Positions 1-64,000 of a stretch of DNA of 64,000 nt are shown here, in pieces (position 1 is the first letter of the stretch; every line of letters begins with the position of its first letter). The position numbers and the translations under genes are program-made. This DNA comes from Spirochaetales bacterium. Its GTDB lineage: Bacteria; Spirochaetota; Spirochaetia; SZUA-6; JAFGRV01. The notes under the pieces are model-generated. The model made no database searches, was not told the DNA's origin, and saw nothing but the letters and a program-made list of their open reading frames with translations. The stretch lies in contig JAFGHO010000117.1 in NCBI GenBank assembly GCA_016930085.1, positions 1-64,000 of the forward strand. Reading direction: 5' to 3'.

Positions 1-84
1 ATAATTCAGCATTTACCGGGTAGAAATAGATTAATTTCTCTCTATACGAATCAATATTCACCATTTTGGATACTTCGACTTTAA
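1..84 (+). CDS. 3' end of a gene paralogous to the protein at 11963-12505 (partial)
   Basis: The first 27 codons of the window, in frame 1 and ending in TAA at 82-84, encode the C-terminal tail of a protein. This tail matches the C-terminus of the complete minus-strand gene at 11963-12505 at 22 of 27 positions, including the shared ending YSPFWILRL. The family is not one I recognise. The rest of the gene lies left of the window, so its start and domain content are unknown. The match at both protein and DNA level makes this a true gene end rather than a chance open frame. Confidence 0.8.
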   Translation: MIQHLPGRNRLISLYTNQYSPFWILRL

Positions 85-223
85 AAAACACATCTATAAA
101 CCACACACCCGCTTCCCATACCTCCATATCGGATCAAACAGAATAATCATGCGTAGACAAGTAAGAAAAAATCACACATAAACCGCTAATCCCGATAAAC
201 TAAAACGGTGCCAGGAAAAAAAT

Positions 224-252
224 TTGCTTTCCTGATCCATCCATGATATAAT
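224..252 (+). promoter_or_regulatory. sigma-70-type promoter for the receiver protein
   Basis: A TTGCTT -35 box (224-229) lies 17 nt from a perfect TATAAT -10 box (247-252) preceded by TGA, an extended -10. The predicted start near 259 leaves a leader of about 28 nt that carries the AAGGAG ribosome-binding site at 271-276. Confidence 0.7.
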
Positions 253-287
253 AGAAAACCGTTATATATAAAGGAGAAATATCCGCC

Positions 288-740
288 ATGGAAAATACGG
301 TGACAAAAAACAGGTGTCACATATTGCTTGTTGAAGACAATGAACGTGACATCATCCTCACAAAAGAAGCCTTTAAAGATAATAACATGACATACAGCCT
401 TTTCGTTGCAAAAAACGGTATCGAAGCACTCTCTTTCCTCAGAAGAGAAGATGGCTATGAAAATGTACCGAGACCGGACATCATCCTGCTCGATCTGAAC
501 ATGCCCGGTAAAAGCGGTTTCGACGTTCTTAAAGAAATCAAGAGTGATCGGAATTATCGATCCATTCCAGTGGCGATATTTTCCAATTCAAGCAATGAAG
601 ACGACATTATGGCCAGTTACAATGATTACGCGAACTGTTTTATTACAAAACCCGTCGATTACGAGCAATTAATCACTGTTATTCGGATATTTTTTAATTT
701 CTGGGTCGATACGGTAAAACTTCCCCCCCATAAGAAATAA
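288..740 (+). CDS. single-domain response regulator (Rcp1/CheY-like receiver)
   Basis: A 150-residue protein that is a receiver domain with no output domain. It would be phosphorylated by a sensor kinase and act by protein contact in the cytoplasm. The acidic pair E16/D17, phospho-acceptor D69 in IILLDLNMP, switch Ser near 100 and K121 in the TKP motif are all present, so it should be competent for phosphorylation. The insertion after the second helix (REDGYENVPRPD) is typical of the Rcp1-like branch often paired with phytochrome or hybrid kinases. No kinase gene is nearby, so its partner is unknown. The ATG is supported by AAGGAG 11 nt upstream and a strong promoter. It appears to be a single-gene unit. 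Confidence 0.9.
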   Translation: MENTVTKNRCHILLVEDNERDIILTKEAFKDNNMTYSLFVAKNGIEALSFLRREDGYENVPRPDIILLDLNMPGKSGFDVLKEIKSDRNYRSIPVAIFSNSSNEDDIMASYNDYANCFITKPVDYEQLITVIRIFFNFWVDTVKLPPHKK

Positions 741-833
741 TTGCTGCTCATTCTCCCGCCCTTCTAACGTCTTTAGAATTTCACAATCGCGCCATGCCGG
801 TTATCGTGATGAGATATCCAAAGCGGCCGGGTT

Positions 834-1085
834 TTAATAGCCCGGTCGCTCTTTACGCGGACGGGCATCGTCGACTTTCAGCACTCTTCCCTTGAATTCG
901 GTTCCGTTTAGTGCGTTCTTCGCATTTTCCGCTTCTTCCGTTCCAGCCATTTCGACAAATCCGAATCCCTTCCCCTCGATAATCTTGACATACTTGACTT
1001 CCCCATACTGACTGAAAAGATCTTTCAGTTCAGTATAATCAACCGAATAATCAAGATTCCCGACATAGAGTTTATTGGTCTGCAT
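834..1085 (-). CDS. RRM-type RNA-binding protein
   Basis: An 83-residue protein made of one RNA-recognition motif. RNP2 is LYVGNL (residues 6-11) and RNP1 is KGFGFVEM (39-46), with the two aromatic residues that stack on RNA bases. A short basic tail (RPRKERPGY) follows, as in the glycine-poor bacterial Rbp proteins of cyanobacteria and spirochaetes. Such proteins bind single-stranded RNA and are often induced by cold. The ATG is preceded by a clear GGAGG. A consensus promoter about 200 nt upstream predicts a long leader. It is a single-gene unit. Confidence 0.93.
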   Translation of the reverse strand: MQTNKLYVGNLDYSVDYTELKDLFSQYGEVKYVKIIEGKGFGFVEMAGTEEAENAKNALNGTEFKGRVLKVDDARPRKERPGY

Positions 1086-1286
1086 AAACTTCCTCCGATA
1101 TCATATTTCTTTTAATATTTTGGAGAAAACCGATGCAGTAAACTCCATAGTCTTAAAAGAAACAAAAAATAATGTTAACATCCCGAAAACAGGGGCTGCT
1201 TTCCTCTATTCCCAAGCTGTATCACCTTATCTCTACGCCCGCTTCATTTATGGGCTTTCCGACATCATATATAATGTCTACATCGA
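1086..1286 (-). promoter_or_regulatory. long 5' leader of the RRM gene
   Basis: About 200 nt separate the predicted transcription start (near 1286) from the RRM start codon at 1085. The stretch has no convincing reading frame and is AT-rich near both ends. Long leaders are typical of cold-regulated mRNAs. The regulatory role is an inference; no known riboswitch was recognised. Confidence 0.4.
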
Positions 1287-1292
1287 TACAAA

Positions 1293-1321
1293 ATTTTACA
1301 ATACATTCCCTGTTTTGTCAA
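1293..1321 (-). promoter_or_regulatory. sigma-70-type promoter for the RRM gene
   Basis: Reading on the minus strand, a perfect TTGACA (1321-1316) is followed after 17 nt by TAAAAT (1298-1293). This is among the best promoter matches in the window, and it faces the RRM gene with no other gene between. Confidence 0.65.
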
Positions 1322-1322
1322 T

Positions 1323-1450
1323 AATATTTTGCTCGAGGCACTCTCCTCGCCGGGAACGACCGGTTTGATGATGAAGAGGGAATCGTCCACGCTGCGTCCG
1401 ATACCCCGTTTATCATTGACTGCGTCTTTAATTATCGGTTTATCAATCGT
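1323..1450 (-). other. coding-like remnant beyond the membrane-protein stop codon
   Basis: Just after the stop of the 1443-1853 gene, the minus strand holds an open frame shifted relative to that gene. It reads IDKPIIKDAVNDKRGIGRS and continues to GEESASS before entering the RRM promoter. It has no start codon, and its base composition is GC-richer than the leader next to it, like coding DNA. It could be a C-terminal extension of the membrane protein lost by frameshift, or a decayed gene. Confidence 0.25.
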
Positions 1451-1853
1451 AGCGTTTCAAAATCACGAAAATTGCCGCCCCGATAACGAGTTCGACCGAA
1501 AGAATAAGAAGCCAGACCATGAAGTTTTCAAAACTGGTCGTCATTTTCGTGAAACCCTGAAAAAATCTCGTAATAACGATCCTGATGATCCAGATGATAA
1601 AAATTATGAGACTCGTGATCGCCGTATATTTCCTTGCTTTCAGGAAAAAGACACCCAGAAGAAGAACGATACCGCAAATAATCTCGACCACACCGAATGA
1701 TATCTCGACGGCAATACTCGTCCCCCCACCCATTGAAAACATATCCTCGTCGATACGGGTAGAAACGCCGCAAATACCGAGGGCGATAAAAAAAATCGCG
1801 AGCATTATTCTCAGAATCAAAAGCGAATTGACATTTTCTGCAAGCTTTGCCAT
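1443..1853 (-). CDS. small four-helix membrane protein
   Basis: A 136-residue integral membrane protein with about four hydrophobic segments, at roughly residues 12-31, 46-69, 76-97 and 112-133. It resembles DoxX/DUF-type small inner-membrane proteins in layout, but no diagnostic motif is visible, so no function is proposed. The start was set at the ATG at 1853-1851 because AAAAGGAG lies 7 nt upstream; the longer frame to 1871 would place this site inside the gene. A coding-like stretch follows its stop codon in another frame, so the C-terminus may be frameshifted. Confidence 0.65.
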   Translation of the reverse strand: MAKLAENVNSLLILRIMLAIFFIALGICGVSTRIDEDMFSMGGGTSIAVEISFGVVEIICGIVLLLGVFFLKARKYTAITSLIIFIIWIIRIVITRFFQGFTKMTTSFENFMVWLLILSVELVIGAAIFVILKRYD

Positions 1854-1981
1854 TGCTATTCTCCTTTTCATAATTTGTTTCCCATTTACAAAAGGGTTAT
1901 AAGGAGTATGGGGAATTCATGTGATTAATGCAATATTTTGAAACAATATTCTTTCACTTTTTCCTCATTCAACCGCTTTCT

Positions 1982-2036
1982 GGGACGGAGGTTGGAGAAA
2001 ACAGCATCAGGCCGTAAAAAGCGGGGACAGAGGTTG
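1982..2036. repeat. pair of 13-bp direct repeats GGGACRGAGGTTG
   Basis: GGGACGGAGGTTG (1982-1994) and GGGACAGAGGTTG (2024-2036) differ at one base and are spaced 42 nt apart. Both lie between the end of the phosphonate operon and the membrane protein gene. Both are followed by A-rich DNA. They may be a fragment of a dispersed intergenic repeat; no transposase is nearby. Confidence 0.45.
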
Positions 2037-2056
2037 AAAAAAAAATAATGCCGGAC

Positions 2057-3196
2057 TCACACCGATGCTTGCGGCAACATTTCCCGAATCAACCCTTCTT
2101 CTACCCGTCTCGGATTGTTGGCAAGTCGCTCTAGGTTTACTCTGGAAAGCCATGCATCAACATCGCCTTTGGTTTCCAGGCCGATCTTCGCCATCGCTGT
2201 TTCGAGTCCGATTTCCCGCATCAACCTCTCGATTTTTTCTCGCGCTTCTTCCGCGGTTTCAGTGCCGATGGATGTCAGCAACAAGCGCATAGTCTTTTTT
2301 ACATAACCGCATCCTCGTTTGTCTGTAACATCTTCTTCTGTTACCAGATTATTGTATACGATAAATCGTCCGAGCATGAGTCCTACGGCATGACCGTGCG
2401 GGATATGATATTTCTTCGTCAGGTAATAAGAAAAGGCATGAGGAGCGGTCGTTTTCGTGATATTGATCGCCTTGCCTGAAAGATGCGCGGCAAGGGCCAT
2501 CTTCTCTCTGCTATCGTTGTCCGGTGTAAGTACCGCTTTTTTCAGGTTATCGAATGCGAGGCTTATCGCCTGCTTTGCGTATTCGGCGGATTGTCGATTC
2601 GATTGAACCGACCAGAAAGACTCGATCCCCTGTGAAAGGGCGTCCATACCAGTTGCCGCGGTTACGGAAGGCGGCATACTGAGGGTGAGTGACGGGTCCA
2701 CGATCGCGTAATCGGGAAGGACGGAAGGAGCCGCTACAGAATACTTTTCTCCATTAATATAGACGACCGCGAAGTGCGTTGACTCGCTTCCGGTCCCCGC
2801 GGTTGTCGGGATCGCGACAAGGGGTATATCGCGGCTTTTCAATGCTTTTTTTTGCGTTATCAGGAGTTCCGGAGACTCAGCATGGTCGGCAAAAACGGCA
2901 ATGAGTTTTGCCATGTCGATCACCGAACCTCCCCCGACAGCGATTACGACATCATGACCGTGCTGTCTGAAAAGAGCAAGCCCACGCTTCACATCTTCTA
3001 TCCGGGGATTTGGATCGAATTCGGAAAAAAACATGATATTGCGATTCCCGATGACCGGTTCAAGCATGTCTTTCGCCCCTGAAGATTCAAACGACATCCG
3101 GTCCGCCACCAGAAATATGTTCGAAAACCGCTTTCCTGTTATTATCTGCTTGAGGCGACCGATACTGCCGTACCCGAAAAAATCAGTCTGGCGCAC
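2057..3196 (-). CDS. iron-type alcohol dehydrogenase, probable phosphonoacetaldehyde reductase
   Basis: A 379-residue group III (Fe-ADH) dehydrogenase, last gene of the phosphonate operon. The NAD(P)-binding signature GGGSVIDMAK lies at 88-97. In this setting the likely reaction is reduction of phosphonoacetaldehyde to 2-hydroxyethylphosphonate in the cytoplasm, as by PhpC and FomC. The metal-site positions expected from FucO are D185, residue 189, H253 and H267. Residue 189 is Gln instead of the usual His (MDALSQGIE). It overlaps the previous gene by 14 nt, which implies translational coupling. The family assignment is firm. The substrate is inferred from the neighbours; another short-chain aldehyde remains possible. 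Confidence 0.85.
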   Translation of the reverse strand: MRQTDFFGYGSIGRLKQIITGKRFSNIFLVADRMSFESSGAKDMLEPVIGNRNIMFFSEFDPNPRIEDVKRGLALFRQHGHDVVIAVGGGSVIDMAKLIAVFADHAESPELLITQKKALKSRDIPLVAIPTTAGTGSESTHFAVVYINGEKYSVAAPSVLPDYAIVDPSLTLSMPPSVTAATGMDALSQGIESFWSVQSNRQSAEYAKQAISLAFDNLKKAVLTPDNDSREKMALAAHLSGKAINITKTTAPHAFSYYLTKKYHIPHGHAVGLMLGRFIVYNNLVTEEDVTDKRGCGYVKKTMRLLLTSIGTETAEEAREKIERLMREIGLETAMAKIGLETKGDVDAWLSRVNLERLANNPRRVEEGLIREMLPQASV

Positions 3197-3917
3197 CCTT
3201 GCCTCCGTCCCCCAGCAGTTTTATTGCAAGCCGGTAGTCTTCTTCCGTATCGATCTCCATGCATACCTCATGATCCAGCGCGACCGGCTCGAGTCCTATT
3301 TTTTCCGAACATTCGTTAAAGGCATTTTCCGCGTATACTTCCGTACGGCCCGAATCGACAAACCTCCTTATCTCCCCAAGCCATATCCCCATCCCATGCA
3401 TGGAAAGCCGGTATAAGGGAAGAAGAAAAACGCAATCGTTCCCGAAAACCCGTGTCCCGATCTCCACGACGATACCATTCGTGATTCTCCCCTTGAAATC
3501 CTTTTCCGGAAGCGGCGCTGCGGGATCGACAATAACCGCGTTATCCGCCGGATGTTTCAGAATCTTTTCACAGACACTCCTTTCCATTATAAGGTCGCCG
3601 TGAAGGAGGAGTAATGAATCGCTTTTCACATATCGTTCGGCAAGAAACATCGAATAAATATAGTTCGTGGAAGCATATACCGGATTGAACACATAGGAAA
3701 CATTCAGGTTTCCGTACTTTTGCAGGACGTACTCCCGGACCAGTCCGTCAAAGGGCCCGAGAGTGATCACAAACTCATCGATGCCGCAGTCAAGGAGGAG
3801 ATCGATCTGGACCGAAAGAATCGTACCCCCCCGAACCTCGAGCAGGCATTTGGGCCTGTCGTCGGTAAGCCTTCCCATCCGCTTTCCGATTCCGGAGTTC
3901 AGTATCAGCGCTTTCAC
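3183..3917 (-). CDS. phosphonate/phosphocholine-type nucleotidyltransferase (PntC/LicC-like)
   Basis: A 244-residue GT-A-fold nucleotidyltransferase of the LicC/MobA type. The N-terminal nucleotide-binding loop is NSGIGKRMGRLTDDRPKCL (7-25), and a metal-binding Asp is likely in LHGDLIM. Relatives transfer CMP from CTP to phosphocholine (LicC) or 2-aminoethylphosphonate (PntC). Between phosphonopyruvate decarboxylase and an alcohol dehydrogenase, the probable substrate is 2-hydroxyethylphosphonate or a related phosphonate, giving an activated donor for a glycan or lipid. The ATG lies 4 nt after the upstream stop, so the gene is co-transcribed and probably coupled. The operon's first gene also carries a nucleotidyltransferase domain, so the two may use different substrates. 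Confidence 0.82.
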   Translation of the reverse strand: MKALILNSGIGKRMGRLTDDRPKCLLEVRGGTILSVQIDLLLDCGIDEFVITLGPFDGLVREYVLQKYGNLNVSYVFNPVYASTNYIYSMFLAERYVKSDSLLLLHGDLIMERSVCEKILKHPADNAVIVDPAAPLPEKDFKGRITNGIVVEIGTRVFGNDCVFLLPLYRLSMHGMGIWLGEIRRFVDSGRTEVYAENAFNECSEKIGLEPVALDHEVCMEIDTEEDYRLAIKLLGDGGKGAPD

Positions 3918-3921
3918 CGGA

Positions 3922-5052
3922 CTATTCTCTCACTCCGAGCCGTTGCATGAACATCCGCTTCAAGTCTTGCGGATGATGATGCGGCCGTCCCAAATCCTTG
4001 CGCGCCCCCTTTTTAACACGAACTTCAAGAAAGGCGGGACCGCCGATCTTTATAAAATCCGGAAAGATCGATTCGAGGTCATCCCGGCAATCCGCTTTTA
4101 CGCAATACCGATAGCCGCACCCGCGCGCGATTTCCACGAGATCGATATCCGTCCCGCAGGTGGGCTGTCCCCCTACCGAATCATGGGCGGCATTATTGAA
4201 AACGATATGGCGGAAATTGGAAGGGGCACACGTCCCATTGATTCCGAGGCTTCCGAGGTGCATTATCACCGAACCGTCCCCGTCAAAGCAATAAACCTGC
4301 CGCTGACGTTGCGCAAGGGCAATTCCAACTGCGATGTGCGATACATGACCCATGGAACCCACGGTCAGAAAATCCCTTTCGTGCCCGAAGCCGCACTCTT
4401 CTCGGTACTCGTACAATTCACGGGATATTTTACCGGTCGTCGAAACGATAACCGCCTCGTCATGCAGTTTTCCCGCGATGAACGAGACCGCCTCTTCCCT
4501 GGTCATCGTCCCTGCCGGGTTTGATCTTCTTTTCAATTCATACGGTGCAAAGGTCCCGATTCTGACGACAAACGCAAAACTCCTCCCCTTTTTCAGTATC
4601 TTTTTCACTTTTTTCATGCCGATTTGAAGCCCTTCGTATGAGTTGGGCATGATATCATACTGAATATCGAGGGTCTCGAGCATGGGAATCGTGATCTTTC
4701 CCATTTTTTTATGCTGCGGTTCGTCTTTTACTCCCGGTTCACCCCTGAATCCGACAAGAAGAAGGAGTGGAAGCGTATAGACGTCAGGGTCGGCGAGGGA
4801 GACTAAAGGATTAACGGCATTTCCGAGTCCCGAGTTCTGCATATAGACCATCGCCGCCTTCCCGGTTCCAAGGTAATGCCCGGAAGCAAGCGCGACCGCT
4901 CCCCCCTCGTTCGCCGTGATGATATGTCGGTCCGGCGGTACCGTATCAGTCACATATGCGCAGAAATCCTTCAGGGTCGAATCCGGAACCCCTGTGTAAA
5001 AATCGATCCCCGCTTCCTTGAGAAGGCGATAAAAATCGCAGGCGTTTATCAT
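3922..5052 (-). CDS. ppd: phosphonopyruvate decarboxylase
   Basis: A 376-residue thiamine-diphosphate enzyme that converts phosphonopyruvate to phosphonoacetaldehyde and CO2. This irreversible step pulls the unfavourable PEP mutase reaction forward. The Glu that activates the cofactor is in NEGGAV (E49). The family motif YMQNSGLGNAVNPL is at 70-83. The ThDP/Mg motif runs from GDG (258-260) to NN (286-287). The length fits Fom2/AepY/Ppd enzymes. The start codon directly abuts the stop of the PEP mutase gene, so the pair is coupled. A broader ThDP decarboxylase role, such as sulfopyruvate, is made unlikely by the adjacent PEP mutase. Confidence 0.93.
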   Translation of the reverse strand: MINACDFYRLLKEAGIDFYTGVPDSTLKDFCAYVTDTVPPDRHIITANEGGAVALASGHYLGTGKAAMVYMQNSGLGNAVNPLVSLADPDVYTLPLLLLVGFRGEPGVKDEPQHKKMGKITIPMLETLDIQYDIMPNSYEGLQIGMKKVKKILKKGRSFAFVVRIGTFAPYELKRRSNPAGTMTREEAVSFIAGKLHDEAVIVSTTGKISRELYEYREECGFGHERDFLTVGSMGHVSHIAVGIALAQRQRQVYCFDGDGSVIMHLGSLGINGTCAPSNFRHIVFNNAAHDSVGGQPTCGTDIDLVEIARGCGYRYCVKADCRDDLESIFPDFIKIGGPAFLEVRVKKGARKDLGRPHHHPQDLKRMFMQRLGVRE

Positions 5053-6351
5053 TTATTTTCCTCCCGGTATAAGCTCCAGAATCTCCCTGATCGGGATACA
5101 CATATCCTCCGCTTCAAGACCTCGGTGATACATGAGAATTTTCTCCGCCGTTCCTTTCATGGCTTTATAGGCGCTTCGAAGGAGATGATTCGCGTAGATC
5201 ACCACACTGATACCCGCAGCGGCAAGTTCGTTCTCGGTAATTGTATTAAAGGTTGTAGGGACGACAAAAAGCGGAACCTTTTCCGTGAAACGGGAAAAAG
5301 CCCGTGCGAACTCGAGAATTTCATCCGGCGATCCGTTTTTACTGTGAATCATGATGCCGTCCGCCCCCGCTTCGATGTATGCCTTTGCCCGGATGACCGC
5401 GTCATCCATGCCGGCTTCGAGAATAAGGCTTTCAATTCTGGCGACAATCATGAAATCATCCGTGATGCGCGCCTTTTTACCGATCGTGATTTTACTGGAA
5501 AAGTTTTCGATCGAATCCTGTGTCTGGGCGACCTCTGTTCCGAAAAGAGAATTTTTTTTAAGACCGATTTTGTCTTCGATGATAATCGCGGACACCCCGA
5601 GGCGTTCGTAGGCACGAACGATAAAAGAAAAATGTTCGGGTTTCCCACCCGTATCGCCGTCGATGATGAGGGGCTTTGTCGTCACATCGAGTATATCATT
5701 GACCGTGTTGAGACGGGAGGTCAGATCCACGAGTTCGATATCCGGTTTGCCTTTTGCCGTCGAATCGGTAAGGCTGCTGATCCAGATGCCGTCGAACTCC
5801 TCCTCGCCTTGATTCTCGTCGACTTTCGTGTGTTCCGCGATAAGACCCGATATACCGTTATGGGCTTCGAGGATCCGGACAATGGGTTTGGCATTGATAA
5901 GCCGTTTAAGCCGCTTTCGCCGGATTTCCGGGGTTGTCGCGATTTCGAGAAGCCCCAGATTCATCGCTCCGGAAGAAAAACCGGGGGTATACGAGGTTTC
6001 GACCAGTTCCCCCCCCCACTCTTTCAGCGTCTCGATCACCTTTTCTCTCACATCTTTCTGCACGCCGACCTGCCAGTCGTCTCCGTGAACGACATAATCG
6101 GGCTTTATCCTTCTCAGGTTTTCCGTATAATCACGGGTTTCCTGCGGAACGACTTCTTCCACGCCTTTGATGTTTTTAATAATCGTTTCACGTTGTCCGT
6201 ACTGCAGATAGGGAAGACGTTTGTATGAGGCGATCGCCTTGTCGGTCAAAAGGCCGACAATGACACGCCCGAGTTTTCTGGCAATATCGATGATATTGAG
6301 ATGTCCCGGATGGATGATATCCGCGCTCATGGCTACATAAACCTTTTTCAT
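5053..6351 (-). CDS. bifunctional cytidylyltransferase-phosphoenolpyruvate mutase (Fom1-like fusion)
   Basis: A 432-residue two-domain protein that starts the phosphonate pathway. Residues 1-135 form a nucleotidyltransferase of the glycerol-3-phosphate cytidylyltransferase type, with the HPGH nucleotide motif at 14-17. Residues 150-432 form PEP mutase, with the diagnostic [10 protein letters not shown] at 259-268 and the metal-binding DGD at 231-233. The mutase rearranges PEP to phosphonopyruvate. In the fosfomycin enzyme Fom1 the N-terminal domain cytidylylates 2-hydroxyethylphosphonate, and the same is inferred here. The start is preceded by AAGGA. It is the first gene of a four-gene minus-strand operon with essentially no gaps. 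Confidence 0.93.
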
Positions 6352-6393
6352 GGCATATCCTTATTCGTTTTCACGACAAAGTATAAAAATATG

Positions 6394-6423
6394 ATGATAC
6401 TATGGAAGCTATAAATATAGCAA
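6394..6423 (-). promoter_or_regulatory. possible promoter of the phosphonate operon
   Basis: On the minus strand, TTGCTA (6423-6418) is followed after 18 nt by TATCAT (6399-6394). The predicted leader is about 36 nt and includes the AAGGA site before the PEP mutase start. The match is moderate and the spacing one above the optimum. Confidence 0.4.
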
Positions 6424-6509
6424 TACCGACAGGCATGTATTCATGTATCGGGCTTGAACAATCTTCAATAATAATGATAGATTATACCACAGGGAATAGA
6501 AGACGATAT

Positions 6510-6538
6510 TTGACTTTTGGCAGTAATGGTGATACATT
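6510..6538 (+). promoter_or_regulatory. promoter of the giant surface-protein gene
   Basis: TTGACT (6510-6515) and TACATT (6533-6538) are 17 nt apart, and TGA precedes the -10 box (extended -10). The predicted transcript starts about 15 nt before the ATG at 6560. It is divergent from the phosphonate operon promoter 90 nt away. Confidence 0.55.
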
Positions 6539-6559
6539 AATAGTAAAAAAGAAAGTAAA

Positions 6560-9500
6560 ATGGATAGGAAAGCCGTATTTCTGATAGTTTTTTGTTTATT
6601 TCTCGTTTCAATCCCGGGTTTTACCAGAGATTATTATATTTCCCCGTCGGGAAACGACTCCAACACCGGATTATCTTCAGGAAACGCATTCAAAACCATA
6701 GACGGCGCCCGCAGGGCGATTCAAACCTATATTTCAGGGGGAATGTCTGAAGACATCGTCGTCTATCTTTCGGCAGGAACGTATCCCGTTACCGATACCG
6801 TCCAATTTACCCCGGCGGATTCCGGGAAAAGCGGTTATTCCATTACCTATCGGAATATTGCGGGCTCGAGACCGCTTGTCGCCGGAGGAATTACCGTAAA
6901 TCAGTCGGACTGGCAGGCTTATGCATCGATTGTTTACCGGGCTTATGTCGGAACCATCACCGCGGTCGCCCTGTTCGAAAACGGGAGGGCGGGAATCCGG
7001 GTCGACAATCCCTATGGGTACGCATTGACCCAGATGGTCTCCTCCCTTGATACGCCGGGTGAGTTTTATTATGACGGGACGCAAGGATACCTTTATTACA
7101 ATCCCCGCTATACACCCATCGACGAGCAGCAGATCACAATACCGCAGGTGCTGCGTATTATCGAGTTCGCGGGTGAAAGCACGATAAACAGGGTTGAAAA
7201 CATCATTTTCAGCGGGCTTTCCTTTATCGGCACGACATACTCCGACCTGGAACTCGACAGCTATGGAGACGAAACCGGCCTCATCCACATGAGGAATACA
7301 TCCCGGATAACGATTCGTGAATGCAGAATTCTGGGCGCCGGGGTTACGGGTGTCTTTGTCTGCGACTATGCCTATCGCAATACGATCGAAAACTGTAGAA
7401 TCGACGGGAGCGGACGGAACGGGATAACCCTCCGAGGCCATCTTCCTGGCGAGGGCGGCTTTGCGAGTGCGGCGGCCTCTGACGTGAACAAGGAAACCAG
7501 TGTCAAAAGCTGTTATATAACGGCAACGGGTACACACAGAAGCACGGGAGTGGGAATACGGATTATTCAGAGCGGAAGCAACATCATCGAAAGCAATACT
7601 ATTTACAGCACAAGCGGATCAGGCGTCCATATCGACGGCCCCGAAAATATAATCGGCTTATCGGTATACGGGACGACGGTAACGAACACAAACAAATATT
7701 CGTTTCTTCACGCAAGGAACAATATAATAAGGAAGAACGATATTTCGCGAACCGGACTGAATGCCACGGGAAGCGGCATTTACACGGGAAACGCGGGCAC
7801 GGGAAACATCTTTGACAACAACATCGTCCATGATATCTATTCCGGCAACATCGGCGGTTTCGCGGCCGGGATAAGCATCGCCTCTCCTTCGGAGGAAGTA
7901 TCCGTGGTAAACAATATCCTTCACAGCATCAAAACGAGTGAACGCCGGGGCAGGCCTCTCTATATCGCAGGAAACGATTGCACGATCAGCAACAACATCA
8001 TCGCCGACAACGATCCCACCCACGACTTCGTCTACGACAATACCAGATACGACGGGCGGAACCTCACCATTACGAACAATATCGCAAGTACTCCGGGGGG
8101 GACGTTTATCCATTATTTCGAAAGCTGGCATGAATATGTCATGACATCGGATGAGAATCTCTATTATCATCCGTACGGCGGTTATGAAGTCAGAACTCCG
8201 TATGAAAGAAACAGCCTTTCAACATGGCAGCAGCACTACGATCAGTCCTCCGTATTCGATATGAATCCCCTCTTTATCGATGAAGGGTCGCACAATTACT
8301 CGCTTGAAACCACCTCACCCGCCTTCCGGATAGATTTTACGGATATCGATCAGGATGCCCTTGGTATACCGAAGGATTTCCCACACCGTTACGCGCGCGA
8401 TCTCATCGAAGCGGAACGGTACAACGCAATTTCCGGTGCCGCGGGGAGGGTGACAACAATCCGTTCGCAATCCCAGTCGGATTACGCAGGCTACAATTCA
8501 CTCTTTTTTGACGAACAGTGCAAGAACTTCGAAATCCGGTATTCGTGCAATACCACGGCGGGCGAAAACTCGGGGAGATCGATCAGCCTGAGACTGGACG
8601 GCCCGACCGGAACCGAAATAGGCAGCATCGCGCTCAGGGGAACAGGCGGTGAAAAAAAATACAGACAGGAAAACATCCCCGTGACCCGGATAACGGGAAA
8701 ACACGACCTCTTCCTCTATTTTATCGGCGGCACCTCCACGGTCAGGGTCGACTGGTTCAGGTTCTACGAAACCTATGTCAATCCCGTTGTCCCCGCCGTC
8801 AATGCACCCATAGTCCAAATAACGAGCCCTCTCGACGGAGCGGTGCTCCGTTCCGGGCAGGATGTCACCATTACCGGCACGGCCCGCGACCTGGACGGCT
8901 CGATTACCTCACTCGTTATTTCACTCAACGGCATCGACTATGCCCTCCCCGTCGGCACAAATTTCTCCTATACATGGCGCCCGTACGGAACCGGCGAGCA
9001 ATCGATCATCGTCCGTGCGACCGACAACTCCGGAAACACCGGCCTGGCCCAGATCACCGTCAACGTCTCCAACGAAAGCGGTAGCGTCCCGGTTATCACG
9101 ATCACCCAGCCGGAAAACAATGCGACCTTTAAAAGCCCGTTAGCCGAACTTGCCGTTATCGCGACCGTAACGGATCCCGACGGTAACATCAATTCGACCG
9201 TCCTCCTTGTCGACGGGATGATCAAAGACAGCGAACCGGAAGAGATCGATCCGGATACATACAAGCTGGTCTGTCCGGGATTTGAACTCAAACCGGGCTC
9301 ACATCATGTCACGGTCAGGGCGATCGATGACACGGGATTCCAGGGAGACCATTCCATCGAAATACTCGTCACAAGCGAATCATGCCTGATCGCGCACTGG
9401 ACCTTCGACTCAGCCGTCGGGAACCGGGCGGAAGATTCGTCGGGAAACAATTTTCCCGGAGTCCTGTTCAATATCAACCGCGTCGAAGCGGGAATCAATG

Positions 9501-11755
9501 GCAACTGCTATTATTTCGACGGCAACGCGGCGGTCAAGGTGATGACGCCCCTGCTCGATTCCCAGCCCCAGTTCACGATCGCGGGGTGGGTAAAACCGCT
9601 GGAATTCGGAAACCGTTCCGGACTCTGGGGACAGTACGGTGTTCTGGGATTCGGTTTTTTTCAGGAATCGCTTATGCAGGTGTTCACCTACAACTGCGGA
9701 AACCTCGAACCCCCCTACCCCTTCGGACTCAATACCTGGCACCATATCGCCCTCACCGCGGACGGAAGCGTGCTCAGGGTTTTTTACGACGGGGTAATGC
9801 AGGACCCGTCGGCACCGACCCCCTGCTCCACCTACGGGAGTTCCTCATCGACCTTCAATATCGGTGGCGGCGGCATTTTCGACCCGGCCGGCAATTATTT
9901 CAAAGGCTGGATCGACGACGTCTACCTCTACAGCTGCGCCCTGAGTGCGGACGAGATCCGTATACTCGCGAAAAAAAACGACAACATACCGCCGTCCGTC
10001 CGGATTATGGAGCCCGCGAACAAATCGAAAATTCAGGGCCCCGCGACCATTGAAATAAAAATCGAGGCGAGCGACCGCGACGGTGAAATCGAATTCGTGG
10101 AAGTGACGGCGAACGAAGACCATGTCGGCCCGCCGCTTTACGAAGCGCCCTATTATTTTACGTGGGCCGGCGTCCCTCCGGGGGACTATACCATCACGGC
10201 AAAGGCGGTGGACAATGCCGGGGGCGAGGCGAGCGCGTCGATAACCGTTACCGTCGTCCAGGAAGGCCAGGACCTGCTCGGCTACTGGTCGTTCGACGAA
10301 GAAACGGGCGACAAAGCTTACGACAGGTCGGGAAACGAAAACCACGGTGATCTGAAAAACGGCGCCGCATGGACAAAGGGGATAAGCGGAAGCGCGATCA
10401 GGTTCAACGGCCACGCGATTGTAGAGACGAACAAGGGGCTTTTCAATGGACTTGCCGCCTTTACCGCGGCGGCGTGGGTAAAACCGTCCGACCTCCACGA
10501 TCGGAGCGCCGTTTTGGGCCAGGACCACGCCCTGATTTTTTCGATCAACAAATCAGACGGGTCCTCGAGCGGGGAAAACCTTTTCACCACGTGGACCGCC
10601 GCCAATATCTATACCGGCACCCCGTATCGCTTTCCGGTCGAAGAATGGCACCACCTTGCCACCGTGGGAACCGGGGAACAATTCATCCTGTACATCGACG
10701 GGAAACCGGTCAGAACGATCAGCCAGCCGTGCAGCAGTTACGGCAACTCCGAGTTCACGTTCACCATCGGCGCACTCCCCGTTTTCTGCCAGTACCCGGG
10801 TAATTACTTCAAGGGGATCATCGACGAGGTCTACCTCTACAGCAGCGCGCTCGACGAATACGAGATCAAAAACCTCGCCCTCCTCAACTCCTTCAATGCC
10901 CCCGAGGTTATCATCACATCACCGGAAGACTACTCCATTTTCTCCGTCGGTGAGCAGATCGAAATCACCGCGGCCGTGAAAGACGATTTCATCCCACAGC
11001 TCAGGATGGAGTTTTACGTGAACGGTACCTTTTTGGCGGTCGACGAAACCGAACCCTATACCACCTCATGGACGTCGATCACAAACGGATCCTTCAATGT
11101 CAAAGCCAAGGCGATCACGTGGGACGGATACTGGTCGGAAGCCTCGGTCACCCTGACCATCGAACTGACCGGCGGCGAATCCGTGATCGATGACGAAGAC
11201 GGCGAGAACGTCGGGGCGGAGGATGAAGAAACCGCATCCGGCGATACGGCGGAATTCTCAGACGGCGACAGGGAGTCTTTTTATTACGACACGGGAACCG
11301 ATCTTTACGACGACGAGGAAAGCGTCGTTTCCACCAAACACATGCACTCCTCGCAAAGAAACGTGTACGACGAACTCGTCAAAAAAGACGACGGCAATAA
11401 AACGGGGAGACAGGACAAAGGTGAAGAAAAGGGTTCCTACGACATCGCCGCCACTCATTCCTTTCCGCTCGGCCGTGACGAAGACGGTAACGGCGATCCC
11501 GGTGCCGGAAAACCGGAACCCACCCCCTCCGACGTCACCCTCGCGATCGACCGTGGGGACATCGATCCTGTCACCGGCGAACTCAGACTATGGGATCCGT
11601 ACACCCAGAACTACGACGGCTCGCCCCTCAAAAAACCCTTCCCCGTGATCCTCATTATCGGGATCATCCTGCTGATTCTTGCCGCAGTGGCAGCACAGGT
11701 TTATATCATACGGAAAATGGTGCTGAAGAAAAAAGCGGTCGAACGGCAGCCGTAA
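6560..11755 (+). CDS. giant modular surface protein: beta-helix, CBM6, Ig-like and LamG-like domains, C-terminal anchor
   Basis: A 1731-residue exported protein. Residues 1-21 are a signal peptide. About 22-600 form a right-handed parallel beta-helix starting with a DUF1565-like motif (YYISPSGNDSNTG). A CBM6-like module follows (about 614-740). Ig-like domains lie near 743-836, 841-937, 1143-1233 and 1447-1537, and two LamG-like jelly-roll domains near 942-1140 and 1238-1443. An acidic low-complexity linker (1540-1690) leads to one membrane helix (1693-1717) and a basic tail. It probably binds or cleaves polysaccharide at the cell surface while anchored in a membrane. Beta-helix active-site residues cannot be judged by eye, so lyase activity is open. 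It has its own promoter and terminator. Confidence 0.88.
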   Translation: MDRKAVFLIVFCLFLVSIPGFTRDYYISPSGNDSNTGLSSGNAFKTIDGARRAIQTYISGGMSEDIVVYLSAGTYPVTDTVQFTPADSGKSGYSITYRNIAGSRPLVAGGITVNQSDWQAYASIVYRAYVGTITAVALFENGRAGIRVDNPYGYALTQMVSSLDTPGEFYYDGTQGYLYYNPRYTPIDEQQITIPQVLRIIEFAGESTINRVENIIFSGLSFIGTTYSDLELDSYGDETGLIHMRNTSRITIRECRILGAGVTGVFVCDYAYRNTIENCRIDGSGRNGITLRGHLPGEGGFASAAASDVNKETSVKSCYITATGTHRSTGVGIRIIQSGSNIIESNTIYSTSGSGVHIDGPENIIGLSVYGTTVTNTNKYSFLHARNNIIRKNDISRTGLNATGSGIYTGNAGTGNIFDNNIVHDIYSGNIGGFAAGISIASPSEEVSVVNNILHSIKTSERRGRPLYIAGNDCTISNNIIADNDPTHDFVYDNTRYDGRNLTITNNIASTPGGTFIHYFESWHEYVMTSDENLYYHPYGGYEVRTPYERNSLSTWQQHYDQSSVFDMNPLFIDEGSHNYSLETTSPAFRIDFTDIDQDALGIPKDFPHRYARDLIEAERYNAISGAAGRVTTIRSQSQSDYAGYNSLFFDEQCKNFEIRYSCNTTAGENSGRSISLRLDGPTGTEIGSIALRGTGGEKKYRQENIPVTRITGKHDLFLYFIGGTSTVRVDWFRFYETYVNPVVPAVNAPIVQITSPLDGAVLRSGQDVTITGTARDLDGSITSLVISLNGIDYALPVGTNFSYTWRPYGTGEQSIIVRATDNSGNTGLAQITVNVSNESGSVPVITITQPENNATFKSPLAELAVIATVTDPDGNINSTVLLVDGMIKDSEPEEIDPDTYKLVCPGFELKPGSHHVTVRAIDDTGFQGDHSIEILVTSESCLIAHWTFDSAVGNRAEDSSGNNFPGVLFNINRVEAGINGNCYYFDGNAAVKVMTPLLDSQPQFTIAGWVKPLEFGNRSGLWGQYGVLGFGFFQESLMQVFTYNCGNLEPPYPFGLNTWHHIALTADGSVLRVFYDGVMQDPSAPTPCSTYGSSSSTFNIGGGGIFDPAGNYFKGWIDDVYLYSCALSADEIRILAKKNDNIPPSVRIMEPANKSKIQGPATIEIKIEASDRDGEIEFVEVTANEDHVGPPLYEAPYYFTWAGVPPGDYTITAKAVDNAGGEASASITVTVVQEGQDLLGYWSFDEETGDKAYDRSGNENHGDLKNGAAWTKGISGSAIRFNGHAIVETNKGLFNGLAAFTAAAWVKPSDLHDRSAVLGQDHALIFSINKSDGSSSGENLFTTWTAANIYTGTPYRFPVEEWHHLATVGTGEQFILYIDGKPVRTISQPCSSYGNSEFTFTIGALPVFCQYPGNYFKGIIDEVYLYSSALDEYEIKNLALLNSFNAPEVIITSPEDYSIFSVGEQIEITAAVKDDFIPQLRMEFYVNGTFLAVDETEPYTTSWTSITNGSFNVKAKAITWDGYWSEASVTLTIELTGGESVIDDEDGENVGAEDEETASGDTAEFSDGDRESFYYDTGTDLYDDEESVVSTKHMHSSQRNVYDELVKKDDGNKTGRQDKGEEKGSYDIAATHSFPLGRDEDGNGDPGAGKPEPTPSDVTLAIDRGDIDPVTGELRLWDPYTQNYDGSPLKKPFPVILIIGIILLILAAVAAQVYIIRKMVLKKKAVERQP

Positions 11756-11821
11756 AGACCGGTTTTTTCGATACGCGTTTCTTTTCTTTACCGGCATGCA
11801 GCGTACATATATGAAAAACTC

Positions 11822-11840
11822 AACAGGTGACCTGTTTTTT
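11822..11840 (+). terminator. rho-independent terminator after the surface-protein gene
   Basis: AACAGG and CCTGTT form a 6-bp stem with a TGA loop (11822-11836), followed directly by TTTT. It lies 67 nt after the stop codon. Confidence 0.55.
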
Positions 11841-11962
11841 ATTAATGCGGACTGGACAAAAAAATATCCGGTGCTTTGTCTATTACGTCGAAGCTGTCGG
11901 ATATTCTTTTCTTTCCGAAGTTGATAGAGGAATTTAGAATAGATAATTATCAGAGGGGGTTT

Positions 11963-12505
11963 TTAAAGCCGGAGTATCCAAAATGGCGAATAACGAGGAG
12001 GATAGAGAGAAATCAATCCATTTTGTCCCGGTAGATGCTGGATTATCATATACAATTGTCGTAATTTTCTCCGTGGGGATTGCTGTAATCTTTTCTCCTC
12101 ATTACTCCACTGCTTGAATCTTTTTTCGAATTCTTCAAACACCCTATTCCCATACCTCTCCACCATCGCCAAAAACAACTCCAGCAACCCCCTCACCAAC
12201 TGTGCGATGCTAAAGCAATTCAAATCGGCATGCAGGAGCTTGATCTTCCGATACATATCCTCAGGGAAATAAGCGTGCACATGTACCCGGCTTTCATCGG
12301 GATCCTCCGATACCACTCGATAACGGCTCATTCGTTGCCTTCCCCAAATATGTTCCTTTATAATCAAAGGATCGATACAGGACAATATCCCGACAATGAC
12401 GCCGGATAACGAACACCTTGAACCGAATAAAGAAAAGGCAAGCAGCTTCTCTCTCATTATATTCGTAATAATGAAATGGAACTCATGCTGATCGGATTCT
12501 ATCAT
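11963..12505 (-). CDS. conserved multi-copy protein of unknown function
   Basis: A 180-residue protein I cannot assign. Residues 1-58 are hydrophobic-poor and may not all be translated; a second possible start is the Met of MSRYRVVSEDPDESRVHVHAY (59 onward). The central segment, HAYFPEDMYRKIKLLHADLNC (78 onward), could be a strand followed by helices like a ribbon-helix-helix DNA-binding fold, and is followed by a leucine-rich helix and a basic stretch. The C-terminal tail ending YSPFWILRL is shared with a second copy whose end lies at 1-84, so the family has at least two members here. The longest start is supported by GAGGAG 7 nt upstream. It stands alone and converges with the surface-protein gene. 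Confidence 0.65.
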   Translation of the reverse strand: MIESDQHEFHFIITNIMREKLLAFSLFGSRCSLSGVIVGILSCIDPLIIKEHIWGRQRMSRYRVVSEDPDESRVHVHAYFPEDMYRKIKLLHADLNCFSIAQLVRGLLELFLAMVERYGNRVFEEFEKRFKQWSNEEKRLQQSPRRKLRQLYMIIQHLPGQNGLISLYPPRYSPFWILRL

Positions 12506-13034
12506 ATGACGCTCCTCGAATAATTATTCTTATACAGTATATAACGCTTAAAAAATGCCCGCTGCTTTGATTTTTAGAGGTAAAAAAAATCACAAAGAGG
12601 GGTATACCTGTTGCTAACATATTAATGCGGTTTTTTCACATTTAGTCTTTAATTACCACTACATTGTTTCAATATAAACAATTATATTAAATGCAAAAAA
12701 CCACATTGCTTTATGAGAAAAGCGCTAAAACCCGGCTTAAAGATGTAAGGTTCTCTCGAATAACCAGATACCAATCATTACAATTTGAACTCTTGTACTT
12801 GTGAAATCCGGGTTAAACGCCCACAAAACAAATTATATTAATCAATTCCTGAGCATAATATAAAAATAATGGTACCTCACGCTCTGCCATACACACTAAT
12901 TTCAATCAGAAAATATTATATTATTGGCTTGAAAAAATATAAAAAGCCAGATAGAAACATATTTAAAAATAAAAAAGGTTGTAAAAATATTACATAAAAT
13001 ATATTCATTCGCTTTTTTTCTTATTGTAATATCT
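12506..13034. other. AT-rich intergenic stretch without a gene
   Basis: About 530 nt of markedly AT-rich DNA. No convincing open frame or RNA gene was seen. It holds a 6-bp inverted repeat (TGGCTT...AAGCCA, about 12924-12949) and, at its right end, the coding sequence of the signal peptide for the next protein (about 12969-13034), which lacks a standard start codon. Confidence 0.5.
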
Positions 13035-15281
13035 GTGAACCTCAACGCGGGAGCACTCGGCGATGCCAACAATTACAATAAAATCGACATTGTCGACGCA
13101 TTGGTAACAACACAATATTATGTCGGCGAACCGGTATCGAATTTCGACAAAACCTCAGCGGATGTCGATTGTAACAATGTAATCAGTATCATAGATGCAC
13201 TCCTCATCGCACAATATTATGTGGGGGTCATCTATGAGTTTCCTTGTCCGACAACCGTCCCGACCCAGACCCCGACGCCCGCACCTACCCCCGTCCCTAC
13301 TGCGGAACCGACCATTGAACCGACGACGGTTACGACACAGGCCCCCACCCCTGTTCCGGGAGCCGGAGAGGTATGGACGTCACCGTCACAGACTGTCGTT
13401 AATGTGGGAGACTATTTTCAGACGGAAATTCACGTCAACAGCGGCGACCGTCGGCTCGCTTATTTCGATATTGATGTCTGGTTCGACAAGTCCATAATCA
13501 GGATCGATACATCACGGGGGACGGACGGCGTTGCCGCGGGGAGTTCCGGGTTTTTCGATAATGTATGGCTCGATACGAGCAGTATTGAGATCGAAGGAAG
13601 AAATACGACGGGTACGGGGCCCGGAACGAATCTTCATGTCCTTACATTGTACTGGCAGGCAATCGGTGCCGGAATGTGTATTATCGAAAACACACCGTTT
13701 TACCTTGATGATCCTGATAATTATCAGATCGGGCTGCTTACCGGTACAGACGGCACGGTGGAAGTAAAGGAAATACCGACACCGGATCCGACGCCTGATG
13801 ATACGGGAACACCGGCACCAACCCGGGTTGTCACCCCAAGCCCGACGCCGGAGGTGATGCTTGCGTCATTGAACTGCGATATCGAGTTTGGTACGGTTTT
13901 GGGGACGGCAAACCGGTGGATACCGCATACGGGAGAAAGACTCGAGAACCTGAAAGTGAAAATCACCGGTACGGATGAAAACGGCAGCAATTACAGGTTT
14001 TCCGATACCTATCAGGCGGTCAATATGCTGACGCCCCTCGATCCATACTATAACGCAGGCGAGGAAAACCCCAAAAACATCATGACGAACAGGGGTGACT
14101 GTATGTACATCGTTTCTGCGTGTTACGGCGGCGGCGTGTACTACGATATCGTCGGATTCGAACTCGACACGTCACGTCAGAGTGAAGAACGGTACGTATA
14201 CGTGACGCTCGGGGTAAGTTACAGTCTGTCAATCGCCTCGGACGGCTATCTTTCCTGTGAAACGCCGGAAGGGACCACGACAACGTTCTGTATAAGGGTA
14301 GTATCCGGTTCGGGCAGGGCCCTTCCCGGAGACGATCTTCTTTTGCGGTTCGGGTTGACCAATTATCCCGAATTTTCGGATACTGTAGGTGACGGGGATT
14401 TTATGGCGGTGTATGACAAACGGCTTTTGGACGCGGCGAATATGTACGTCGATGAGACAATTGATGAAGGCGGCAGCCCGACGGGTCTTTCCGACTGGAA
14501 TGGTGCAGCCCAAATCCCGATAAGGAAATGGATCCGTTTTAACGATAATTGTGAAGTCGGCAATGCCGTCGCATACGGCTGGGGATGCTGGGACAGTGTG
14601 GATATGTTCAATACGGAAGTCACGACTGTTGAGGGGTTGAGTGAAAACGTCACTGAATGGTACGGCTATACCTTCCCCGCGTTCGAGGTCGTGACAAGCG
14701 ATAATGTCGACTATTACAAACCGGTTTCGGGCTCCCACAGTGTTCCGCAACTGACGACCTACGCGGCGTTCGGCGACGAATCACAGGCGATGCTGGTCTT
14801 CCGTGACGCTGAAGGCAATCCTGTCGACCCGGACGGGGGCGTACTCGACGAAAACAGCGCATACGACAAGAATTACAACTGGCGGCTTGCTGCGGCAAGC
14901 TCGGGGACCGACTGTTCGGGATTCGTCAGCAGGTGCGCGCTGCTTTCGGGGACGAACTATAAAATCGTCGATATCGACGACAACAATAAAGTGGAGAAGG
15001 AAGGGACCGGCCACCTCGTCAATCCGGATTATACCTGGGAGATAGCGGATTCAGTGAGAAGTCTGATCGTACCTGGTGACATTATCGTCAAGAAGGGGCA
15101 TGTTGCGATCGTGCTTGCCGTTGATTTTCCCGACGGTTCGAGGGATTTGGGGGCAAATATTTTGCAAAGAGTTTCTATAATTCATTCGACATCTTCTCAA
15201 TCCAGATGGAGAGTAAGAAATGATCAAGACTGGAGTGATATAGGAAGCACTTATAAACCACGAAGACTTATTATCGAGTAA
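13035..15281 (+). CDS. secreted dockerin / cohesin-like / NlpC-P60 cysteine peptidase protein
   Basis: From the GTG at 13035 this is 748 residues. Residues 8-70 are a type I dockerin with two EF-hand loops ending in the VDAL and IDAL motifs; Tyr at position 5 makes the first loop degenerate. A Pro/Thr linker (71-110) leads to a cohesin-like domain (about 111-248) and a second linker. A region of unknown fold (280-590) and a C-terminal NlpC/P60-type domain follow, with catalytic Cys in TDCSGFVSRC (about 626) and His in GHVAIV (about 689). Peptidoglycan or peptide cleavage outside the cell is likely. The GTG start removes most of a signal peptide that is open upstream to 12933; see findings. 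The last 120 nt are AT-rich, unlike the rest. Confidence 0.82.
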   Translation: MNLNAGALGDANNYNKIDIVDALVTTQYYVGEPVSNFDKTSADVDCNNVISIIDALLIAQYYVGVIYEFPCPTTVPTQTPTPAPTPVPTAEPTIEPTTVTTQAPTPVPGAGEVWTSPSQTVVNVGDYFQTEIHVNSGDRRLAYFDIDVWFDKSIIRIDTSRGTDGVAAGSSGFFDNVWLDTSSIEIEGRNTTGTGPGTNLHVLTLYWQAIGAGMCIIENTPFYLDDPDNYQIGLLTGTDGTVEVKEIPTPDPTPDDTGTPAPTRVVTPSPTPEVMLASLNCDIEFGTVLGTANRWIPHTGERLENLKVKITGTDENGSNYRFSDTYQAVNMLTPLDPYYNAGEENPKNIMTNRGDCMYIVSACYGGGVYYDIVGFELDTSRQSEERYVYVTLGVSYSLSIASDGYLSCETPEGTTTTFCIRVVSGSGRALPGDDLLLRFGLTNYPEFSDTVGDGDFMAVYDKRLLDAANMYVDETIDEGGSPTGLSDWNGAAQIPIRKWIRFNDNCEVGNAVAYGWGCWDSVDMFNTEVTTVEGLSENVTEWYGYTFPAFEVVTSDNVDYYKPVSGSHSVPQLTTYAAFGDESQAMLVFRDAEGNPVDPDGGVLDENSAYDKNYNWRLAAASSGTDCSGFVSRCALLSGTNYKIVDIDDNNKVEKEGTGHLVNPDYTWEIADSVRSLIVPGDIIVKKGHVAIVLAVDFPDGSRDLGANILQRVSIIHSTSSQSRWRVRNDQDWSDIGSTYKPRRLIIE

Positions 15282-15298
15282 ATAAGGAGTATACTATT

Positions 15299-16378
15299 AT
15301 GCGTTATTTATGTCTAATTTTGCTTATTTTCAATATAAATCTACTTTACAGCGAAAATTTAAATAATTACCAAATAATGAATGTTAAAACGATTAACTAT
15401 GGAAATAAAGAGAATGAAATCGGATTCGATAAACTACCCGAGGGACCTGTGACACCACTTACATTTACTGTGAGTAGCAGGAATTTTATATATGTACCCG
15501 ATCCGGTAAATAAGAGAATCAATATTTTTACTAATGAAATGATATTCTTAAAAATAATTTACGAGAAAATAAAAGGTGAAGCGCACTGGGCGGAATATAT
15601 ATCAATAGATGATGAAGAAAACATAATTTATCTGAACGACTATCTTGGTCTTAGAAAAATAAATAATATAGGAGAAGAGATTTTTACTATCAGATCTTAT
15701 TCATTACCAAAACAGATCAGGAGTTACAAAAATCTTTTCATTCTCGATAAAGCTATATTTTATTATAACGACCATCATGAAATTGATTATTATAATGAAA
15801 AAGGTTTAAAGGAAAAAGGAATAAATATAATAGAAAAGTTACAAAGCTTATCAGAAAGCAAAAATTCTCAAAATGACAAAATCATAAACGGCGTAGAATT
15901 ACCGGAACCTGTCCGTGACGAGATAGAGGTGCTTAAAAACGACGGTAAACACCTGATTGTCGGGAACAGGTTTTATTCGACCTGCTTCAGGAAGCATAAT
16001 GAATATTACCAAAAAATCAGGGGGGTGCGGCTTCAAGGCCAGGATATAAACGAAGAAAAGGTAAAACAGGAAGTATCAATCGATCTTGACGGCTATTATC
16101 TTCTTTTTGCAGGCTATGATGATGCCAACCACAGTTACTGGACGGCGGCGGAAAAAGCTTCGATAAACGGCATGAAAAACCAGATAATCGTCGTCATCGA
16201 TAACCTCGGCGAACTCGTCGATGCATTTCAATACGGTAAGCTTGAAAACGATATTCCGCAGAGAAACGACTATCCCGCCTCCGGCGCAAAGGTCGCCATT
16301 GCTCCTTCGGGAGATGTGTGGTTTATGGCGGTGAGTCCTGAAGGATACGACTTCTACAGGGTCGACCGGCAATGGTAA
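15299..16378 (+). CDS. exported protein of unknown function, beta-propeller-like
   Basis: A 359-residue protein with a signal peptide (residues 1-18, ending in LLYSEN). The middle holds repeated strands with aromatic and Asp/Asn turns (NFIYVPDPVNKRINIF, EENIIYLNDYLGLRKI) that suggest a six-bladed propeller, as in NHL or 6-bladed proteins; this is only a fold guess. It lies 17 nt after the dockerin/peptidase gene with AAGGAG before its ATG, so the two are probably co-transcribed. The first 590 nt are strongly AT-rich and the remainder has the normal composition of the region, so the gene may be a mosaic. Confidence 0.75.
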   Translation: MRYLCLILLIFNINLLYSENLNNYQIMNVKTINYGNKENEIGFDKLPEGPVTPLTFTVSSRNFIYVPDPVNKRINIFTNEMIFLKIIYEKIKGEAHWAEYISIDDEENIIYLNDYLGLRKINNIGEEIFTIRSYSLPKQIRSYKNLFILDKAIFYYNDHHEIDYYNEKGLKEKGINIIEKLQSLSESKNSQNDKIINGVELPEPVRDEIEVLKNDGKHLIVGNRFYSTCFRKHNEYYQKIRGVRLQGQDINEEKVKQEVSIDLDGYYLLFAGYDDANHSYWTAAEKASINGMKNQIIVVIDNLGELVDAFQYGKLENDIPQRNDYPASGAKVAIAPSGDVWFMAVSPEGYDFYRVDRQW

Positions 16379-16424
16379 TGCGGCTTTCACTTCCGCTATA
16401 TGATTCCTCATCCGGGACGCCCCC

Positions 16425-17129
16425 TCACGATGCCAGGTACTTGTACCGCTGGGCCTGAAAGAGTTCGCCCGTGGGGCCGTTGTCTTCGAGAAGCGCGGGA
16501 ACGAGGGCGCCGGGAAGGACGGTCTCGACATCGAACCACGCGTCCGGCCCGCCGAGATCGGTCCTGAGCCAGCCGGGGTCGAGAAGGTTGACGAGGACAT
16601 TGTCGTCTTTCAATTCAAAGGCGATATCCTTCGAATACTTGTCGACCGCGGCCTTGCTGACGCTGTAGGGGGCGAGTTCCGGCTGGTCCTTGATCCCGGA
16701 AGTGAGGTTGACGATCCTTCCGTAGCCGCGTTTTTTCATGATCGGGGCAAAGACATTGCAGAGGCGGACAACCGCGTAAAGGTTGATCCGGAATACCCGC
16801 TTCCACTCCTCTTCCGGAATCTCCCATACCGCACCCCACGCACTCATCACCGCCGCGTTGTTGTAGAGGATATCCACCCCCCCGGTTTTTTTGATGATCG
16901 CATCCGTCAATGCCGCGATCTCGTCTTCTGAAGAGAGTTCGGCGGCAACGGCGGTTGTCTCGACGCCGAGTGTCTCAAGCTGCGAAACGGTCGCTTCGGT
17001 ATGCTCGATTTTTCTTCCGTGCACATACACGTTGCAGCCGAGCCGCCCGAGTCCGACGGCTATCTGTCGGCCGATGCCCCGGCTCGAACCGGTGACAAGC
17101 GCCCATTTGCCGGTGAGTTTTTTCATCAT
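16425..17129 (-). CDS. short-chain dehydrogenase/reductase (SDR)
   Basis: A 234-residue classical SDR with a Rossmann fold. It has the cofactor loop TGSSRGIG (13-20), the structural NNA motif, the catalytic Ser in NLTSG and the YSVSK Tyr/Lys pair. It would oxidise or reduce a carbonyl/alcohol with NAD(P) in the cytoplasm; the substrate cannot be read from sequence. The start at 17129 is chosen because GGAGGA lies 9 nt upstream, whereas the frame open to 17210 has no such site. It follows the M48 protease gene by 40 nt on the same strand, so the two may be one transcript. Confidence 0.9.
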   Translation of the reverse strand: MMKKLTGKWALVTGSSRGIGRQIAVGLGRLGCNVYVHGRKIEHTEATVSQLETLGVETTAVAAELSSEDEIAALTDAIIKKTGGVDILYNNAAVMSAWGAVWEIPEEEWKRVFRINLYAVVRLCNVFAPIMKKRGYGRIVNLTSGIKDQPELAPYSVSKAAVDKYSKDIAFELKDDNVLVNLLDPGWLRTDLGGPDAWFDVETVLPGALVPALLEDNGPTGELFQAQRYKYLAS

Positions 17130-17169
17130 GGATACATATCCTCCTTTTTCTGATACATCGGTGTAATAA

Positions 17170-18453
17170 TCATGAAGGTCGAACCGCTCCGATACCCTCT
17201 TTTTCTGCAAAGGCGTCGATCGCCCTGATACGTTCGAGCAACGTAGGGTGGGAATAGTGATAGAAACTGTAGAGGGGGTGAGGGGTAAGATTGCTCAGGT
17301 TTTCCCTGTGCAGGGTGAGGAGGGCGTTCTTGAACGGCCCCGGATTCCCGGTCGCGTTGACGGCAAACCGGTCCGCCTCATATTCGTATTTCCTTGACAG
17401 GAGGGAACCGAGCGGCGTGAGGAAAAAGGTAAAGGGTCCCGAACAGAAGATCAGCAGTACTAAAACCGTGTGGTAGCTGGGTCCCTCGAGCCCGAACGCC
17501 TGGAAAAAGGGCGCGAAATTGAGAAGAAGGCTGATGATCCAGAAACCGAGCAGGCTCCCGGCAAGGGAGAGAAAAAGTGTTTTTATGGTATGCCGGAGTT
17601 TCTCGTGCCCTATTTCGTGCCCGAGTACGGAAAGGAGTTCATCCTCCCCCATACTCTCGATAAGGGTGTCGAAAAGGACGATCCGTTTTACCTTACCCAT
17701 GCCGGTAAAATAGGCATTGCTGTGGGCGGAACGCTTGCTTCCGTCCATCATAAAAATTCCGCTTGTCCTGAAATCCAGTTTCTCCGCGAGTTCGAATATC
17801 CTGTCCCGGAGCCGGCCTTCCGGAAGGGGCGTGAACTTGTTGAACAAGGGGGCGATGACCGCCGGATAGATGAGGGTGAGAACGAACTGGATTATGGTAA
17901 AGGCGGCGAAAGCCGCGATCCACCAGAAATCCCCCGCCCTGTCCATGAAAAAAAAGAGAAGGTAGATCAGGGGTACAAAGATGACGAGTGACACAAAAAG
18001 GCCTTTGAGCATATCGAGAAAGAATAGTTTTTTCGTCATTCTGTTAAAGCCGAATCGTTCTTCGATAACGAACTGTCCGTAGAGAGAAAAAGGGAGTCCG
18101 AACAGCCTGAATGCTAAAGCGACTATAATGATAAAAAGAACACCGTGGGTATACGGTTCGATGTGCAATCCCTTGAGCCACGTCTCGACGACGCCCAGGC
18201 TGCCGGAAATAATAATCGCGAGAAGAAAGCCGGACGATGCCGTCTCGGAGAAAAGGGCGAACCGGGACCTCGTCAACGTATAATCGACGGATTTACGGTA
18301 TTCCTCCGGGGTGACGATTGCATCGACAAACCCGGGGACGGAGGTGCTGTGTTTTCGGACATGATTCATATTAAGCAATAAAAGCGCGGTCTCCCAGATG
18401 TATTGAAGGCCAAAAAGAACAAGGTAGAGAATGAGAATGAATCCGGCCGTCAT
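17170..18453 (-). CDS. M48 family CAAX-type membrane metalloprotease (Ste24-like)
   Basis: A 427-residue polytopic membrane protease. It has the zinc motif HEIGH (about 276-280) and the downstream Glu in a YEYEADRFA segment, with about six or seven hydrophobic helices. The length and the long N-terminal helical region match the Ste24/M48A group rather than HtpX (about 290). In bacteria such enzymes clear damaged or misfolded membrane proteins. The start at 18453 is supported by AAAGGAAAGAGG just upstream; the open frame reaches 18630 but that part is not protein-like. It is the first gene of a probable pair with the SDR. Confidence 0.92.
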   Translation of the reverse strand: MTAGFILILYLVLFGLQYIWETALLLLNMNHVRKHSTSVPGFVDAIVTPEEYRKSVDYTLTRSRFALFSETASSGFLLAIIISGSLGVVETWLKGLHIEPYTHGVLFIIIVALAFRLFGLPFSLYGQFVIEERFGFNRMTKKLFFLDMLKGLFVSLVIFVPLIYLLFFFMDRAGDFWWIAAFAAFTIIQFVLTLIYPAVIAPLFNKFTPLPEGRLRDRIFELAEKLDFRTSGIFMMDGSKRSAHSNAYFTGMGKVKRIVLFDTLIESMGEDELLSVLGHEIGHEKLRHTIKTLFLSLAGSLLGFWIISLLLNFAPFFQAFGLEGPSYHTVLVLLIFCSGPFTFFLTPLGSLLSRKYEYEADRFAVNATGNPGPFKNALLTLHRENLSNLTPHPLYSFYHYSHPTLLERIRAIDAFAEKEGIGAVRPS

Positions 18454-18676
18454 GGCAACCTCTCTTTCCTTTTTTATACAAGAAAACAATCTATGAAAAA
18501 ATCCCCGGATGGTCAAGAAGCCGGCCGCATCCGCCGATATGAACTTTTGATAAAATATTGGGGACAAAGTATTTTTTTTCTCTTTGAATATTGTTAAATT
18601 TATGGAAATCCGGGATGAAGTGGGATACATTGAGTGGCAATGCTGATTTTTTTTACCGATTTTACGCCAAAATAAT

Positions 18677-18704
18677 TTGAAAAATGGTTACCGGCTCATA
18701 TACT
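18677..18704 (+). promoter_or_regulatory. promoter of the CsgG/LPP20-like operon
   Basis: TTGAAA (18677-18682) and TATACT (18699-18704) are 16 nt apart. The leader of about 28 nt carries AAGGAGG (18725-18731), ideally placed for the ATG at 18739. Confidence 0.6.
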
Positions 18705-18738
18705 TATGTAGTGAAACACAACACAAGGAGGCAGTTAA

Positions 18739-20100
18739 ATGAGGAAAGGAAAATATATCGGTTTTCTTTTAATATTTATATGTTTCACTCTCTCTTTTAC
18801 CCATGCCCAGGAAGTATCGGAAAAACAGGATATTTCGATTTTTAATCTGAGTTATTATGCGTGGGACATCCCCGATGACGTGCTCGGAAGCATCGATTCC
18901 GAAATACGAAGCGTCTTCATCAATCTCGGCCGGTTCAACGTTCTCGAAGTCCGCAAACGCTTCGATGCAGACAGCGATCTGCAGTCATTCATCAATAGCA
19001 TACGGGAGTTCAAGGAGCAGAACGTGGAAATTCCCGAAGAAGTATCATACGGCCGTGTTATTTTCACCGAAGCGGACTTCCAGCAGCTTATTTCATCCTT
19101 TATCGTCATTCTCCCCGAAGTTACCTATTTCAATGTCATCAGGAAGGAAAAGGACAACGGTGAATTGAAAGAATACGAGGTCGAAATCAAAACTTCTTAT
19201 TCGATCCTCGACGCGAGTACAATGCAGGTGATAGCGAAACCGTCCGTATCCTCGAACGGAAGCGATAAAAACAGAAAGAGTGCTATTCAGGACGCGATCG
19301 AGGGAATCCCTCTGAATCTCGCTTTTGAAATCAAGAGTGTTTCGATTTTCACCCTCAAAACCGGCGTTCTCGAGGTGTATTCCGGGGGAGTGACGATCGA
19401 AAAGGGAAAGAATATGGGGATTCTGCCCGGCTTCGAGTTTGAAATCGTCAAGAAAGAAGAATTAAAGTCCGGTCTCGAACGCGAACGCCACGCCGGTCTC
19501 ATCCTGGTCAGATCCGTGTCCGAGGAGGTCTCAGAGGCCACTGTCCTTTACGGGCGGCCGGAGGAAAACGACCAGCTCCTTGAAGTGCCCCGTGTCGGCG
19601 GGGATATCATGGTGTACGGCCACGTGCTTTGGGATGTCCTCAGCAAGAGTACGGAAGAAGATCTGCCGCTCAGCTTCGTCCTCGGGTTCAAGGCGACATG
19701 GAGTCTGGGATTGTACGCGGTAAAACCACTCGTCTTTTTTGAAATACCGTTCGCGAAACTGTCGAAAAACGAGGTCGTCGAACTGATAACATTGTTGTAC
19801 GGTTTTCCCGGCAATGTCTTTATCGGGGCGGAGTTCAATCTCTATATGGGCCGGCTGCAGATATCGCCGACAATCGCGGGCGGTCTTGGATTTTACTATC
19901 CGTGGGAAGAAGGGGATGAAGACGACAAATTCCTGAGTCACCTGGGATTCAAGGCCATGCTGGGCATCAATTATCTCTTTTCCCGGGACGCGAAGTTCAC
20001 GTTAGAGGCGGGGTACCAGCATATGTTTCCCATTTACCCGAGTTTTTTCAACGACTACGGCGGGGTTCTTCTCGGCTGCGGGGTCGTCTTTAAATTATAA
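18739..20100 (+). CDS. CsgG/FlgT-like outer-membrane protein
   Basis: A 453-residue exported protein with a signal peptide (1-23, cleavage after THA). Residues 25-200 resemble CsgG/LpoB-type periplasmic domains. Residues 215-300 resemble the FlgT C-terminal SH3-like domain (GVTIEKGKNMGILPGFEFEIV...AGLILVRSV). The remainder (310-453) alternates short amphipathic strands and turns and ends in VVFKL, as in a small outer-membrane barrel. Function is not known. It leads a run of four envelope genes, the next starting 12 nt after its stop. The domain calls come from pattern recognition and are moderate. Confidence 0.7.
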   Translation: MRKGKYIGFLLIFICFTLSFTHAQEVSEKQDISIFNLSYYAWDIPDDVLGSIDSEIRSVFINLGRFNVLEVRKRFDADSDLQSFINSIREFKEQNVEIPEEVSYGRVIFTEADFQQLISSFIVILPEVTYFNVIRKEKDNGELKEYEVEIKTSYSILDASTMQVIAKPSVSSNGSDKNRKSAIQDAIEGIPLNLAFEIKSVSIFTLKTGVLEVYSGGVTIEKGKNMGILPGFEFEIVKKEELKSGLERERHAGLILVRSVSEEVSEATVLYGRPEENDQLLEVPRVGGDIMVYGHVLWDVLSKSTEEDLPLSFVLGFKATWSLGLYAVKPLVFFEIPFAKLSKNEVVELITLLYGFPGNVFIGAEFNLYMGRLQISPTIAGGLGFYYPWEEGDEDDKFLSHLGFKAMLGINYLFSRDAKFTLEAGYQHMFPIYPSFFNDYGGVLLGCGVVFKL

Positions 20101-20112
20101 GGGAGGCAATTA

Positions 20113-21468
20113 ATGATCAAACGAACGGCATATATTATCGCGTTGACGGGCATTCTCGTCTTAGCCCTGTCTTGCGTTTCACAGCCGCCCTCTTCCAGAA
20201 AGGCTTCCGGAAAGGAGAAAACGGGTACGGAGGCGAAGCTTCCCGCCCTGCCGGAAGAGAAAGAGTATTCGGGTGGGGGAAAAAGCGAATCGCTGGGCGA
20301 GGCGATGCGCCTTTCAAAAGCGGAAGCGGTCAAACAGGGGGTCATCGAGATCATCGGTGCGAAAAAGGAATCCGACAACAAGGGAAAACTCGAAGAGATC
20401 ATTTACAATTCCCGCAATGTGGGTGATTTCGCTGAAATGATCGAACGCACCCGCAAGGACAAGGTGGACGATGAGTATGTCTATGAAGCGCTGTACATGG
20501 TCAATCTGGCGAAACTCACCGGCACCCTGAAAGCCCACGGCATCATTGAAGGGGTAAAGGCCTCCGAAGAATCGGTCATCGCGATAGGCGACGATGAGGA
20601 TGAAGGTGAGGCAGATGAAGAGGACGAGGGTGAGGTGACGGATGAGGAAGTATACGGCGAACTCACCCGCGAAGAGGAAAAATATATCAAGCGGTACGTC
20701 GACAAAATGACCTTCCTGGTCTTTTTCGCAGAAGGGGTGACCGAGGATCCCTACTATATCAAGGGCGCGATCACCCTCGCCAACGATTATCTCATCTCGA
20801 ACGGAAGAACCGCGATCGACTTCGCGACAGCGGAAAAACTGAAAGAGGACAATATCATGGTCTATGAAGAAGAGACCGGGGGGTCCATATCGATCATCCA
20901 GTGGATCGCGCAGCAGCTGAATGCCGATGTCTATATCGAGTTCGACGGAAAAACCGAAGGCAGATCGGAGGCGGGCGGGAAATACTACGGTACGGCGAAT
21001 GTCCAGATGAAGGCATACGAGGCGTCGACCGGTGAGCTTGTCGGGTCGGTCGCCTATAACCAGCACGGGACCAACGCGTCCTTCAGCAAGGTATCGGAGG
21101 AGGCGGCCCGGCTATCCTCGATCCAGGCCGTCGTCTACTCGAAGATAATGCCGCAGCTCTTCGAACAGATCAACAAGAATATGATGGACAAAATAAAGAA
21201 ACTCGGTATCAGATATGAAATCGTCATACAGCAGCCGCCGAACGACAGGATTATGAGCAAACTCTGGAAAAAAATCGGTGACGATATCAAATCGTACGAT
21301 CTGCTTTATCAGACGGAAGACGAGTTCAAGTACGCGGTCTATTTTATCGGCGACATCGAGGATCTCAAAAACGTGTTTTACGACGCATCGGAAACCATTT
21401 CCGAACTGGAGGAAATGTACGCGGTGCTCGCACGGGGTAAAACGATTACCTTTAATTCAGGATTATAG
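20113..21468 (+). CDS. lipoprotein with LPP20/FlgT-like and CsgG-like regions
   Basis: A 451-residue lipoprotein with lipobox ALSC (Cys 21). Residues 55-145 have the alternating alanine-rich helix of LPP20/FlgT N-terminal domains (SLGEAMRLSKAEAVKQG). An acidic stretch (155-180) follows. The region 195-350 resembles CsgG-type folds, ending with the self-explanatory SVAYNQHGTNASFSK segment. It would sit in a membrane leaflet facing the periplasm or the surface. GGGAGG precedes the ATG, and the gene is 12 nt from its upstream partner. I know of no experimentally defined homologue. Confidence 0.75.
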   Translation: MIKRTAYIIALTGILVLALSCVSQPPSSRKASGKEKTGTEAKLPALPEEKEYSGGGKSESLGEAMRLSKAEAVKQGVIEIIGAKKESDNKGKLEEIIYNSRNVGDFAEMIERTRKDKVDDEYVYEALYMVNLAKLTGTLKAHGIIEGVKASEESVIAIGDDEDEGEADEEDEGEVTDEEVYGELTREEEKYIKRYVDKMTFLVFFAEGVTEDPYYIKGAITLANDYLISNGRTAIDFATAEKLKEDNIMVYEEETGGSISIIQWIAQQLNADVYIEFDGKTEGRSEAGGKYYGTANVQMKAYEASTGELVGSVAYNQHGTNASFSKVSEEAARLSSIQAVVYSKIMPQLFEQINKNMMDKIKKLGIRYEIVIQQPPNDRIMSKLWKKIGDDIKSYDLLYQTEDEFKYAVYFIGDIEDLKNVFYDASETISELEEMYAVLARGKTITFNSGL

Positions 21469-21623
21469 GAGGCGTTGCCTCTCAAGATAGAGGGGGTTAT
21501 CGGGATGAATGCCTGAGGCGGTTTTCGAAAGAAAATTGTCGCGTTCAACGGTATCCGGCATCATCGCGGTTGTGCCCTCACGATCATTTTTCCATGTATC
21601 ACCATGATAGAGGAGGATTACAA

Positions 21624-22289
21624 ATGAACAAAATATTACATGTTTTGATCGTCGCGGCATTGGTTTTTGCCGTGCTCGGTTGTACAAGCACAAAAGCAAA
21701 GGGCACCGATGACAAGGGCGGCTCCACGTCAAAACCGACACCCGCCCCGCCGCCGCCGCCCCAGATTATCGAACACAAGACAAGTGATTTCGGCGGTGAA
21801 GTGCCGGAATGGGTGGATATGACCTCATCCGAACTCGAAGCCATGCCGAAATACGACGGCTATTATGTCTTTATCGAGGACCATTCGGGCCAGTCGCGTG
21901 AAGGAATCGAGATGTGGGCGAGAGAGTTCTCCGCTGCCGATGCCCTCGCGAGTTTCATCAAAACCAAGGTACAGTCGAAGTTCGTCGGCGCCGCGGCCGG
22001 AGACAAGGATTTTATCGAAACCTACATGGAGCAGGTGGTAAAGAACGTGTCACAGGGCGAGTTCTCGGGCTTCAGGGAAGAGGAAAAGTTCTGGGTGCGG
22101 AAACGCTATTTCGATCAGGACGGCAATGTCGATCATGAGGAATACCGTTACCTCTTTCTCTTCACGATCCCGAAAAAATCTTTGAGTGATGCGGTAAAAC
22201 GTGCTTATGATGGAGCGAAACCGGAGACGGAAGAAGAGAAAAGCGCGAAAGACAGGGTCATGGAAGCCTGGGGAGATTCTCTGGACTGA
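21624..22289 (+). CDS. small LPP20-like lipoprotein
   Basis: A 221-residue lipoprotein with lipobox VLGC (Cys 20) and a proline-rich spacer (36-50). The globular part begins GGEVPEWVDMTS, the 'PxW' opening seen in LPP20-family lipoproteins, and has a helix with regular alanines (EFSAADALASFIKTKVQ). The start at 21624 is set by AGGAGG at 21611-21616; the frame is open to 21570 but without a site. About 155 nt separate it from the previous gene, and a strong terminator-like hairpin follows it. It probably works with the other three operon products in the envelope. Confidence 0.8.
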   Translation: MNKILHVLIVAALVFAVLGCTSTKAKGTDDKGGSTSKPTPAPPPPPQIIEHKTSDFGGEVPEWVDMTSSELEAMPKYDGYYVFIEDHSGQSREGIEMWAREFSAADALASFIKTKVQSKFVGAAAGDKDFIETYMEQVVKNVSQGEFSGFREEEKFWVRKRYFDQDGNVDHEEYRYLFLFTIPKKSLSDAVKRAYDGAKPETEEEKSAKDRVMEAWGDSLD

Positions 22290-22312
22290 AAAAATTCGAA
22301 ATAAAACGAAGA

Positions 22313-22348
22313 GTACCCGGGGACGCGGTTCCCGGGTACATTTTTTTT
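22313..22348 (+). terminator. intrinsic terminator inside the CsgG/LPP20-like operon
   Basis: GTACCCGGG (22313-22321) pairs perfectly with CCCGGGTAC (22331-22339) around a 9-nt loop, and eight T follow (22341-22348). The ribosome-binding site of the next gene (GAGGAGG, 22349-22355) begins directly after the T-run, so read-through would be needed for that gene or it has its own start. Confidence 0.75.
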
Positions 22349-22363
22349 GAGGAGGTAAAAAAA

Positions 22364-23875
22364 ATGACAAAATGTACTTTTACGGCTGTTTTTGGAATTG
22401 TCATATGCCTGTTTATCGTCCTCGCAGGTTGTGTCAGCTCTTCGCCGTCAAAGGAGAATGCGGGAAAGACGGCCGCCAAATCGGCCCCGGACTGGTTCTT
22501 CAATCCCCCGAAAGACGATGCGAAAAACAAGTACTTCATCGGCTCCGGTTCGAGTGAAACGGGAGATATTTCTGCGGCCGAAGACAATGCGATCCGGGAT
22601 CTCATGGATCAGATCATCATGTACATCGGCGTACAGGTAACATCGGATACCACCTCGACCGCCGTTGCTTCCCTCGACGATTTTGAGTCCGATATCAGAC
22701 AGACGGTAAAGGTTAAAGGAAGCGCGAGAGTCACGGGTTTCGAGATCAAGGAAAAACTTCCGCATGAAAAAGACGGCAAGCTCACCATGTATATCCTTGC
22801 CGCATACAACAAGATAGAGCTGGAAAAGGAGCGGGAACGGATTCGAAAGATATTCGAGGAACAATACGAAGCCATCTCGGGACCGGAAGCGGAAGGCGAA
22901 CGGCTCGCCGGAAGCGGAAAATATTACGAGGCCGCGATCAAATTCATGGAAGCGGCCGGGGCAGCGGCATCCTCGAAAGTGGAAAACGCCGAAATCAAGT
23001 TTGAACGGAATATCAACAAGGCAAAATCGGCTGTCGAAAAGATAAACCTCATCAAGCTCAACGACAACATCACCGGCCTCGCGGGCCAGAGTCTTCCTGA
23101 ACCCTTTATGCTCAAGGTCACCTCCGGTGCGTCCGAAGATTCGCCCGGCATTCCGGATGTGGTTCTCGATGTGGGGTACACGGAAATCAATAATGCGGGT
23201 AAAACCAGATACAAATCACAGAAAATGAAAACCGATGAAAACGGCATCTGTTCGTTCGAACACCCGATCCCCGATTTCGTCGGAGCCGCCGATGTAAAAA
23301 TGTCCCTTGATTTCGATTCGTACATGGAACCCCTCTGGGACACACCGTCCGAATTCAGCGAAATGGTCGACGGTCTCGACAGCCTTATCATTTCCAAAAA
23401 AGCGACATTCGCGTTCGCGGTTGAATCGAACGCAAAAAACATCGATACGGGAATCGTTATTCTGGATATCGACGTCGATGCCGAAGCTGTGAAAAAAACG
23501 GAAACCGCTTCATCACTGTTGGGAACACTGACCGACGAACGATTCAAAATACGGCTTCTGAACCTTAATCCGGGCGATCTCAAAGATAAAAGCGATTACG
23601 ATATTATCGCCATACTCTCGAACAAGTACGCATCCCAGGTGAAGCGTGCTGTTTTCGGGACGGCGCGTGTGTTGAGTTTCTCTGAAAAAAGCGGAAAAAC
23701 ATTTGCAAAATGTTCCGCCACCATCCAGGTTGTCGATCTTGAGTCCGGGGAAATTCTCCTTACCGTGGTGAAAACGGTAAACGCAATGGGCTCGGATGAA
23801 AAAACGGCCCAGTCGGACGGATTCAGGAGACTCGGTGAAGAAATCGGCAAAGAAATTAAGAACAAACTGAGATAA
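22364..23875 (+). CDS. LPP20-domain lipoprotein with CsgG-like C-terminus
   Basis: A 503-residue lipoprotein with lipobox LAGC (Cys 23). Residues 42-165 form a clear LPP20 domain (APDWFFNPPKDD, then YFIGSGSSETG and an alanine-spaced helix). About 175-235 is helical and may be a TPR-like or coiled segment, 240-345 is strand-rich, and 360-503 resembles a CsgG-type domain (YDIIAILSNKYASQ...VVDLESGEILLTVVKT). It is last in the envelope operon and lies immediately behind an intrinsic terminator. GAGGAGG precedes the ATG. A role in stabilising or building a surface structure is a guess from the family. Confidence 0.78.
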   Translation: MTKCTFTAVFGIVICLFIVLAGCVSSSPSKENAGKTAAKSAPDWFFNPPKDDAKNKYFIGSGSSETGDISAAEDNAIRDLMDQIIMYIGVQVTSDTTSTAVASLDDFESDIRQTVKVKGSARVTGFEIKEKLPHEKDGKLTMYILAAYNKIELEKERERIRKIFEEQYEAISGPEAEGERLAGSGKYYEAAIKFMEAAGAAASSKVENAEIKFERNINKAKSAVEKINLIKLNDNITGLAGQSLPEPFMLKVTSGASEDSPGIPDVVLDVGYTEINNAGKTRYKSQKMKTDENGICSFEHPIPDFVGAADVKMSLDFDSYMEPLWDTPSEFSEMVDGLDSLIISKKATFAFAVESNAKNIDTGIVILDIDVDAEAVKKTETASSLLGTLTDERFKIRLLNLNPGDLKDKSDYDIIAILSNKYASQVKRAVFGTARVLSFSEKSGKTFAKCSATIQVVDLESGEILLTVVKTVNAMGSDEKTAQSDGFRRLGEEIGKEIKNKLR

Positions 23876-23902
23876 AAAAACCCCCCTCAAAACAAAGGGG
23901 GG
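23874..23902 (-). terminator. terminator for the coiled-coil gene on the minus strand
   Basis: CCCCCCT and AGGGGGG form a 7-bp stem (23881-23902). On the minus strand it is followed by a run of seven T (23880-23874). It sits just after the stop of the converging plus-strand lipoprotein gene and could partly stop that transcript too, although no T-run follows on the plus strand. Confidence 0.6.
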
Positions 23903-23908
23903 ATCGCT

Positions 23909-23970
23909 ATCGGGAATCCGGGTGACACACCCCGGCGTTATATAAGGATGTGCAGCCGCCGGTCCCCGAT
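23909..23970. other. nested inverted repeats, possible structured RNA element
   Basis: ATCGGG (23909-23914) can pair with CCCGAT (23965-23970). Inside it, CGGCG (23933-23937) can pair with CGCCG (23957-23961), and GGGTG-ACA-CACCC (23920-23932) forms its own hairpin. It lies in the tail between two converging genes. It may be a 3'-end structure of one transcript; no RNA family was recognised. Confidence 0.35.
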
Positions 23971-23996
23971 GAGATTGTGCGTTTGTGGTCTCGAAC

Positions 23997-24524
23997 CTAA
24001 GTCGATTCGGAATCTTTCATTTTCTGCTTTAATTTTTCAAGTTCGTTCAATGCATCCTCTTCCCTGAATTTTTCCGCCACCTCGTCTCTTTCCCCGGTAA
24101 TCATATCGAGTTCGGCCTGAAGCTGTTCGGCATCGACGGAAGGGACAAATCCGGCCTTCAGTTTTTTCAGGTTCTCGATGAGTGTTTTCGTCTTTGCGGC
24201 AAGATCATATTCTTCCGTCCGTAGTCTTTCCAGGCTATCCGAGATCTCTTTCACTTTCATATCCGCAGCGCTTCGCAAATCCGGGCGGCCCCTCTCCGCC
24301 GCGAAGGAAACCCGCTGCTGCCATAATTCAAGTTCCGCCGCCGTTTCCTTCATTTTCTGTTGTGTCTGTTTCAGGGTCGTAATATATGCCATGACATACT
24401 CCCTCGCAGATGCCACATCCATGCCTGAAAGATCGGTCTCGTCGCGAAAGTCGCCGTCACCGTTATATTTTGAATGGGACGTATCGTTTCCGCCGCCACT
24501 ACCGAAATCATTACTGTCACTCAT
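23997..24524 (-). CDS. coiled-coil protein of unknown function
   Basis: A 175-residue acidic, soluble protein. After a Gly/Ser/Asn/Asp-rich N-terminus (1-35) it is almost entirely helical with heptad-like spacing (about 40-175). One stretch (ELELWQQRVSFAAERGRPDL) has a weak likeness to the PspA/IM30 'W..R...A...G..DL' pattern, not enough to assign it. No signal peptide or membrane segment is seen. The start at 24524 is set by AAGGAG about 9 nt upstream. It has its own consensus promoter, divergent from the dockerin-CBM gene, and a terminator. Confidence 0.75.
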   Translation of the reverse strand: MSDSNDFGSGGGNDTSHSKYNGDGDFRDETDLSGMDVASAREYVMAYITTLKQTQQKMKETAAELELWQQRVSFAAERGRPDLRSAADMKVKEISDSLERLRTEEYDLAAKTKTLIENLKKLKAGFVPSVDAEQLQAELDMITGERDEVAEKFREEDALNELEKLKQKMKDSEST

Positions 24525-24566
24525 GATATTGACTCCTTGATTTTTTATAAAATACAGCGTATAAAA

Positions 24567-24595
24567 AGTATAGTTGACATGAGGGTAAAAATCAA
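24567..24595 (-). promoter_or_regulatory. promoter of the coiled-coil gene
   Basis: On the minus strand TTGATT (24595-24590) is followed after 17 nt by TATACT (24572-24567). The leader is about 37 nt and includes AAGGAG before the ATG at 24524. Confidence 0.6.
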
Positions 24596-24603
24596 CCGGT
24601 TTA

Positions 24604-24632
24604 TTGCCCTTGTTATATATGTTTACTATAAA
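24604..24632 (+). promoter_or_regulatory. promoter of the dockerin-CBM gene
   Basis: TTGCCC (24604-24609) and TATAAA (24627-24632) are 17 nt apart. It is back-to-back with the minus-strand promoter at 24567-24595, with only 8 nt between the two -35 boxes, so both could share regulation. Confidence 0.5.
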
Positions 24633-24677
24633 ATCGAATGGTATCATTCGTAAGCCAAAATACATAAGGGGGAGAAA

Positions 24678-25436
24678 ATGGTAAAGAAAACAACATTGAC
24701 GTTGGTGAGTATGGTGATCTTGTTTTTTTCCTTGTACAGCCTGATCGCATCGGATGCGTCGTCCGGTGCGACAAAAGGGGATGTCAATGAAGACGGTGTT
24801 ACCGATATGGTGGACGCCCTTCTCGTTGCCAGAGAAGCGGGCGGGGTCGGCAAGAAGGCCATTAACGAGGAAGCGGGTGATATAAACGGGAACGGAGAAA
24901 TCGACGAGGAAGATTCGTCGTATATCGCCCGGTTTGCATTGGGCCTTATTTCCTCTCTCACCGATATCGAGGGTGGATCGGCGGCAGCCAACCTTGCGGC
25001 AAATCCCGGATTCGAAGTGGGGACGGAGGGCTGGTTCAACTTCGGTCCGTCCTGCGTCCTGACCGTATCGTCGGACAAGGTACGGTCCGGGGATTTCAGC
25101 GGCTATATTACAGACAGAACCGAACCATGGAACGGTCCCGCCCTTGATTTGAGTTCCATAATGAAAGACGGGGGGGAATACAAGTTATCAGTATGGGCGC
25201 AACTCGATAACGCGAAATCCTCCATGCTCAAGCTTACCGTTAAAAAGGTGGACGGAAACGGAGCCGAATATACGAATATCGGGGCCGGAAAAGCGACAAA
25301 CACCGAATGGACGAAAATCGGGGGAAGCTATATGTGCAGCATCAGCGGCGAACTGCAGGAACTCGTCATGTATGTCGAAGACGCACCGCCCGGCGTCAAC
25401 TTTTATGTCGACGATGCCGAAGTTTCCGAGATGTAA
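24678..25436 (+). CDS. secreted dockerin-carbohydrate-binding protein (CBM4/9/22-like)
   Basis: A 252-residue exported protein with a signal peptide (1-about 24). Residues 34-95 are a type I dockerin with calcium loops DVNEDGVTDMVD and DINGNGEIDEED, both with the expected Asp/Asn at positions 1, 3, 5 and 12. Residues 105-252 are a CBM of the CBM_4_9/CBM22 type (NPGFEVGTEGWFNFG near the start, WNGPALDL in the middle, FYVDDAEV at the end). It has no catalytic domain, so it would tether a dockerin-bound assembly to glycan. AAGGGGG precedes the ATG. A cohesin-like lipoprotein gene follows 106 nt later on the same strand. Confidence 0.87.
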   Translation: MVKKTTLTLVSMVILFFSLYSLIASDASSGATKGDVNEDGVTDMVDALLVAREAGGVGKKAINEEAGDINGNGEIDEEDSSYIARFALGLISSLTDIEGGSAAANLAANPGFEVGTEGWFNFGPSCVLTVSSDKVRSGDFSGYITDRTEPWNGPALDLSSIMKDGGEYKLSVWAQLDNAKSSMLKLTVKKVDGNGAEYTNIGAGKATNTEWTKIGGSYMCSISGELQELVMYVEDAPPGVNFYVDDAEVSEM

Positions 25437-25542
25437 GCCGCCCTGCCGTCCGAAAAAAAAATGACGCAGGGAACGAATAGGTAATGAATTATTCGGATAA
25501 TGAAATATTTTAGGATATATAATTTATGGAGGATATACCAAA

Positions 25543-26067
25543 ATGATAAATAAAGGATATTTTAAGTATTACTGCATATGTGCGGTAATCATTGTCTGTT
25601 TTCTTCCGGGATGTGTCTCGACCGGGACCGTAGATCAGGGTTCCGCCGGCATCGTCCGGTTTGATCCCGAAGAAACGGAAGTCAAAGTGGATGATACGTT
25701 TTCACACGCAATTCGCGTCAATACGGGGAAACAGCGGCTGGCCGCATATGCGTTTTTGATAACCTATCCGCCTGAAATGATCGGAATCGATATCGCAAAA
25801 GGAACGGAGGGCGTTGAAGCGGGACGGGACGGTTATCTGGCTGCGGTCAACACAATAGATCCCGGTAAAATTTACGTCGGGGGTTATGATATAAACGGGA
25901 AGGGACCCAATCAAAACCTCCATCTTCTGACCATTCACTGGAAAGCCCTGTCCGCCGGCTTTATCAAGGTCAATATCGAAATTATCAATTTGAATGACGA
26001 GCAAACGGGAATCGTCGGCAAACCGAAGGGAACAGGGGCAAAAATAAAGATCGGCCAGATCGAGTAG
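25543..26067 (+). CDS. lipoprotein consisting of a cohesin-like domain
   Basis: A 174-residue lipoprotein with lipobox LPGC (Cys 24) and one cohesin-like domain (about 35-172). Its central part (VNTGKQRLAAYAFLITYPP...GTEGVEAGRDGY...GKGPNQNLHLLTIHWKA) aligns by eye with the cohesin-like domain of the protein at 13035-15281. Classical cohesins bind dockerins; anchored by lipid, this one could hold dockerin proteins at the cell envelope. Whether it recognises the dockerins encoded nearby is untested. GGAGG precedes the ATG, and a strong bidirectional terminator follows. Confidence 0.8.
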   Translation: MINKGYFKYYCICAVIIVCFLPGCVSTGTVDQGSAGIVRFDPEETEVKVDDTFSHAIRVNTGKQRLAAYAFLITYPPEMIGIDIAKGTEGVEAGRDGYLAAVNTIDPGKIYVGGYDINGKGPNQNLHLLTIHWKALSAGFIKVNIEIINLNDEQTGIVGKPKGTGAKIKIGQIE

Positions 26068-26102
26068 TTTCCGTAGATCCTGTTGTGCCGTATTTTCACG
26101 AT

Positions 26103-26151
26103 AAAAAAAGCCGCCGGCATCCAATTTTCGGATGCCGGCGGCTTTATTTTT
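26103..26151. terminator. bidirectional intrinsic terminator
   Basis: GCCGCCGGCATCC (26110-26122) pairs perfectly with GGATGCCGGCGGC (26130-26142) around a 7-nt loop. T-rich DNA follows on the plus strand and an A-run precedes it, so it can serve both the cohesin-like lipoprotein gene and the converging serpin gene. Confidence 0.85.
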
Positions 26152-26200
26152 CTTCGGAAGACATTCAACAAATCCTTCCATTCCCCGTATTTATCACCTG

Positions 26201-27733
26201 TTACGGATCCATCACCCTTCCCATAAAAAGAATCGTCCCCGTATTTTCATTATAAATGAAGAAAATAAAGGGCCTGTCGATTGTCATGGTTACCGCGGGA
26301 GGCGGTGTCGGAGGATTCGGCGAACTGCCGGCCAATACAATCGCCGTCGCTGCGGCCGCTTCCGTTCCATTTTCATCGACTCCGACATATGCCTTATGGA
26401 TGACATCGGAAATAAAAAGCTTTTCTTCATTCGTAATCCCCGAAAAATCAGCCGACGTCGCGTCAAATGATTCCGTCATCCCAAGTGCCATGAGCATGGT
26501 CGTTATCGAGGAACCCCAACGGCAGGTAAACTTCGGAAGGGTCAATATCACTTTGTGGCCCGTCATTTGACCGACAATCTCACCGAACGAGTCATAGGTG
26601 AGATCGCTTTCAACGGAAGTATAACTTCCTTCTTCCGGTAGAATGATAATCATCGAGTTTTTCTTCGTCCCCTGGTAGTTGAGTTTCACCGCCTGGTATT
26701 GCCCCGGGACGTCGCAGTAGACGGTACTGACGGTCTGATGCATCATGGGGACGTCTTTTGTGGTTCCCGAAAGCAGATGAAACGTCTGGTCATACGTATT
26801 ATCTTCATCAAAGGGATAATACCAGACTGCCTTGAAATAGATGGCATTCGTCAACACCAGCCTCGTAAGGGGAGTAACGGAGCCGCCCGGAAGAAGATCC
26901 TTGATCTTCCCCGCGGTCTGATCGCTTACCCACTGGTTGATGAGAAGCCTGCACTGCTCGGCGTTATTGAAAAAATCGACTGTATTCATCCCCGCTCCGT
27001 AATGGTAGGCCAGGATATCGAGATAATCCGGATAAAAATAGTAATCCTTCTGTCCCCAGATACTGTTGACGATATGAAGTTTGAGATCTTCACCCATTGC
27101 AGAGACGGGATTTTCCTGTTCGCTCGTAAGGGTGAGATCGAGTGAATTGTAGGCGTTGTGAAGGCGTTCTCCCTGAAGGGTAAAATGAAGTACCCGTTCG
27201 ATTTCCGATTCGGTACTCCCACGGGCACCGGCATAGCACATGGCAAAAGCATATGAGATACTGACAGGTGAATAAAATATATTATTCGACGCTTCCTCCG
27301 CCGATTCCCTTATCACATGAAAACAATCGAATCCAAAGCCGTTGATTCCGTCGACAGCCTGAGCCAGTTCATTTTCCTGGAGGCTCGGGGAGGTATTGCG
27401 GGATAGTTCTGATGCGACGATTTCCACCTCCCCGGTGACATTCTGAACCGGGAATTCCGTAATAAGCCCCACATAGAACCGGGCGACAAGGAGCGCGTCG
27501 ACAATGGTAATGGAGCCGTCACCATTGACATCGGCCACAGTGGTGTTGAAATTTGCAGGTGAAAGACCGACACTATACTGTGCGATCAAAAGCGCATCTA
27601 AAATATTGACGGTATTGTCGTCATTGACATTGCCGAGTCCGGGATTGGATTGGGCAAAGAGTGAAAAACCGCCGATAACCAAGATAAACAGCAGACAAAA
27701 TAGCATTCTTTTTATTAAAACTGTTTTTTCCAT
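26201..27733 (-). CDS. secreted dockerin-serpin (serine/cysteine protease inhibitor)
   Basis: A 510-residue exported protein. It has a signal peptide (1-about 28), a type I dockerin (34-90, second loop DVNGDGSITIVD) and a complete serpin domain (about 120-510). The reactive-loop hinge ENGTEAAAATA (454-464) has the small residues needed for loop insertion, so it should be inhibitory. Counting 17 residues from E454 places the scissile bond near S470-S471, followed by a proline-rich segment (472-479). Serpins are uncommon in bacteria; dockerin-serpins are known from the cellulosome of Clostridium thermocellum, where they are thought to guard the complex from proteases. AGGAGG precedes the ATG. 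Confidence 0.93.
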   Translation of the reverse strand: MEKTVLIKRMLFCLLFILVIGGFSLFAQSNPGLGNVNDDNTVNILDALLIAQYSVGLSPANFNTTVADVNGDGSITIVDALLVARFYVGLITEFPVQNVTGEVEIVASELSRNTSPSLQENELAQAVDGINGFGFDCFHVIRESAEEASNNIFYSPVSISYAFAMCYAGARGSTESEIERVLHFTLQGERLHNAYNSLDLTLTSEQENPVSAMGEDLKLHIVNSIWGQKDYYFYPDYLDILAYHYGAGMNTVDFFNNAEQCRLLINQWVSDQTAGKIKDLLPGGSVTPLTRLVLTNAIYFKAVWYYPFDEDNTYDQTFHLLSGTTKDVPMMHQTVSTVYCDVPGQYQAVKLNYQGTKKNSMIIILPEEGSYTSVESDLTYDSFGEIVGQMTGHKVILTLPKFTCRWGSSITTMLMALGMTESFDATSADFSGITNEEKLFISDVIHKAYVGVDENGTEAAAATAIVLAGSSPNPPTPPPAVTMTIDRPFIFFIYNENTGTILFMGRVMDP

Positions 27734-27790
27734 TTGTACGTATCCTCCTGTTTTGTTTTATTGCCGATTTATTATTATTCCTTGAAACTA

Positions 27791-27819
27791 ATTATATCAC
27801 ACTGCAGTGACCGGTACAG
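27791..27819 (-). promoter_or_regulatory. extended -10 promoter of the dockerin-serpin gene, with a palindrome
   Basis: On the minus strand a perfect TATAAT (27796-27791) is preceded by TGA (extended -10); the -35 region (CTGTAC) is poor. The 10-bp palindrome CACTGCAGTG (27800-27809) lies in the spacer, a position where a regulator could act. Confidence 0.45.
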
Positions 27820-27889
27820 CAGGCGAAACACTGATTTAAAATTTAATTTTCAACAGATAATATCGGAGATATGTCCTATAGAAATACCG

Positions 27890-29125
27890 CTATCGGCCTT
27901 CTTTCAGGAGAGACGCGCATTCTTCATGGCCTTTTATGCTGGCGATATCCAAAGGGGTGAATCCTTGCTTATACACTTCATAATCCTGTGTCAACGCCTT
28001 TGATGTATCCGCTCCGTTTTCAAGAAGCAGCCTGACCGCCTCGCAATTATTATGTTCAGCCGCCTCATGAAGCGGAGTAAATCCCATATCATCCGCTATG
28101 TCCGTATCGGCACCATGCGCAAGAAGAAGTTCCAGAACCGAAATGTTATCCTGCCTGCAGACATAATGGAGGGCGGTGAGTCCCCAGGAATCCTTCGCGG
28201 ATATATCGATGCCGCGGTCGACGAGCAGTTCGATAAACTCAACGGGACAGTTGACATCGCAGGCGAGCATGAGGAGGGTCGTGCCCGTTTCGAGATCGGT
28301 ATCACTTATATCGACACCCTTTTCAATACAATAACCGGCCAGACGCATATATTCCTTTTTTTTATTAAGATACGGAATACAATGCTCGATCACTTCCGCT
28401 TTCGCCTTCTCATCCCCGATCACTCCGTCCTTGATATACTCATCCGCTATGCCGTCGCCCTGATACGCAATACTGATACTCATCCCATTGTTCGCCAAAA
28501 AATTAATGCGTGTATCAAAACCGCCTTCCGAGTCGATTTCAATATCCGCATCAAAACAATAACGTGGAAGTGCGGCGGCAAGACAGAAAAGAATATTCCG
28601 CCCTGTTTGCTTTTTAAAAAGGATGTTTGCGCCTTTTGAGATAAGATACTCTGCGATGTCGATTTTACCGCTTCTCAAAGCCGAATAAAGCGGCGTTTCA
28701 CCTTCCTTGTTTACGGATTCACAATCCGCGCCCGCTTCGAGAAGGACTTTGACTGTTTGCAGATCGCCCCTGTCGCTGTAACACGTTATATCCAGCGGAG
28801 ACCGGTGGAGCAGGTTTTTCGCTTCCACATCCGCCCCTTTTGCGAGTAAAAATGCTGCCATCGCCGAATCTCCTGAAGACGCCGCCTCGAGAAGAGGCGT
28901 TCCGATATTCAGTTTTTTATCGACATAAAATGCCTCGATATTAGCCCCGGCATCAAGCAATGCCTGTGCGACGGGAATACCATTATTGCCCGAACAGAGG
29001 TGCAGGGGCGTATGGCCGTTCAGGTCGACGGCATTGACATCGTCACCCCGGCCGATAAGCCGGACAACGTCATCGATATTGGACTGCGCCGCAGCTTTAT
29101 GTAAATCTCCGGTTTTGAGCTCCAT
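27890..29125 (-). CDS. ankyrin-repeat protein
   Basis: A 411-residue cytoplasmic protein built of about ten ankyrin repeats (recurring 'G.TPLH.A...' and 'LL..GAD' motifs), divided by a less regular stretch (about 185-265). It has no signal peptide, membrane helix or added catalytic domain. Ankyrin repeats serve protein contacts; no partner is evident from neighbours. The start at 29125 is chosen because AAGGAG precedes it; the upstream TTG at 29140 overlaps that site. It lies between the serpin and mnmE genes, divergent from mnmE. A TTGACA box near 29221-29216 could belong to its promoter. Confidence 0.88.
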   Translation of the reverse strand: MELKTGDLHKAAAQSNIDDVVRLIGRGDDVNAVDLNGHTPLHLCSGNNGIPVAQALLDAGANIEAFYVDKKLNIGTPLLEAASSGDSAMAAFLLAKGADVEAKNLLHRSPLDITCYSDRGDLQTVKVLLEAGADCESVNKEGETPLYSALRSGKIDIAEYLISKGANILFKKQTGRNILFCLAAALPRYCFDADIEIDSEGGFDTRINFLANNGMSISIAYQGDGIADEYIKDGVIGDEKAKAEVIEHCIPYLNKKKEYMRLAGYCIEKGVDISDTDLETGTTLLMLACDVNCPVEFIELLVDRGIDISAKDSWGLTALHYVCRQDNISVLELLLAHGADTDIADDMGFTPLHEAAEHNNCEAVRLLLENGADTSKALTQDYEVYKQGFTPLDIASIKGHEECASLLKEGR

Positions 29126-29394
29126 ATTATCTCCTTGCAAAGATTTTATTTTCTTTATAATGGCAACCGGTCCTAATAAAAGCCTTTATATCTTTTTACA
29201 GGTTAAATATGATACTGTCAATGCCGGGCTTTTTCAAATTTCTTATCACCTCCGTCCCCCGTTTTCCCGCTTCATCCTATCCCCAGCCGGAACCGAAATG
29301 TCCGGCTGGACGATCGATCGGGCGGCTTCATTAATCTCCCCGCTCAGATCTCCACTTGCACACAATAAAAAAAGAATGTATCTTTTACCATACC

Positions 29395-30753
29395 ATGATA
29401 GCCTATTCGACGGAAGATCCTATTGTCGCATTAGCCTCGCCATCGGGAGAGAGTGCCATTGCCGTTATCCGGACTTCAGGTACCGATTCCATTGCACGCC
29501 TCGCACCACTCTTCAAGGGAACACGTGACCTTACGAACGCCTCAAGCCATGCCCTTCATCACGGCTGCATCATTGATCCTTCCACATTGGAAAAAATCGA
29601 TGAAATACTTGCTGCGGTCTTCCGGGGACCTTCAAGTTACACGGGGGAGGACGGTGTTGAATTGTACTGCCACGGCAGCATCCCGATCATTCAGCGAATC
29701 ATCATGCTTCTTACACAGCATGGCTTTCGCAAGGCGGGGCCGGGGGAATTCACCCTTCGTGCATTCCTCAACAAAAAAATGGATCTGACGCAGGCGGAAG
29801 CGGTGAACGAAATCATACGGGCCCAAACGGATAAAGCGCGCGCATTCGCCCTCAACCGGCTTTCCGGAAGCATACGAAACCGGATCGACGAAATCAAGAA
29901 GGAATGTGTCACGCTTCTGGCCGCTATCGAAGTACAGATCGATTATCCTGATGAAGAAATCGAAGCCGATAGTAACCTGAAAAAAGCGGTTGAAAAAATA
30001 GCTAATCAATGCAAGAAAATCCTTGCAACCTACGCGACCGGGAAAATAATCCAGGATGGAATCAGTATGGTGATCGCGGGAAGCACAAATGCAGGAAAAT
30101 CCACGCTTTTCAATTTACTACTTCGTGAAGACAGGGCGATCGTTTCCGATATTCACGGAACAACCCGTGATTATATCGAGGGAGTCATTTCTATCGAAGG
30201 AATACCCGTTCGTCTTTACGATACTGCGGGATTACGCGATACGGATAATCCCGTCGAAATCGAGGGAATCAGGCGGACCGACAGATTGATTGAAAACGCC
30301 CATGTCCTTCTCTATGTCATCGACGCGGGCTGTGGAATGACCGGACAATCCGGACGATTTATTGAAGCATATCAAAAAAAGACCCACACCATCGTTATCT
30401 GGAATAAAACGGACGTGACCTCCGTCCCCTGCCCGCCCGGGTTCATCCCGTTCAGCGCTAAAACCGGTAACGGGCTTGACGAATTGAACGAACTGGTTGT
30501 TAAAACCGTGATCGGTACATCGCCGGAGATGACGGGGGAACCTGTGATAGATTCTATACGACAGAAAGAATGTCTCGAGAAATGTCTCACATCACTCGGA
30601 GACTTTGAAAAGGGGCTTTCGGACGGGCTGCCGCTCGACGTTCTTGCAATCTGTCTTCAGGATTCGATCGAATCACTCGGAACCATTACCGGTGAAGTGA
30701 CATCGGACGATGTGTTATCCGAGATGTTCTCTCATTTTTGTGTCGGGAAATAA
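29395..30753 (+). CDS. mnmE: tRNA modification GTPase MnmE
   Basis: A 452-residue GTPase that, with MnmG, makes the 5-carboxymethylaminomethyl or related group on U34 of certain tRNAs. The N-terminal formyl-THF-binding domain (1-120) is followed by a helical region with an inserted G domain: GSTNAGKST, GTTRD, DTAGLRD, NKTD and SAKTG are all present. The C-terminal catalytic Cys is in CVGK, normally CIGK. The ATG at 29395 gives the usual N-terminus (DPIVALASPSGESAIAVIR) but has no visible ribosome-binding site. It is followed within 2 nt by mnmG. Confidence 0.97.
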   Translation: MIAYSTEDPIVALASPSGESAIAVIRTSGTDSIARLAPLFKGTRDLTNASSHALHHGCIIDPSTLEKIDEILAAVFRGPSSYTGEDGVELYCHGSIPIIQRIIMLLTQHGFRKAGPGEFTLRAFLNKKMDLTQAEAVNEIIRAQTDKARAFALNRLSGSIRNRIDEIKKECVTLLAAIEVQIDYPDEEIEADSNLKKAVEKIANQCKKILATYATGKIIQDGISMVIAGSTNAGKSTLFNLLLREDRAIVSDIHGTTRDYIEGVISIEGIPVRLYDTAGLRDTDNPVEIEGIRRTDRLIENAHVLLYVIDAGCGMTGQSGRFIEAYQKKTHTIVIWNKTDVTSVPCPPGFIPFSAKTGNGLDELNELVVKTVIGTSPEMTGEPVIDSIRQKECLEKCLTSLGDFEKGLSDGLPLDVLAICLQDSIESLGTITGEVTSDDVLSEMFSHFCVGK

Positions 30754-30755
30754 CA

Positions 30756-32651
30756 ATGGATTTTGATGCGATTGTCATCGGCGGCGGACACGCGGGCATA
30801 GAGGCATCCCTGGCCCTCGCCCGTCTTGAAAAAGAAACCCTTCTCATTACCCAGAACCTCGATTGTATCGGAAAAATGTCCTGCAATCCGGCGATCGGCG
30901 GTCTGGCAAAGGGAAATCTGGTAAGAGAGATCGACGCCCTTGGCGGCGAGATCGCCCGGCTTATCGACGCGACCATGATCCAGTTTAGAATGCTCAATAA
31001 AAGTAAGGGGCCGGCGGTTCAGGCGCCCCGGGCACAGGCGGACAAAGCCTCATACAGCCTGCTGGCCAAAAGGACACTGGAGCGGCAAAAGCATCTTGAG
31101 ATCTTCCAGGATACGGTGACGGATCTCCTCACCGATTCGGCCGGAAGAACGATACGGGGGGTGGTGACGGAACGGGGACGGAGGTTTACCGCAAAAGCCG
31201 TTGTTCTCACAACAGGCACATTCATGGAGGGCGTCATCTATATCGGGAGTTTCTCATGTTCTTCGGGAAGATTAGGAGAACCCGCCGCAATCGGACTCGG
31301 CGGCGCACTCCAGGAAAAGGGATTTTCAGTCGGACGGCTTAAAACAGGGACGCCCGCGCGGGTGCTTCGCGACTCCCTCGATTATAAAAAAATGAGCGGG
31401 CAGGCCGGCGATACCCGCATACAGCCCTTCTCATTTTCAAATGAGTCGATTACAAGGCCCGATGTCCCCTGTTACATTACGTATACAACGGAAAAAACCC
31501 ACGAAATAATTCGAAAAAACATCCACCTCTCCCCACTTTTCTCCGGGAAAATAAGGGGCGTCGGCCCCCGTTACTGTCCGTCGATCGAGGACAAGGTGAT
31601 GCGGTTTCCCGATCGCAGCCGGCACCAGATCTTTGTCGAACCCGAAGGCCTCGACACGGAAGAAATGTATCTGAACGGGATTTCATCTTCTCTCCCGGAA
31701 ACGGTACAGGAAGAGTTTTTACGGACAGTACCCGGTTTCGAACATCTCGTTATCATGAGGCCCGGTTATGCGGTCGAGTACGACTACCTCAATCCGCAGC
31801 AGCTTTATCCTTCTCTCCAGACAAAACGAATAAAAGGGCTTTTTATCGCCGGACAAACGAACGGAACATCTGGCTATGAAGAGGCTGCCGCCCAGGGGCT
31901 TGTCGCGGGAATCAACGCCTTCCTGTCGATGGAAAACAAGGAACCGTTGATTCTGTCCCGTTCGGAAGCCTATATCGGGGTGCTTATCGATGATCTGGTC
32001 ACACTCGGGACGGACGAGCCGTACCGGCTTTTCACATCCCGCGCGGAATACAGACTTTCTCTCCGGCATGATACGGCGGACATACGGCTTCTGGAAAAGG
32101 GATATACAATTGGATTGAAAAGCAGGGAAGCATATGACAACCTGCAGTTGAAACTGAAACATCTGGAAGAGGTAAAGGAACTCCTCCGCAAGCGGCGTAT
32201 TCGGGAGGAAGATATTGCAAAAACCCCGTCATTCGAAAAACATCTGGGGAAGAATCTGGAAGCCTTACTCAGGGATCCGGCGATACATATGAATGACCTG
32301 AAAGAGATAGAACAGGCACTGTCGCACCACGATGAAGGAATTCTCGTTCATACGGAACTCGATGTCAAATATGAGGGGTATATCAAACGCCAGGAAGAAC
32401 AGGTGAAACGTTTTCAGAAAATGGAATCCATGAAAATTCCCCCTGATTTTGATTTTGAATCGATAACGGGACTCTCTAAGGAAGCCCGTGAAAAATTCAT
32501 TGCGGTCCGGCCCGTATCAGTCGGGCAGGCTTCACGAATTTCAGGTGTCCGTTATTCCGATATCACGATACTGCTCTTTTATCTCAAAAAATCGGGGACA
32601 CTTAAAAAAACCGGCGCGCAACGGGGGACCGATACACTTACGGAAGCGTAA
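30756..32651 (+). CDS. mnmG: tRNA uridine-5-carboxymethylaminomethyl modification enzyme MnmG
   Basis: A 631-residue FAD protein and partner of MnmE. The FAD-binding motif is GGGHAG (residues 8-13). The family signatures CNPAIGG, GTPAR and the PGYAVEYD/PQQLYPSLQTK segment are present, as is the C-terminal MnmE-interacting helical domain. Length and architecture are normal. The start at 30756 is chosen over the TTG at 30738 because the Rossmann strand begins immediately (MDFDAIVIGGG). It follows the mnmE stop by 2 nt, so the pair is co-translated. Confidence 0.97.
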   Translation: MDFDAIVIGGGHAGIEASLALARLEKETLLITQNLDCIGKMSCNPAIGGLAKGNLVREIDALGGEIARLIDATMIQFRMLNKSKGPAVQAPRAQADKASYSLLAKRTLERQKHLEIFQDTVTDLLTDSAGRTIRGVVTERGRRFTAKAVVLTTGTFMEGVIYIGSFSCSSGRLGEPAAIGLGGALQEKGFSVGRLKTGTPARVLRDSLDYKKMSGQAGDTRIQPFSFSNESITRPDVPCYITYTTEKTHEIIRKNIHLSPLFSGKIRGVGPRYCPSIEDKVMRFPDRSRHQIFVEPEGLDTEEMYLNGISSSLPETVQEEFLRTVPGFEHLVIMRPGYAVEYDYLNPQQLYPSLQTKRIKGLFIAGQTNGTSGYEEAAAQGLVAGINAFLSMENKEPLILSRSEAYIGVLIDDLVTLGTDEPYRLFTSRAEYRLSLRHDTADIRLLEKGYTIGLKSREAYDNLQLKLKHLEEVKELLRKRRIREEDIAKTPSFEKHLGKNLEALLRDPAIHMNDLKEIEQALSHHDEGILVHTELDVKYEGYIKRQEEQVKRFQKMESMKIPPDFDFESITGLSKEAREKFIAVRPVSVGQASRISGVRYSDITILLFYLKKSGTLKKTGAQRGTDTLTEA

Positions 32652-32741
32652 CTTCTTCCGGAGACAATGTACTACGGAAGCCGTTTTCTCACGCCGGCAA
32701 ACCGGCACACGCAATGATTTTCGATGTAAGGATGGATACCA

Positions 32742-33392
32742 GTGAAACAACTCCTTGAAAGCGGACTCACCGAACTCGAACTCGGCTATCAGGAAGCCGA
32801 TATACTATCGCTTTCCTTGTTCATCCGTGAAATCGAACGGTGGAACAAAAACTTCAATCTCGTCAAGGCAACGGGGGATGACCTTGTCGTCAGACATATC
32901 CTCGACTCCCTTGCCGGTCTGCCGTTTTTTTCAAACACTCAAAGTGATACGACCGTCCTCGATATCGGTTCGGGCGCCGGATTTCCGGGTATCCCTCTTT
33001 CCCTTTTTCTTTCTTCCTGCTCTTTTACCCTGGCGGAAAGAAACAACCTGCGCGCGTCTTTCCTCAATAACATCCGCGCGCTGCTTCCTTTATCGAATGT
33101 AACTGTGTTCGAGGGAGATTACAGGCAGACAAAGAATAAATTTGATATCATCACCTTCCGGGCATTTACCTCTCTCGAGAAAGAGATCGGACATATAACG
33201 GAAAAACTCGAACCCGGAGGGAAAATCATCGCCTACAAAGGAAAACTCGACAAGACGGCGCTGGAACTCGCGATAATCCGCTCGTATGGGCTTTCCGGCA
33301 GGATCGAACCCATCCGTGTACCCTTTCTCGAGGAGGAAAGGCACCTTTTGATCGTCGGAGGCACGGACACACAAGCACCGCCTCAATTTTAG
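32742..33392 (+). CDS. rsmG: 16S rRNA (guanine-N7) methyltransferase RsmG
   Basis: A 216-residue SAM-dependent methyltransferase that modifies G527 (E. coli numbering) of 16S rRNA. The SAM-binding motif is LDIGSGAGFPG, and the family segments RWNKNFNLV-type and GRIEPIRVP are visible. The start is a GTG at 32742 with a weak AAGG upstream. It completes the common mnmE-mnmG-rsmG order, 90 nt after mnmG, and converges with the TPR gene, with 13 nt between the two stops. Confidence 0.95.
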   Translation: MKQLLESGLTELELGYQEADILSLSLFIREIERWNKNFNLVKATGDDLVVRHILDSLAGLPFFSNTQSDTTVLDIGSGAGFPGIPLSLFLSSCSFTLAERNNLRASFLNNIRALLPLSNVTVFEGDYRQTKNKFDIITFRAFTSLEKEIGHITEKLEPGGKIIAYKGKLDKTALELAIIRSYGLSGRIEPIRVPFLEEERHLLIVGGTDTQAPPQF

Positions 33393-33405
33393 GGAATGTT
33401 TATTC

Positions 33406-34782
33406 TTAGCTCGCCGGGGGGCCGGTTTTAAATGAAATCCGATTAAAAAGACTGATGAGGGAGTCTTTATCGATAAGATCGATGAGTCTCGCTTCAACGA
33501 ACTGCTTGGCCCCTTCCGAAAAATCCCCCGCGTGAATGCAAAAAGCCCTTCCGGCGCGCAATTCCTTGCTTCGTGAATACAATTCCCTCAAAATAAGTTC
33601 CCCGACTGTGCCGCTCGAACGTATGAACCTGAAAAGAACCAGATCCTCCCATTTTTTCGTATTAATTTCGGTAAGGATATCGGTATACTGGCTTTTTACG
33701 ATGGTAATGTCGAGTATTTTGACCCTCGAGTTCGAAAAAAAATCGATGGTGATCTTTCTGCAAAGCGTGACGAATTCCGATGTCGGTGCAATCAGGAAAA
33801 CCTGAAGATTTTTGTTGGAATTCAACTCCTGATAAATCCCGATCTGATCGATGACGTCCTTATATCCGGGCTTCATCTTTATAATTTCGCGAAGGAGATT
33901 CAAAGCCCGTTCGATCTGCTGTAGTTTCACATACGCCGCCGCAAGCCGGTACATGAGTTCCACTTTTATTTCAGGCGCTATTTCCTCGTGACGCAATCCT
34001 ATTTCAAAATCCATAACCGCTTTATTATACTGCTTCTGATTGAGATTGATCGTCCCGGACATGAGCGCGGCGTTCGATCCTACCTTCGAGTCCGTTCTCA
34101 GATGTGAAAAAATAAGCAAGGCTTTTTCCTTGCTTTTCAACTCATAATAGCACTGCGCCAGTGCGAAAAGCGATTCCTTATCGTCAGGTTCATATTCCGT
34201 CGCCTTTTCCAGGAACCCGACCGCTTCATCGTATTTTTTAATTCGGTGCAGCCCGAGACCGAGAAGGCGGATTGTCTGTATGTGCTCGGGTTGTTTCTCA
34301 TTCGCATGAGAAAAAAGAACGACGGCTTTTTCGTAATTTTTTCTGAGATATTCGAGATAACCGAGATGGTAGTTGACCTGAAAATCACCCGTATTAAGAT
34401 TTCTCGCAACCACAAGTGCTTTGTAGGCTTCTTCATAATTCTTGAGTTTCAGCGCGGAAAGGCCGTGATAAAGACTGATATCGAACTCGTTAAGGTGCGG
34501 ATGAAGGGGACAGAGATCGAGCAAAATACTGTAATTTTTATATGCCTTTTCCCAGGACTCTTCCTTGAAATGAAGTTCCGCAAGGGCAAGTATCGCATCA
34601 GGATCACGGGGATTGACGGAAAGCTTTTTGTTCGCTATTTTCAGTATTTTATTTCTGTCCTTTTCACGAATGCGCTTTGGTTTGTTTTTGGTTGTCGACA
34701 TTTCCCTTCTGAAAAAAAAGCTGAAAAGAAAAACAATGGCAAAGAGGACGATGCCCACGATTATCCAGATAGTATACTCCAT
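33406..34782 (-). CDS. membrane-anchored TPR protein with Mrr-like C-terminal domain
   Basis: A 458-residue protein. An N-terminal membrane helix (residues 4-24) is followed by about seven to eight tetratricopeptide repeats (45-320). The C-terminal region (330-450) resembles a Mrr-type restriction-endonuclease-like fold: hydrophobic strands, then EDLVLFRFIRSSGTVGELILR, then a Cys-His and GAKQFVEARLIDLID segment. The usual catalytic D...(E/Q)xK triad is not clearly intact, so it may bind rather than cut nucleic acid, or be a pseudo-nuclease. Its topology would place the TPRs in the cytoplasm with one membrane anchor. It is divergent from the LysM gene. Confidence 0.75.
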   Translation of the reverse strand: MEYTIWIIVGIVLFAIVFLFSFFFRREMSTTKNKPKRIREKDRNKILKIANKKLSVNPRDPDAILALAELHFKEESWEKAYKNYSILLDLCPLHPHLNEFDISLYHGLSALKLKNYEEAYKALVVARNLNTGDFQVNYHLGYLEYLRKNYEKAVVLFSHANEKQPEHIQTIRLLGLGLHRIKKYDEAVGFLEKATEYEPDDKESLFALAQCYYELKSKEKALLIFSHLRTDSKVGSNAALMSGTINLNQKQYNKAVMDFEIGLRHEEIAPEIKVELMYRLAAAYVKLQQIERALNLLREIIKMKPGYKDVIDQIGIYQELNSNKNLQVFLIAPTSEFVTLCRKITIDFFSNSRVKILDITIVKSQYTDILTEINTKKWEDLVLFRFIRSSGTVGELILRELYSRSKELRAGRAFCIHAGDFSEGAKQFVEARLIDLIDKDSLISLFNRISFKTGPPAS

Positions 34783-34974
34783 AGTTTTATTATCAAATTA
34801 CCGGGAAGAAAAGTCAATAAAAATAATGCTGCATTTACCGCTAATCACCGGAAACCTTCATAATACCGGCTGTTGCGGACGAATGACACAAAAACGGAGG
34901 GCGAATACGGCAGGTAAAAATCGAAAAAGCCATGAAATGTTTTAAAATGACGCAAGAAAGCTTCAAGAAAATCG

Positions 34975-35003
34975 TTGACAAACTTCAAAGAGAGCGTTAC
35001 GAT
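34975..35003 (+). promoter_or_regulatory. promoter of the LysM/transglycosylase genes
   Basis: A perfect TTGACA (34975-34980) and TACGAT (34998-35003) are 17 nt apart. The predicted start lies about 24 nt before the TTG start codon at 35034. Confidence 0.55.
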
Positions 35004-35033
35004 TTAAATTAATTCTATGTATGGGGAGGTGCT

Positions 35034-35975
35034 TTGAGTAATCATATAATTGGTATAAAGCTGGCTGACGGTTCTTTCTACCCCGTTCTTGAAGAAGGTT
35101 TTTTAGGAAAAAAACGCCTGGTACTGTCGACAGTGAGGGACAATCAGGAAAGCATGCAGATCGATTTTTATCGCGGCAAGGAAAAAGATATAGCGACATC
35201 GGAATACATCGGAAGCCTCGTCATTGAAAATATCGAACTGAAACCCAAACGGATACCGGAAATCGAGGTCATTATCGGGCTGGATGAAAACAACAAACTG
35301 AGTGCCGAAGCGCGAAATCTGGCATCCGACGACAAACAATCGCTTTCAGTCGTTCTTGAATCGCTGGACGAAGAGCGTACCTACGATATGCCGGAATTCG
35401 AAATCGGTGAAGATGTCGAAACAACTAAAGATTTCGAAGAGGAAGAGGAACCGCCCCAGGCGGATGAAGAGGAATCGATCGCGGGCGAAACATATCCGAT
35501 CGAAGCCGAGGACAGGCGTAAAACGCATCTGAAAAAGAAAAAATCCAATCCCCTCATGGCAATACTCTTTGTTTTTTTAGGCCTTCTTTTAATTGCGGGA
35601 TTGTCGGTTCTTATCTTTTGGGCGGTCAACCGGTTTTTCCCTACCCATCCTATAAATACCGGATCTACCGGGGATATAAAAAAAGAGACGACGACGTCGG
35701 TACGTGAAAGCGACGCCAGTGAAACGACCGTCACCGGGAAGGAAACGGAAACCGGTGTGGCGGAAGAAATAGAAAAAGACGAGGAAGAGCCCGCAAATAC
35801 CGTTTCAGGAGGTATCTATTATAAACTGAAATGGGGTGACACACTATGGGATCTCGCGGCAACGTATTACCGGGATCCCTTTCAATATTACAGAATATAT
35901 CGCCACAAACCAAACAAAATAACGGATCCGGACCTCATCTACGCGGGCCGGACAATATTTATTCCGGAAGAATAA
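35034..35975 (+). CDS. membrane protein linking an Hsp70 substrate-binding-like domain to a LysM domain
   Basis: A 313-residue single-pass membrane protein. Residues 5-110 resemble the beta part of an Hsp70/DnaK substrate-binding domain: YPVLEEGF then a VLSTVRDNQ segment, RGKEKDIATSEYIGSL, and KRIPEIEVIIGLDENNKLSAEA, in the same order as in DnaK. No ATPase domain precedes it. An acidic linker (118-160), a basic stop (161-170), one helix (173-197) and a periplasmic Ser/Thr/Glu spacer lead to a LysM domain (262-311) that should bind peptidoglycan. With no signal peptide, the N-terminus is expected in the cytoplasm. Start TTG with GGGGAGG upstream. A transglycosylase gene follows. Confidence 0.82.
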   Translation: MSNHIIGIKLADGSFYPVLEEGFLGKKRLVLSTVRDNQESMQIDFYRGKEKDIATSEYIGSLVIENIELKPKRIPEIEVIIGLDENNKLSAEARNLASDDKQSLSVVLESLDEERTYDMPEFEIGEDVETTKDFEEEEEPPQADEEESIAGETYPIEAEDRRKTHLKKKKSNPLMAILFVFLGLLLIAGLSVLIFWAVNRFFPTHPINTGSTGDIKKETTTSVRESDASETTVTGKETETGVAEEIEKDEEEPANTVSGGIYYKLKWGDTLWDLAATYYRDPFQYYRIYRHKPNKITDPDLIYAGRTIFIPEE

Positions 35976-36010
35976 CTCAGTCGACATACCGTATTCAAGG
36001 AAATATCTTC

Positions 36011-38233
36011 ATGAATGGATTATTATCATTAATGAAAAGGCCGGCGGCTTTTTTTATTCTCGCAATTATATTGACGGCAGGCAGCTGTTCGCCTTCGTCG
36101 ATCTGGAATATCCCCTCAGACCGGCTGCGGAAGCAGATACAAAAATCGGATTACTCATTTTTAAAAGAAGCAACGATTAAAAGCTCCAATCTGGGAGAGG
36201 TAACGAGGCTGGGGCCCGGAGCTGCGTATTATTTTTATTACATTTTTCTCAAAGCGGGTTTCAGAGCGTACGCACTGCAGATGCTTCTTATAAGTTGTGA
36301 AAAAGAAAAAAAAATTTTCAGAGAGGAATCGTGGCTTCCGCTGCTCAGGCACCTTTTGAATGATAAAAATTACCCTGCCTGCGAAAAATACGCAAAAACC
36401 TTTATAAAAAAATACGGTGAGTCAAAAAGGGGAAAAGAAGGTAAGCGGATATTAATCGAGGCGCTCTACCGGCAAAAAAAGGATGAAGAGGTGGTGAAAT
36501 CACTCGAAACTTATTTTCACGAAGAAGAACCTTCTTTTCAGGATGATCCGGAACTTCTTCTCTTCAAGGCCGTTTCCTCGAGCAGGCTTAATACGGACGG
36601 ATGGAAAGACGACATCATCAGGCTTTTTCTTGAAATCGGTGACGCCGAAATCATCAAACGCGCCTACGATTACATTATCGGCGAGAAAGTGCTATATAAC
36701 GCGTTCGACGAGGACATGAAACGCTATATGGCGGCAAAGAACTCACTATGTCTCGACGACAGTGATGAAATAAAGGCGCTGGCGCTGCCTGTTATCGAAG
36801 CATATGTAAAAAGCATTGAAAGGCCGGACTTACGGACAAGGGCGATGATAAAAACCCTTGGCCTCACCTATCTTTCTCTCGACGAAGCGGGCCGCGGCGC
36901 GAAACTGCTTTCCTCCCTGTCGGCTGATCTTTCCGGAAAAAGCGCCCTCGATGCGTTCGAGATGGCCGGACGGTGTTACCGTAAAAACGAACAATATTCA
37001 CTCGCCGTCAAATATCTCGGCAAGGTCATCGACAGGTCGAAAAACGACGACCACAGGTCGAAAAACGACGACCAGAAAGAGCGGGCGGTCTGGTTTCTCC
37101 TTGACTGTATTCAGGAGCTATCGCCGGATTCATTTATCGAAGCCGCCGGGCGGTATGCCCCGCATTGGCGTGACCCTTCATATTTCGACGATGTGCTCGA
37201 GAAAGAAATCGCGGAACTCGTTTCACTGAAAAAATGGAAAACGATCTTTGCGCTTCACGATGTTCTCAAAGACCATATCTCCGATGAAATCGATTCACAG
37301 TTGAGCCTTCTCAGGGCGAGAATCCTTTCCCTGGGCTATCTGACGGTCGAGGGGGTTGACCGTACAAAAGAAATCAACCGGTTGCTGAAAAAAGCCGCTT
37401 CCGTCGGGGGCATGGAATATTCCGGATTTCTCGCATCCGCATTAACCGGTGAAACCCCGAGATTCTTCAGGAGCTTACATGGGAAGAACAAGCAAATTCG
37501 GCCCGAATCATTTTCCGGTATTGAAGCGGTAATTTCCGGATTTTTCGAATACGGCCTGCCGCTTGAAGGATACGAGATGATATCGGAAAACAAGGAAGAA
37601 CTCGGTAAAAACCTGTTACTGCACGCCTCACGGATGCTTTCCGAACAGGGGTGTGACCGTGAAGCCCTCCTTGTTGCCGCGTATTACGCATACAAGAAGA
37701 ATTACATACTCACCGGGGAAGAAATGCGATATCTGTATCCTCGCGCATTCGCTACCTTCATCGATGCACATGCGGAGAAACGGGAAATCAGAACACATCT
37801 GCTTTATGCACTTGTCAGGGAAGAAAGCGCCTTCGATCCCGCGATCGTTTCGTCGGCGGGCGCTGTCGGGCTGAGTCAGCTGATGCCCGAAACCGCATCG
37901 GACCTGGCCGGGTGGATGCGGCTCGAGGAGTATGACCTCTATGATCCCGAAACGAATATTTCTTTGGGTTCATACTATTTTGCCAGGCTATATCGATTGA
38001 TCGAAAGCCTTCCGAAAACACTGATCGCCTACAATGCCGGCATGGGAAGGTTAAGAAGCTGGGAAAAGACCTACCGCGGCTTTACCGACGATTTTTTTAT
38101 TGAATTAATTCCTTATAAAGAAACAAGGGGATATGTAAAAAAGATTATTGTATCCGCGGTCATCTACGCCTGCCTTTACGGGAAGGAATCCCCGAAACAG
38201 ATCCTTTCAGAAATACTTCCGGGCCTTTTTTAA
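36011..38233 (+). CDS. soluble-type lytic transglycosylase lipoprotein (Slt family)
   Basis: A 740-residue lipoprotein. The signal peptide ends in a relaxed lipobox LTAGSC (Cys 26), typical of spirochaetes. A long helical superhelix (about 40-580) resembles Slt70. The C-terminal SLT domain (about 590-720) has catalytic Glu in ALVREESAFDP, then GAVGLSQLMPETA and AYNAG. It cleaves peptidoglycan to anhydromuropeptides in the periplasm. The start at 36011 has AAGGA upstream; the frame is open to 35846 inside the LysM gene, and that part is discarded. It is 35 nt downstream of the LysM gene and probably co-transcribed. An exact 21-bp duplication lies within it. Confidence 0.92.
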   Translation: MNGLLSLMKRPAAFFILAIILTAGSCSPSSIWNIPSDRLRKQIQKSDYSFLKEATIKSSNLGEVTRLGPGAAYYFYYIFLKAGFRAYALQMLLISCEKEKKIFREESWLPLLRHLLNDKNYPACEKYAKTFIKKYGESKRGKEGKRILIEALYRQKKDEEVVKSLETYFHEEEPSFQDDPELLLFKAVSSSRLNTDGWKDDIIRLFLEIGDAEIIKRAYDYIIGEKVLYNAFDEDMKRYMAAKNSLCLDDSDEIKALALPVIEAYVKSIERPDLRTRAMIKTLGLTYLSLDEAGRGAKLLSSLSADLSGKSALDAFEMAGRCYRKNEQYSLAVKYLGKVIDRSKNDDHRSKNDDQKERAVWFLLDCIQELSPDSFIEAAGRYAPHWRDPSYFDDVLEKEIAELVSLKKWKTIFALHDVLKDHISDEIDSQLSLLRARILSLGYLTVEGVDRTKEINRLLKKAASVGGMEYSGFLASALTGETPRFFRSLHGKNKQIRPESFSGIEAVISGFFEYGLPLEGYEMISENKEELGKNLLLHASRMLSEQGCDREALLVAAYYAYKKNYILTGEEMRYLYPRAFATFIDAHAEKREIRTHLLYALVREESAFDPAIVSSAGAVGLSQLMPETASDLAGWMRLEEYDLYDPETNISLGSYYFARLYRLIESLPKTLIAYNAGMGRLRSWEKTYRGFTDDFFIELIPYKETRGYVKKIIVSAVIYACLYGKESPKQILSEILPGLF
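37033..37074 (+). repeat. 21-bp tandem duplication inside the transglycosylase gene
   Basis: The 21-bp unit 37033-37053 is repeated exactly at 37054-37074. It adds seven in-frame residues (RSKNDDH/RSKNDDQ) to the helical domain. Perfect identity points to a recent duplication or slippage event. Confidence 0.9.
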
Positions 38234-38245
38234 AATCGATTCGTC

Positions 38246-38272
38246 CGCCGGACGCTTCATCGATGTCCGGCG
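38246..38272. terminator. hairpin between converging genes
   Basis: CGCCGGAC (38246-38253) and GTCCGGCG (38265-38272) form an 8-bp perfect stem with an 11-nt loop. No good T-run follows on either strand, so it is a weak or factor-dependent terminator, or an end-protecting structure. Confidence 0.4.
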
Positions 38273-38302
38273 ATAAAATACCCGTCCGATTCAATTTCTT
38301 CG

Positions 38303-40789
38303 CTACATGTGCAGGAATTCCATATAACGGATGAGGTCAGTCGGAACCGGTTCACCGGCCTTTTCATACTTTCTTATCCTGCTCTCGATCTTTAGCATCT
38401 GCCGCTTTATGATATTCTGGTATTTCATCTCGATACCCAGGAAAACCGGCCGCTGACTCAGTCTGTCTCTGTCATTCTTTTTGAACGGACAGAATTTATA
38501 AAAAATTTCCCGGGAGACGGGATTGTGTTTGGGTATACCGTCGAACTCGTAAATCACCCAGGACATATAATCCCGGGTGAATCTGTCCTTGTCCGATCGT
38601 GTCTTTTTCACGAACTCCTTGACGCGTAGTTTTGCTTCCGGTGTAAGATTGGGGTTCTTTTTGTAGAAATTGATGTAATCGTAATACGCGCCGGTGAGCC
38701 CGCCTTCGACGGGATTCATCCAGTTCGCACCCGCTATCAGCCGATGCAACTCCCACCGGAAATGCCCGATCACCGCGAGCAGACTCTTGTATTTGTCGCC
38801 ATTGAACAGAACGGGAAGAAAAAGCCTCCCCATCGAATCACGCTTTGGTCCGTCGAGTTCCTGCCACATGAGCATTTTCGTTCCGTAAACAGGATACATA
38901 ACGAAGTTCGGAATAACTTCCTTCTTTATAATATCGCTTCCGTATTTGTGATGTATCACGACCTCCCTGTAAAACATCGAAAAATCACGCTGCCGCAGGT
39001 TGTTGATGATTTGCACCCATTGTTCGGCTTCGAGAAAAAGCTTGCCGGGAGGGCCCAGAATCGCGTTCGAACAGAGAATGGGAAAGGCCGTCGCGACCGA
39101 ACCGAAAACCATCCTGTATGCGGAAGAAATGACTTTCCGGATTTCGAATCGTATCTTGTCCTCCGGAGCGTCACGATATTCTTCCTCGAGTTTCTTTTTC
39201 GGTATTTTCTCCTGTTTTTTGAGAAGGTCCTTGAATGATTCACCCATTTCAGTGAGGGAAGGATTCGCGTGCTCCTTGTATATCTTTTCCAGAAAATAAG
39301 GAAGCGTCATGACCGGGATCGTCGCGTCGGTATGGAGATTCTTCATGAACGCCTGATCCACCACGTGAAGGTGGGTTTTGCTGACCAATGTTTCATCCAG
39401 TACGCCGAAATGAAGCATGATTCCGGGTATGAATTTCTTGAGATCCCCCGTAATCACCTTGAGAATGCATTTTTCATATAAACGCCAGTAGGCGGTCGCG
39501 ATCCTTCGTTTCAGTGAATTGAGTTTCGGTACATTCTCGAATTTGTTCTCGAATTTCTTGAAGCTTCTGAGGTTGCCGACAAAATCCGCATTGAAGGAAT
39601 CCCCCATTTCCGCGAACTGAAGGATTCTCGCCAAAAGATTGGTATACTTCGAGAACGCGCTTCCCGAGATTTCAGGCGACTCTGTCGCCTGGATACCCGC
39701 CCCGCGAACCGTTTCCTGCTTTTTTGCCTCGATCGTTCCGGCATCGATCCTGCTGAACGACTCCAGATTCGTATAGACGGGAAAGGCGGTTTTCAGATCC
39801 ATGCCGAAAAGCTGGAGGATATCCTTGCGAAACTTGAGGCTGTACTTGCCCAGATAGTGATTAAATCGAAGCGCCTTCTGATTATGAAGCCCTTGCGCCT
39901 TGAGCGCCTGGGCCAGCCATCCATTGGCGGAAAAAAGCGTATGGATAAGTTTGTAGATCGTATTTGAAATCCGCTCATATTCTCCGACCGCCCGGAAAAG
40001 CGCGCCGCTTAAAAATTGATGGAGATACCGTAATACTTCCTTGTCTTTCTTCAAAATCGGAGCGAGCAGGCCGTCCGGAAAAGCCAGAAGCCGCTTGAAA
40101 AAAAGAAATTGCGGGTAATCGATGATCGTGTCGATCCGTATCTTCTCACTTTCATCCACCGTCCCGAGATCGGCTGAGGCGCTCAGGACATTCGGATCCC
40201 ATTCCATGGAAGGCTGGAGGCCCTTGCTTGCGTAGCGTTTTTTCACATGGGAAGCATAGTCCGACAGGGAACTCCCCGCCCTCTCCGATACGGGATTCTC
40301 CTGCCGGCCCGGCGGGGAAAGATTGACGGAAAGCGCGATACCGTCCGCGACCTTGTTGAGACTGCTCCAGAGGGATTTGGAGCCGGTGAGAAGAAAATCG
40401 GTAAAGGTAATGCGGCTGACGATCGATCTGAGAACCTGGAGACTAAGGGCGGCTTTACCCTCGAGTTCGCCGAAAAAATCATTACCCCCGGAGGGAATGA
40501 CGGAAATGACGCAGTCAGTCAACGCGCGTACCGATTTCCTGTACGGTGTATCGCCCGATCCCTCCGGTATGCCATATATCGATTCGCCTTTAAGAAGACC
40601 GACCCGCCTGCTTTTTCCGATAATCTCATCGGGTTTGAGTCCGTTCACCTCGACATTCGAACAGAGCAGTTCGGCCAGACCGGAATGGAGGAGATTGACC
40701 GCCTTCTGGCGTTCCCCCTGCAGAAGCAGTACCGTCCCCTGGGTGACATTTTTCTTTGTCACCGGATTCCTGATATCGACAACATCCAT
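38303..40789 (-). CDS. large protein with an N-terminal cyclic-nucleotide-binding-like domain
   Basis: An 828-residue soluble protein. Residues 5-125 look like a cNMP-binding (Crp-type) beta-roll, starting with QGTVLLLQGERQ and ending ISVIPSG; the phosphate-binding GE...R.A core is not clearly conserved. The remaining 700 residues are mostly helical, with no motif I can name. Family members with this layout occur in spirochaetes, but none with a known role that I recall. It has no visible ribosome-binding site before its ATG. It converges with the transglycosylase gene. Function not proposed. Confidence 0.8.
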   Translation of the reverse strand: MDVVDIRNPVTKKNVTQGTVLLLQGERQKAVNLLHSGLAELLCSNVEVNGLKPDEIIGKSRRVGLLKGESIYGIPEGSGDTPYRKSVRALTDCVISVIPSGGNDFFGELEGKAALSLQVLRSIVSRITFTDFLLTGSKSLWSSLNKVADGIALSVNLSPPGRQENPVSERAGSSLSDYASHVKKRYASKGLQPSMEWDPNVLSASADLGTVDESEKIRIDTIIDYPQFLFFKRLLAFPDGLLAPILKKDKEVLRYLHQFLSGALFRAVGEYERISNTIYKLIHTLFSANGWLAQALKAQGLHNQKALRFNHYLGKYSLKFRKDILQLFGMDLKTAFPVYTNLESFSRIDAGTIEAKKQETVRGAGIQATESPEISGSAFSKYTNLLARILQFAEMGDSFNADFVGNLRSFKKFENKFENVPKLNSLKRRIATAYWRLYEKCILKVITGDLKKFIPGIMLHFGVLDETLVSKTHLHVVDQAFMKNLHTDATIPVMTLPYFLEKIYKEHANPSLTEMGESFKDLLKKQEKIPKKKLEEEYRDAPEDKIRFEIRKVISSAYRMVFGSVATAFPILCSNAILGPPGKLFLEAEQWVQIINNLRQRDFSMFYREVVIHHKYGSDIIKKEVIPNFVMYPVYGTKMLMWQELDGPKRDSMGRLFLPVLFNGDKYKSLLAVIGHFRWELHRLIAGANWMNPVEGGLTGAYYDYINFYKKNPNLTPEAKLRVKEFVKKTRSDKDRFTRDYMSWVIYEFDGIPKHNPVSREIFYKFCPFKKNDRDRLSQRPVFLGIEMKYQNIIKRQMLKIESRIRKYEKAGEPVPTDLIRYMEFLHM

Positions 40790-40914
40790 AATCTAATAAT
40801 AATATATTTCAGAAAAAAAACAAGCAAGGGGAGGTAATACATGACGCTCTCACGTTAAAAAAACAGAAAAAGTCACGGATAATCCTCATGATGGTTCATT
40901 GTCCGCGGATATAC

Positions 40915-41286
40915 TCAGACCTGCTGCCTCGCGGATATACCGATCAGGTATACACCGGCCACGATGAGGGCGATCCCGACCCACCGGACAACGGTAATCC
41001 TTTCCTTGAGGACTACCCATGCCAGGATCGAGGTCAAAATATAGCCGATACCGACAAGGGGCCGTAAAAAACTGAGATCGTATTTTTTCAACAGCAGCAT
41101 CCAGACGAGAAAACTAAGCCCGTACGAGAACGCGCCGATATAGGTATACGGGGTTTTTAAAAGATTGATATAATAATCCGTAAAACCCGCGTTTTCTGCG
41201 GTCTGTGACTGAATAGCGGCGAGTTTGAGAAAAAGCTGTCCCACGGCGCCCAAAGCGATACTCGCAAACACGACAAGGTACTGCAT
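40915..41286 (-). CDS. small four-helix EamA/SMR-like membrane protein
   Basis: A 123-residue protein with four hydrophobic helices, the layout of small multidrug resistance and ArnE/F-type transporters. Motifs such as GAVGQLFLKLAA near the start and GIALIVAGVYLIG at the end fit half an EamA unit. Such proteins can flip lipid-linked sugars or export small cations. It follows the UbiA-type prenyltransferase gene by 21 nt on the same strand, so a role in moving the prenyl-phosphate sugar product is plausible but unproven. AAAGGAG lies about 11 nt before the ATG. Confidence 0.8.
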   Translation of the reverse strand: MQYLVVFASIALGAVGQLFLKLAAIQSQTAENAGFTDYYINLLKTPYTYIGAFSYGLSFLVWMLLLKKYDLSFLRPLVGIGYILTSILAWVVLKERITVVRWVGIALIVAGVYLIGISARQQV

Positions 41287-41307
41287 AACCGGGATTGCTC
41301 CTTTCCT

Positions 41308-42201
41308 CTATAGAATTCGAAACGGCAGATAGATCAGACCGATAGAAAGCAGAAGCCACAGCAGGCCCGAAATAATAATACCGATGTCCTGCAATACGAC
41401 CTCCGTAGGGTCTCCCTCATCCCGTTTCCAGATAATGAACACATACCGGAAAAGAACGAAGGTGACAAAGGGAATGGTAAATATCAGAAAATCACCATTG
41501 TGAAATTTCTCGGTAACCGAGGGAGAAATCGTATACATGGCATAGGAGATAATTGCAATCGCACAACTCGAGAAAATGAGGTGATTGAGCAGGGTCTCGT
41601 CGTAAAAATTGAGGACTTTCCGGTGAGATCCCTTTTCCCGATCGAGTTTTATATACTCGTTCCGCCGCTTGCCGAAACCGAGGAACAATGAAAGAAAAAA
41701 AGTGGTCATCATCATCCAGTTGGAGGGAACGACCTCGATGGCGAGCGAACCGGCGATGACCCGAAGGACAAATCCCGAAGCGATAAAGAGAACGTCGAGA
41801 ATAATCACGTGCTTGCCCCAGAGCGTGTATATAATATTAAGCAGAAAATAAGTCGCGAGACAAATGATGTATCTGTAATTGAGAAACAGACTCAAAGCCC
41901 CCCCCGCGACAAAAAACGGGACGGCTATAAGAAGCGCTGTGGCCGGTGTTATCTTTCCGGACGGGATGGGCCTGTGTTTCTTGCGGGGATGCAATTTATC
42001 CGCGTCTTTATCGAAAACATCGTTCACGATATAGATGACACTCGATATGAGACTGAACGTAAAAAAAGCGAGAATGCTGTGAATAACATCGCCTGCACCG
42101 GTCAGTTTACCGGCAAAAAACAGCGGAATAAGGACAAAAAAATTCTTGATCCACTGCTTTATTCGAAGAAGCGAAAAAATATCCCTGATAAAACCAATCA
42201 T
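41308..42201 (-). CDS. UbiA-family prenyltransferase, decaprenyl-phosphate phosphoribosyltransferase-like
   Basis: A 297-residue membrane enzyme with about eight to nine helices. The first Asp-rich motif NDVFDKDAD binds Mg-diphosphate, and LRIKQWIKNFFVLIPLFFAG at the N-terminus is characteristic of DPPR synthases (Rv3806c type). These join polyprenyl phosphate to phosphoribosyl pyrophosphate, the first step toward lipid-linked arabinose or related pentose donors. The oxidoreductases that complete that route are not in this window. The start at 42201 is supported by AAAGGGGGG; the frame is open to 42231. Confidence 0.85.
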   Translation of the reverse strand: MIGFIRDIFSLLRIKQWIKNFFVLIPLFFAGKLTGAGDVIHSILAFFTFSLISSVIYIVNDVFDKDADKLHPRKKHRPIPSGKITPATALLIAVPFFVAGGALSLFLNYRYIICLATYFLLNIIYTLWGKHVIILDVLFIASGFVLRVIAGSLAIEVVPSNWMMMTTFFLSLFLGFGKRRNEYIKLDREKGSHRKVLNFYDETLLNHLIFSSCAIAIISYAMYTISPSVTEKFHNGDFLIFTIPFVTFVLFRYVFIIWKRDEGDPTEVVLQDIGIIISGLLWLLLSIGLIYLPFRIL

Positions 42202-42353
42202 ATACCCCCCTTTATCACGGAAATACGGCATCTGTCAAGAACATAGACGCTTCGTGACGGGACCTGCTTCCCTCTCTTTCTGAAATTTATTATGTTATTA
42301 ACGACAATGATTTCCTCCCGGTTTACCATGTATTCCGGCAAAAAGGAGATACC

Positions 42354-42818
42354 ATGAAAACGACACTTTATCGCATGTTTCTGGAAAACATTCCCCTTGC
42401 CGTCCTCATCATCACCGGATTCGTCCTTTCACTAGCCGCGTGGTGGCTTATCGGTATCATGTATCTCGGCTACACGATATTCGCCCTGCTTTTCTTTACC
42501 GCCAATGTATGCACCTGTTGTGCCGGCTATTACCGCGGCGACTGTCCTTCCGGATTTCACAAGATCGCCCGGTTTTTCAAACCCCTTGCGGGCAAACAAT
42601 TCAAACACCGGTTCAAAAGGTATACCCCTGTTCTATATCCCATCTGGTTCCTCCCGCCCGTCATCGCCCTGGTGCTTCTGGTCCTGAAATTCTCGTGGAT
42701 AATCCTCACCCTTCTTCTTCTTTTTTCGTTTACCGGCTTTTTCATTATTCCGTTTGTTTCGAGTAAATTGTGCGGGGGGTGTTCGAATGCCGAATGCTGT
42801 CCCCAGGTGAACAGATGA
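42354..42818 (+). CDS. cysteine-rich membrane protein of unknown function
   Basis: A 154-residue protein with about four hydrophobic helices (16-36, 38-54, 98-115, 117-137). Cysteines cluster in two places: CTCCAGYYRGDC after the second helix and CGGCSNAECC near the C-terminus, which could bind a metal or form disulfides. No signal peptide or known family is recognised. AAAAAGGAG is well placed before the ATG. It is a single gene divergent from the prenyltransferase and convergent with uvrA. Confidence 0.75.
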   Translation: MKTTLYRMFLENIPLAVLIITGFVLSLAAWWLIGIMYLGYTIFALLFFTANVCTCCAGYYRGDCPSGFHKIARFFKPLAGKQFKHRFKRYTPVLYPIWFLPPVIALVLLVLKFSWIILTLLLLFSFTGFFIIPFVSSKLCGGCSNAECCPQVNR

Positions 42819-42839
42819 CACCCTTACCCGAACACCCGA

Positions 42840-45800
42840 TTACCATCTGTTTTCCCGTTCGAGCAACCCGGCCAGGAATCGGGCGGTATGAGAGTCCTTT
42901 TTTTTCAACGCTACCTTTTCCGGCTGTCCCTGTGCCACAATCCTGCCGCCCCCTTCGCCGCCTTCGGGCCCGAGATCGATAATCCAGTCCGCTTCGGCAA
43001 TAACATCGAGGTTGTGCTCGATGATGACGACCGTATTGCCGCAGTCGGTGAGCCGGTGCAGCACCCCGACCAGTTTCGATACATCGGCCATATGCAGACC
43101 GATCGTCGGCTCGTCAAGGATATACAGGGTATGTTTTTCATTACGGAGTTTTTCCTTATTTCGGGGATCGGGATGCTTTTCCTGAGGCCCCGCTTTCACG
43201 AGTTCCGAAACGAGCTTGATCCGCTGCGCTTCTCCGCCGCTTAAGGAAGGACTTCGCTGCCCGAGAGAAAGATACCCCAGACCGACCTCGGAAATAAGCG
43301 AAAGGGCGTGCCGGATCGATTGGTGCGCGGAAAAGAAAGCGGCCGCCTCCCCGGCATCCATGGCAAGAACATCCGCAATACTTTTATCCCTGTACCGCAC
43401 TTCACGGGTCTCATGCGTAAACCTGGTTCCGTTACATGTTTCGCAGAGGACCTCGACGTCGGGGAGGAAACTCATCTCGATCTTCCGGACCCCCTGTCCC
43501 TTGCAGGATTCACACCTCCCCCCTTCGACATTGAACGAAAACCGTTCGGGCCCGTACCCCCTCACGCGGGAATCCGTCGTACCCGCGAAAAGACGCCGGA
43601 TATCGGCCCAGAACCCGACATATGTCGCGGGACACGAGCGCGGCGTTCTTCCGATCGGGGTCTGATCCACTTCGAGGACACGGCCGATTTTCTCCCATCC
43701 CGATATACTCCCGCATCCCGAAAGGACCGCTCTACCGGCCGGGAAACCGGATGCTGTTTCCCCGCTCTTCCCCTTTCCCCGCGGTCGCCTCATCTGCAAG
43801 AGGGAACTCAAATTTCTGTAGAGGATATCGCGGACGAGGGTGCTTTTTCCACTCCCGCTGACACCGGTCACGCAGACCAGTCTTCCAAGTGGTATCGCGA
43901 CGTCAAGGTTTTTGAGATTGTGAAGGTTCACATTGCCTATCCTCAACCATCCCCGGTCTTCCTCCGTCCCCACGCTTCGTTTTTTTCTTCCGGAATATCT
44001 TTTTTCCGGCGAACGAAGGTATTCTCCGGTCAGGGATTCCCTGCAGGAAAGCAATGCCTCGGGCGTTCCCTCGAAAACGAGTCTTCCCCCATTGATACCG
44101 CCGCCCGGGCCGAGGTCGATAATATGATCCGCATCACGTATCGTCTGATCGTCATGTTCGACGACCACGACCGTGTTCCCCTTCTCCCTGAGTCCCAGAA
44201 GGGTACGCATAAGATGCCGGTTGTCGCGCGCATGAAGGCCGATCGTGGGCTCGTCGAGGATATAACAGACCCCCCTGAGGTTCGATCCAAGCTGGGCCGC
44301 GAGTCGAATACGCTGTGCCTCGCCGCTGCTCAATGTCGGTGCCGGCCGGTCAAGGGAGAGATAAGGTAAACCGACCTCACGGAGAAAATCGAGCCTCACC
44401 GATATTTCCGCACAGATATCGCGGGTAATTTCGGCTTCCCGGCCCGAGAGGTCGAGACCTGAAAAGAATACGGCCGCGGCCTCGATAGAGAGCGCCGTTA
44501 TCGACGTGATAGTCCGTCCTTTGAACTTCACGTGCAGGGCTTCCTCCCTGAGCCTGCCGCCCCGGCACACTGAACAGGGGACCGTTTCCGTTTCGTTTCC
44601 GTATTCATGCATATTTTTCGAACGTGAAGCCCGCCTCCCGCTTTTTTTATCCGACGTCGATATTTTTATCCCGGTTCCGTCGCATGCCGGACAGGCACCG
44701 TGACCGGAATTAAACGAAAAAAGCCGGGGATCGGGTTCACGGAAACTACGGTCACAGCGGGGACAGACCCGTCTTGTCGAAAAAACAGCCTCCGCCTGCT
44801 TCTCCGCACCCTTTCCGGGCTTTCCGGTTTGAGCGATATAGATGACCCCTTTTCCGATCCCGAGCGCCTTTTCAATAAGCCCCATAAGCTCCCGCGCCCT
44901 TTTCCTCGTGACCGTCACCTCGGCGACGGGAAGATCGATCGTATGCTCCCTGAACCGGTCCAGACGCGGCCAGGGAGAGGTGGAAACCAGCGTTCCGTCG
45001 ACCCGGAGATATGGATATCCCTCAGAAGACGCCCACGCGGCAAGATCGGTATAGTATCCCTTGCGGGAGGCAACAAGCGGGGCATAGACGACAACCTCTT
45101 TTCCTTCGAAATCGTCCGTCACACGTTTTCTTACCCCGGAAATCGTTTGCGAGCCGACACGGACCCCGCAGTCCGGGCAATATTGCGTACCACCCCTGGC
45201 AAAAAGCAGGCGGAGAAAATGGTATACTTCCGTCATGGTAGCCACGGTGCTTTTCCCGCCCCCCCTGCTTGTCCGTTGTTCGATAGCGACCGCGGGCGGA
45301 ATACCGGAGACAAGATCGACATCGGGGCGTTTCGCAGGCCGGACATACTGCCGTATATAGGCATTCAGCGATTCGCAATACCGCCTTTGGCCTTCCGAAA
45401 AAAGGATATCGAACGCGAGGGTGCTTTTACCGCTTCCGCTCACCCCCGTTATTACCGTCAGCCTGTCATGCGGAATTGAAACATCGATATTCCTGAGGTT
45501 GTTCTCCCGTGCGTGCCGGATATGTATCTTCTTTCCGTTCCCGCCGGCAGGTCCTGCCTTTTCCGTTTTCCCGCATAACGATGCGTCGCTGAAAGCGGGC
45601 TTGCCTCCGTCCCGGCCTGCGAACACCGTCCGGAGGGCTTTCCCCGTGTAGCTTCGCTTGCACCCGGCAACCGTATGAGGGTGTCCCGTACACACCACCT
45701 CGCCGCCGTCTTCTCCCCCCTCCGGTCCGAGATCGATAATCCAGTCGGCGGAACCGATTACCTGAAGATTGTGTTCGATCACCACCACCGAATTGCCCGC

Positions 45801-48440
45801 TTCACAAAGGAAACGGAGTGAAGCGAGAAGCTTCTCGATATCCTCGCCGTGGAGACCCGTGGTCGGTTCGTCGAGAAGAAAAAGAAGATGTTTCGCCGTT
45901 TTCTTCCTTCCGGCCGTCCGGGCAAGATACCCGGCGATTTTGAGCCGCTGGGCTTCACCCCCGCTCAATGTGGGGACACTCTGTCCGAGAGCAAGATAAC
46001 CGAGTCCCACATCACGGAGTGGTTTGAGTGCGCGAAGCACGTCTTCGTTTTCACCGAAGACCTCATATGCTTCGTCCACCGTCAACTCGAGTACATCGGC
46101 GATCGACATGTTCATATCGCCGCGCGATGGCTCCTTGAGTTTTACTTCGAGGATTTCCCTGCGGTACCGGCGTCCGTCGCATTCGATACAACGAAGGTAT
46201 ACATCGCTTAAAAACTGCATCTCGATATGCTCGAAACCCGATCCCCTGCACGCCGGGCATTGACCCGCTTTCGAGTTGAAACTGAAGGCCCCCGGGCCGT
46301 AGCCCTCGCGGCGCGCGTGGTCGGTCGCGCTGAAGATCTTTCGGATGGCATCGAGGGCGCCGACATAACTCGCGGGATTCGACCGTGTCGTCTTTCCTAT
46401 CGGGGATTGATCGACCATGACGACATCGTCGATCAGCCGGTGGCCCCTGATCTCGCGGTGCTCCCCCGGCCGGTCTGCGGGGTGCGCTTTGATCCTGCAG
46501 AGTGCATTATAGCAGACATCCTGTATCAGGGTCGATTTTCCCGATCCGCTGACACCGGTGACACACACGAAACGGTTCAAAGGTATGAGGACATCGATGT
46601 CTTTCAGGTTATGGGCGCAGGCCCCGATGATCTCGATACAGGGGCCTTCGGCCGGGCTGTCATTACCACCTGAGGAAATCGGACGTTGTCCTGATTTCCT
46701 CAGGTACGCGCCCGTTTTGGATACCGGTGATTGTAAAAGTCCCGCGACATCACCGCAATACACGATCCCGCCCCCCCGTTCTCCCGGTCCCGGCCCCATG
46801 TCGACCACAACATCGGCACACCTGATCACCTCCGGATCGTGTTCGACGACAATCAGTGTATTCCCCGCGTCGCGCAGCCGGTGGAGAACGGAAACAAGCC
46901 GGCCGATATCGCGCGAATGCAGCCCGATACTCGGCTCATCAAGGATAAAAAGGGTGTTGACAAGCGAGGTGCCGAGTGCGGTTGTGAGATTGATGCGCTG
47001 TACTTCCCCGCCGCTCAAGGTTCTGGACTGCCGGTCGAGTGAAAGATAGCCGAGGCCGACATCGACAAGATATCCGAGGCGGCAGAGTATTTCATCGAGA
47101 AGCATCCCGTACGCCTCCCCAGACGGACGATTTTCGGGATCGCCCGCTTCTTTCAAACCAAGAAAGAAGGCCCGGCATTTATCGATAGGAAGAAGCATCA
47201 CCTCATGAATCGATTTTCCTTTTCCCGGCCCGCCGCCGAGCCGCCACAACAGCGACTCCATTTTGAGCCGCGTCCCCCCGCAGCCGGGGCATTTCCTGTA
47301 CATCCGGTATTTGGAAAGCAGAACGCGTATGTGCATCTTGTAGCTTTTCGATTCGAGCCACCGGAAAAAGCGCCGCACACCGTACCATACACCATCGTCG
47401 AATTCCCCCTCGCCCTCGAACACCCACTGCCTTTGCCGCATGGTGAGATCGCGCCACGGGACAGAAAGGGGTATCTTTCGTTTCTTCGCAAAGTGTTCGA
47501 GTTCGGTCTGGCATACGCCGTAGGTTTTGGTCTGCCACGGTTTGACGGCGCCCCCTTTCAGGGTTTTCGACGGATCGGGCACCACCAGTGACTCGTCGAT
47601 ATCGATGATTCGCCCGAATCCGTGGCACGCCGTGCACGCCCCGATCGGTGAATTGAACGAAAACGCCCCCGGCACCGGGTCCTCAAAATGGATTTTGCAA
47701 TCCGGGCAATGAAGATCAGCCGAATAGTTATGCGTCGAAAGCACCCGGCGCTCCGAATCGAACAGACGAATCGTAACAAGTCCCCTGCCGTTTCTGAGTG
47801 CCGCCGTGAGGTCGTCGACAATCCTCGACCGGACGCCGTCCGAGAGGACAAGGCGGTCCTGGATTACTTCGAGTACTTCGTCCTTTTTACCGAAGAATCG
47901 TTCGTACCCCTGGGTAAGGAGGGCGGCTTTCACTTCCTCTTCCGTGAAGTTATGCGGTATGGGAACGGGAAAGGTGACGGCAATCAGTCTTTTTTTTTCT
48001 TTTGACAGGAAAGACAGAATATCATCCGCTATGCTTTCGGGCGTATCGCGCCGCACCCGGCGCCCGCACCCCCCGCAGTAAAGCTGCGCCGCGCGGGCAA
48101 AGAGAAGCTTGATATAATCATTGAGTTCCGACATGGTACCGACCGTCGACCGTGATGTCCTCACGGGATTGACCTGGTCGATCGCGATCGCGGGCGGAAT
48201 CCCCTCTATCCTGTCCACCCTGGGTTTGTCCATCCGGTCGAGAAATTGCCGTGTGTAGGGGGAAAAGGTCTCGACATAACGCCGCTGCCCCTCCGCGTAG
48301 AGGGTATCGAAGGCCAGGGATGATTTCCCCGAACCGCTTACACCCGTGATAACGATTAGCCTGTTGAGCGGCAACCGTAAATCGATTCCCTTGAGATTAT
48401 TCTGGCGGGCGTTTTTAACGATTATCGATGTTTCCGGCAT
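42840..48440 (-). CDS. uvrA: double-length excinuclease ABC subunit A (tandem UvrA)
   Basis: A 1866-residue protein made of two complete UvrA units in one chain; ordinary UvrA is about 940. Four ATP-binding sites are visible: GVSGSGKS at about 33, 632, 998 and 1527. Signature sequences are LSGGEVQR, LSGGEAQR, LSSGEAQR and LSGGEAQR, so only the third departs from LSGGE. Each unit has CxxC zinc-binding modules. UvrA finds bulky DNA lesions as a dimer and loads UvrB; the tandem form would be a covalent dimer. Comparable fusions are known in Chlamydiae. The start at 48440 has GGGGA upstream; an in-frame GTG lies at 48452. Confidence 0.95.
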   Translation of the reverse strand: MPETSIIVKNARQNNLKGIDLRLPLNRLIVITGVSGSGKSSLAFDTLYAEGQRRYVETFSPYTRQFLDRMDKPRVDRIEGIPPAIAIDQVNPVRTSRSTVGTMSELNDYIKLLFARAAQLYCGGCGRRVRRDTPESIADDILSFLSKEKKRLIAVTFPVPIPHNFTEEEVKAALLTQGYERFFGKKDEVLEVIQDRLVLSDGVRSRIVDDLTAALRNGRGLVTIRLFDSERRVLSTHNYSADLHCPDCKIHFEDPVPGAFSFNSPIGACTACHGFGRIIDIDESLVVPDPSKTLKGGAVKPWQTKTYGVCQTELEHFAKKRKIPLSVPWRDLTMRQRQWVFEGEGEFDDGVWYGVRRFFRWLESKSYKMHIRVLLSKYRMYRKCPGCGGTRLKMESLLWRLGGGPGKGKSIHEVMLLPIDKCRAFFLGLKEAGDPENRPSGEAYGMLLDEILCRLGYLVDVGLGYLSLDRQSRTLSGGEVQRINLTTALGTSLVNTLFILDEPSIGLHSRDIGRLVSVLHRLRDAGNTLIVVEHDPEVIRCADVVVDMGPGPGERGGGIVYCGDVAGLLQSPVSKTGAYLRKSGQRPISSGGNDSPAEGPCIEIIGACAHNLKDIDVLIPLNRFVCVTGVSGSGKSTLIQDVCYNALCRIKAHPADRPGEHREIRGHRLIDDVVMVDQSPIGKTTRSNPASYVGALDAIRKIFSATDHARREGYGPGAFSFNSKAGQCPACRGSGFEHIEMQFLSDVYLRCIECDGRRYRREILEVKLKEPSRGDMNMSIADVLELTVDEAYEVFGENEDVLRALKPLRDVGLGYLALGQSVPTLSGGEAQRLKIAGYLARTAGRKKTAKHLLFLLDEPTTGLHGEDIEKLLASLRFLCEAGNSVVVIEHNLQVIGSADWIIDLGPEGGEDGGEVVCTGHPHTVAGCKRSYTGKALRTVFAGRDGGKPAFSDASLCGKTEKAGPAGGNGKKIHIRHARENNLRNIDVSIPHDRLTVITGVSGSGKSTLAFDILFSEGQRRYCESLNAYIRQYVRPAKRPDVDLVSGIPPAVAIEQRTSRGGGKSTVATMTEVYHFLRLLFARGGTQYCPDCGVRVGSQTISGVRKRVTDDFEGKEVVVYAPLVASRKGYYTDLAAWASSEGYPYLRVDGTLVSTSPWPRLDRFREHTIDLPVAEVTVTRKRARELMGLIEKALGIGKGVIYIAQTGKPGKGAEKQAEAVFSTRRVCPRCDRSFREPDPRLFSFNSGHGACPACDGTGIKISTSDKKSGRRASRSKNMHEYGNETETVPCSVCRGGRLREEALHVKFKGRTITSITALSIEAAAVFFSGLDLSGREAEITRDICAEISVRLDFLREVGLPYLSLDRPAPTLSSGEAQRIRLAAQLGSNLRGVCYILDEPTIGLHARDNRHLMRTLLGLREKGNTVVVVEHDDQTIRDADHIIDLGPGGGINGGRLVFEGTPEALLSCRESLTGEYLRSPEKRYSGRKKRSVGTEEDRGWLRIGNVNLHNLKNLDVAIPLGRLVCVTGVSGSGKSTLVRDILYRNLSSLLQMRRPRGKGKSGETASGFPAGRAVLSGCGSISGWEKIGRVLEVDQTPIGRTPRSCPATYVGFWADIRRLFAGTTDSRVRGYGPERFSFNVEGGRCESCKGQGVRKIEMSFLPDVEVLCETCNGTRFTHETREVRYRDKSIADVLAMDAGEAAAFFSAHQSIRHALSLISEVGLGYLSLGQRSPSLSGGEAQRIKLVSELVKAGPQEKHPDPRNKEKLRNEKHTLYILDEPTIGLHMADVSKLVGVLHRLTDCGNTVVIIEHNLDVIAEADWIIDLGPEGGEGGGRIVAQGQPEKVALKKKDSHTARFLAGLLERENRW

Positions 48441-48469
48441 TGAAATCCCCACGGAACGGAAAATCCCGG

Positions 48470-49738
48470 CTATTCTTCATCCCCGAAGTGATTGCCGGAA
48501 AAACGGCATTCTTTGATGGAGAGCAGTTCCCTGTGATCGGCAAAACGGGAGGAGGTATTGCCGTTGAAATCACAGCCGTTGACGTCGACGATTTCACATT
48601 CAGGACCGATACCGAACATCGTTTGTCCGTTATTGCCTGAAAAATCACACGACTGAAAGAGAATTTTCCCGCTGCCCCCCGTGATACCGATGAGGGTATA
48701 GTCTCCGGTATCCCTGAAGTGCGAGTTTTCAAACCTTAAACCGGCTGAATCGGAGATATATATAAGGCCGTAGGTGCATTCTTTTATTGTCGAAAAATCG
48801 AACAGCATATTGTCAACATGATCCAGTTCGAGGCCGATGGTACCGCTTCCATATAACGTGCACCGGTCGATGGAGACGGTATCACAGACCGAAAACCTCA
48901 AGACCCCGCCGGCGCAATATCCCGGTTTGGTGTGGCCGAACGTGATGTTCTCCAGACCGATATTCGAGCATGTCTTCCACTCCATCACCCACCCGTATGC
49001 CGGATCGATGACCACGCTGACATTTCCTTCCCCGATCAGCGTGAGGTTCGAAATTGAACGGATCACCGGATAAAGTCCGTCGAAATTATCTTCCCACTTG
49101 ATATGCCGGTTCTGAAACCGGTACCCCCCGCTGAGATTATACTCTCCCTCTTTTATTCTGATAACGACGTCCGGTCCGATCGCCTTCAACAGGGCTTCCG
49201 TGGTGGCAACGGTGACGAACCTGCCCTCTCCGGCTGCGGTATCCGGTTTCTCTCCCTCCCCGACCCCGAGAAAAACGGAAATAAACAGACCGCTGTCTTC
49301 GATGAGTGAATTGACATCGATATATACCTGTGAGGCCGTACCGAGCGTTTCCCCTGTTTCGACATCGATGAGTTTGATCGTGATCATAAACCTGTCGCCG
49401 ACCGTCCCGAAACTGCCGACGATAATATAGCTTGCGGAAAGCATCCTTCCAAGCCTCAGCTGGCAGCCGGTATCGACGCAATCGGAAACGGACCATTCTA
49501 TTTCCTTTAACAGGGCTTCCCGTTCCATCCTGTCGATGACCCGGTATTTTCCGGATTCGACAATATGGGAGGTGATATGATCGACGACGAGACGGGCTTC
49601 CTCTTTAGAGATGCCATGTGTCTCGAAATCCAAAACGGTGAGAACCGGTTTGGGATCCTGTGAATACACAGGTGCCGCGATAAATAATATGCAAAAAACG
49701 GGAAAAACAATAATCCGGGATACCGCTGGATTTTTCAT
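48470..49738 (-). CDS. exported protein with CsgG-like and beta-helix regions
   Basis: A 422-residue exported protein with a signal peptide (1-26, ending VYSQD). Residues 28-165 resemble the CsgG/LpoB/TolB-N fold: VLTVLDFETHGISKEEARLV, VIDRMEREALLKE, ASYIIVGSFG and a GETLGTAS-type strand. Residues 175-422 contain right-handed beta-helix turns (IGLENITF, VSIDRCTLYGSGTIGLELD). This pairing is unusual. It may be an envelope sensor or glycan-binding protein. It lies 29 nt before uvrA on the same strand, so read-through into uvrA is possible. The start at 49738 gives a normal signal peptide; the frame is open to 49783. Confidence 0.75.
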   Translation of the reverse strand: MKNPAVSRIIVFPVFCILFIAAPVYSQDPKPVLTVLDFETHGISKEEARLVVDHITSHIVESGKYRVIDRMEREALLKEIEWSVSDCVDTGCQLRLGRMLSASYIIVGSFGTVGDRFMITIKLIDVETGETLGTASQVYIDVNSLIEDSGLFISVFLGVGEGEKPDTAAGEGRFVTVATTEALLKAIGPDVVIRIKEGEYNLSGGYRFQNRHIKWEDNFDGLYPVIRSISNLTLIGEGNVSVVIDPAYGWVMEWKTCSNIGLENITFGHTKPGYCAGGVLRFSVCDTVSIDRCTLYGSGTIGLELDHVDNMLFDFSTIKECTYGLIYISDSAGLRFENSHFRDTGDYTLIGITGGSGKILFQSCDFSGNNGQTMFGIGPECEIVDVNGCDFNGNTSSRFADHRELLSIKECRFSGNHFGDEE

Positions 49739-49906
49739 ATGCCGCAACAACTCGATGTAACCCTTTTTTCGTAAAAAAGTCAAGCCATCCGGCCGGGTCG
49801 CGGATCCCGTATGCGGGAGGGAAAGACAGACAGGAGTCTGTTTACCCGAATCGGTTCATATTGTATATTTATCCATGACTGCATTATGAGCCGAAAACCT
49901 GAAACC

Positions 49907-49935
49907 TTCAGCCGTTTATTGGCGTATAGTATAAT
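49907..49935 (+). promoter_or_regulatory. possible promoter of the ECF sigma operon
   Basis: A perfect TATAAT (49930-49935) lies 17 nt after TTCAGC (49907-49912), a poor -35 box. The leader would be about 40 nt. The -10 box is good and the rest weak; an ECF operon often has its own sigma-specific promoter, which cannot be recognised here. Confidence 0.3.
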
Positions 49936-49981
49936 GGGAAGGTCTTTGGTCAATGTAGTGAGATAATATGGATTGACAATT

Positions 49982-50575
49982 GTGAATGAAAAAAAAATTG
50001 CGGGGTCTACGGAGGCGGATACCCTTCAAGCGATCCATGAAACACTCAATGGAAACACGGCGGCATTCTCCTACATCGTCGAATCCTACACGCCCCTTGT
50101 TTATTCACTCTCTTATTCGATACTCGGAAAACATCATGAGGCCGAAGAAGCGGTACAGGAGATATTTCTCAAGATCTATACAGGACTGTCCCGGTTCAAT
50201 ATTTCACGGAGGTTTCTTCCCTGGATGTACACGATCGCCCTCAACTACCTTCGTTCCCGCTTGAGAAAAATAAAGAAAAGATTATCCGTCCTCTCGATTG
50301 ACGAAATCGGGTATAATAACAGGCAGATATCCCCGGGTAAAGATCCCCTTGACAGGTTCGCGGAAAAAGAAGAGGAAATCCTTGCAAAAAAAGCGGTAAC
50401 ACAATTGCGGAAGAAATACAGGGAAGTTTTTATCCTCAGACAAATCGAAGGTCTCTCAGTGAGTGAGGTTTCCTCGATCCTGGCAATACCCGAAGGGACG
50501 GTAAAAACATATCTCCACAGGGCGAAAAAGGATCTTGTTGCCATCCTCATGAAGATGGATATTATGAAACCATAA
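49982..50575 (+). CDS. ECF-family RNA polymerase sigma factor
   Basis: An about 197-residue sigma factor. Region 2 lies at about 28-105 (YSLSYSILGKHHEAEEAVQE, then FLPWMYTIALNYLRSRLRK) and region 4 at about 130-185 (YREVFILRQIEGLSVSEV, then EGTVKTYLHRAKKDL), with no region 1.1 or 3. It should direct RNA polymerase to a small regulon under control of the anti-sigma gene 39 nt downstream. The start codon is uncertain: the GTG at 49982 or the TTG at 49973; neither has a good ribosome-binding site. Confidence 0.93.
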   Translation: MNEKKIAGSTEADTLQAIHETLNGNTAAFSYIVESYTPLVYSLSYSILGKHHEAEEAVQEIFLKIYTGLSRFNISRRFLPWMYTIALNYLRSRLRKIKKRLSVLSIDEIGYNNRQISPGKDPLDRFAEKEEEILAKKAVTQLRKKYREVFILRQIEGLSVSEVSSILAIPEGTVKTYLHRAKKDLVAILMKMDIMKP

Positions 50576-50614
50576 TGAGAAAACGGTGTATATTATAATA
50601 TAAGGAGATTACTG

Positions 50615-51220
50615 ATGAATTGCAGTGAGTGGCGTGCCGAGTTTCAGCGATGGACGGAAACGGTAATAACCGGCGAACAAAACGATATGGTTCTGCCGGA
50701 AAAAATCGCCGAGCATACCTCGGAATGCGCAGAGTGTTCCGCGCGGTTAAAAAGTTTTCTCGTCCTGATGAAGGGAACGCCGCTCAAGCGGCGGCCGGAT
50801 CCGGGACTTTCGGGGCGGGTTTTTTCAGTTATCGAAGAAAGCGGACGAATCAAACGGCATAACCCGCTCAGGTGGCTCGCCGTTCCCCTCGCGGCATCGA
50901 TCATCGCGGCCCTTGCCGTCTTTTTGACGTTTACCTTGAGGGGTACGGAAGGACAGATGGTCACCATCCACCTCTCACTCGAAGCGCCATACGCCAGAAG
51001 CGTTTCCGTTGTCGGGGACTGGAATGCCTGGGACCCGCGCGCGAATATCCTTCATGACCCCGAAGGCGACGGGACATGGGAGATAAAGCTGAAACTGTCC
51101 TCAAGCAGGGATTACCGCTATCAATTCCTGATTGACGGGACATACTGGATTCCCGACCCGGACGCGTCCCTTCATGTCGATGACGGCTTTGGCGGGATAA
51201 ATTCGGTTCTTGAGATTTGA
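50615..51220 (+). CDS. anti-sigma factor with an extracytoplasmic glycogen-binding-like (CBM48) domain
   Basis: A 201-residue single-pass membrane protein. The N-terminal zinc anti-sigma motif is C3 with H34xxxC38xxC41. A membrane helix lies at 89-108. The extracytoplasmic part (about 112-200) resembles AMPK/isoamylase-type CBM48 domains: VTIHLSLEAPYARSVSVVG, DWNAWDP, GTWEIKL, and YRYQFLIDGTYWIPDP with the usual tail. By family precedent it binds the ECF sigma factor and releases it on an envelope signal. A carbohydrate-like ligand is inferred from the domain. AAGGAG precedes the ATG. A hairpin overlaps its stop codon. Confidence 0.88.
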   Translation: MNCSEWRAEFQRWTETVITGEQNDMVLPEKIAEHTSECAECSARLKSFLVLMKGTPLKRRPDPGLSGRVFSVIEESGRIKRHNPLRWLAVPLAASIIAALAVFLTFTLRGTEGQMVTIHLSLEAPYARSVSVVGDWNAWDPRANILHDPEGDGTWEIKLKLSSSRDYRYQFLIDGTYWIPDPDASLHVDDGFGGINSVLEI

Positions 51221-51250
51221 TCCGCGTATATTGAAAGAATATACGCGGAT
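51220..51250 (+). other. 13-bp perfect hairpin overlapping the anti-sigma stop codon
   Basis: ATCCGCGTATATT (51220-51232) pairs perfectly with AATATACGCGGAT (51238-51250) around GAAAG. The last base of the stop codon is in the stem. Only a weak T-run (TGTTAT) follows, so it may be an attenuator or a processing/stability element between the anti-sigma gene and the next gene. Confidence 0.5.
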
Positions 51251-51276
51251 TGTTATAGTAAGGGGGCATGCAAAAT

Positions 51277-51849
51277 ATGAAAACGTATCGTGTTATTTTG
51301 ATTGTTTTCGTTATTATCGGCCTGCCGACTTTTCTTTTCGCCGGGGAACAGGATTTTCTGATTCTAATAGAGAAAGAACTCCTCAATAACGGATGGACGC
51401 CTTCTGAAGCCGAAGCGTTCACCCTGAATGCCCGGCAGTATGGGTGGGAAGAAGCGGACAGGGATTTCTGCGAGATGATCGCGCACTCGCTGGTATTGTG
51501 CAGGGAAAACGGCGGAAAACTCACTGCACATGAAGAAGCGGCTTTAGCCTTTCATCTGGCCGTTACGGCAAAAGAGATGAAACAATACGGTTTCAGGGAG
51601 CAGCAGATTATTCGTATATCTTTCAACACGAGCAGGGATGTCGTCTCGGAGGTTCGGAATGCAGGAGAACATATGGATGAGGAAGTACTTGAAGCGGTTA
51701 TTCGCGAACAAATAAGAAAACAACTGTGCAAGGAAGGTGTCGACGGAAAAATGAAGGGCCTGATGAAAAAATTGCGGGAAGGTGAAGATAAAAAACAGAT
51801 GCACCGGCATAGGGGAACAGATACCGGAAGGCCTGATTTCATACAGTAA
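51277..51849 (+). CDS. small exported protein of unknown function in the ECF operon
   Basis: A 190-residue protein with a signal peptide (1-about 23, ending in LFAGEQ) and a helical, charged body with regular 20-25 residue spacing (LLNNGWTPSEAEAFTL, KLTAHEEAALAFHLA, KEMKQYGFREQQIIRI). No family is recognised. The C-terminus is basic and low in complexity. The start at 51277 gives a 10-nt gap from AAGGGGG; the ATG at 51268 would be too close. It likely belongs to the ECF transcript and may be part of the regulated output. Confidence 0.75.
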   Translation: MKTYRVILIVFVIIGLPTFLFAGEQDFLILIEKELLNNGWTPSEAEAFTLNARQYGWEEADRDFCEMIAHSLVLCRENGGKLTAHEEAALAFHLAVTAKEMKQYGFREQQIIRISFNTSRDVVSEVRNAGEHMDEEVLEAVIREQIRKQLCKEGVDGKMKGLMKKLREGEDKKQMHRHRGTDTGRPDFIQ

Positions 51850-51961
51850 ATGCAGACTTGGTAACCGGTCAATAGTATGACGGCTTGAAGAGGATTATCG
51901 TGACAGGTATCATGACAAGACGTCTTGATGAGTGAATAGTAACAACGCAGGAACAGGGAAT

Positions 51962-52681
51962 ATGCAGAGCCGGGGAAAAAACCGAATGCCTCATAAAAAA
52001 GGGAGACAAATTTTCTCCGTACCTTTCTTTATAGTGTTGTCGTATGCCGTGTCTTTCCTATCCCTCTCATCTTTTTGTTACGCGGAAACCCTCTCTTCCC
52101 TGCTTGAAAATGGTCCCTACACGGAAGAACAGTCGGCCGTGATCCTGGAAATATTCGGGAAGGCCGGTGAAGAAGGAATCCCCGAAGCCCTTATTCTTCC
52201 GCGGTTCGAAGAGGGAATCGCAAAAAAAGTCCCGTTCGAACGGCTTAAAGGTGTTCTCGAGCAGGAGATCCTCTATCTCAAAACATCAAAAAAAATCCTA
52301 TTGGAAGCGATCGATGGCATCAAGCCGGAGGAACACCCTGAGTTATGGTCCCGTGCGGCGATTCTCCTGGCAACGGGAATTTCAGAAAACGAAATACGAA
52401 TCCTCGCAAAAGCCTCCGTTTCACGCCTGCATGCGTTCAGAAACGCGACGACACTCTATGTTTCACTGCTCAAGTGGGAGCTTGAAAAAGAAACCTCCCT
52501 CAAACTCGTCGCCGCACTGCTCGGTTCCTCCATACCCGAACAAGAGTTTGACAGCATTCTCAATATACTTATCATAGGAAGAAGACGCTATATTCAACCC
52601 GAGGAACTTGCGGACAGAATCATAAAGGAACTGTCCGCCGGTACGACAATAGAGACGATAAAAGAAAAGGTACTATTTTGA
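51962..52681 (+). CDS. exported helical protein of unknown function in the ECF operon
   Basis: About 239 residues. A signal peptide ends in FCYAET. The mature part is helical with repeats of a similar kind to the preceding gene (TEEQSAVILEIFGKAGEEGI, KPEEHPELWSRAAILLATG, PEELADRIIKEL). No known domain is recognised. Two starts are possible: the ATG at 51962, or the ATG at 51986, which has GGGGA upstream and gives a cleaner signal peptide. The stop overlaps the preferred region of the next gene by a few bases, consistent with co-transcription. Confidence 0.75.
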   Translation: MQSRGKNRMPHKKGRQIFSVPFFIVLSYAVSFLSLSSFCYAETLSSLLENGPYTEEQSAVILEIFGKAGEEGIPEALILPRFEEGIAKKVPFERLKGVLEQEILYLKTSKKILLEAIDGIKPEEHPELWSRAAILLATGISENEIRILAKASVSRLHAFRNATTLYVSLLKWELEKETSLKLVAALLGSSIPEQEFDSILNILIIGRRRYIQPEELADRIIKELSAGTTIETIKEKVLF

Positions 52682-52698
52682 TAAAAAAGAGGTATTAC

Positions 52699-53811
52699 AT
52701 GAAATTCGCGCGATTATCACTGCCGTTGATTGTGTTAATCATGATGTTCACCCAATTCCCCGGATTCTGTTATCCCCCTTCTTCGATAGTGGGACTGTCG
52801 ATCGAGAGTATTCTTTTCCCGGAAGACGATGAGCGTACCGGTATAAACAATTGTGTAAAGGCGGGCGCTCTTCTGAGTTTACGGGAAAAAATAGGTGAAT
52901 CTGGATATATATCGCTGCTTTCAGAGGCGGAAGGTGGTGTGTTCCTGATCGAATCCCGGCCGGTTATAGATGAAGAAAATATTAATCTTGAAGCGGGCTT
53001 TGATTTTACCGGAAGCCGTTTGATCCTCGATACCTTTTTTGCTTCATCATTTACGGGAAGAGACGATGTGCTGCCGTATTACAAACCGATGTGGGAAACA
53101 CGCTATTATTTCTCGACCGAAAACAAAAAACCCAATCCGTTTCTATCATATAAAGGCTTCTATTTCACCGAACCATCCGGAACGGACGACAGACAGTTTC
53201 ACGGGGGGACCATCGGGTTTGAATGGAGGCCTTCACTTTATTGGGGCTTCGGTATTAGCGGCGGTGGAGGCTGGGAAGAATGGTTCGAATATCCGCTTGT
53301 CGACGAAACGGGAATCGCAACGGGAGCCCTCCGAAACGACTATATCGTGAACGCGTCCCTGACGGCAGAAGGATTTATCGGATTTTATGTCGACTGGAGT
53401 GCGGTCCTCCACAGCGAGATGAGATGGTCGACAGCCAATCTGTACGACGATGTCCATGGCGCCCTTATAGAAAAAAGCGAGGAAAAGTTTACAATAGGAA
53501 TAGACGGAAGCGTGGGTTTCAGCCCCACGCGTCATTTCAACATTGAAATAATGCCCGAAGTGGATCAGGAAATCTATTTTTATCGCCCTGCACAGGACGA
53601 AGATAACGAATACACGGGCGAACGGATTATGAATACCTATTGCCGCGGTATCGTACACCTTGACTGGACCCCCAACAACGAATTCTATTTTGTCTGTGAA
53701 ATGAAAGCGGAAAGTGTATTTTCGACCCACTATGAATATAATGACTGGAATATCGGCGTCGAAGCGGGTATTGAATACAGCTTCCCGCTTTCCGGCGGGA
53801 ATACCGATTGA
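52699..53811 (+). CDS. probable outer-membrane beta-barrel protein
   Basis: A 370-residue exported protein with a signal peptide (1-about 25, ending GFCYP). The mature part is rich in aromatic residues and alternates short strands with polar turns: GRDDVLPYYKPMWETRYYFS, GGTIGFEWRPSLYWGFGIS, NEFYFVCEMKAE. This pattern and a final strand suggest an outer-membrane barrel, of perhaps 14-16 strands. No porin family could be named. AAGAGG is 6 nt before the ATG. It is last in the ECF-led run of genes, so it may be the target of that control. Confidence 0.75.
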   Translation: MKFARLSLPLIVLIMMFTQFPGFCYPPSSIVGLSIESILFPEDDERTGINNCVKAGALLSLREKIGESGYISLLSEAEGGVFLIESRPVIDEENINLEAGFDFTGSRLILDTFFASSFTGRDDVLPYYKPMWETRYYFSTENKKPNPFLSYKGFYFTEPSGTDDRQFHGGTIGFEWRPSLYWGFGISGGGGWEEWFEYPLVDETGIATGALRNDYIVNASLTAEGFIGFYVDWSAVLHSEMRWSTANLYDDVHGALIEKSEEKFTIGIDGSVGFSPTRHFNIEIMPEVDQEIYFYRPAQDEDNEYTGERIMNTYCRGIVHLDWTPNNEFYFVCEMKAESVFSTHYEYNDWNIGVEAGIEYSFPLSGGNTD

Positions 53812-53841
53812 TTATTCCACTCCGCACAGTAAGCGTGATGT

Positions 53842-53885
53842 GTTCGCGTTGAAAACGCGACGAGTTCGCGTTGAAAACGCGACGA
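53842..53885. repeat. two tandem 22-bp palindromic repeats
   Basis: The 22-bp unit at 53842-53863 is repeated exactly at 53864-53885. Each unit contains a 7-bp inverted repeat (TCGCGTT-GAA-AACGCGA), so two hairpins form in series. They lie between the end of the outer-membrane gene and the end of a converging gene, in the manner of REP-type repeats or a bipartite terminator, but without a T-run. Confidence 0.8.
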
Positions 53886-53896
53886 GCACATGCGAA

Positions 53897-54313
53897 TCAC
53901 TCATTGGAATCGATACGAAGCGGTTCCTTCCCGTTTTTTTCTCTAATCCAGTTGATCGCTTTTATGACAAGGGGATTCCGCAGTATTAAAAATATCAGTT
54001 TGTGCTTTCCTGGAAAATCAAAAAGAAAAAGACCGATAAGAACCGTAATAATCCCCTGGCCGGGAAGCACAAGCATGAGAATTCCGGCAACAATCAGGAT
54101 AATACCGATTATATTTTTGAATACTTTAACTACCAGACGTAAAAGGAAGTGAACCTTTAAAAAGCGTTCCTCATGCTTTTTATCATATAGAAAGTCCGGC
54201 GGCAGGCGGGTGATTATATATGGAACCGCTATCACGGTTGTAACAAACAGCACGAACGAGATGCCGCCTATCCAGTAAAAGATAAAAATATGCTGTTGGA
54301 CCCACGCTATCAT
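53897..54313 (-). CDS. PGPGW-type small membrane protein
   Basis: A 138-residue membrane protein with an N-terminal helix pair (10-32) and a C-terminal pair (62-98). The short segment LMLVLPGQGIITVLIGLFLF matches the 'LVLPGPG' turn of the PGPGW family, here with Q for P. The function of the family is unknown. The C-terminal half is basic. No clear ribosome-binding site is seen before its ATG. It is a single gene, convergent with the outer-membrane gene and divergent from the YeaH gene. Confidence 0.8.
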   Translation of the reverse strand: MIAWVQQHIFIFYWIGGISFVLFVTTVIAVPYIITRLPPDFLYDKKHEERFLKVHFLLRLVVKVFKNIIGIILIVAGILMLVLPGQGIITVLIGLFLFDFPGKHKLIFLILRNPLVIKAINWIREKNGKEPLRIDSNE

Positions 54314-54511
54314 GGCATATGAACCCGGCTTACCGGCCCCCCACTTTCATCGAATACGTATTAAATCACACGACAGACAGGCAATGGTCACTATCATCGA
54401 TACATAATGACATTGATCGGGAATTTGTTGCTTCCTGTAAAAAATCAGGCTTCATAGTAAAAAAAACGCTTTATCATGTCAAGGAAATGATCGATTAATG
54501 GGTCGGATTAT

Positions 54512-54540
54512 TTGTAGCATCAATTCATATGTAGTATATT
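54512..54540 (+). promoter_or_regulatory. promoter of the YeaH-SpoVR-PrkA operon
   Basis: TTGTAG (54512-54517) and TATATT (54535-54540) are 17 nt apart. The leader to the ATG at 54559 is about 12-14 nt and carries AGGCAGGA. Confidence 0.5.
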
Positions 54541-54558
54541 AATAACAGGCAGGACAAT

Positions 54559-55641
54559 ATGATTGAAGATAAAATTAATTCCAATGAGTCGGAAGGTGTT
54601 TTCAACGAGTTTATCGAGGATCAACTCGAAGACCTTATCGAGAATATCATTAATAACGGCGAACTCGAACGTTTCGGAGATAAAACAAGCGATATTATCG
54701 TCGAAATGGACGATATAAACCCACCGACATTCGTGTATGAAGACAGTTTCGGCTCAGGATACGGGAAAGGTAAAGGACCGGGTAAACAGGGCGACAAAAT
54801 ACGCTTTAACCTTCCATACAAGCGTTTAATGGAACTGATCGCGGAAAAACTCAACCTTCCCAATCTGGTCAAGGAAGGACAGGGGAAAATCAAACAGATC
54901 TCCTATACCTTTAAAACCTTCGGGCCGACCGGCGTTATCCTCGATAAAAAACGTACATTCAAGCGGGCACTTCGCACCAGCATAAACACCGGGTACTACG
55001 ACCCTGCCCACGATAAATACACCGTATTAATCAGAAGGCGCGACAAACGGTACAAGCTTCCAAAACGGGAAGAAAAGCCCCGCTACAGGGCCGTCGTCTT
55101 CTTTATGGGTGATATTTCATATTCGACCTACGGCGAACGCCTCGACCTCGAAAAACGTCTTGTCAATTTCATACAAAGCTGGATCGATTTCAATTACGGC
55201 CCGGGCAATGTCGATCACCGGTTTTTCGTTCATGATGTGGAGGCGTATGAAATAAGTGCCGAGGATTTTTACAATGTCGGTAACGCGGGGGGGACGGAGG
55301 CGGCCTGTGTCTTCGATCTCATTCATCAGATCGCGTTCAATGAATATGATATACAGACGACCAATTTTTACGGATTTTATTTTGGTGATGGTGAACTTTT
55401 CGGCGACGATGCGAGAAAAATCGGAGAAATTATCGATACAAAACTCCGATTATTGTTTAACCGGATCGGGATTGTCGAAGTGAAACCGAGTTCCCTGAGT
55501 CAGATCAAACGGGAACTGGGGGAACGCTATTCAAGCGACAGTATCGTACGGATATGCGATATTCACGAGACGCATCATACCATCAAGGTTATCAAGGAAT
55601 TATTCGGGGAGCAGCATGCAGAATATCAGTCAAAATTCTGA
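54559..55641 (+). CDS. yeaH: YeaH/YhbH family protein (DUF444)
   Basis: A 360-residue cytoplasmic protein. It has the acidic N-terminus and Gly-rich GSGYGKGKGPGKQGD motif (65-79) seen in the family. A von Willebrand A-like core starts at FFMGDISYSTYGERLDLEKR, where DxSxS would bind a metal. A conserved GGTEAACVFDLI and a C-terminal EVKP segment follow. It is shorter than E. coli YeaH (427). In E. coli this gene is next to the PrkA kinase gene and both respond to stress and starvation. It is first of three overlapping genes; SpoVR starts 26 nt before its stop. Confidence 0.92.
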   Translation: MIEDKINSNESEGVFNEFIEDQLEDLIENIINNGELERFGDKTSDIIVEMDDINPPTFVYEDSFGSGYGKGKGPGKQGDKIRFNLPYKRLMELIAEKLNLPNLVKEGQGKIKQISYTFKTFGPTGVILDKKRTFKRALRTSINTGYYDPAHDKYTVLIRRRDKRYKLPKREEKPRYRAVVFFMGDISYSTYGERLDLEKRLVNFIQSWIDFNYGPGNVDHRFFVHDVEAYEISAEDFYNVGNAGGTEAACVFDLIHQIAFNEYDIQTTNFYGFYFGDGELFGDDARKIGEIIDTKLRLLFNRIGIVEVKPSSLSQIKRELGERYSSDSIVRICDIHETHHTIKVIKELFGEQHAEYQSKF

Positions 55642-57241
55642 ACTCAATGAGTTATACCACATCGTCATGGGACTCGCAAAAAAGCTGGGTCGTAAGCTGC
55701 CGGAGATTCGCTTTTTTATTCTCGACGGCCTCGAGTTCGTCTCTCTGCTTGAAAAAAGGGTATATCCGACAAGTCCCCTCAATATCTGGGAGGGGAAAAG
55801 GATGGTGACGAGAAAATACCGTATCAAAACCGGCATGGAATCGACCCTTTACTATGAAGTGGTACAGACGGGTAATCCTTCCTATGCGTACCTTAACAAC
55901 AGTAATTCTCCCATGATACAGGCCAGCGTTATGGCACATGTCTGCGGTCACTGTGAGTTCTCGGAAGTAAATGTTCTCAAAGATTCGAATCCCGACAGGA
56001 CGGAATATGTCATGTACCTCACACGGAAAGTCGATCTCGCACGGTCACAAATGGGAGAACATCAGTATCTCAATTACTGGAATGCCTGTGAATCGGTATT
56101 ACCGCTTATTGCACCACACTCACAGCACAACCTCGATAATTCGGTGGATACGGAAACGGCGATGAGCAAGAATATCGAACAAAAAGACATGGAAAAGGAG
56201 AAGGAGAAAACGGGTTTCATGCCGGTTTCCACCACCCTCTCACGCCTTATTCAAAATACGATTAAAACGGATATCTTTAAAGAAGACGCTCATAAAAAGA
56301 AACGTAAAGAAACATTGAGCAGGGTCGGTTATACATTGAAGGCTCCCTGTCAGGATATACTGGGATTTTTACGGGGTTTTGCCCCCGCGAGCAAAGCCGA
56401 ACGGTCCATCCTCGATTACCTGTATATCGTCCATATCCCCCATGATTTTGTCCTTCGCACGCAGATCATGAACGAGGGGTGGGCGATGTACTGGGAAAAA
56501 AAGATCATGCTCGAACTATTCAAAGAGAAGGCGGTGAAGGGGATAATCGATTACGCGCGGATTTTTTCAGGGGTTTGTTTTCCACGGCCGTATTTCATGA
56601 GGAACCCCTATCATCTCGGGTATAACCTCTGGAATCATATCGAAGGACTATACCGGGACGGAAAGGTCTGCCTCGAATACACTGAAGAAAAAGATCTCGA
56701 GAAGAAAAAAAACTGGAAAAAGGTCACCGATGTCGATCCTGTCGGGGAAATGGAACACCTTGTCGCGACAATCACCGATTATGAGTTCCTCCGGAGATTT
56801 CTCACTCCGGAACTCATTCATTCGCTGCACCTGAATCGACTGGAAAAACGCTACGCGGAGTACCTGCGGTTGAGTGACAAGGATATCTATGAATCCGACG
56901 ATACATGGGTATGGCTCAATCCGGAACCGGTCCGTGAGGAAATGCTCAGGTTTTATACTCATTTCGGAAGACCCCGCATCTATATTATCGATACCGATTT
57001 TCAGGACGGCGGTCTGCTTCTCTACCATAGAGACGATAAAAGAGAATTACGCAAGGACTGGATAAAACCCACCCTAAGAAATCTCAATATTGTATGGAAA
57101 AATTCCATTTACCTCATCTCCCGCAACACTCTCTACAGTTACGCGGCAGACAGGTACAAGGAAACGATCATCACCCCACTTTCATTCGAGGAAGTGTCGG
57201 AAAAAATGTATAAAGGCGCCAAGCCATTCAAGTTGGAGTGA
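55616..57241 (+). CDS. spoVR: SpoVR family protein (YcgB-like)
   Basis: A 541-residue cytoplasmic protein of the SpoVR/YcgB family. Recognisable segments include YAYLNNSNSPMIQASVMAHV, CGHCEFSEVN, FLRGFAPASKAERSILDYLY, MNEGWAMYWEKKIML and NPYHLGYNLWNHIEGL. The His and Glu residues in these segments could bind a metal. In Bacillus, SpoVR affects the spore cortex; in other bacteria its role is unknown, and no sporulation genes are seen here. It overlaps the YeaH gene by 26 nt, with GGGGAGCAG as its ribosome-binding site. It is the middle gene of the trio. Confidence 0.95.
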   Translation: MQNISQNSELNELYHIVMGLAKKLGRKLPEIRFFILDGLEFVSLLEKRVYPTSPLNIWEGKRMVTRKYRIKTGMESTLYYEVVQTGNPSYAYLNNSNSPMIQASVMAHVCGHCEFSEVNVLKDSNPDRTEYVMYLTRKVDLARSQMGEHQYLNYWNACESVLPLIAPHSQHNLDNSVDTETAMSKNIEQKDMEKEKEKTGFMPVSTTLSRLIQNTIKTDIFKEDAHKKKRKETLSRVGYTLKAPCQDILGFLRGFAPASKAERSILDYLYIVHIPHDFVLRTQIMNEGWAMYWEKKIMLELFKEKAVKGIIDYARIFSGVCFPRPYFMRNPYHLGYNLWNHIEGLYRDGKVCLEYTEEKDLEKKKNWKKVTDVDPVGEMEHLVATITDYEFLRRFLTPELIHSLHLNRLEKRYAEYLRLSDKDIYESDDTWVWLNPEPVREEMLRFYTHFGRPRIYIIDTDFQDGGLLLYHRDDKRELRKDWIKPTLRNLNIVWKNSIYLISRNTLYSYAADRYKETIITPLSFEEVSEKMYKGAKPFKLE

Positions 57242-57243
57242 TT

Positions 57244-59742
57244 ATGGAACTTTTCGATTACAAGGAGCTTCTTGGTTATCACCGGGAAGAAAGCATGAGT
57301 TTTTCCGAATTTGTCGAAGATCTCATCAAAGATCCCGTGCCGTACCTTCATACCAGTTCGACACTGATATATGAAGCCATAAAGTATTTCGGCTACAGGA
57401 TCGTGGTCAGAAGCGGTGAACCGACGATAAGGTACAACCTCTTCGACGATCCCTTTTCCGGCGGCATCAATGCCGTATACGGGCAGGAGTTCTGTATCAC
57501 CCAGCTTGTGGATGTTATAGAATCGATCGGCAAGGAATCCGGACCCAACAGGGGGATTGTTCTGGTCGGCCCCCCGGCGTCCGGAAAGACGAACATCGTG
57601 GACCTGATAGGTATGGCTATCGAAGTGTATACAAAACAGGAAAACGTGAAACTCTATACGTTCTATTACCGGTTCAGCGATAAAACCGGCCGCGTCATGG
57701 AGATTCGCTCGACCTTTCTACACAATCCGCTGCTTCTTTTTCCGGTCATTCTCAAACGCGGTGGGAACATCACTCATCCCCGGCAGGAGCTATTCGACCA
57801 TATCAACTCGAACCGGCGGGGGGACGAGAAAATCGTCATTCCCACATACTTTCAAAATGCAAATCTCGATAAACAGAATCTCGATATCATCAAACTCCTC
57901 CTCGAAAATCCGCAGCACACGGGTAAATCCCTTTTTGATATTCTCGAAACCTACGTTCGTATCGAAAAGATCGAGTTTTCAGGCGCACAGGCAAAAGGGA
58001 TATCGAACATCGACGATATGCGTCAGCTTTCCGTTCGGGTCCATCCTTTTGATCCCGGACCCGAATACAGATCCCTTTTGAACGAGCATCTCCCAGGGTA
58101 TTCCCCGTATCTGTACGAAGGAGCGATTGTCAGTGCGAACAGGGGACTACTTCATATTCACGATGCATTTGGAATTAATGAAGGCTCCGCGCCAAAAGAA
58201 CAGGATTACAAGCCCCTTCTTATGCTGCTGGGAAGCGGGAAAACCGCCATACAATCGACACAGGCGTCGATCGATACAACGGTCATTCTTACCACCAATA
58301 CCGAAGAAATAAAAATCCTGGACAGGCAGATGACCTCGACCAAATTCCTGGACAGGATCGACAAGATACCGGTCAATTACCTCCTCGATGCCAACTCGGA
58401 AATGGATATTCTCAAACGTGATATATACAATATGCGAAAGAAACTCGATATCGATCCAAACCTTTTGAGGATCGCCGCATATTATGCGGTCATGACACGT
58501 CTTCTGCCGCCGCTGAAAAGGGATTTCAAGGATAACTGGAATAAAGAAAAAAAAGACCTGTACCTTTCGATCACTCCGGAACAGAAACTCTTCATCTACG
58601 CGGCCCAGCCCGAAGACCCGGTTTCGACGATCCAGCGGCTTTCCTATTGGCATCCTTTCTACAACGAGGCGATTAAACTCGGCATCAATATCTACTCGCC
58701 TTCCACCTATAAACACCTCATCTGCAAGAACAATGAAGCCGTCATGCTTGACAAGTCGGGGCTTTTCACACAGGACCAACTCAAGCTTATCGACGACGAG
58801 TTCATGCGGGAGATGTGGAACGAATATAATGTAAACGAGGGCAAACACGGTATCTCGGTGAGACAGCTTCAGAATATCATGAGAAACACAATCGCACGAT
58901 CGGACGGCCGGAGTGTTAATGTCGGAATCTTTTTCAGCCAGCTCAACAAGGTATTCAGGGAGGGTCTGTCCCTTCATCAATGGCTTTTAATCGATCCGAA
59001 ATATAACGAAAAACGAAAAGCGATCCCGGCGAGAAAAATAGGCGAATGGTCCATACCCGAAGGCGAAGGGGATTACGGCGATTTTTTCGGTCTGACAAAG
59101 GTAGCCAAATATCTCTATTTCATCATCATTGCAAAAGAAATCACCGTCGCAACGGTGGACCGGAACCCCGAAGAAATCGCCCAGGACCTTCGAAAATACA
59201 TTCAGCACGCGCTTTTAGCAAACGCACTCGAAAACACCTCGTTTTCCCATATCCTCGTCCCGCAGTATTCCTTTGTCGACCCCGCAACAGGAAACAAAAT
59301 CGATAAACCCGATATTAATTATCTCAGGTCGCTTGAAAAGGTTTTTGTCGGTGAAAGTGACGGAAAGGGATTCAGGCGGGAGATCGCGCAGCGTTTTCTG
59401 GACCTGACGGCAAGCGGTGAATTGAAACTCGAAAAGACAAAAGCGGTCATCAATTCGCGAAACGACAACCTTTTGGGCAGTTTTGCACGCGAATACTCCT
59501 GCCTTCTCTCACATAGAAAAAGTGTGGAGGGAATAAGTATCGATCAGCTTCAGGACGCGTTCTTTCAGAAAAAGAACGCCCCGGAAAAATATAAAAAATA
59601 CAGTCAGGAAATCGATTATCTTGTCGAAACCATTTTGAATAATATGGTTCAGCGTTTTCACTATTCATACCCGATGGCACTCAGTACGATTGTCTATGCA
59701 CTGCGAAAACGCGTCATCGATTTTTCACTCATTATTTGCTGA
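57244..59742 (+). CDS. prkA: PrkA-family AAA+ serine protein kinase (YeaG-like)
   Basis: An 832-residue cytoplasmic ATPase/kinase. The AAA module has Walker A GPPASGKT at 109-116, with later HPFDPGPEYRS and AAA sensor segments. The C-terminal region corresponds to the PrkA kinase domain (SVRQLQNIMRNTIARSDGRS, then the conserved end). PrkA of Bacillus is about 630 residues, so this protein has about 190 extra, spread over inserted and C-terminal segments. It probably phosphorylates or unfolds a partner in a starvation response with YeaH and SpoVR. The ATG at 57244 follows TTGGAG; a GTG at 57238 overlaps the spoVR stop. Confidence 0.93.
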   Translation: MELFDYKELLGYHREESMSFSEFVEDLIKDPVPYLHTSSTLIYEAIKYFGYRIVVRSGEPTIRYNLFDDPFSGGINAVYGQEFCITQLVDVIESIGKESGPNRGIVLVGPPASGKTNIVDLIGMAIEVYTKQENVKLYTFYYRFSDKTGRVMEIRSTFLHNPLLLFPVILKRGGNITHPRQELFDHINSNRRGDEKIVIPTYFQNANLDKQNLDIIKLLLENPQHTGKSLFDILETYVRIEKIEFSGAQAKGISNIDDMRQLSVRVHPFDPGPEYRSLLNEHLPGYSPYLYEGAIVSANRGLLHIHDAFGINEGSAPKEQDYKPLLMLLGSGKTAIQSTQASIDTTVILTTNTEEIKILDRQMTSTKFLDRIDKIPVNYLLDANSEMDILKRDIYNMRKKLDIDPNLLRIAAYYAVMTRLLPPLKRDFKDNWNKEKKDLYLSITPEQKLFIYAAQPEDPVSTIQRLSYWHPFYNEAIKLGINIYSPSTYKHLICKNNEAVMLDKSGLFTQDQLKLIDDEFMREMWNEYNVNEGKHGISVRQLQNIMRNTIARSDGRSVNVGIFFSQLNKVFREGLSLHQWLLIDPKYNEKRKAIPARKIGEWSIPEGEGDYGDFFGLTKVAKYLYFIIIAKEITVATVDRNPEEIAQDLRKYIQHALLANALENTSFSHILVPQYSFVDPATGNKIDKPDINYLRSLEKVFVGESDGKGFRREIAQRFLDLTASGELKLEKTKAVINSRNDNLLGSFAREYSCLLSHRKSVEGISIDQLQDAFFQKKNAPEKYKKYSQEIDYLVETILNNMVQRFHYSYPMALSTIVYALRKRVIDFSLIIC

Positions 59743-59878
59743 AACCACGCTTAACCGGATGACACGGGAAAACGAGTCCGGGGGTCCGGTGACATACCAT
59801 GACTGTTCGCCAAAATACGATAAAGTAATCGATATATACCCCGTTTTAATGCAATAAACGTATATGATCCTTTTTTTA

Positions 59879-59906
59879 TTGACTTTTATATAAAAATCCA
59901 TATAGT
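59879..59906 (+). promoter_or_regulatory. promoter of the pseudo-receiver gene
   Basis: TTGACT (59879-59884) and TATAGT (59901-59906) are 16 nt apart. The predicted start near 59912 leaves 20 nt to the TTG at 59932 or 65 nt to the ATG at 59977. Confidence 0.45.
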
Positions 59907-59976
59907 TTGATTTGAAAGAATTGATCGGTAATTGAGATTGTCTTTCAACGCGGTTGAAGGGCAAGAAAATAACGTG

Positions 59977-61485
59977 ATGACAGGGTATCCTGTAACAGAA
60001 AATCGTGGGGAGAGAAACGTCATTCAAACAATACTGTTCATTCATCCGGATACATATTTTCTCGATTTTATAAAAAGCTTTCTCGAAATAAAAGGTTTCC
60101 GTGTCGTTATCGCCGCCGACTGTGTCGTGGGGTTTCGAATAGCGATATCGACCCTGCCCGACCTCATCATTTCCTATAAATTTTTTCCGAATCTCGACGC
60201 AATGGGGTTTCTTATCAAAAAGAGGACGGCGAGCAAAATCGCTTCCATCCCGGTATTCCTCATGGGTGACTTCACTGAAAAAGAAATCATGGAATACAAA
60301 AAGGAGAATGTGAAAGCGTTCATTTCCGGGCAAGTGAATCCGGTCATCCTTTCCGAACGGCTTTATGTATTTTTTTCCATCGAACCCCCCGCCCTGTCGC
60401 AAACGACACCGATGCTTATCGATCTTCACGCGAGGGGCAGAATTATCACCATTCAGATTGAAGGCAACCTCGAGCCGGCAAAAATCGAACTGTTGAATTA
60501 TCTGATTCGATCGTTTTGCAGACAGCGAACGATAAAGGCGCCCAAGGTTTTTCTCATCATACCGTCACTTTATCCCGAAAGCGTCACCCGGGCGAATATC
60601 GAACTTCTTTTCAAGTTCACCGGGTATCCCGAACTGACGATTGAAGCCCATAACATCAAGATTCTTACAAAAAACAACGAGCTTGTCGGTATTCTCAAAA
60701 GTCATGAAATATTTCAGCAATTTGAGGTCGTGAAAAGCTATTTCGAAGGTCTGCAAAACCTTCAGATCGATTTCAACAAGGTTAAAAATGTTCCCGTTGC
60801 CTTTCTTAAAAAAGGTTCCTGTTATATTTTCGACCTTTACGACAAATCGGGAAAGCGCATAATTCCGTCCCTTACACGTGTGACGGATGAAATCCTTTCG
60901 AACCTCGAGGAACGGAGAATCAATACCCTCACCTATTACAGCGATATGGCAATTACGGAAATCCGGGGTGATGAAGAAGAAATCGCACCGATCCCGGACG
61001 ATAAGGAATTATTCAACATGATGCTGAGTGAATTCGAACCGGTAAAAATCGACACAAAAACCATCGAACCATGGGACGAGAAACACACCCTCTTTTTCAG
61101 AAAACTGAAAGGGAAAAAGATACTCGTTATTACACCGGACCAGTCAGTGGTACATCAGATTTCGAACACCCTCGACATCTACTTTGATATCCACTATGAA
61201 AAATCAGGCAAAGATATTGAAAGCCGTGTTACGCACGACCACTATATTATCGTGTTCGTCGACGCCAGTCTGCAGCAGCCCTCCGCCATTGAAATCCTGA
61301 GCCGGATACGGGTGCATGCGACACGCAGGAAAATCTCCGTTGTTATTTTAGCCCCGCAACTCAACAAGATAGAGGCGGTCAAGTTCAGGGATTCCGGAAC
61401 AGATAACATCATAATCGCCCCGTTTTCATATTCGAAAGTATTAAAGAAGGTGTTTGAATCAGTCACCGCGGACAGACGGACATGA
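59977..61485 (+). CDS. protein with two receiver-like domains, the first lacking the phospho-Asp
   Basis: About 502 residues from the ATG at 59977 (517 from a TTG at 59932). Residues 16-140 form a receiver-like fold in which the usual PDLILLD becomes PDLIISYKFF, with no Asp at the expected site. A middle region (about 150-270) has a strand-helix pattern like a STAS-type domain (GRIITIQIEGNLEPAKIELL). A second receiver-like domain (about 375-500) has VFVDASL with an Asp in place. No output domain is seen. It could be a phosphorylation-independent docking protein. It follows PrkA by about 235 nt with its own promoter. Confidence 0.75.
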   Translation: MTGYPVTENRGERNVIQTILFIHPDTYFLDFIKSFLEIKGFRVVIAADCVVGFRIAISTLPDLIISYKFFPNLDAMGFLIKKRTASKIASIPVFLMGDFTEKEIMEYKKENVKAFISGQVNPVILSERLYVFFSIEPPALSQTTPMLIDLHARGRIITIQIEGNLEPAKIELLNYLIRSFCRQRTIKAPKVFLIIPSLYPESVTRANIELLFKFTGYPELTIEAHNIKILTKNNELVGILKSHEIFQQFEVVKSYFEGLQNLQIDFNKVKNVPVAFLKKGSCYIFDLYDKSGKRIIPSLTRVTDEILSNLEERRINTLTYYSDMAITEIRGDEEEIAPIPDDKELFNMMLSEFEPVKIDTKTIEPWDEKHTLFFRKLKGKKILVITPDQSVVHQISNTLDIYFDIHYEKSGKDIESRVTHDHYIIVFVDASLQQPSAIEILSRIRVHATRRKISVVILAPQLNKIEAVKFRDSGTDNIIIAPFSYSKVLKKVFESVTADRRT

Positions 61486-61528
61486 GGATGCCGCCGAAAA
61501 ATGATGTGCGCGGCACGAATCAGCCGGA

Positions 61529-62707
61529 TCAAGATTCCGGGATTTCATCCCCGTTGTCAAAGACCCGTTCGTAAATAATCACTTTACCCTTACCGTGCCT
61601 TTTTGCGTAATAGAGGGCTTTGTCCGCACGATGGATGATCTCGTCATTTGTTTTGTCATCCTCGTGATATTGGGAAATACCGATTGAAAGGGTAACATAA
61701 AACTCTTCTTCCTGATCTTCACCGGTAATGAACGCGATATTCCTGAACCGTTCGGCGAGTCGTGTCGCCGGTTCAAGGGCGTGTTCGGAATTTGTTTCCG
61801 GCAGTATGATGACGAACTCTTCACCGCCGAATCTTCCCGCGATATCATTCTCCCTCAAAATGCTTTCATTGAGCAGGAGTTCGCCCAATGTCTTGAGAAC
61901 GCTGTCTCCGACGAGATGGCCGTATTTATCGTTCACGGCTTTGAAATTATCGATATCGATCATCATAATCGAAAAAACGCCGAAGTGTTCGCTCAAAGAT
62001 CCCCGAGGTCTGTTCTCACTGAATTGTATATTCACTTTCCCCTGATATGCCGCCTGGGAAAGCTCCACATACGCATCGAGTCTCCAGAGGTCGCGTAATG
62101 TTCTCTTTCTTTCGAGGTCGAGGAAATCATAGAGTGCTTTTCTGTTATAAAGATTTGTCAGGTAATCGATTTTATTCTTTTTTTCGAGTTCCTTGTTAAG
62201 GTGTTCGATCTCCTTGTTTTTTCGGACCAGGATTTCGGAATAAACCGCTTCCTTGAATGAATCGATAATATAATCGGTCAAACGCGCGGAAATAATGACT
62301 TTCTCAAAAAGATTGGCGATATAGCTTATGAAGGAGATTGCCTGGCCCGCTTCATCCATATCTTCCGAGAAATACCAACAATTCTTTTTTCCAAGAATAA
62401 ACTCTTTATCAGTGAGAAATTTATCGTCTTTATGCACATATATATAATTTGAGAAAGTGGTATTGCATACATTCGCAAAAAATCTGGATAGTTTTTTATT
62501 GTTTTTTTCATACCATCCTGATTCAATGACAACAAAAATATTTGTCTGCCCCCCTTCTTTAATCGTTTTTTCATGGTTATGGTCCTGGAGTAATTCATCG
62601 AGATCGACAGACACGAGTCGAAAAGAGGCCTTCTTGGCTATCATCTCGAGGATACCATTTATGAAGGAAAGATTGTTTTTGATGATAAAAACGCTTTTCT
62701 TGCTCAT
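61529..62707 (-). CDS. diguanylate cyclase with an unusual N-terminal domain
   Basis: A 392-residue protein. The C-terminal GGDEF domain (about 190-385) has the active-site GGEEF and an RxxD inhibitory site (REND) five residues before it, so it should make c-di-GMP and feel product inhibition. The domain carries an insertion of about 35 residues between NRKALYDF and MMIDIDNFK (normally close together). The N-terminal 160 residues are not a recognisable PAS, GAF or receiver domain; a coiled segment (EIEHLNKELEKKNK) links the two. It converges with the pseudo-receiver gene. Confidence 0.93.
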   Translation of the reverse strand: MSKKSVFIIKNNLSFINGILEMIAKKASFRLVSVDLDELLQDHNHEKTIKEGGQTNIFVVIESGWYEKNNKKLSRFFANVCNTTFSNYIYVHKDDKFLTDKEFILGKKNCWYFSEDMDEAGQAISFISYIANLFEKVIISARLTDYIIDSFKEAVYSEILVRKNKEIEHLNKELEKKNKIDYLTNLYNRKALYDFLDLERKRTLRDLWRLDAYVELSQAAYQGKVNIQFSENRPRGSLSEHFGVFSIMMIDIDNFKAVNDKYGHLVGDSVLKTLGELLLNESILRENDIAGRFGGEEFVIILPETNSEHALEPATRLAERFRNIAFITGEDQEEEFYVTLSIGISQYHEDDKTNDEIIHRADKALYYAKRHGKGKVIIYERVFDNGDEIPES

Positions 62708-63037
62708 CGTACCACAGTAATTTCAGTCCCCGGATTTTTGTATAAACGACTCGCTGAGGGTGTGGTTTATGTGTTCCGAAATACAATCTCCCTGTTTAAA
62801 AAATCGATTCGTCACACAATTAAATTAAAAATCTTCCTCAATGTATACACCCAAACCCTTTCTGCAGCGCCGGTTTCCCGGATAACATTGTCCTCGCTTT
62901 TATAATAAAGCATTCTCTGCGAATATTCAATAGACTCTTATGGATGATCGCCGGATATGTCGTATACATTTTATATTCAAGACAATGGACTAACGGGATT
63001 ATTTCATGAGAAACTGACTCATCAAGGGACAGAGAAG
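62708..63037. other. intergenic stretch without a gene
   Basis: About 330 nt between the diguanylate cyclase start and the transporter start. No protein-like frame, hairpin with T-run or RNA gene was seen. It should hold the divergent promoters of both genes, but no box pair stood out. Confidence 0.5.
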
Positions 63038-64000
63038 ATGATCCAAACAGAAAAGTATCAGGAAATCAAAATGAGAGTTCTCTACTGGGTCGTGTTTACC
63101 GCATTCGGGGCATGGATCCCGTTTTCGAGCCTTTACTTCAAACAGGTTCTCGTTACACAGGACGGTTCTCCCGCAGTTTATCTTATCGGTCTCATCATGG
63201 CTATCCAGCCGTTTCTCGGTATTTTTTCAAATCCCATAGCGGGGTTTCTTTCGGACAAGTTTAAAATAGGACAACGGTTGCTTTTTCTTTGTTCGTTATT
63301 GACTGCAATCGGCGCTCTCTTCATCAGTATTCCCGGTTTTCCACTTTTCAGGGGCTGGTTAATCGAACAGAAATATCCGGCTATCGGTGTCGGGATCATT
63401 ATAATGGGTTTGTTTGTCCCGCCGATCATCCCGGTTCTGAACACGGAAATGCTCAATTTTCTGCATAACAATAATCGCGATCCGAGATTTTACGGAACCT
63501 ACAGGGCGATGGGAACCATTTCATGGATCGTTACAACGATTCTTACCGGCTTGTTTCTGGGGTTAACAGGCCTTGTAAATCTACCGCCCCTTATTTATGC
63601 CGCCGGCCTTCTTATTCTGGCAGTAATAACACTCCGTGGAATAAAGGCAAAGGTTGAGAAAGTATCGATCCCCTGGCACTACCTTGCCGGCGACACATTG
63701 TTTATCAAATTCCTGATTTTCAGCTTTTTTCAGGGATTCGGACTTTTAAGCGGCATGTACTTTACTTCCTACTTCCTGGATGATATAAACCTCCCGTATC
63801 TTTTTATCGGAATGGCCTGGGCGATTTCCGCAATACCCGAAGTTCCCGTGATGTTTCTTTCACGCCATATATCACGGCGAATCGGAAACCGCATGATGGT
63901 GATCGCCGGAACAGGTTTTCTCACACTGAAGTTCATTCTTCTCGTGGCCGTCGCCCCCCTCAGGTTGCCGTACCTATCAATGCTGGCAATGTCATTGCAC
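63038..64000 (+). CDS. major facilitator superfamily transporter (3' end missing)
   Basis: The frame is open from the ATG at 63038 to the end of the window (321 codons), so the protein is incomplete. It contains eight or nine hydrophobic helices. The opening GAWIPFSSLYFKQ, then GLIMAIQPFLGIFSNPIAG followed by FLSDKFKIG (loop 2-3), fits the MFS_1_like/nucleoside-proton symporter group. The substrate is not clear; nucleosides, sugars or aromatic acids are all possible. About four further helices should lie beyond the edge. Confidence 0.85.
   Translation, partial: MIQTEKYQEIKMRVLYWVVFTAFGAWIPFSSLYFKQVLVTQDGSPAVYLIGLIMAIQPFLGIFSNPIAGFLSDKFKIGQRLLFLCSLLTAIGALFISIPGFPLFRGWLIEQKYPAIGVGIIIMGLFVPPIIPVLNTEMLNFLHNNNRDPRFYGTYRAMGTISWIVTTILTGLFLGLTGLVNLPPLIYAAGLLILAVITLRGIKAKVEKVSIPWHYLAGDTLFIKFLIFSFFQGFGLLSGMYFTSYFLDDINLPYLFIGMAWAISAIPEVPVMFLSRHISRRIGNRMMVIAGTGFLTLKFILLVAVAPLRLPYLSMLAMSLH

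Follow-up and report, generated by a model that had tools for sequence, protein, structure and literature searches.

A membrane-anchored Hsp70-type substrate-binding domain joined to LysM and encoded beside an MltS-type lytic transglycosylase: a candidate ATP-independent adaptor of spirochaetes

Introduction

Hsp70 substrate-binding domains (SBDs) are usually viewed as one half of an ATP machine. The locus described here raises the question of what such a domain may do in a membrane protein with a LysM domain at its other end, where its groove appears to be selected without the machine and its binding site is altered. The gene lies at positions 35034..35975 (+ strand) of a stretch of 64,000 nucleotides from a Spirochaetales bacterium (contig JAFGHO010000117.1), hereafter called the window. 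It is an intact open reading frame of 313 amino acid residues with a TTG start, and it has full-length relatives. A ribosome-binding site, GGGGAGG (35023..35029, + strand), is located 4 nt 5' of the TTG, and a consensus scan found a promoter-like TTGACA-17-TACGAT with 10/12 matches upstream of the gene (34975..35003, + strand).

The N-terminal region is an Hsp70 substrate-binding beta domain

Sequence, profile and fold searches independently assign residues ~6-110 (35049..35363, + strand) to the Hsp70 substrate-binding beta domain (SBDbeta). The best PDB chain in a phmmer search was 3h0x, the peptide-binding domain of Kar2 (E=1.7e-7), and 66 distinct Hsp70-type PDB sequences were below E=1 (best 60 of 66 listed). 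The Pfam HSP70 profile matched the window protein with E=1.7e-8 and 33.6 bits (cut-off 20.6), and matched 32 of the 36 family members. Eight SBDbeta strands were modelled by AlphaFold2, with pLDDT values mostly of ~65-83; these are modest because only the window, L001 and L002 sequences were used as input. According to Foldseek, the best 50 PDB matches of both the full-length and the SBD-only models are Hsp70-type SBDs, and the SBD-only model gave a TM-score of ~0.7 and an rmsd from ~1.8 Å across ~110 residues. The sequence-only reading of this DNA had recognized the order of the DnaK SBDbeta in these residues, including IPEIEV..GLDENNKLSAEA, a segment that aligns with 21 residues of DnaK; it had also named the lack of a match to the Hsp70 fold as the outcome that would speak against it, and with both models the match was obtained. 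These searches rule out a chance resemblance to Hsp70. We also ruled out an artefact of fusion or frameshift, for example a fragment of DnaK, as about 30 relatives from different genera share the same full-length architecture, mostly at the same locus.

Like the SBD of Hsp70/DnaK, the domain is a beta sandwich of eight strands with all strands and loops in the same order, and it retains the DNQ motif (Gln433 included) as well as the positions of the hydrophobic pocket. In contrast to Hsp70/DnaK, the window protein is membrane-anchored, has Lys in place of Glu402, and shows neither the nucleotide-binding domain, nor the conserved hydrophobic interdomain linker (LLLDV), nor the helical lid (SBDalpha). 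The same first reading had remarked on the missing ATPase part, in agreement with an SBD that begins at residue 6 and matches only positions 415-548 of the HSP70 profile; no actin-like ATPase domain was found in the open reading frame, and the upstream neighbour is a TPR gene on the opposite strand. In the place of the lid, residues 111-171 are acidic, of low confidence and without helix in the AlphaFold2 model. Since three defining features of Hsp70 (the ATPase domain, the conserved linker with the ATPase-facing loops, and the lid) were looked for and not found, this protein should not be classed as an Hsp70 chaperone.

Conservation of the groove and of the segment behind it

Column entropy was calculated for the groove (DnaK 401-404, 426-429 and 433-438) and for the positions that in DnaK face its ATPase domain, both of which we took from established knowledge of the DnaK structure and transferred by the phmmer alignment. 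In the 36-member family, mean entropy was 0.83 bits in the groove, 2.25 bits in the ATPase-facing columns and 1.47 bits on average. Of the random column sets drawn, 0.16% were as low as the groove and 0.06% as extreme as the ATPase-facing columns. The same two column sets gave 0.165 and 0.169 bits in 19 DnaKs of the clade. This difference (0.83 versus 2.25 bits here, ~0.17 for both in DnaK) indicates that coupling to an ATPase is lost while the groove is still under selection; part of the contrast could reflect strand versus loop positions, although those ATPase-facing loops are otherwise frozen in the 19 control DnaKs. Furthermore, one ATPase-facing loop is two residues shorter than in DnaK.

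The groove, which is among the best-conserved parts of the SBD and in this respect consistent with peptide binding, differs from that of DnaK throughout the family. Lys9 (35058..35060, + strand) occupies the place of DnaK Glu402; this position is Lys/Arg in 36/36 relatives and Glu in 19/19 DnaKs. Met/Leu404 is replaced by Ala/Gly, position 426 is Leu/Val, Ala429 is mostly Val and Thr/Ser437 is mostly Gln, with Gln433 fixed in all 36 members. These family-wide substitutions point to a fixed ligand, different from that of DnaK.

Two alternatives bear on this pattern. The first is that the SBD fold is a structural relic, kept as a stable beta sandwich or a protein-protein surface and not through its groove. 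The Hsp70-like protein FAP363 (PDB 6u42, 8glv), which is among the solved relatives, carries an Hsp70-type SBD fold within a structural assembly, so SBD folds can act as structural parts; however, FAP363 is a eukaryotic axonemal protein without LysM, and the groove studied here is far better conserved than the average column, which makes a relic improbable. The second alternative is a quality-control sensor, whose SBD would catch unfolded cytoplasmic or nascent membrane proteins and signal to the wall or tether them there. Both the SBDbeta fold and the conserved groove would suit such a role, and the SBDbeta of lidless DnaK can bind peptides in vitro. Against it, the fixed groove changes are family-wide, there is neither lid nor ATP cycle, the neighbouring genes concern the cell wall and division and not the stress response, and no enzymatic or signalling domain was found outside the membrane. 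A fixed ligand fits the groove changes, the missing lid and ATP cycle, and the wall and division neighbourhood better, so sensing of unfolded proteins in general is disfavoured and we give it little likelihood.

An acidic-aromatic motif, YDMPEFEI (residues 117-124; 35382..35405, + strand), lies behind the SBD and is conserved in relatives: P[EDN]F is found about ten residues past the SBD in 31/36 of them, where shuffled tails would give 1.9. It may serve the protein as self-ligand, or as a further docking site. A self-associating scaffold can be imagined on this basis, in which the PEFE segment fills the groove of its own or of the next chain, and the SBD oligomerizes and clusters LysM, perhaps also MltS, with no outside ligand. 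The frequency of the motif argues for it, the fixed basic residue at 402 would suit an acidic ligand, and the short model shows a strand at residues 122-131. Lid-truncated BiP reportedly forms oligomers with the linker in the groove. The titles of PDB entries 7a4u and 7a4v likewise refer to lid-truncated BiP oligomers. The predicted strand, however, has a pLDDT of only ~61 and is missing from the full-length model, and the strict motif is absent in five of the 36 relatives, all of which retain Lys/Arg402. We regard a scaffold without an outside ligand as rather unlikely.

Membrane topology and the LysM domain

A single membrane helix was predicted at residues ~173-200 (35550..35633, + strand) from hydropathy, Lys/Arg counts and the AlphaFold2 model. 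It is preceded by an acidic linker, of low pLDDT, that ends in a basic juxtamembrane KKKK (35406..35546, + strand). Six Lys/Arg residues flank the helix before it and one after it in the window protein, and over the 36 relatives these numbers are 182 and 42. According to the positive-inside rule, this excess predicts a single-pass protein with N-in/C-out topology; no N-terminal signal sequence was found in the window protein. Hydropathy and the positive-inside rule thus agree with the arrangement proposed beforehand from the letters of the DNA, namely a cytoplasmic SBD, a membrane helix and LysM beyond the membrane.

The helix is followed by a disordered, predicted periplasmic linker (35634..35813, + strand) and by the LysM domain at residues 262-312 (35817..35969, + strand). 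In the window protein LysM reaches 20.0 bits in Pfam, 0.9 bits short of the cut-off of 20.9; in 33/36 relatives it was matched at E<=0.01, with a best E of 4.7e-13. The NCBIfam model PRK11198 gave a partial match (E=3.8e-9, 37.1 bits, cut-off 134) that covers the LysM end alone. The E. coli LysM family of PRK11198 and single-pass inner-membrane LysM proteins likewise have a C-terminal LysM with the pattern GDTLWD..Y...P..Y..I...N.I.NPD.I..G..I.IP, but the window protein differs from them by the cytoplasmic Hsp70 module ahead of LysM.

Gene neighbourhood and a probable link to MltS

The commonest gene order is mnmE-mnmG-rsmG-(TPR, divergent)-SBD-LysM-SLT-uppP-ftsK, and the window keeps this order except for uppP-ftsK. 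The conserved upstream genes, named mnmE, mnmG and rsmG from established gene-family knowledge, are at 29356..33392 (+ strand). They are followed by the divergent neighbour (33406..34782, - strand), a membrane-anchored TPR protein of 458 residues in conserved synteny. This TPR protein is itself highly conserved, with up to 68% identity, and is nearly always found at the locus of the SBD-TM-LysM gene; it shows weak matches to Mrr_cat (C-terminus) and FlcA (repeats).

The next gene (36011..38233, + strand) encodes a lytic transglycosylase of the BB0259/MltS family with 740 residues and an SLT domain, which matched the NCBIfam model of the BB0259 flagellar lytic transglycosylase (NF047373) with 475.9 bits (cut-off 234). 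This co-directional gene is the orthologue of Borrelia BB0259/MltS. A gene of this type is directly downstream in 17 of 21 same-class regions, window included, often with uppP and ftsK after it. In the remaining four regions, uppP (L046, L057 and L058) or ftsK (L136) is next. The 35-base gap between the SBD-LysM and SLT genes shows no + strand terminator-like site in a site scan, so co-transcription of both genes is likely. MltS is an enzyme, whereas the SBD-TM-LysM protein has no enzymatic domain.

BB0259 (MltS) is a membrane-anchored lytic transglycosylase required for the periplasmic flagella and normal shape of Borrelia (PMC8517470, PMC12279116); assembly of the periplasmic flagella requires it (PMC8517470), and it releases anhydro-muropeptides (PMC12279116). 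The adjoining BB0259-type gene would fit a dedicated flagellar factor, which would position MltS to open the peptidoglycan for the flagellar rod. The SBD-TM-LysM gene was found in 37/45 flagellated genomes (those with FliG) and in 6/16 non-flagellated ones (Fisher p=0.003, uncorrected for kinship). However, it is present without flagellar FliG in G035 (99% complete) and G060 (96%), and in G035 it adjoins ftsK (L136); several flagellated genomes lack it, and some non-flagellated lineages may have altered walls too. Some apparent absences are divergence, since the syntenic place in G038 holds a diverged SBD-TM gene without LysM. In G044 and G050, another gene is found at that place. A strictly flagellar role is weakened because presence and absence of the gene do not track flagella exactly, and we consider a dedicated flagellar factor rather unlikely.

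Distribution and modularity of the family

Most of the 60 closest genomes contain relatives, which are mostly full-length and show 23-55% identity where aligned. When the phylum was sampled evenly, a relative was present in 20/24 genomes of the same class and in 8/125 of other classes (manual count, E<1e-25); outside its own class, the protein is found in a few families. One region (L130) shows the order SBD-LysM, SLT, mnmG, which we take to be TP0042-TP0044 of T. pallidum, the species being our assumption. The class carrying this protein thus seems to include the syphilis spirochaete. PMC4403809 names TPASS_0042 as a LysM protein and nothing more.

In a tree built from 50 SBDs, a branch with 100/100 support separates the SBD-TM-LysM family, an OmpA-bearing close paralogue and the Borrelia-like gene from DnaK, short DnaKs and a J-adjacent SBD; the placement of several long rows is unsure. 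LysM is lost and SBD-TM retained in four lineages (L042, L053, L056 and L058), one of which (L056) has a very long acidic linker, so the link to peptidoglycan is not essential everywhere. The paralogue has an SBD of the same clade and a helix, with OmpA, also peptidoglycan-binding, in place of LysM; it was found only in the window's own family, in L039:8998-10221 (+), L043:8217-9314 (+), L119 and L120. The LysM losses and the exchange of LysM for OmpA indicate that groove and membrane anchor are the stable core and that wall binding is an exchangeable second end.

In Borrelia-like genomes (L042, L138), a syntenic SBD-TM gene is immediately upstream of the BB0259/MltS-type gene; this strongly diverged version no longer has LysM. 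From gene order, BB0260 is presumably its Borrelia counterpart.

Further SBD genes were observed in the same set of genomes. G025 has a second, strongly diverged SBD-TM-LysM gene (L041:8385-9236, -) near one short DnaK-like gene and several genes that resemble response regulators. The window's own genome encodes, on contig C69, a second SBD-only Hsp70 protein (L040:8790-9452, -) of 221 residues, without OmpA or LysM and with a partial match to TIGR02350 (8.2e-13), directly followed by a gene for a 209-residue protein with a J-domain and HEAT repeats (L040:8160-8786, -), and a FapA gene adjoins. Because the comparable neighbourhood in L042, and less clearly in L041, contains a short, lidless DnaK, this SBD-only protein seems to have lost its ATPase half.

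A proposed transmembrane adaptor

The SBD-TM-LysM protein probably serves to tether a cytoplasmic partner to the wall. We give about an even chance to its being an ATP-independent adaptor in the membrane, with one cytoplasmic peptide in its groove and a grip on peptidoglycan, working beside MltS. Of this proposal, the analysis shows the fold, the architecture, the conservation pattern and the gene neighbourhood, and infers the topology, the binding of a peptide, its identity and the partnership with MltS. In such an adaptor, the cytoplasmic SBDbeta, freed from the ATPase domain and the lid, would bind a specific extended peptide in its groove without ATP; this would probably come from one fixed partner and may be acidic-aromatic, and the PEFE segment behind the SBD may itself be the ligand, either tethered or swapped. 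One helix would cross the inner membrane, and LysM, on a flexible periplasmic stalk, would grip peptidoglycan, so that a cytoplasmic or membrane-associated machine could be held or positioned at peptidoglycan sites. It would most likely do so together with the MltS-type lytic transglycosylase encoded by the next gene. More tentatively, and with a lower likelihood, an entire bacterial class may have made the peptide-binding half of Hsp70 into a receptor that spans the membrane, works without ATP and recognizes a single fixed peptide of the cytoplasm. It would relay to MltS, as the remodeller of peptidoglycan, where a cytoplasmic machine (division, cytoskeleton or flagellar export) is placed or what state it is in, and its wall end (LysM or OmpA) would be exchangeable. 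The scaffold and the flagellar factor considered above overlap with the adaptor, and the likelihoods given here do not sum to one.

Bitopic adaptors of the RodZ type are comparable, with a cytoplasmic protein-binding domain, one helix, a periplasmic part and a location near cell-wall genes; RodZ, unlike the SBD-TM-LysM protein, binds MreB through a helix-turn-helix domain. We know of no membrane helix in FAP363. If a fixed peptide is bound, the protein would physically connect the cytoplasm to the wall, in bacteria that depend for shape and motility on flagella resting on that wall, and would be an unstudied partner for MltS, which matters for flagella, shape and peptidoglycan shedding.

The separate domains are already known. 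In the literature searched, neither their combination nor its spread nor the groove signature was found, no publication joined an Hsp70 SBD to LysM, and no Borrelia publication dealt with BB0260. NCBIfam has no model for the SBD-TM-LysM protein, which is apparently undescribed.

Other genes of the window

Three further open reading frames of the window were recorded. The product of 38303-40789 (- strand) has 828 residues and a weak N-terminal match to a cNMP-binding domain, and is otherwise without known domain. The 1870-residue product of 42843-48452 (- strand) resembles a double-length UvrA, with UvrA interaction and DNA-binding domains and several pieces of ABC ATPase. Finally, 6560-11752 (+ strand) encodes 1731 residues with beta-helix, CBM6, LamG and bacterial Ig domains, and is probably a large secreted carbohydrate-binding protein.
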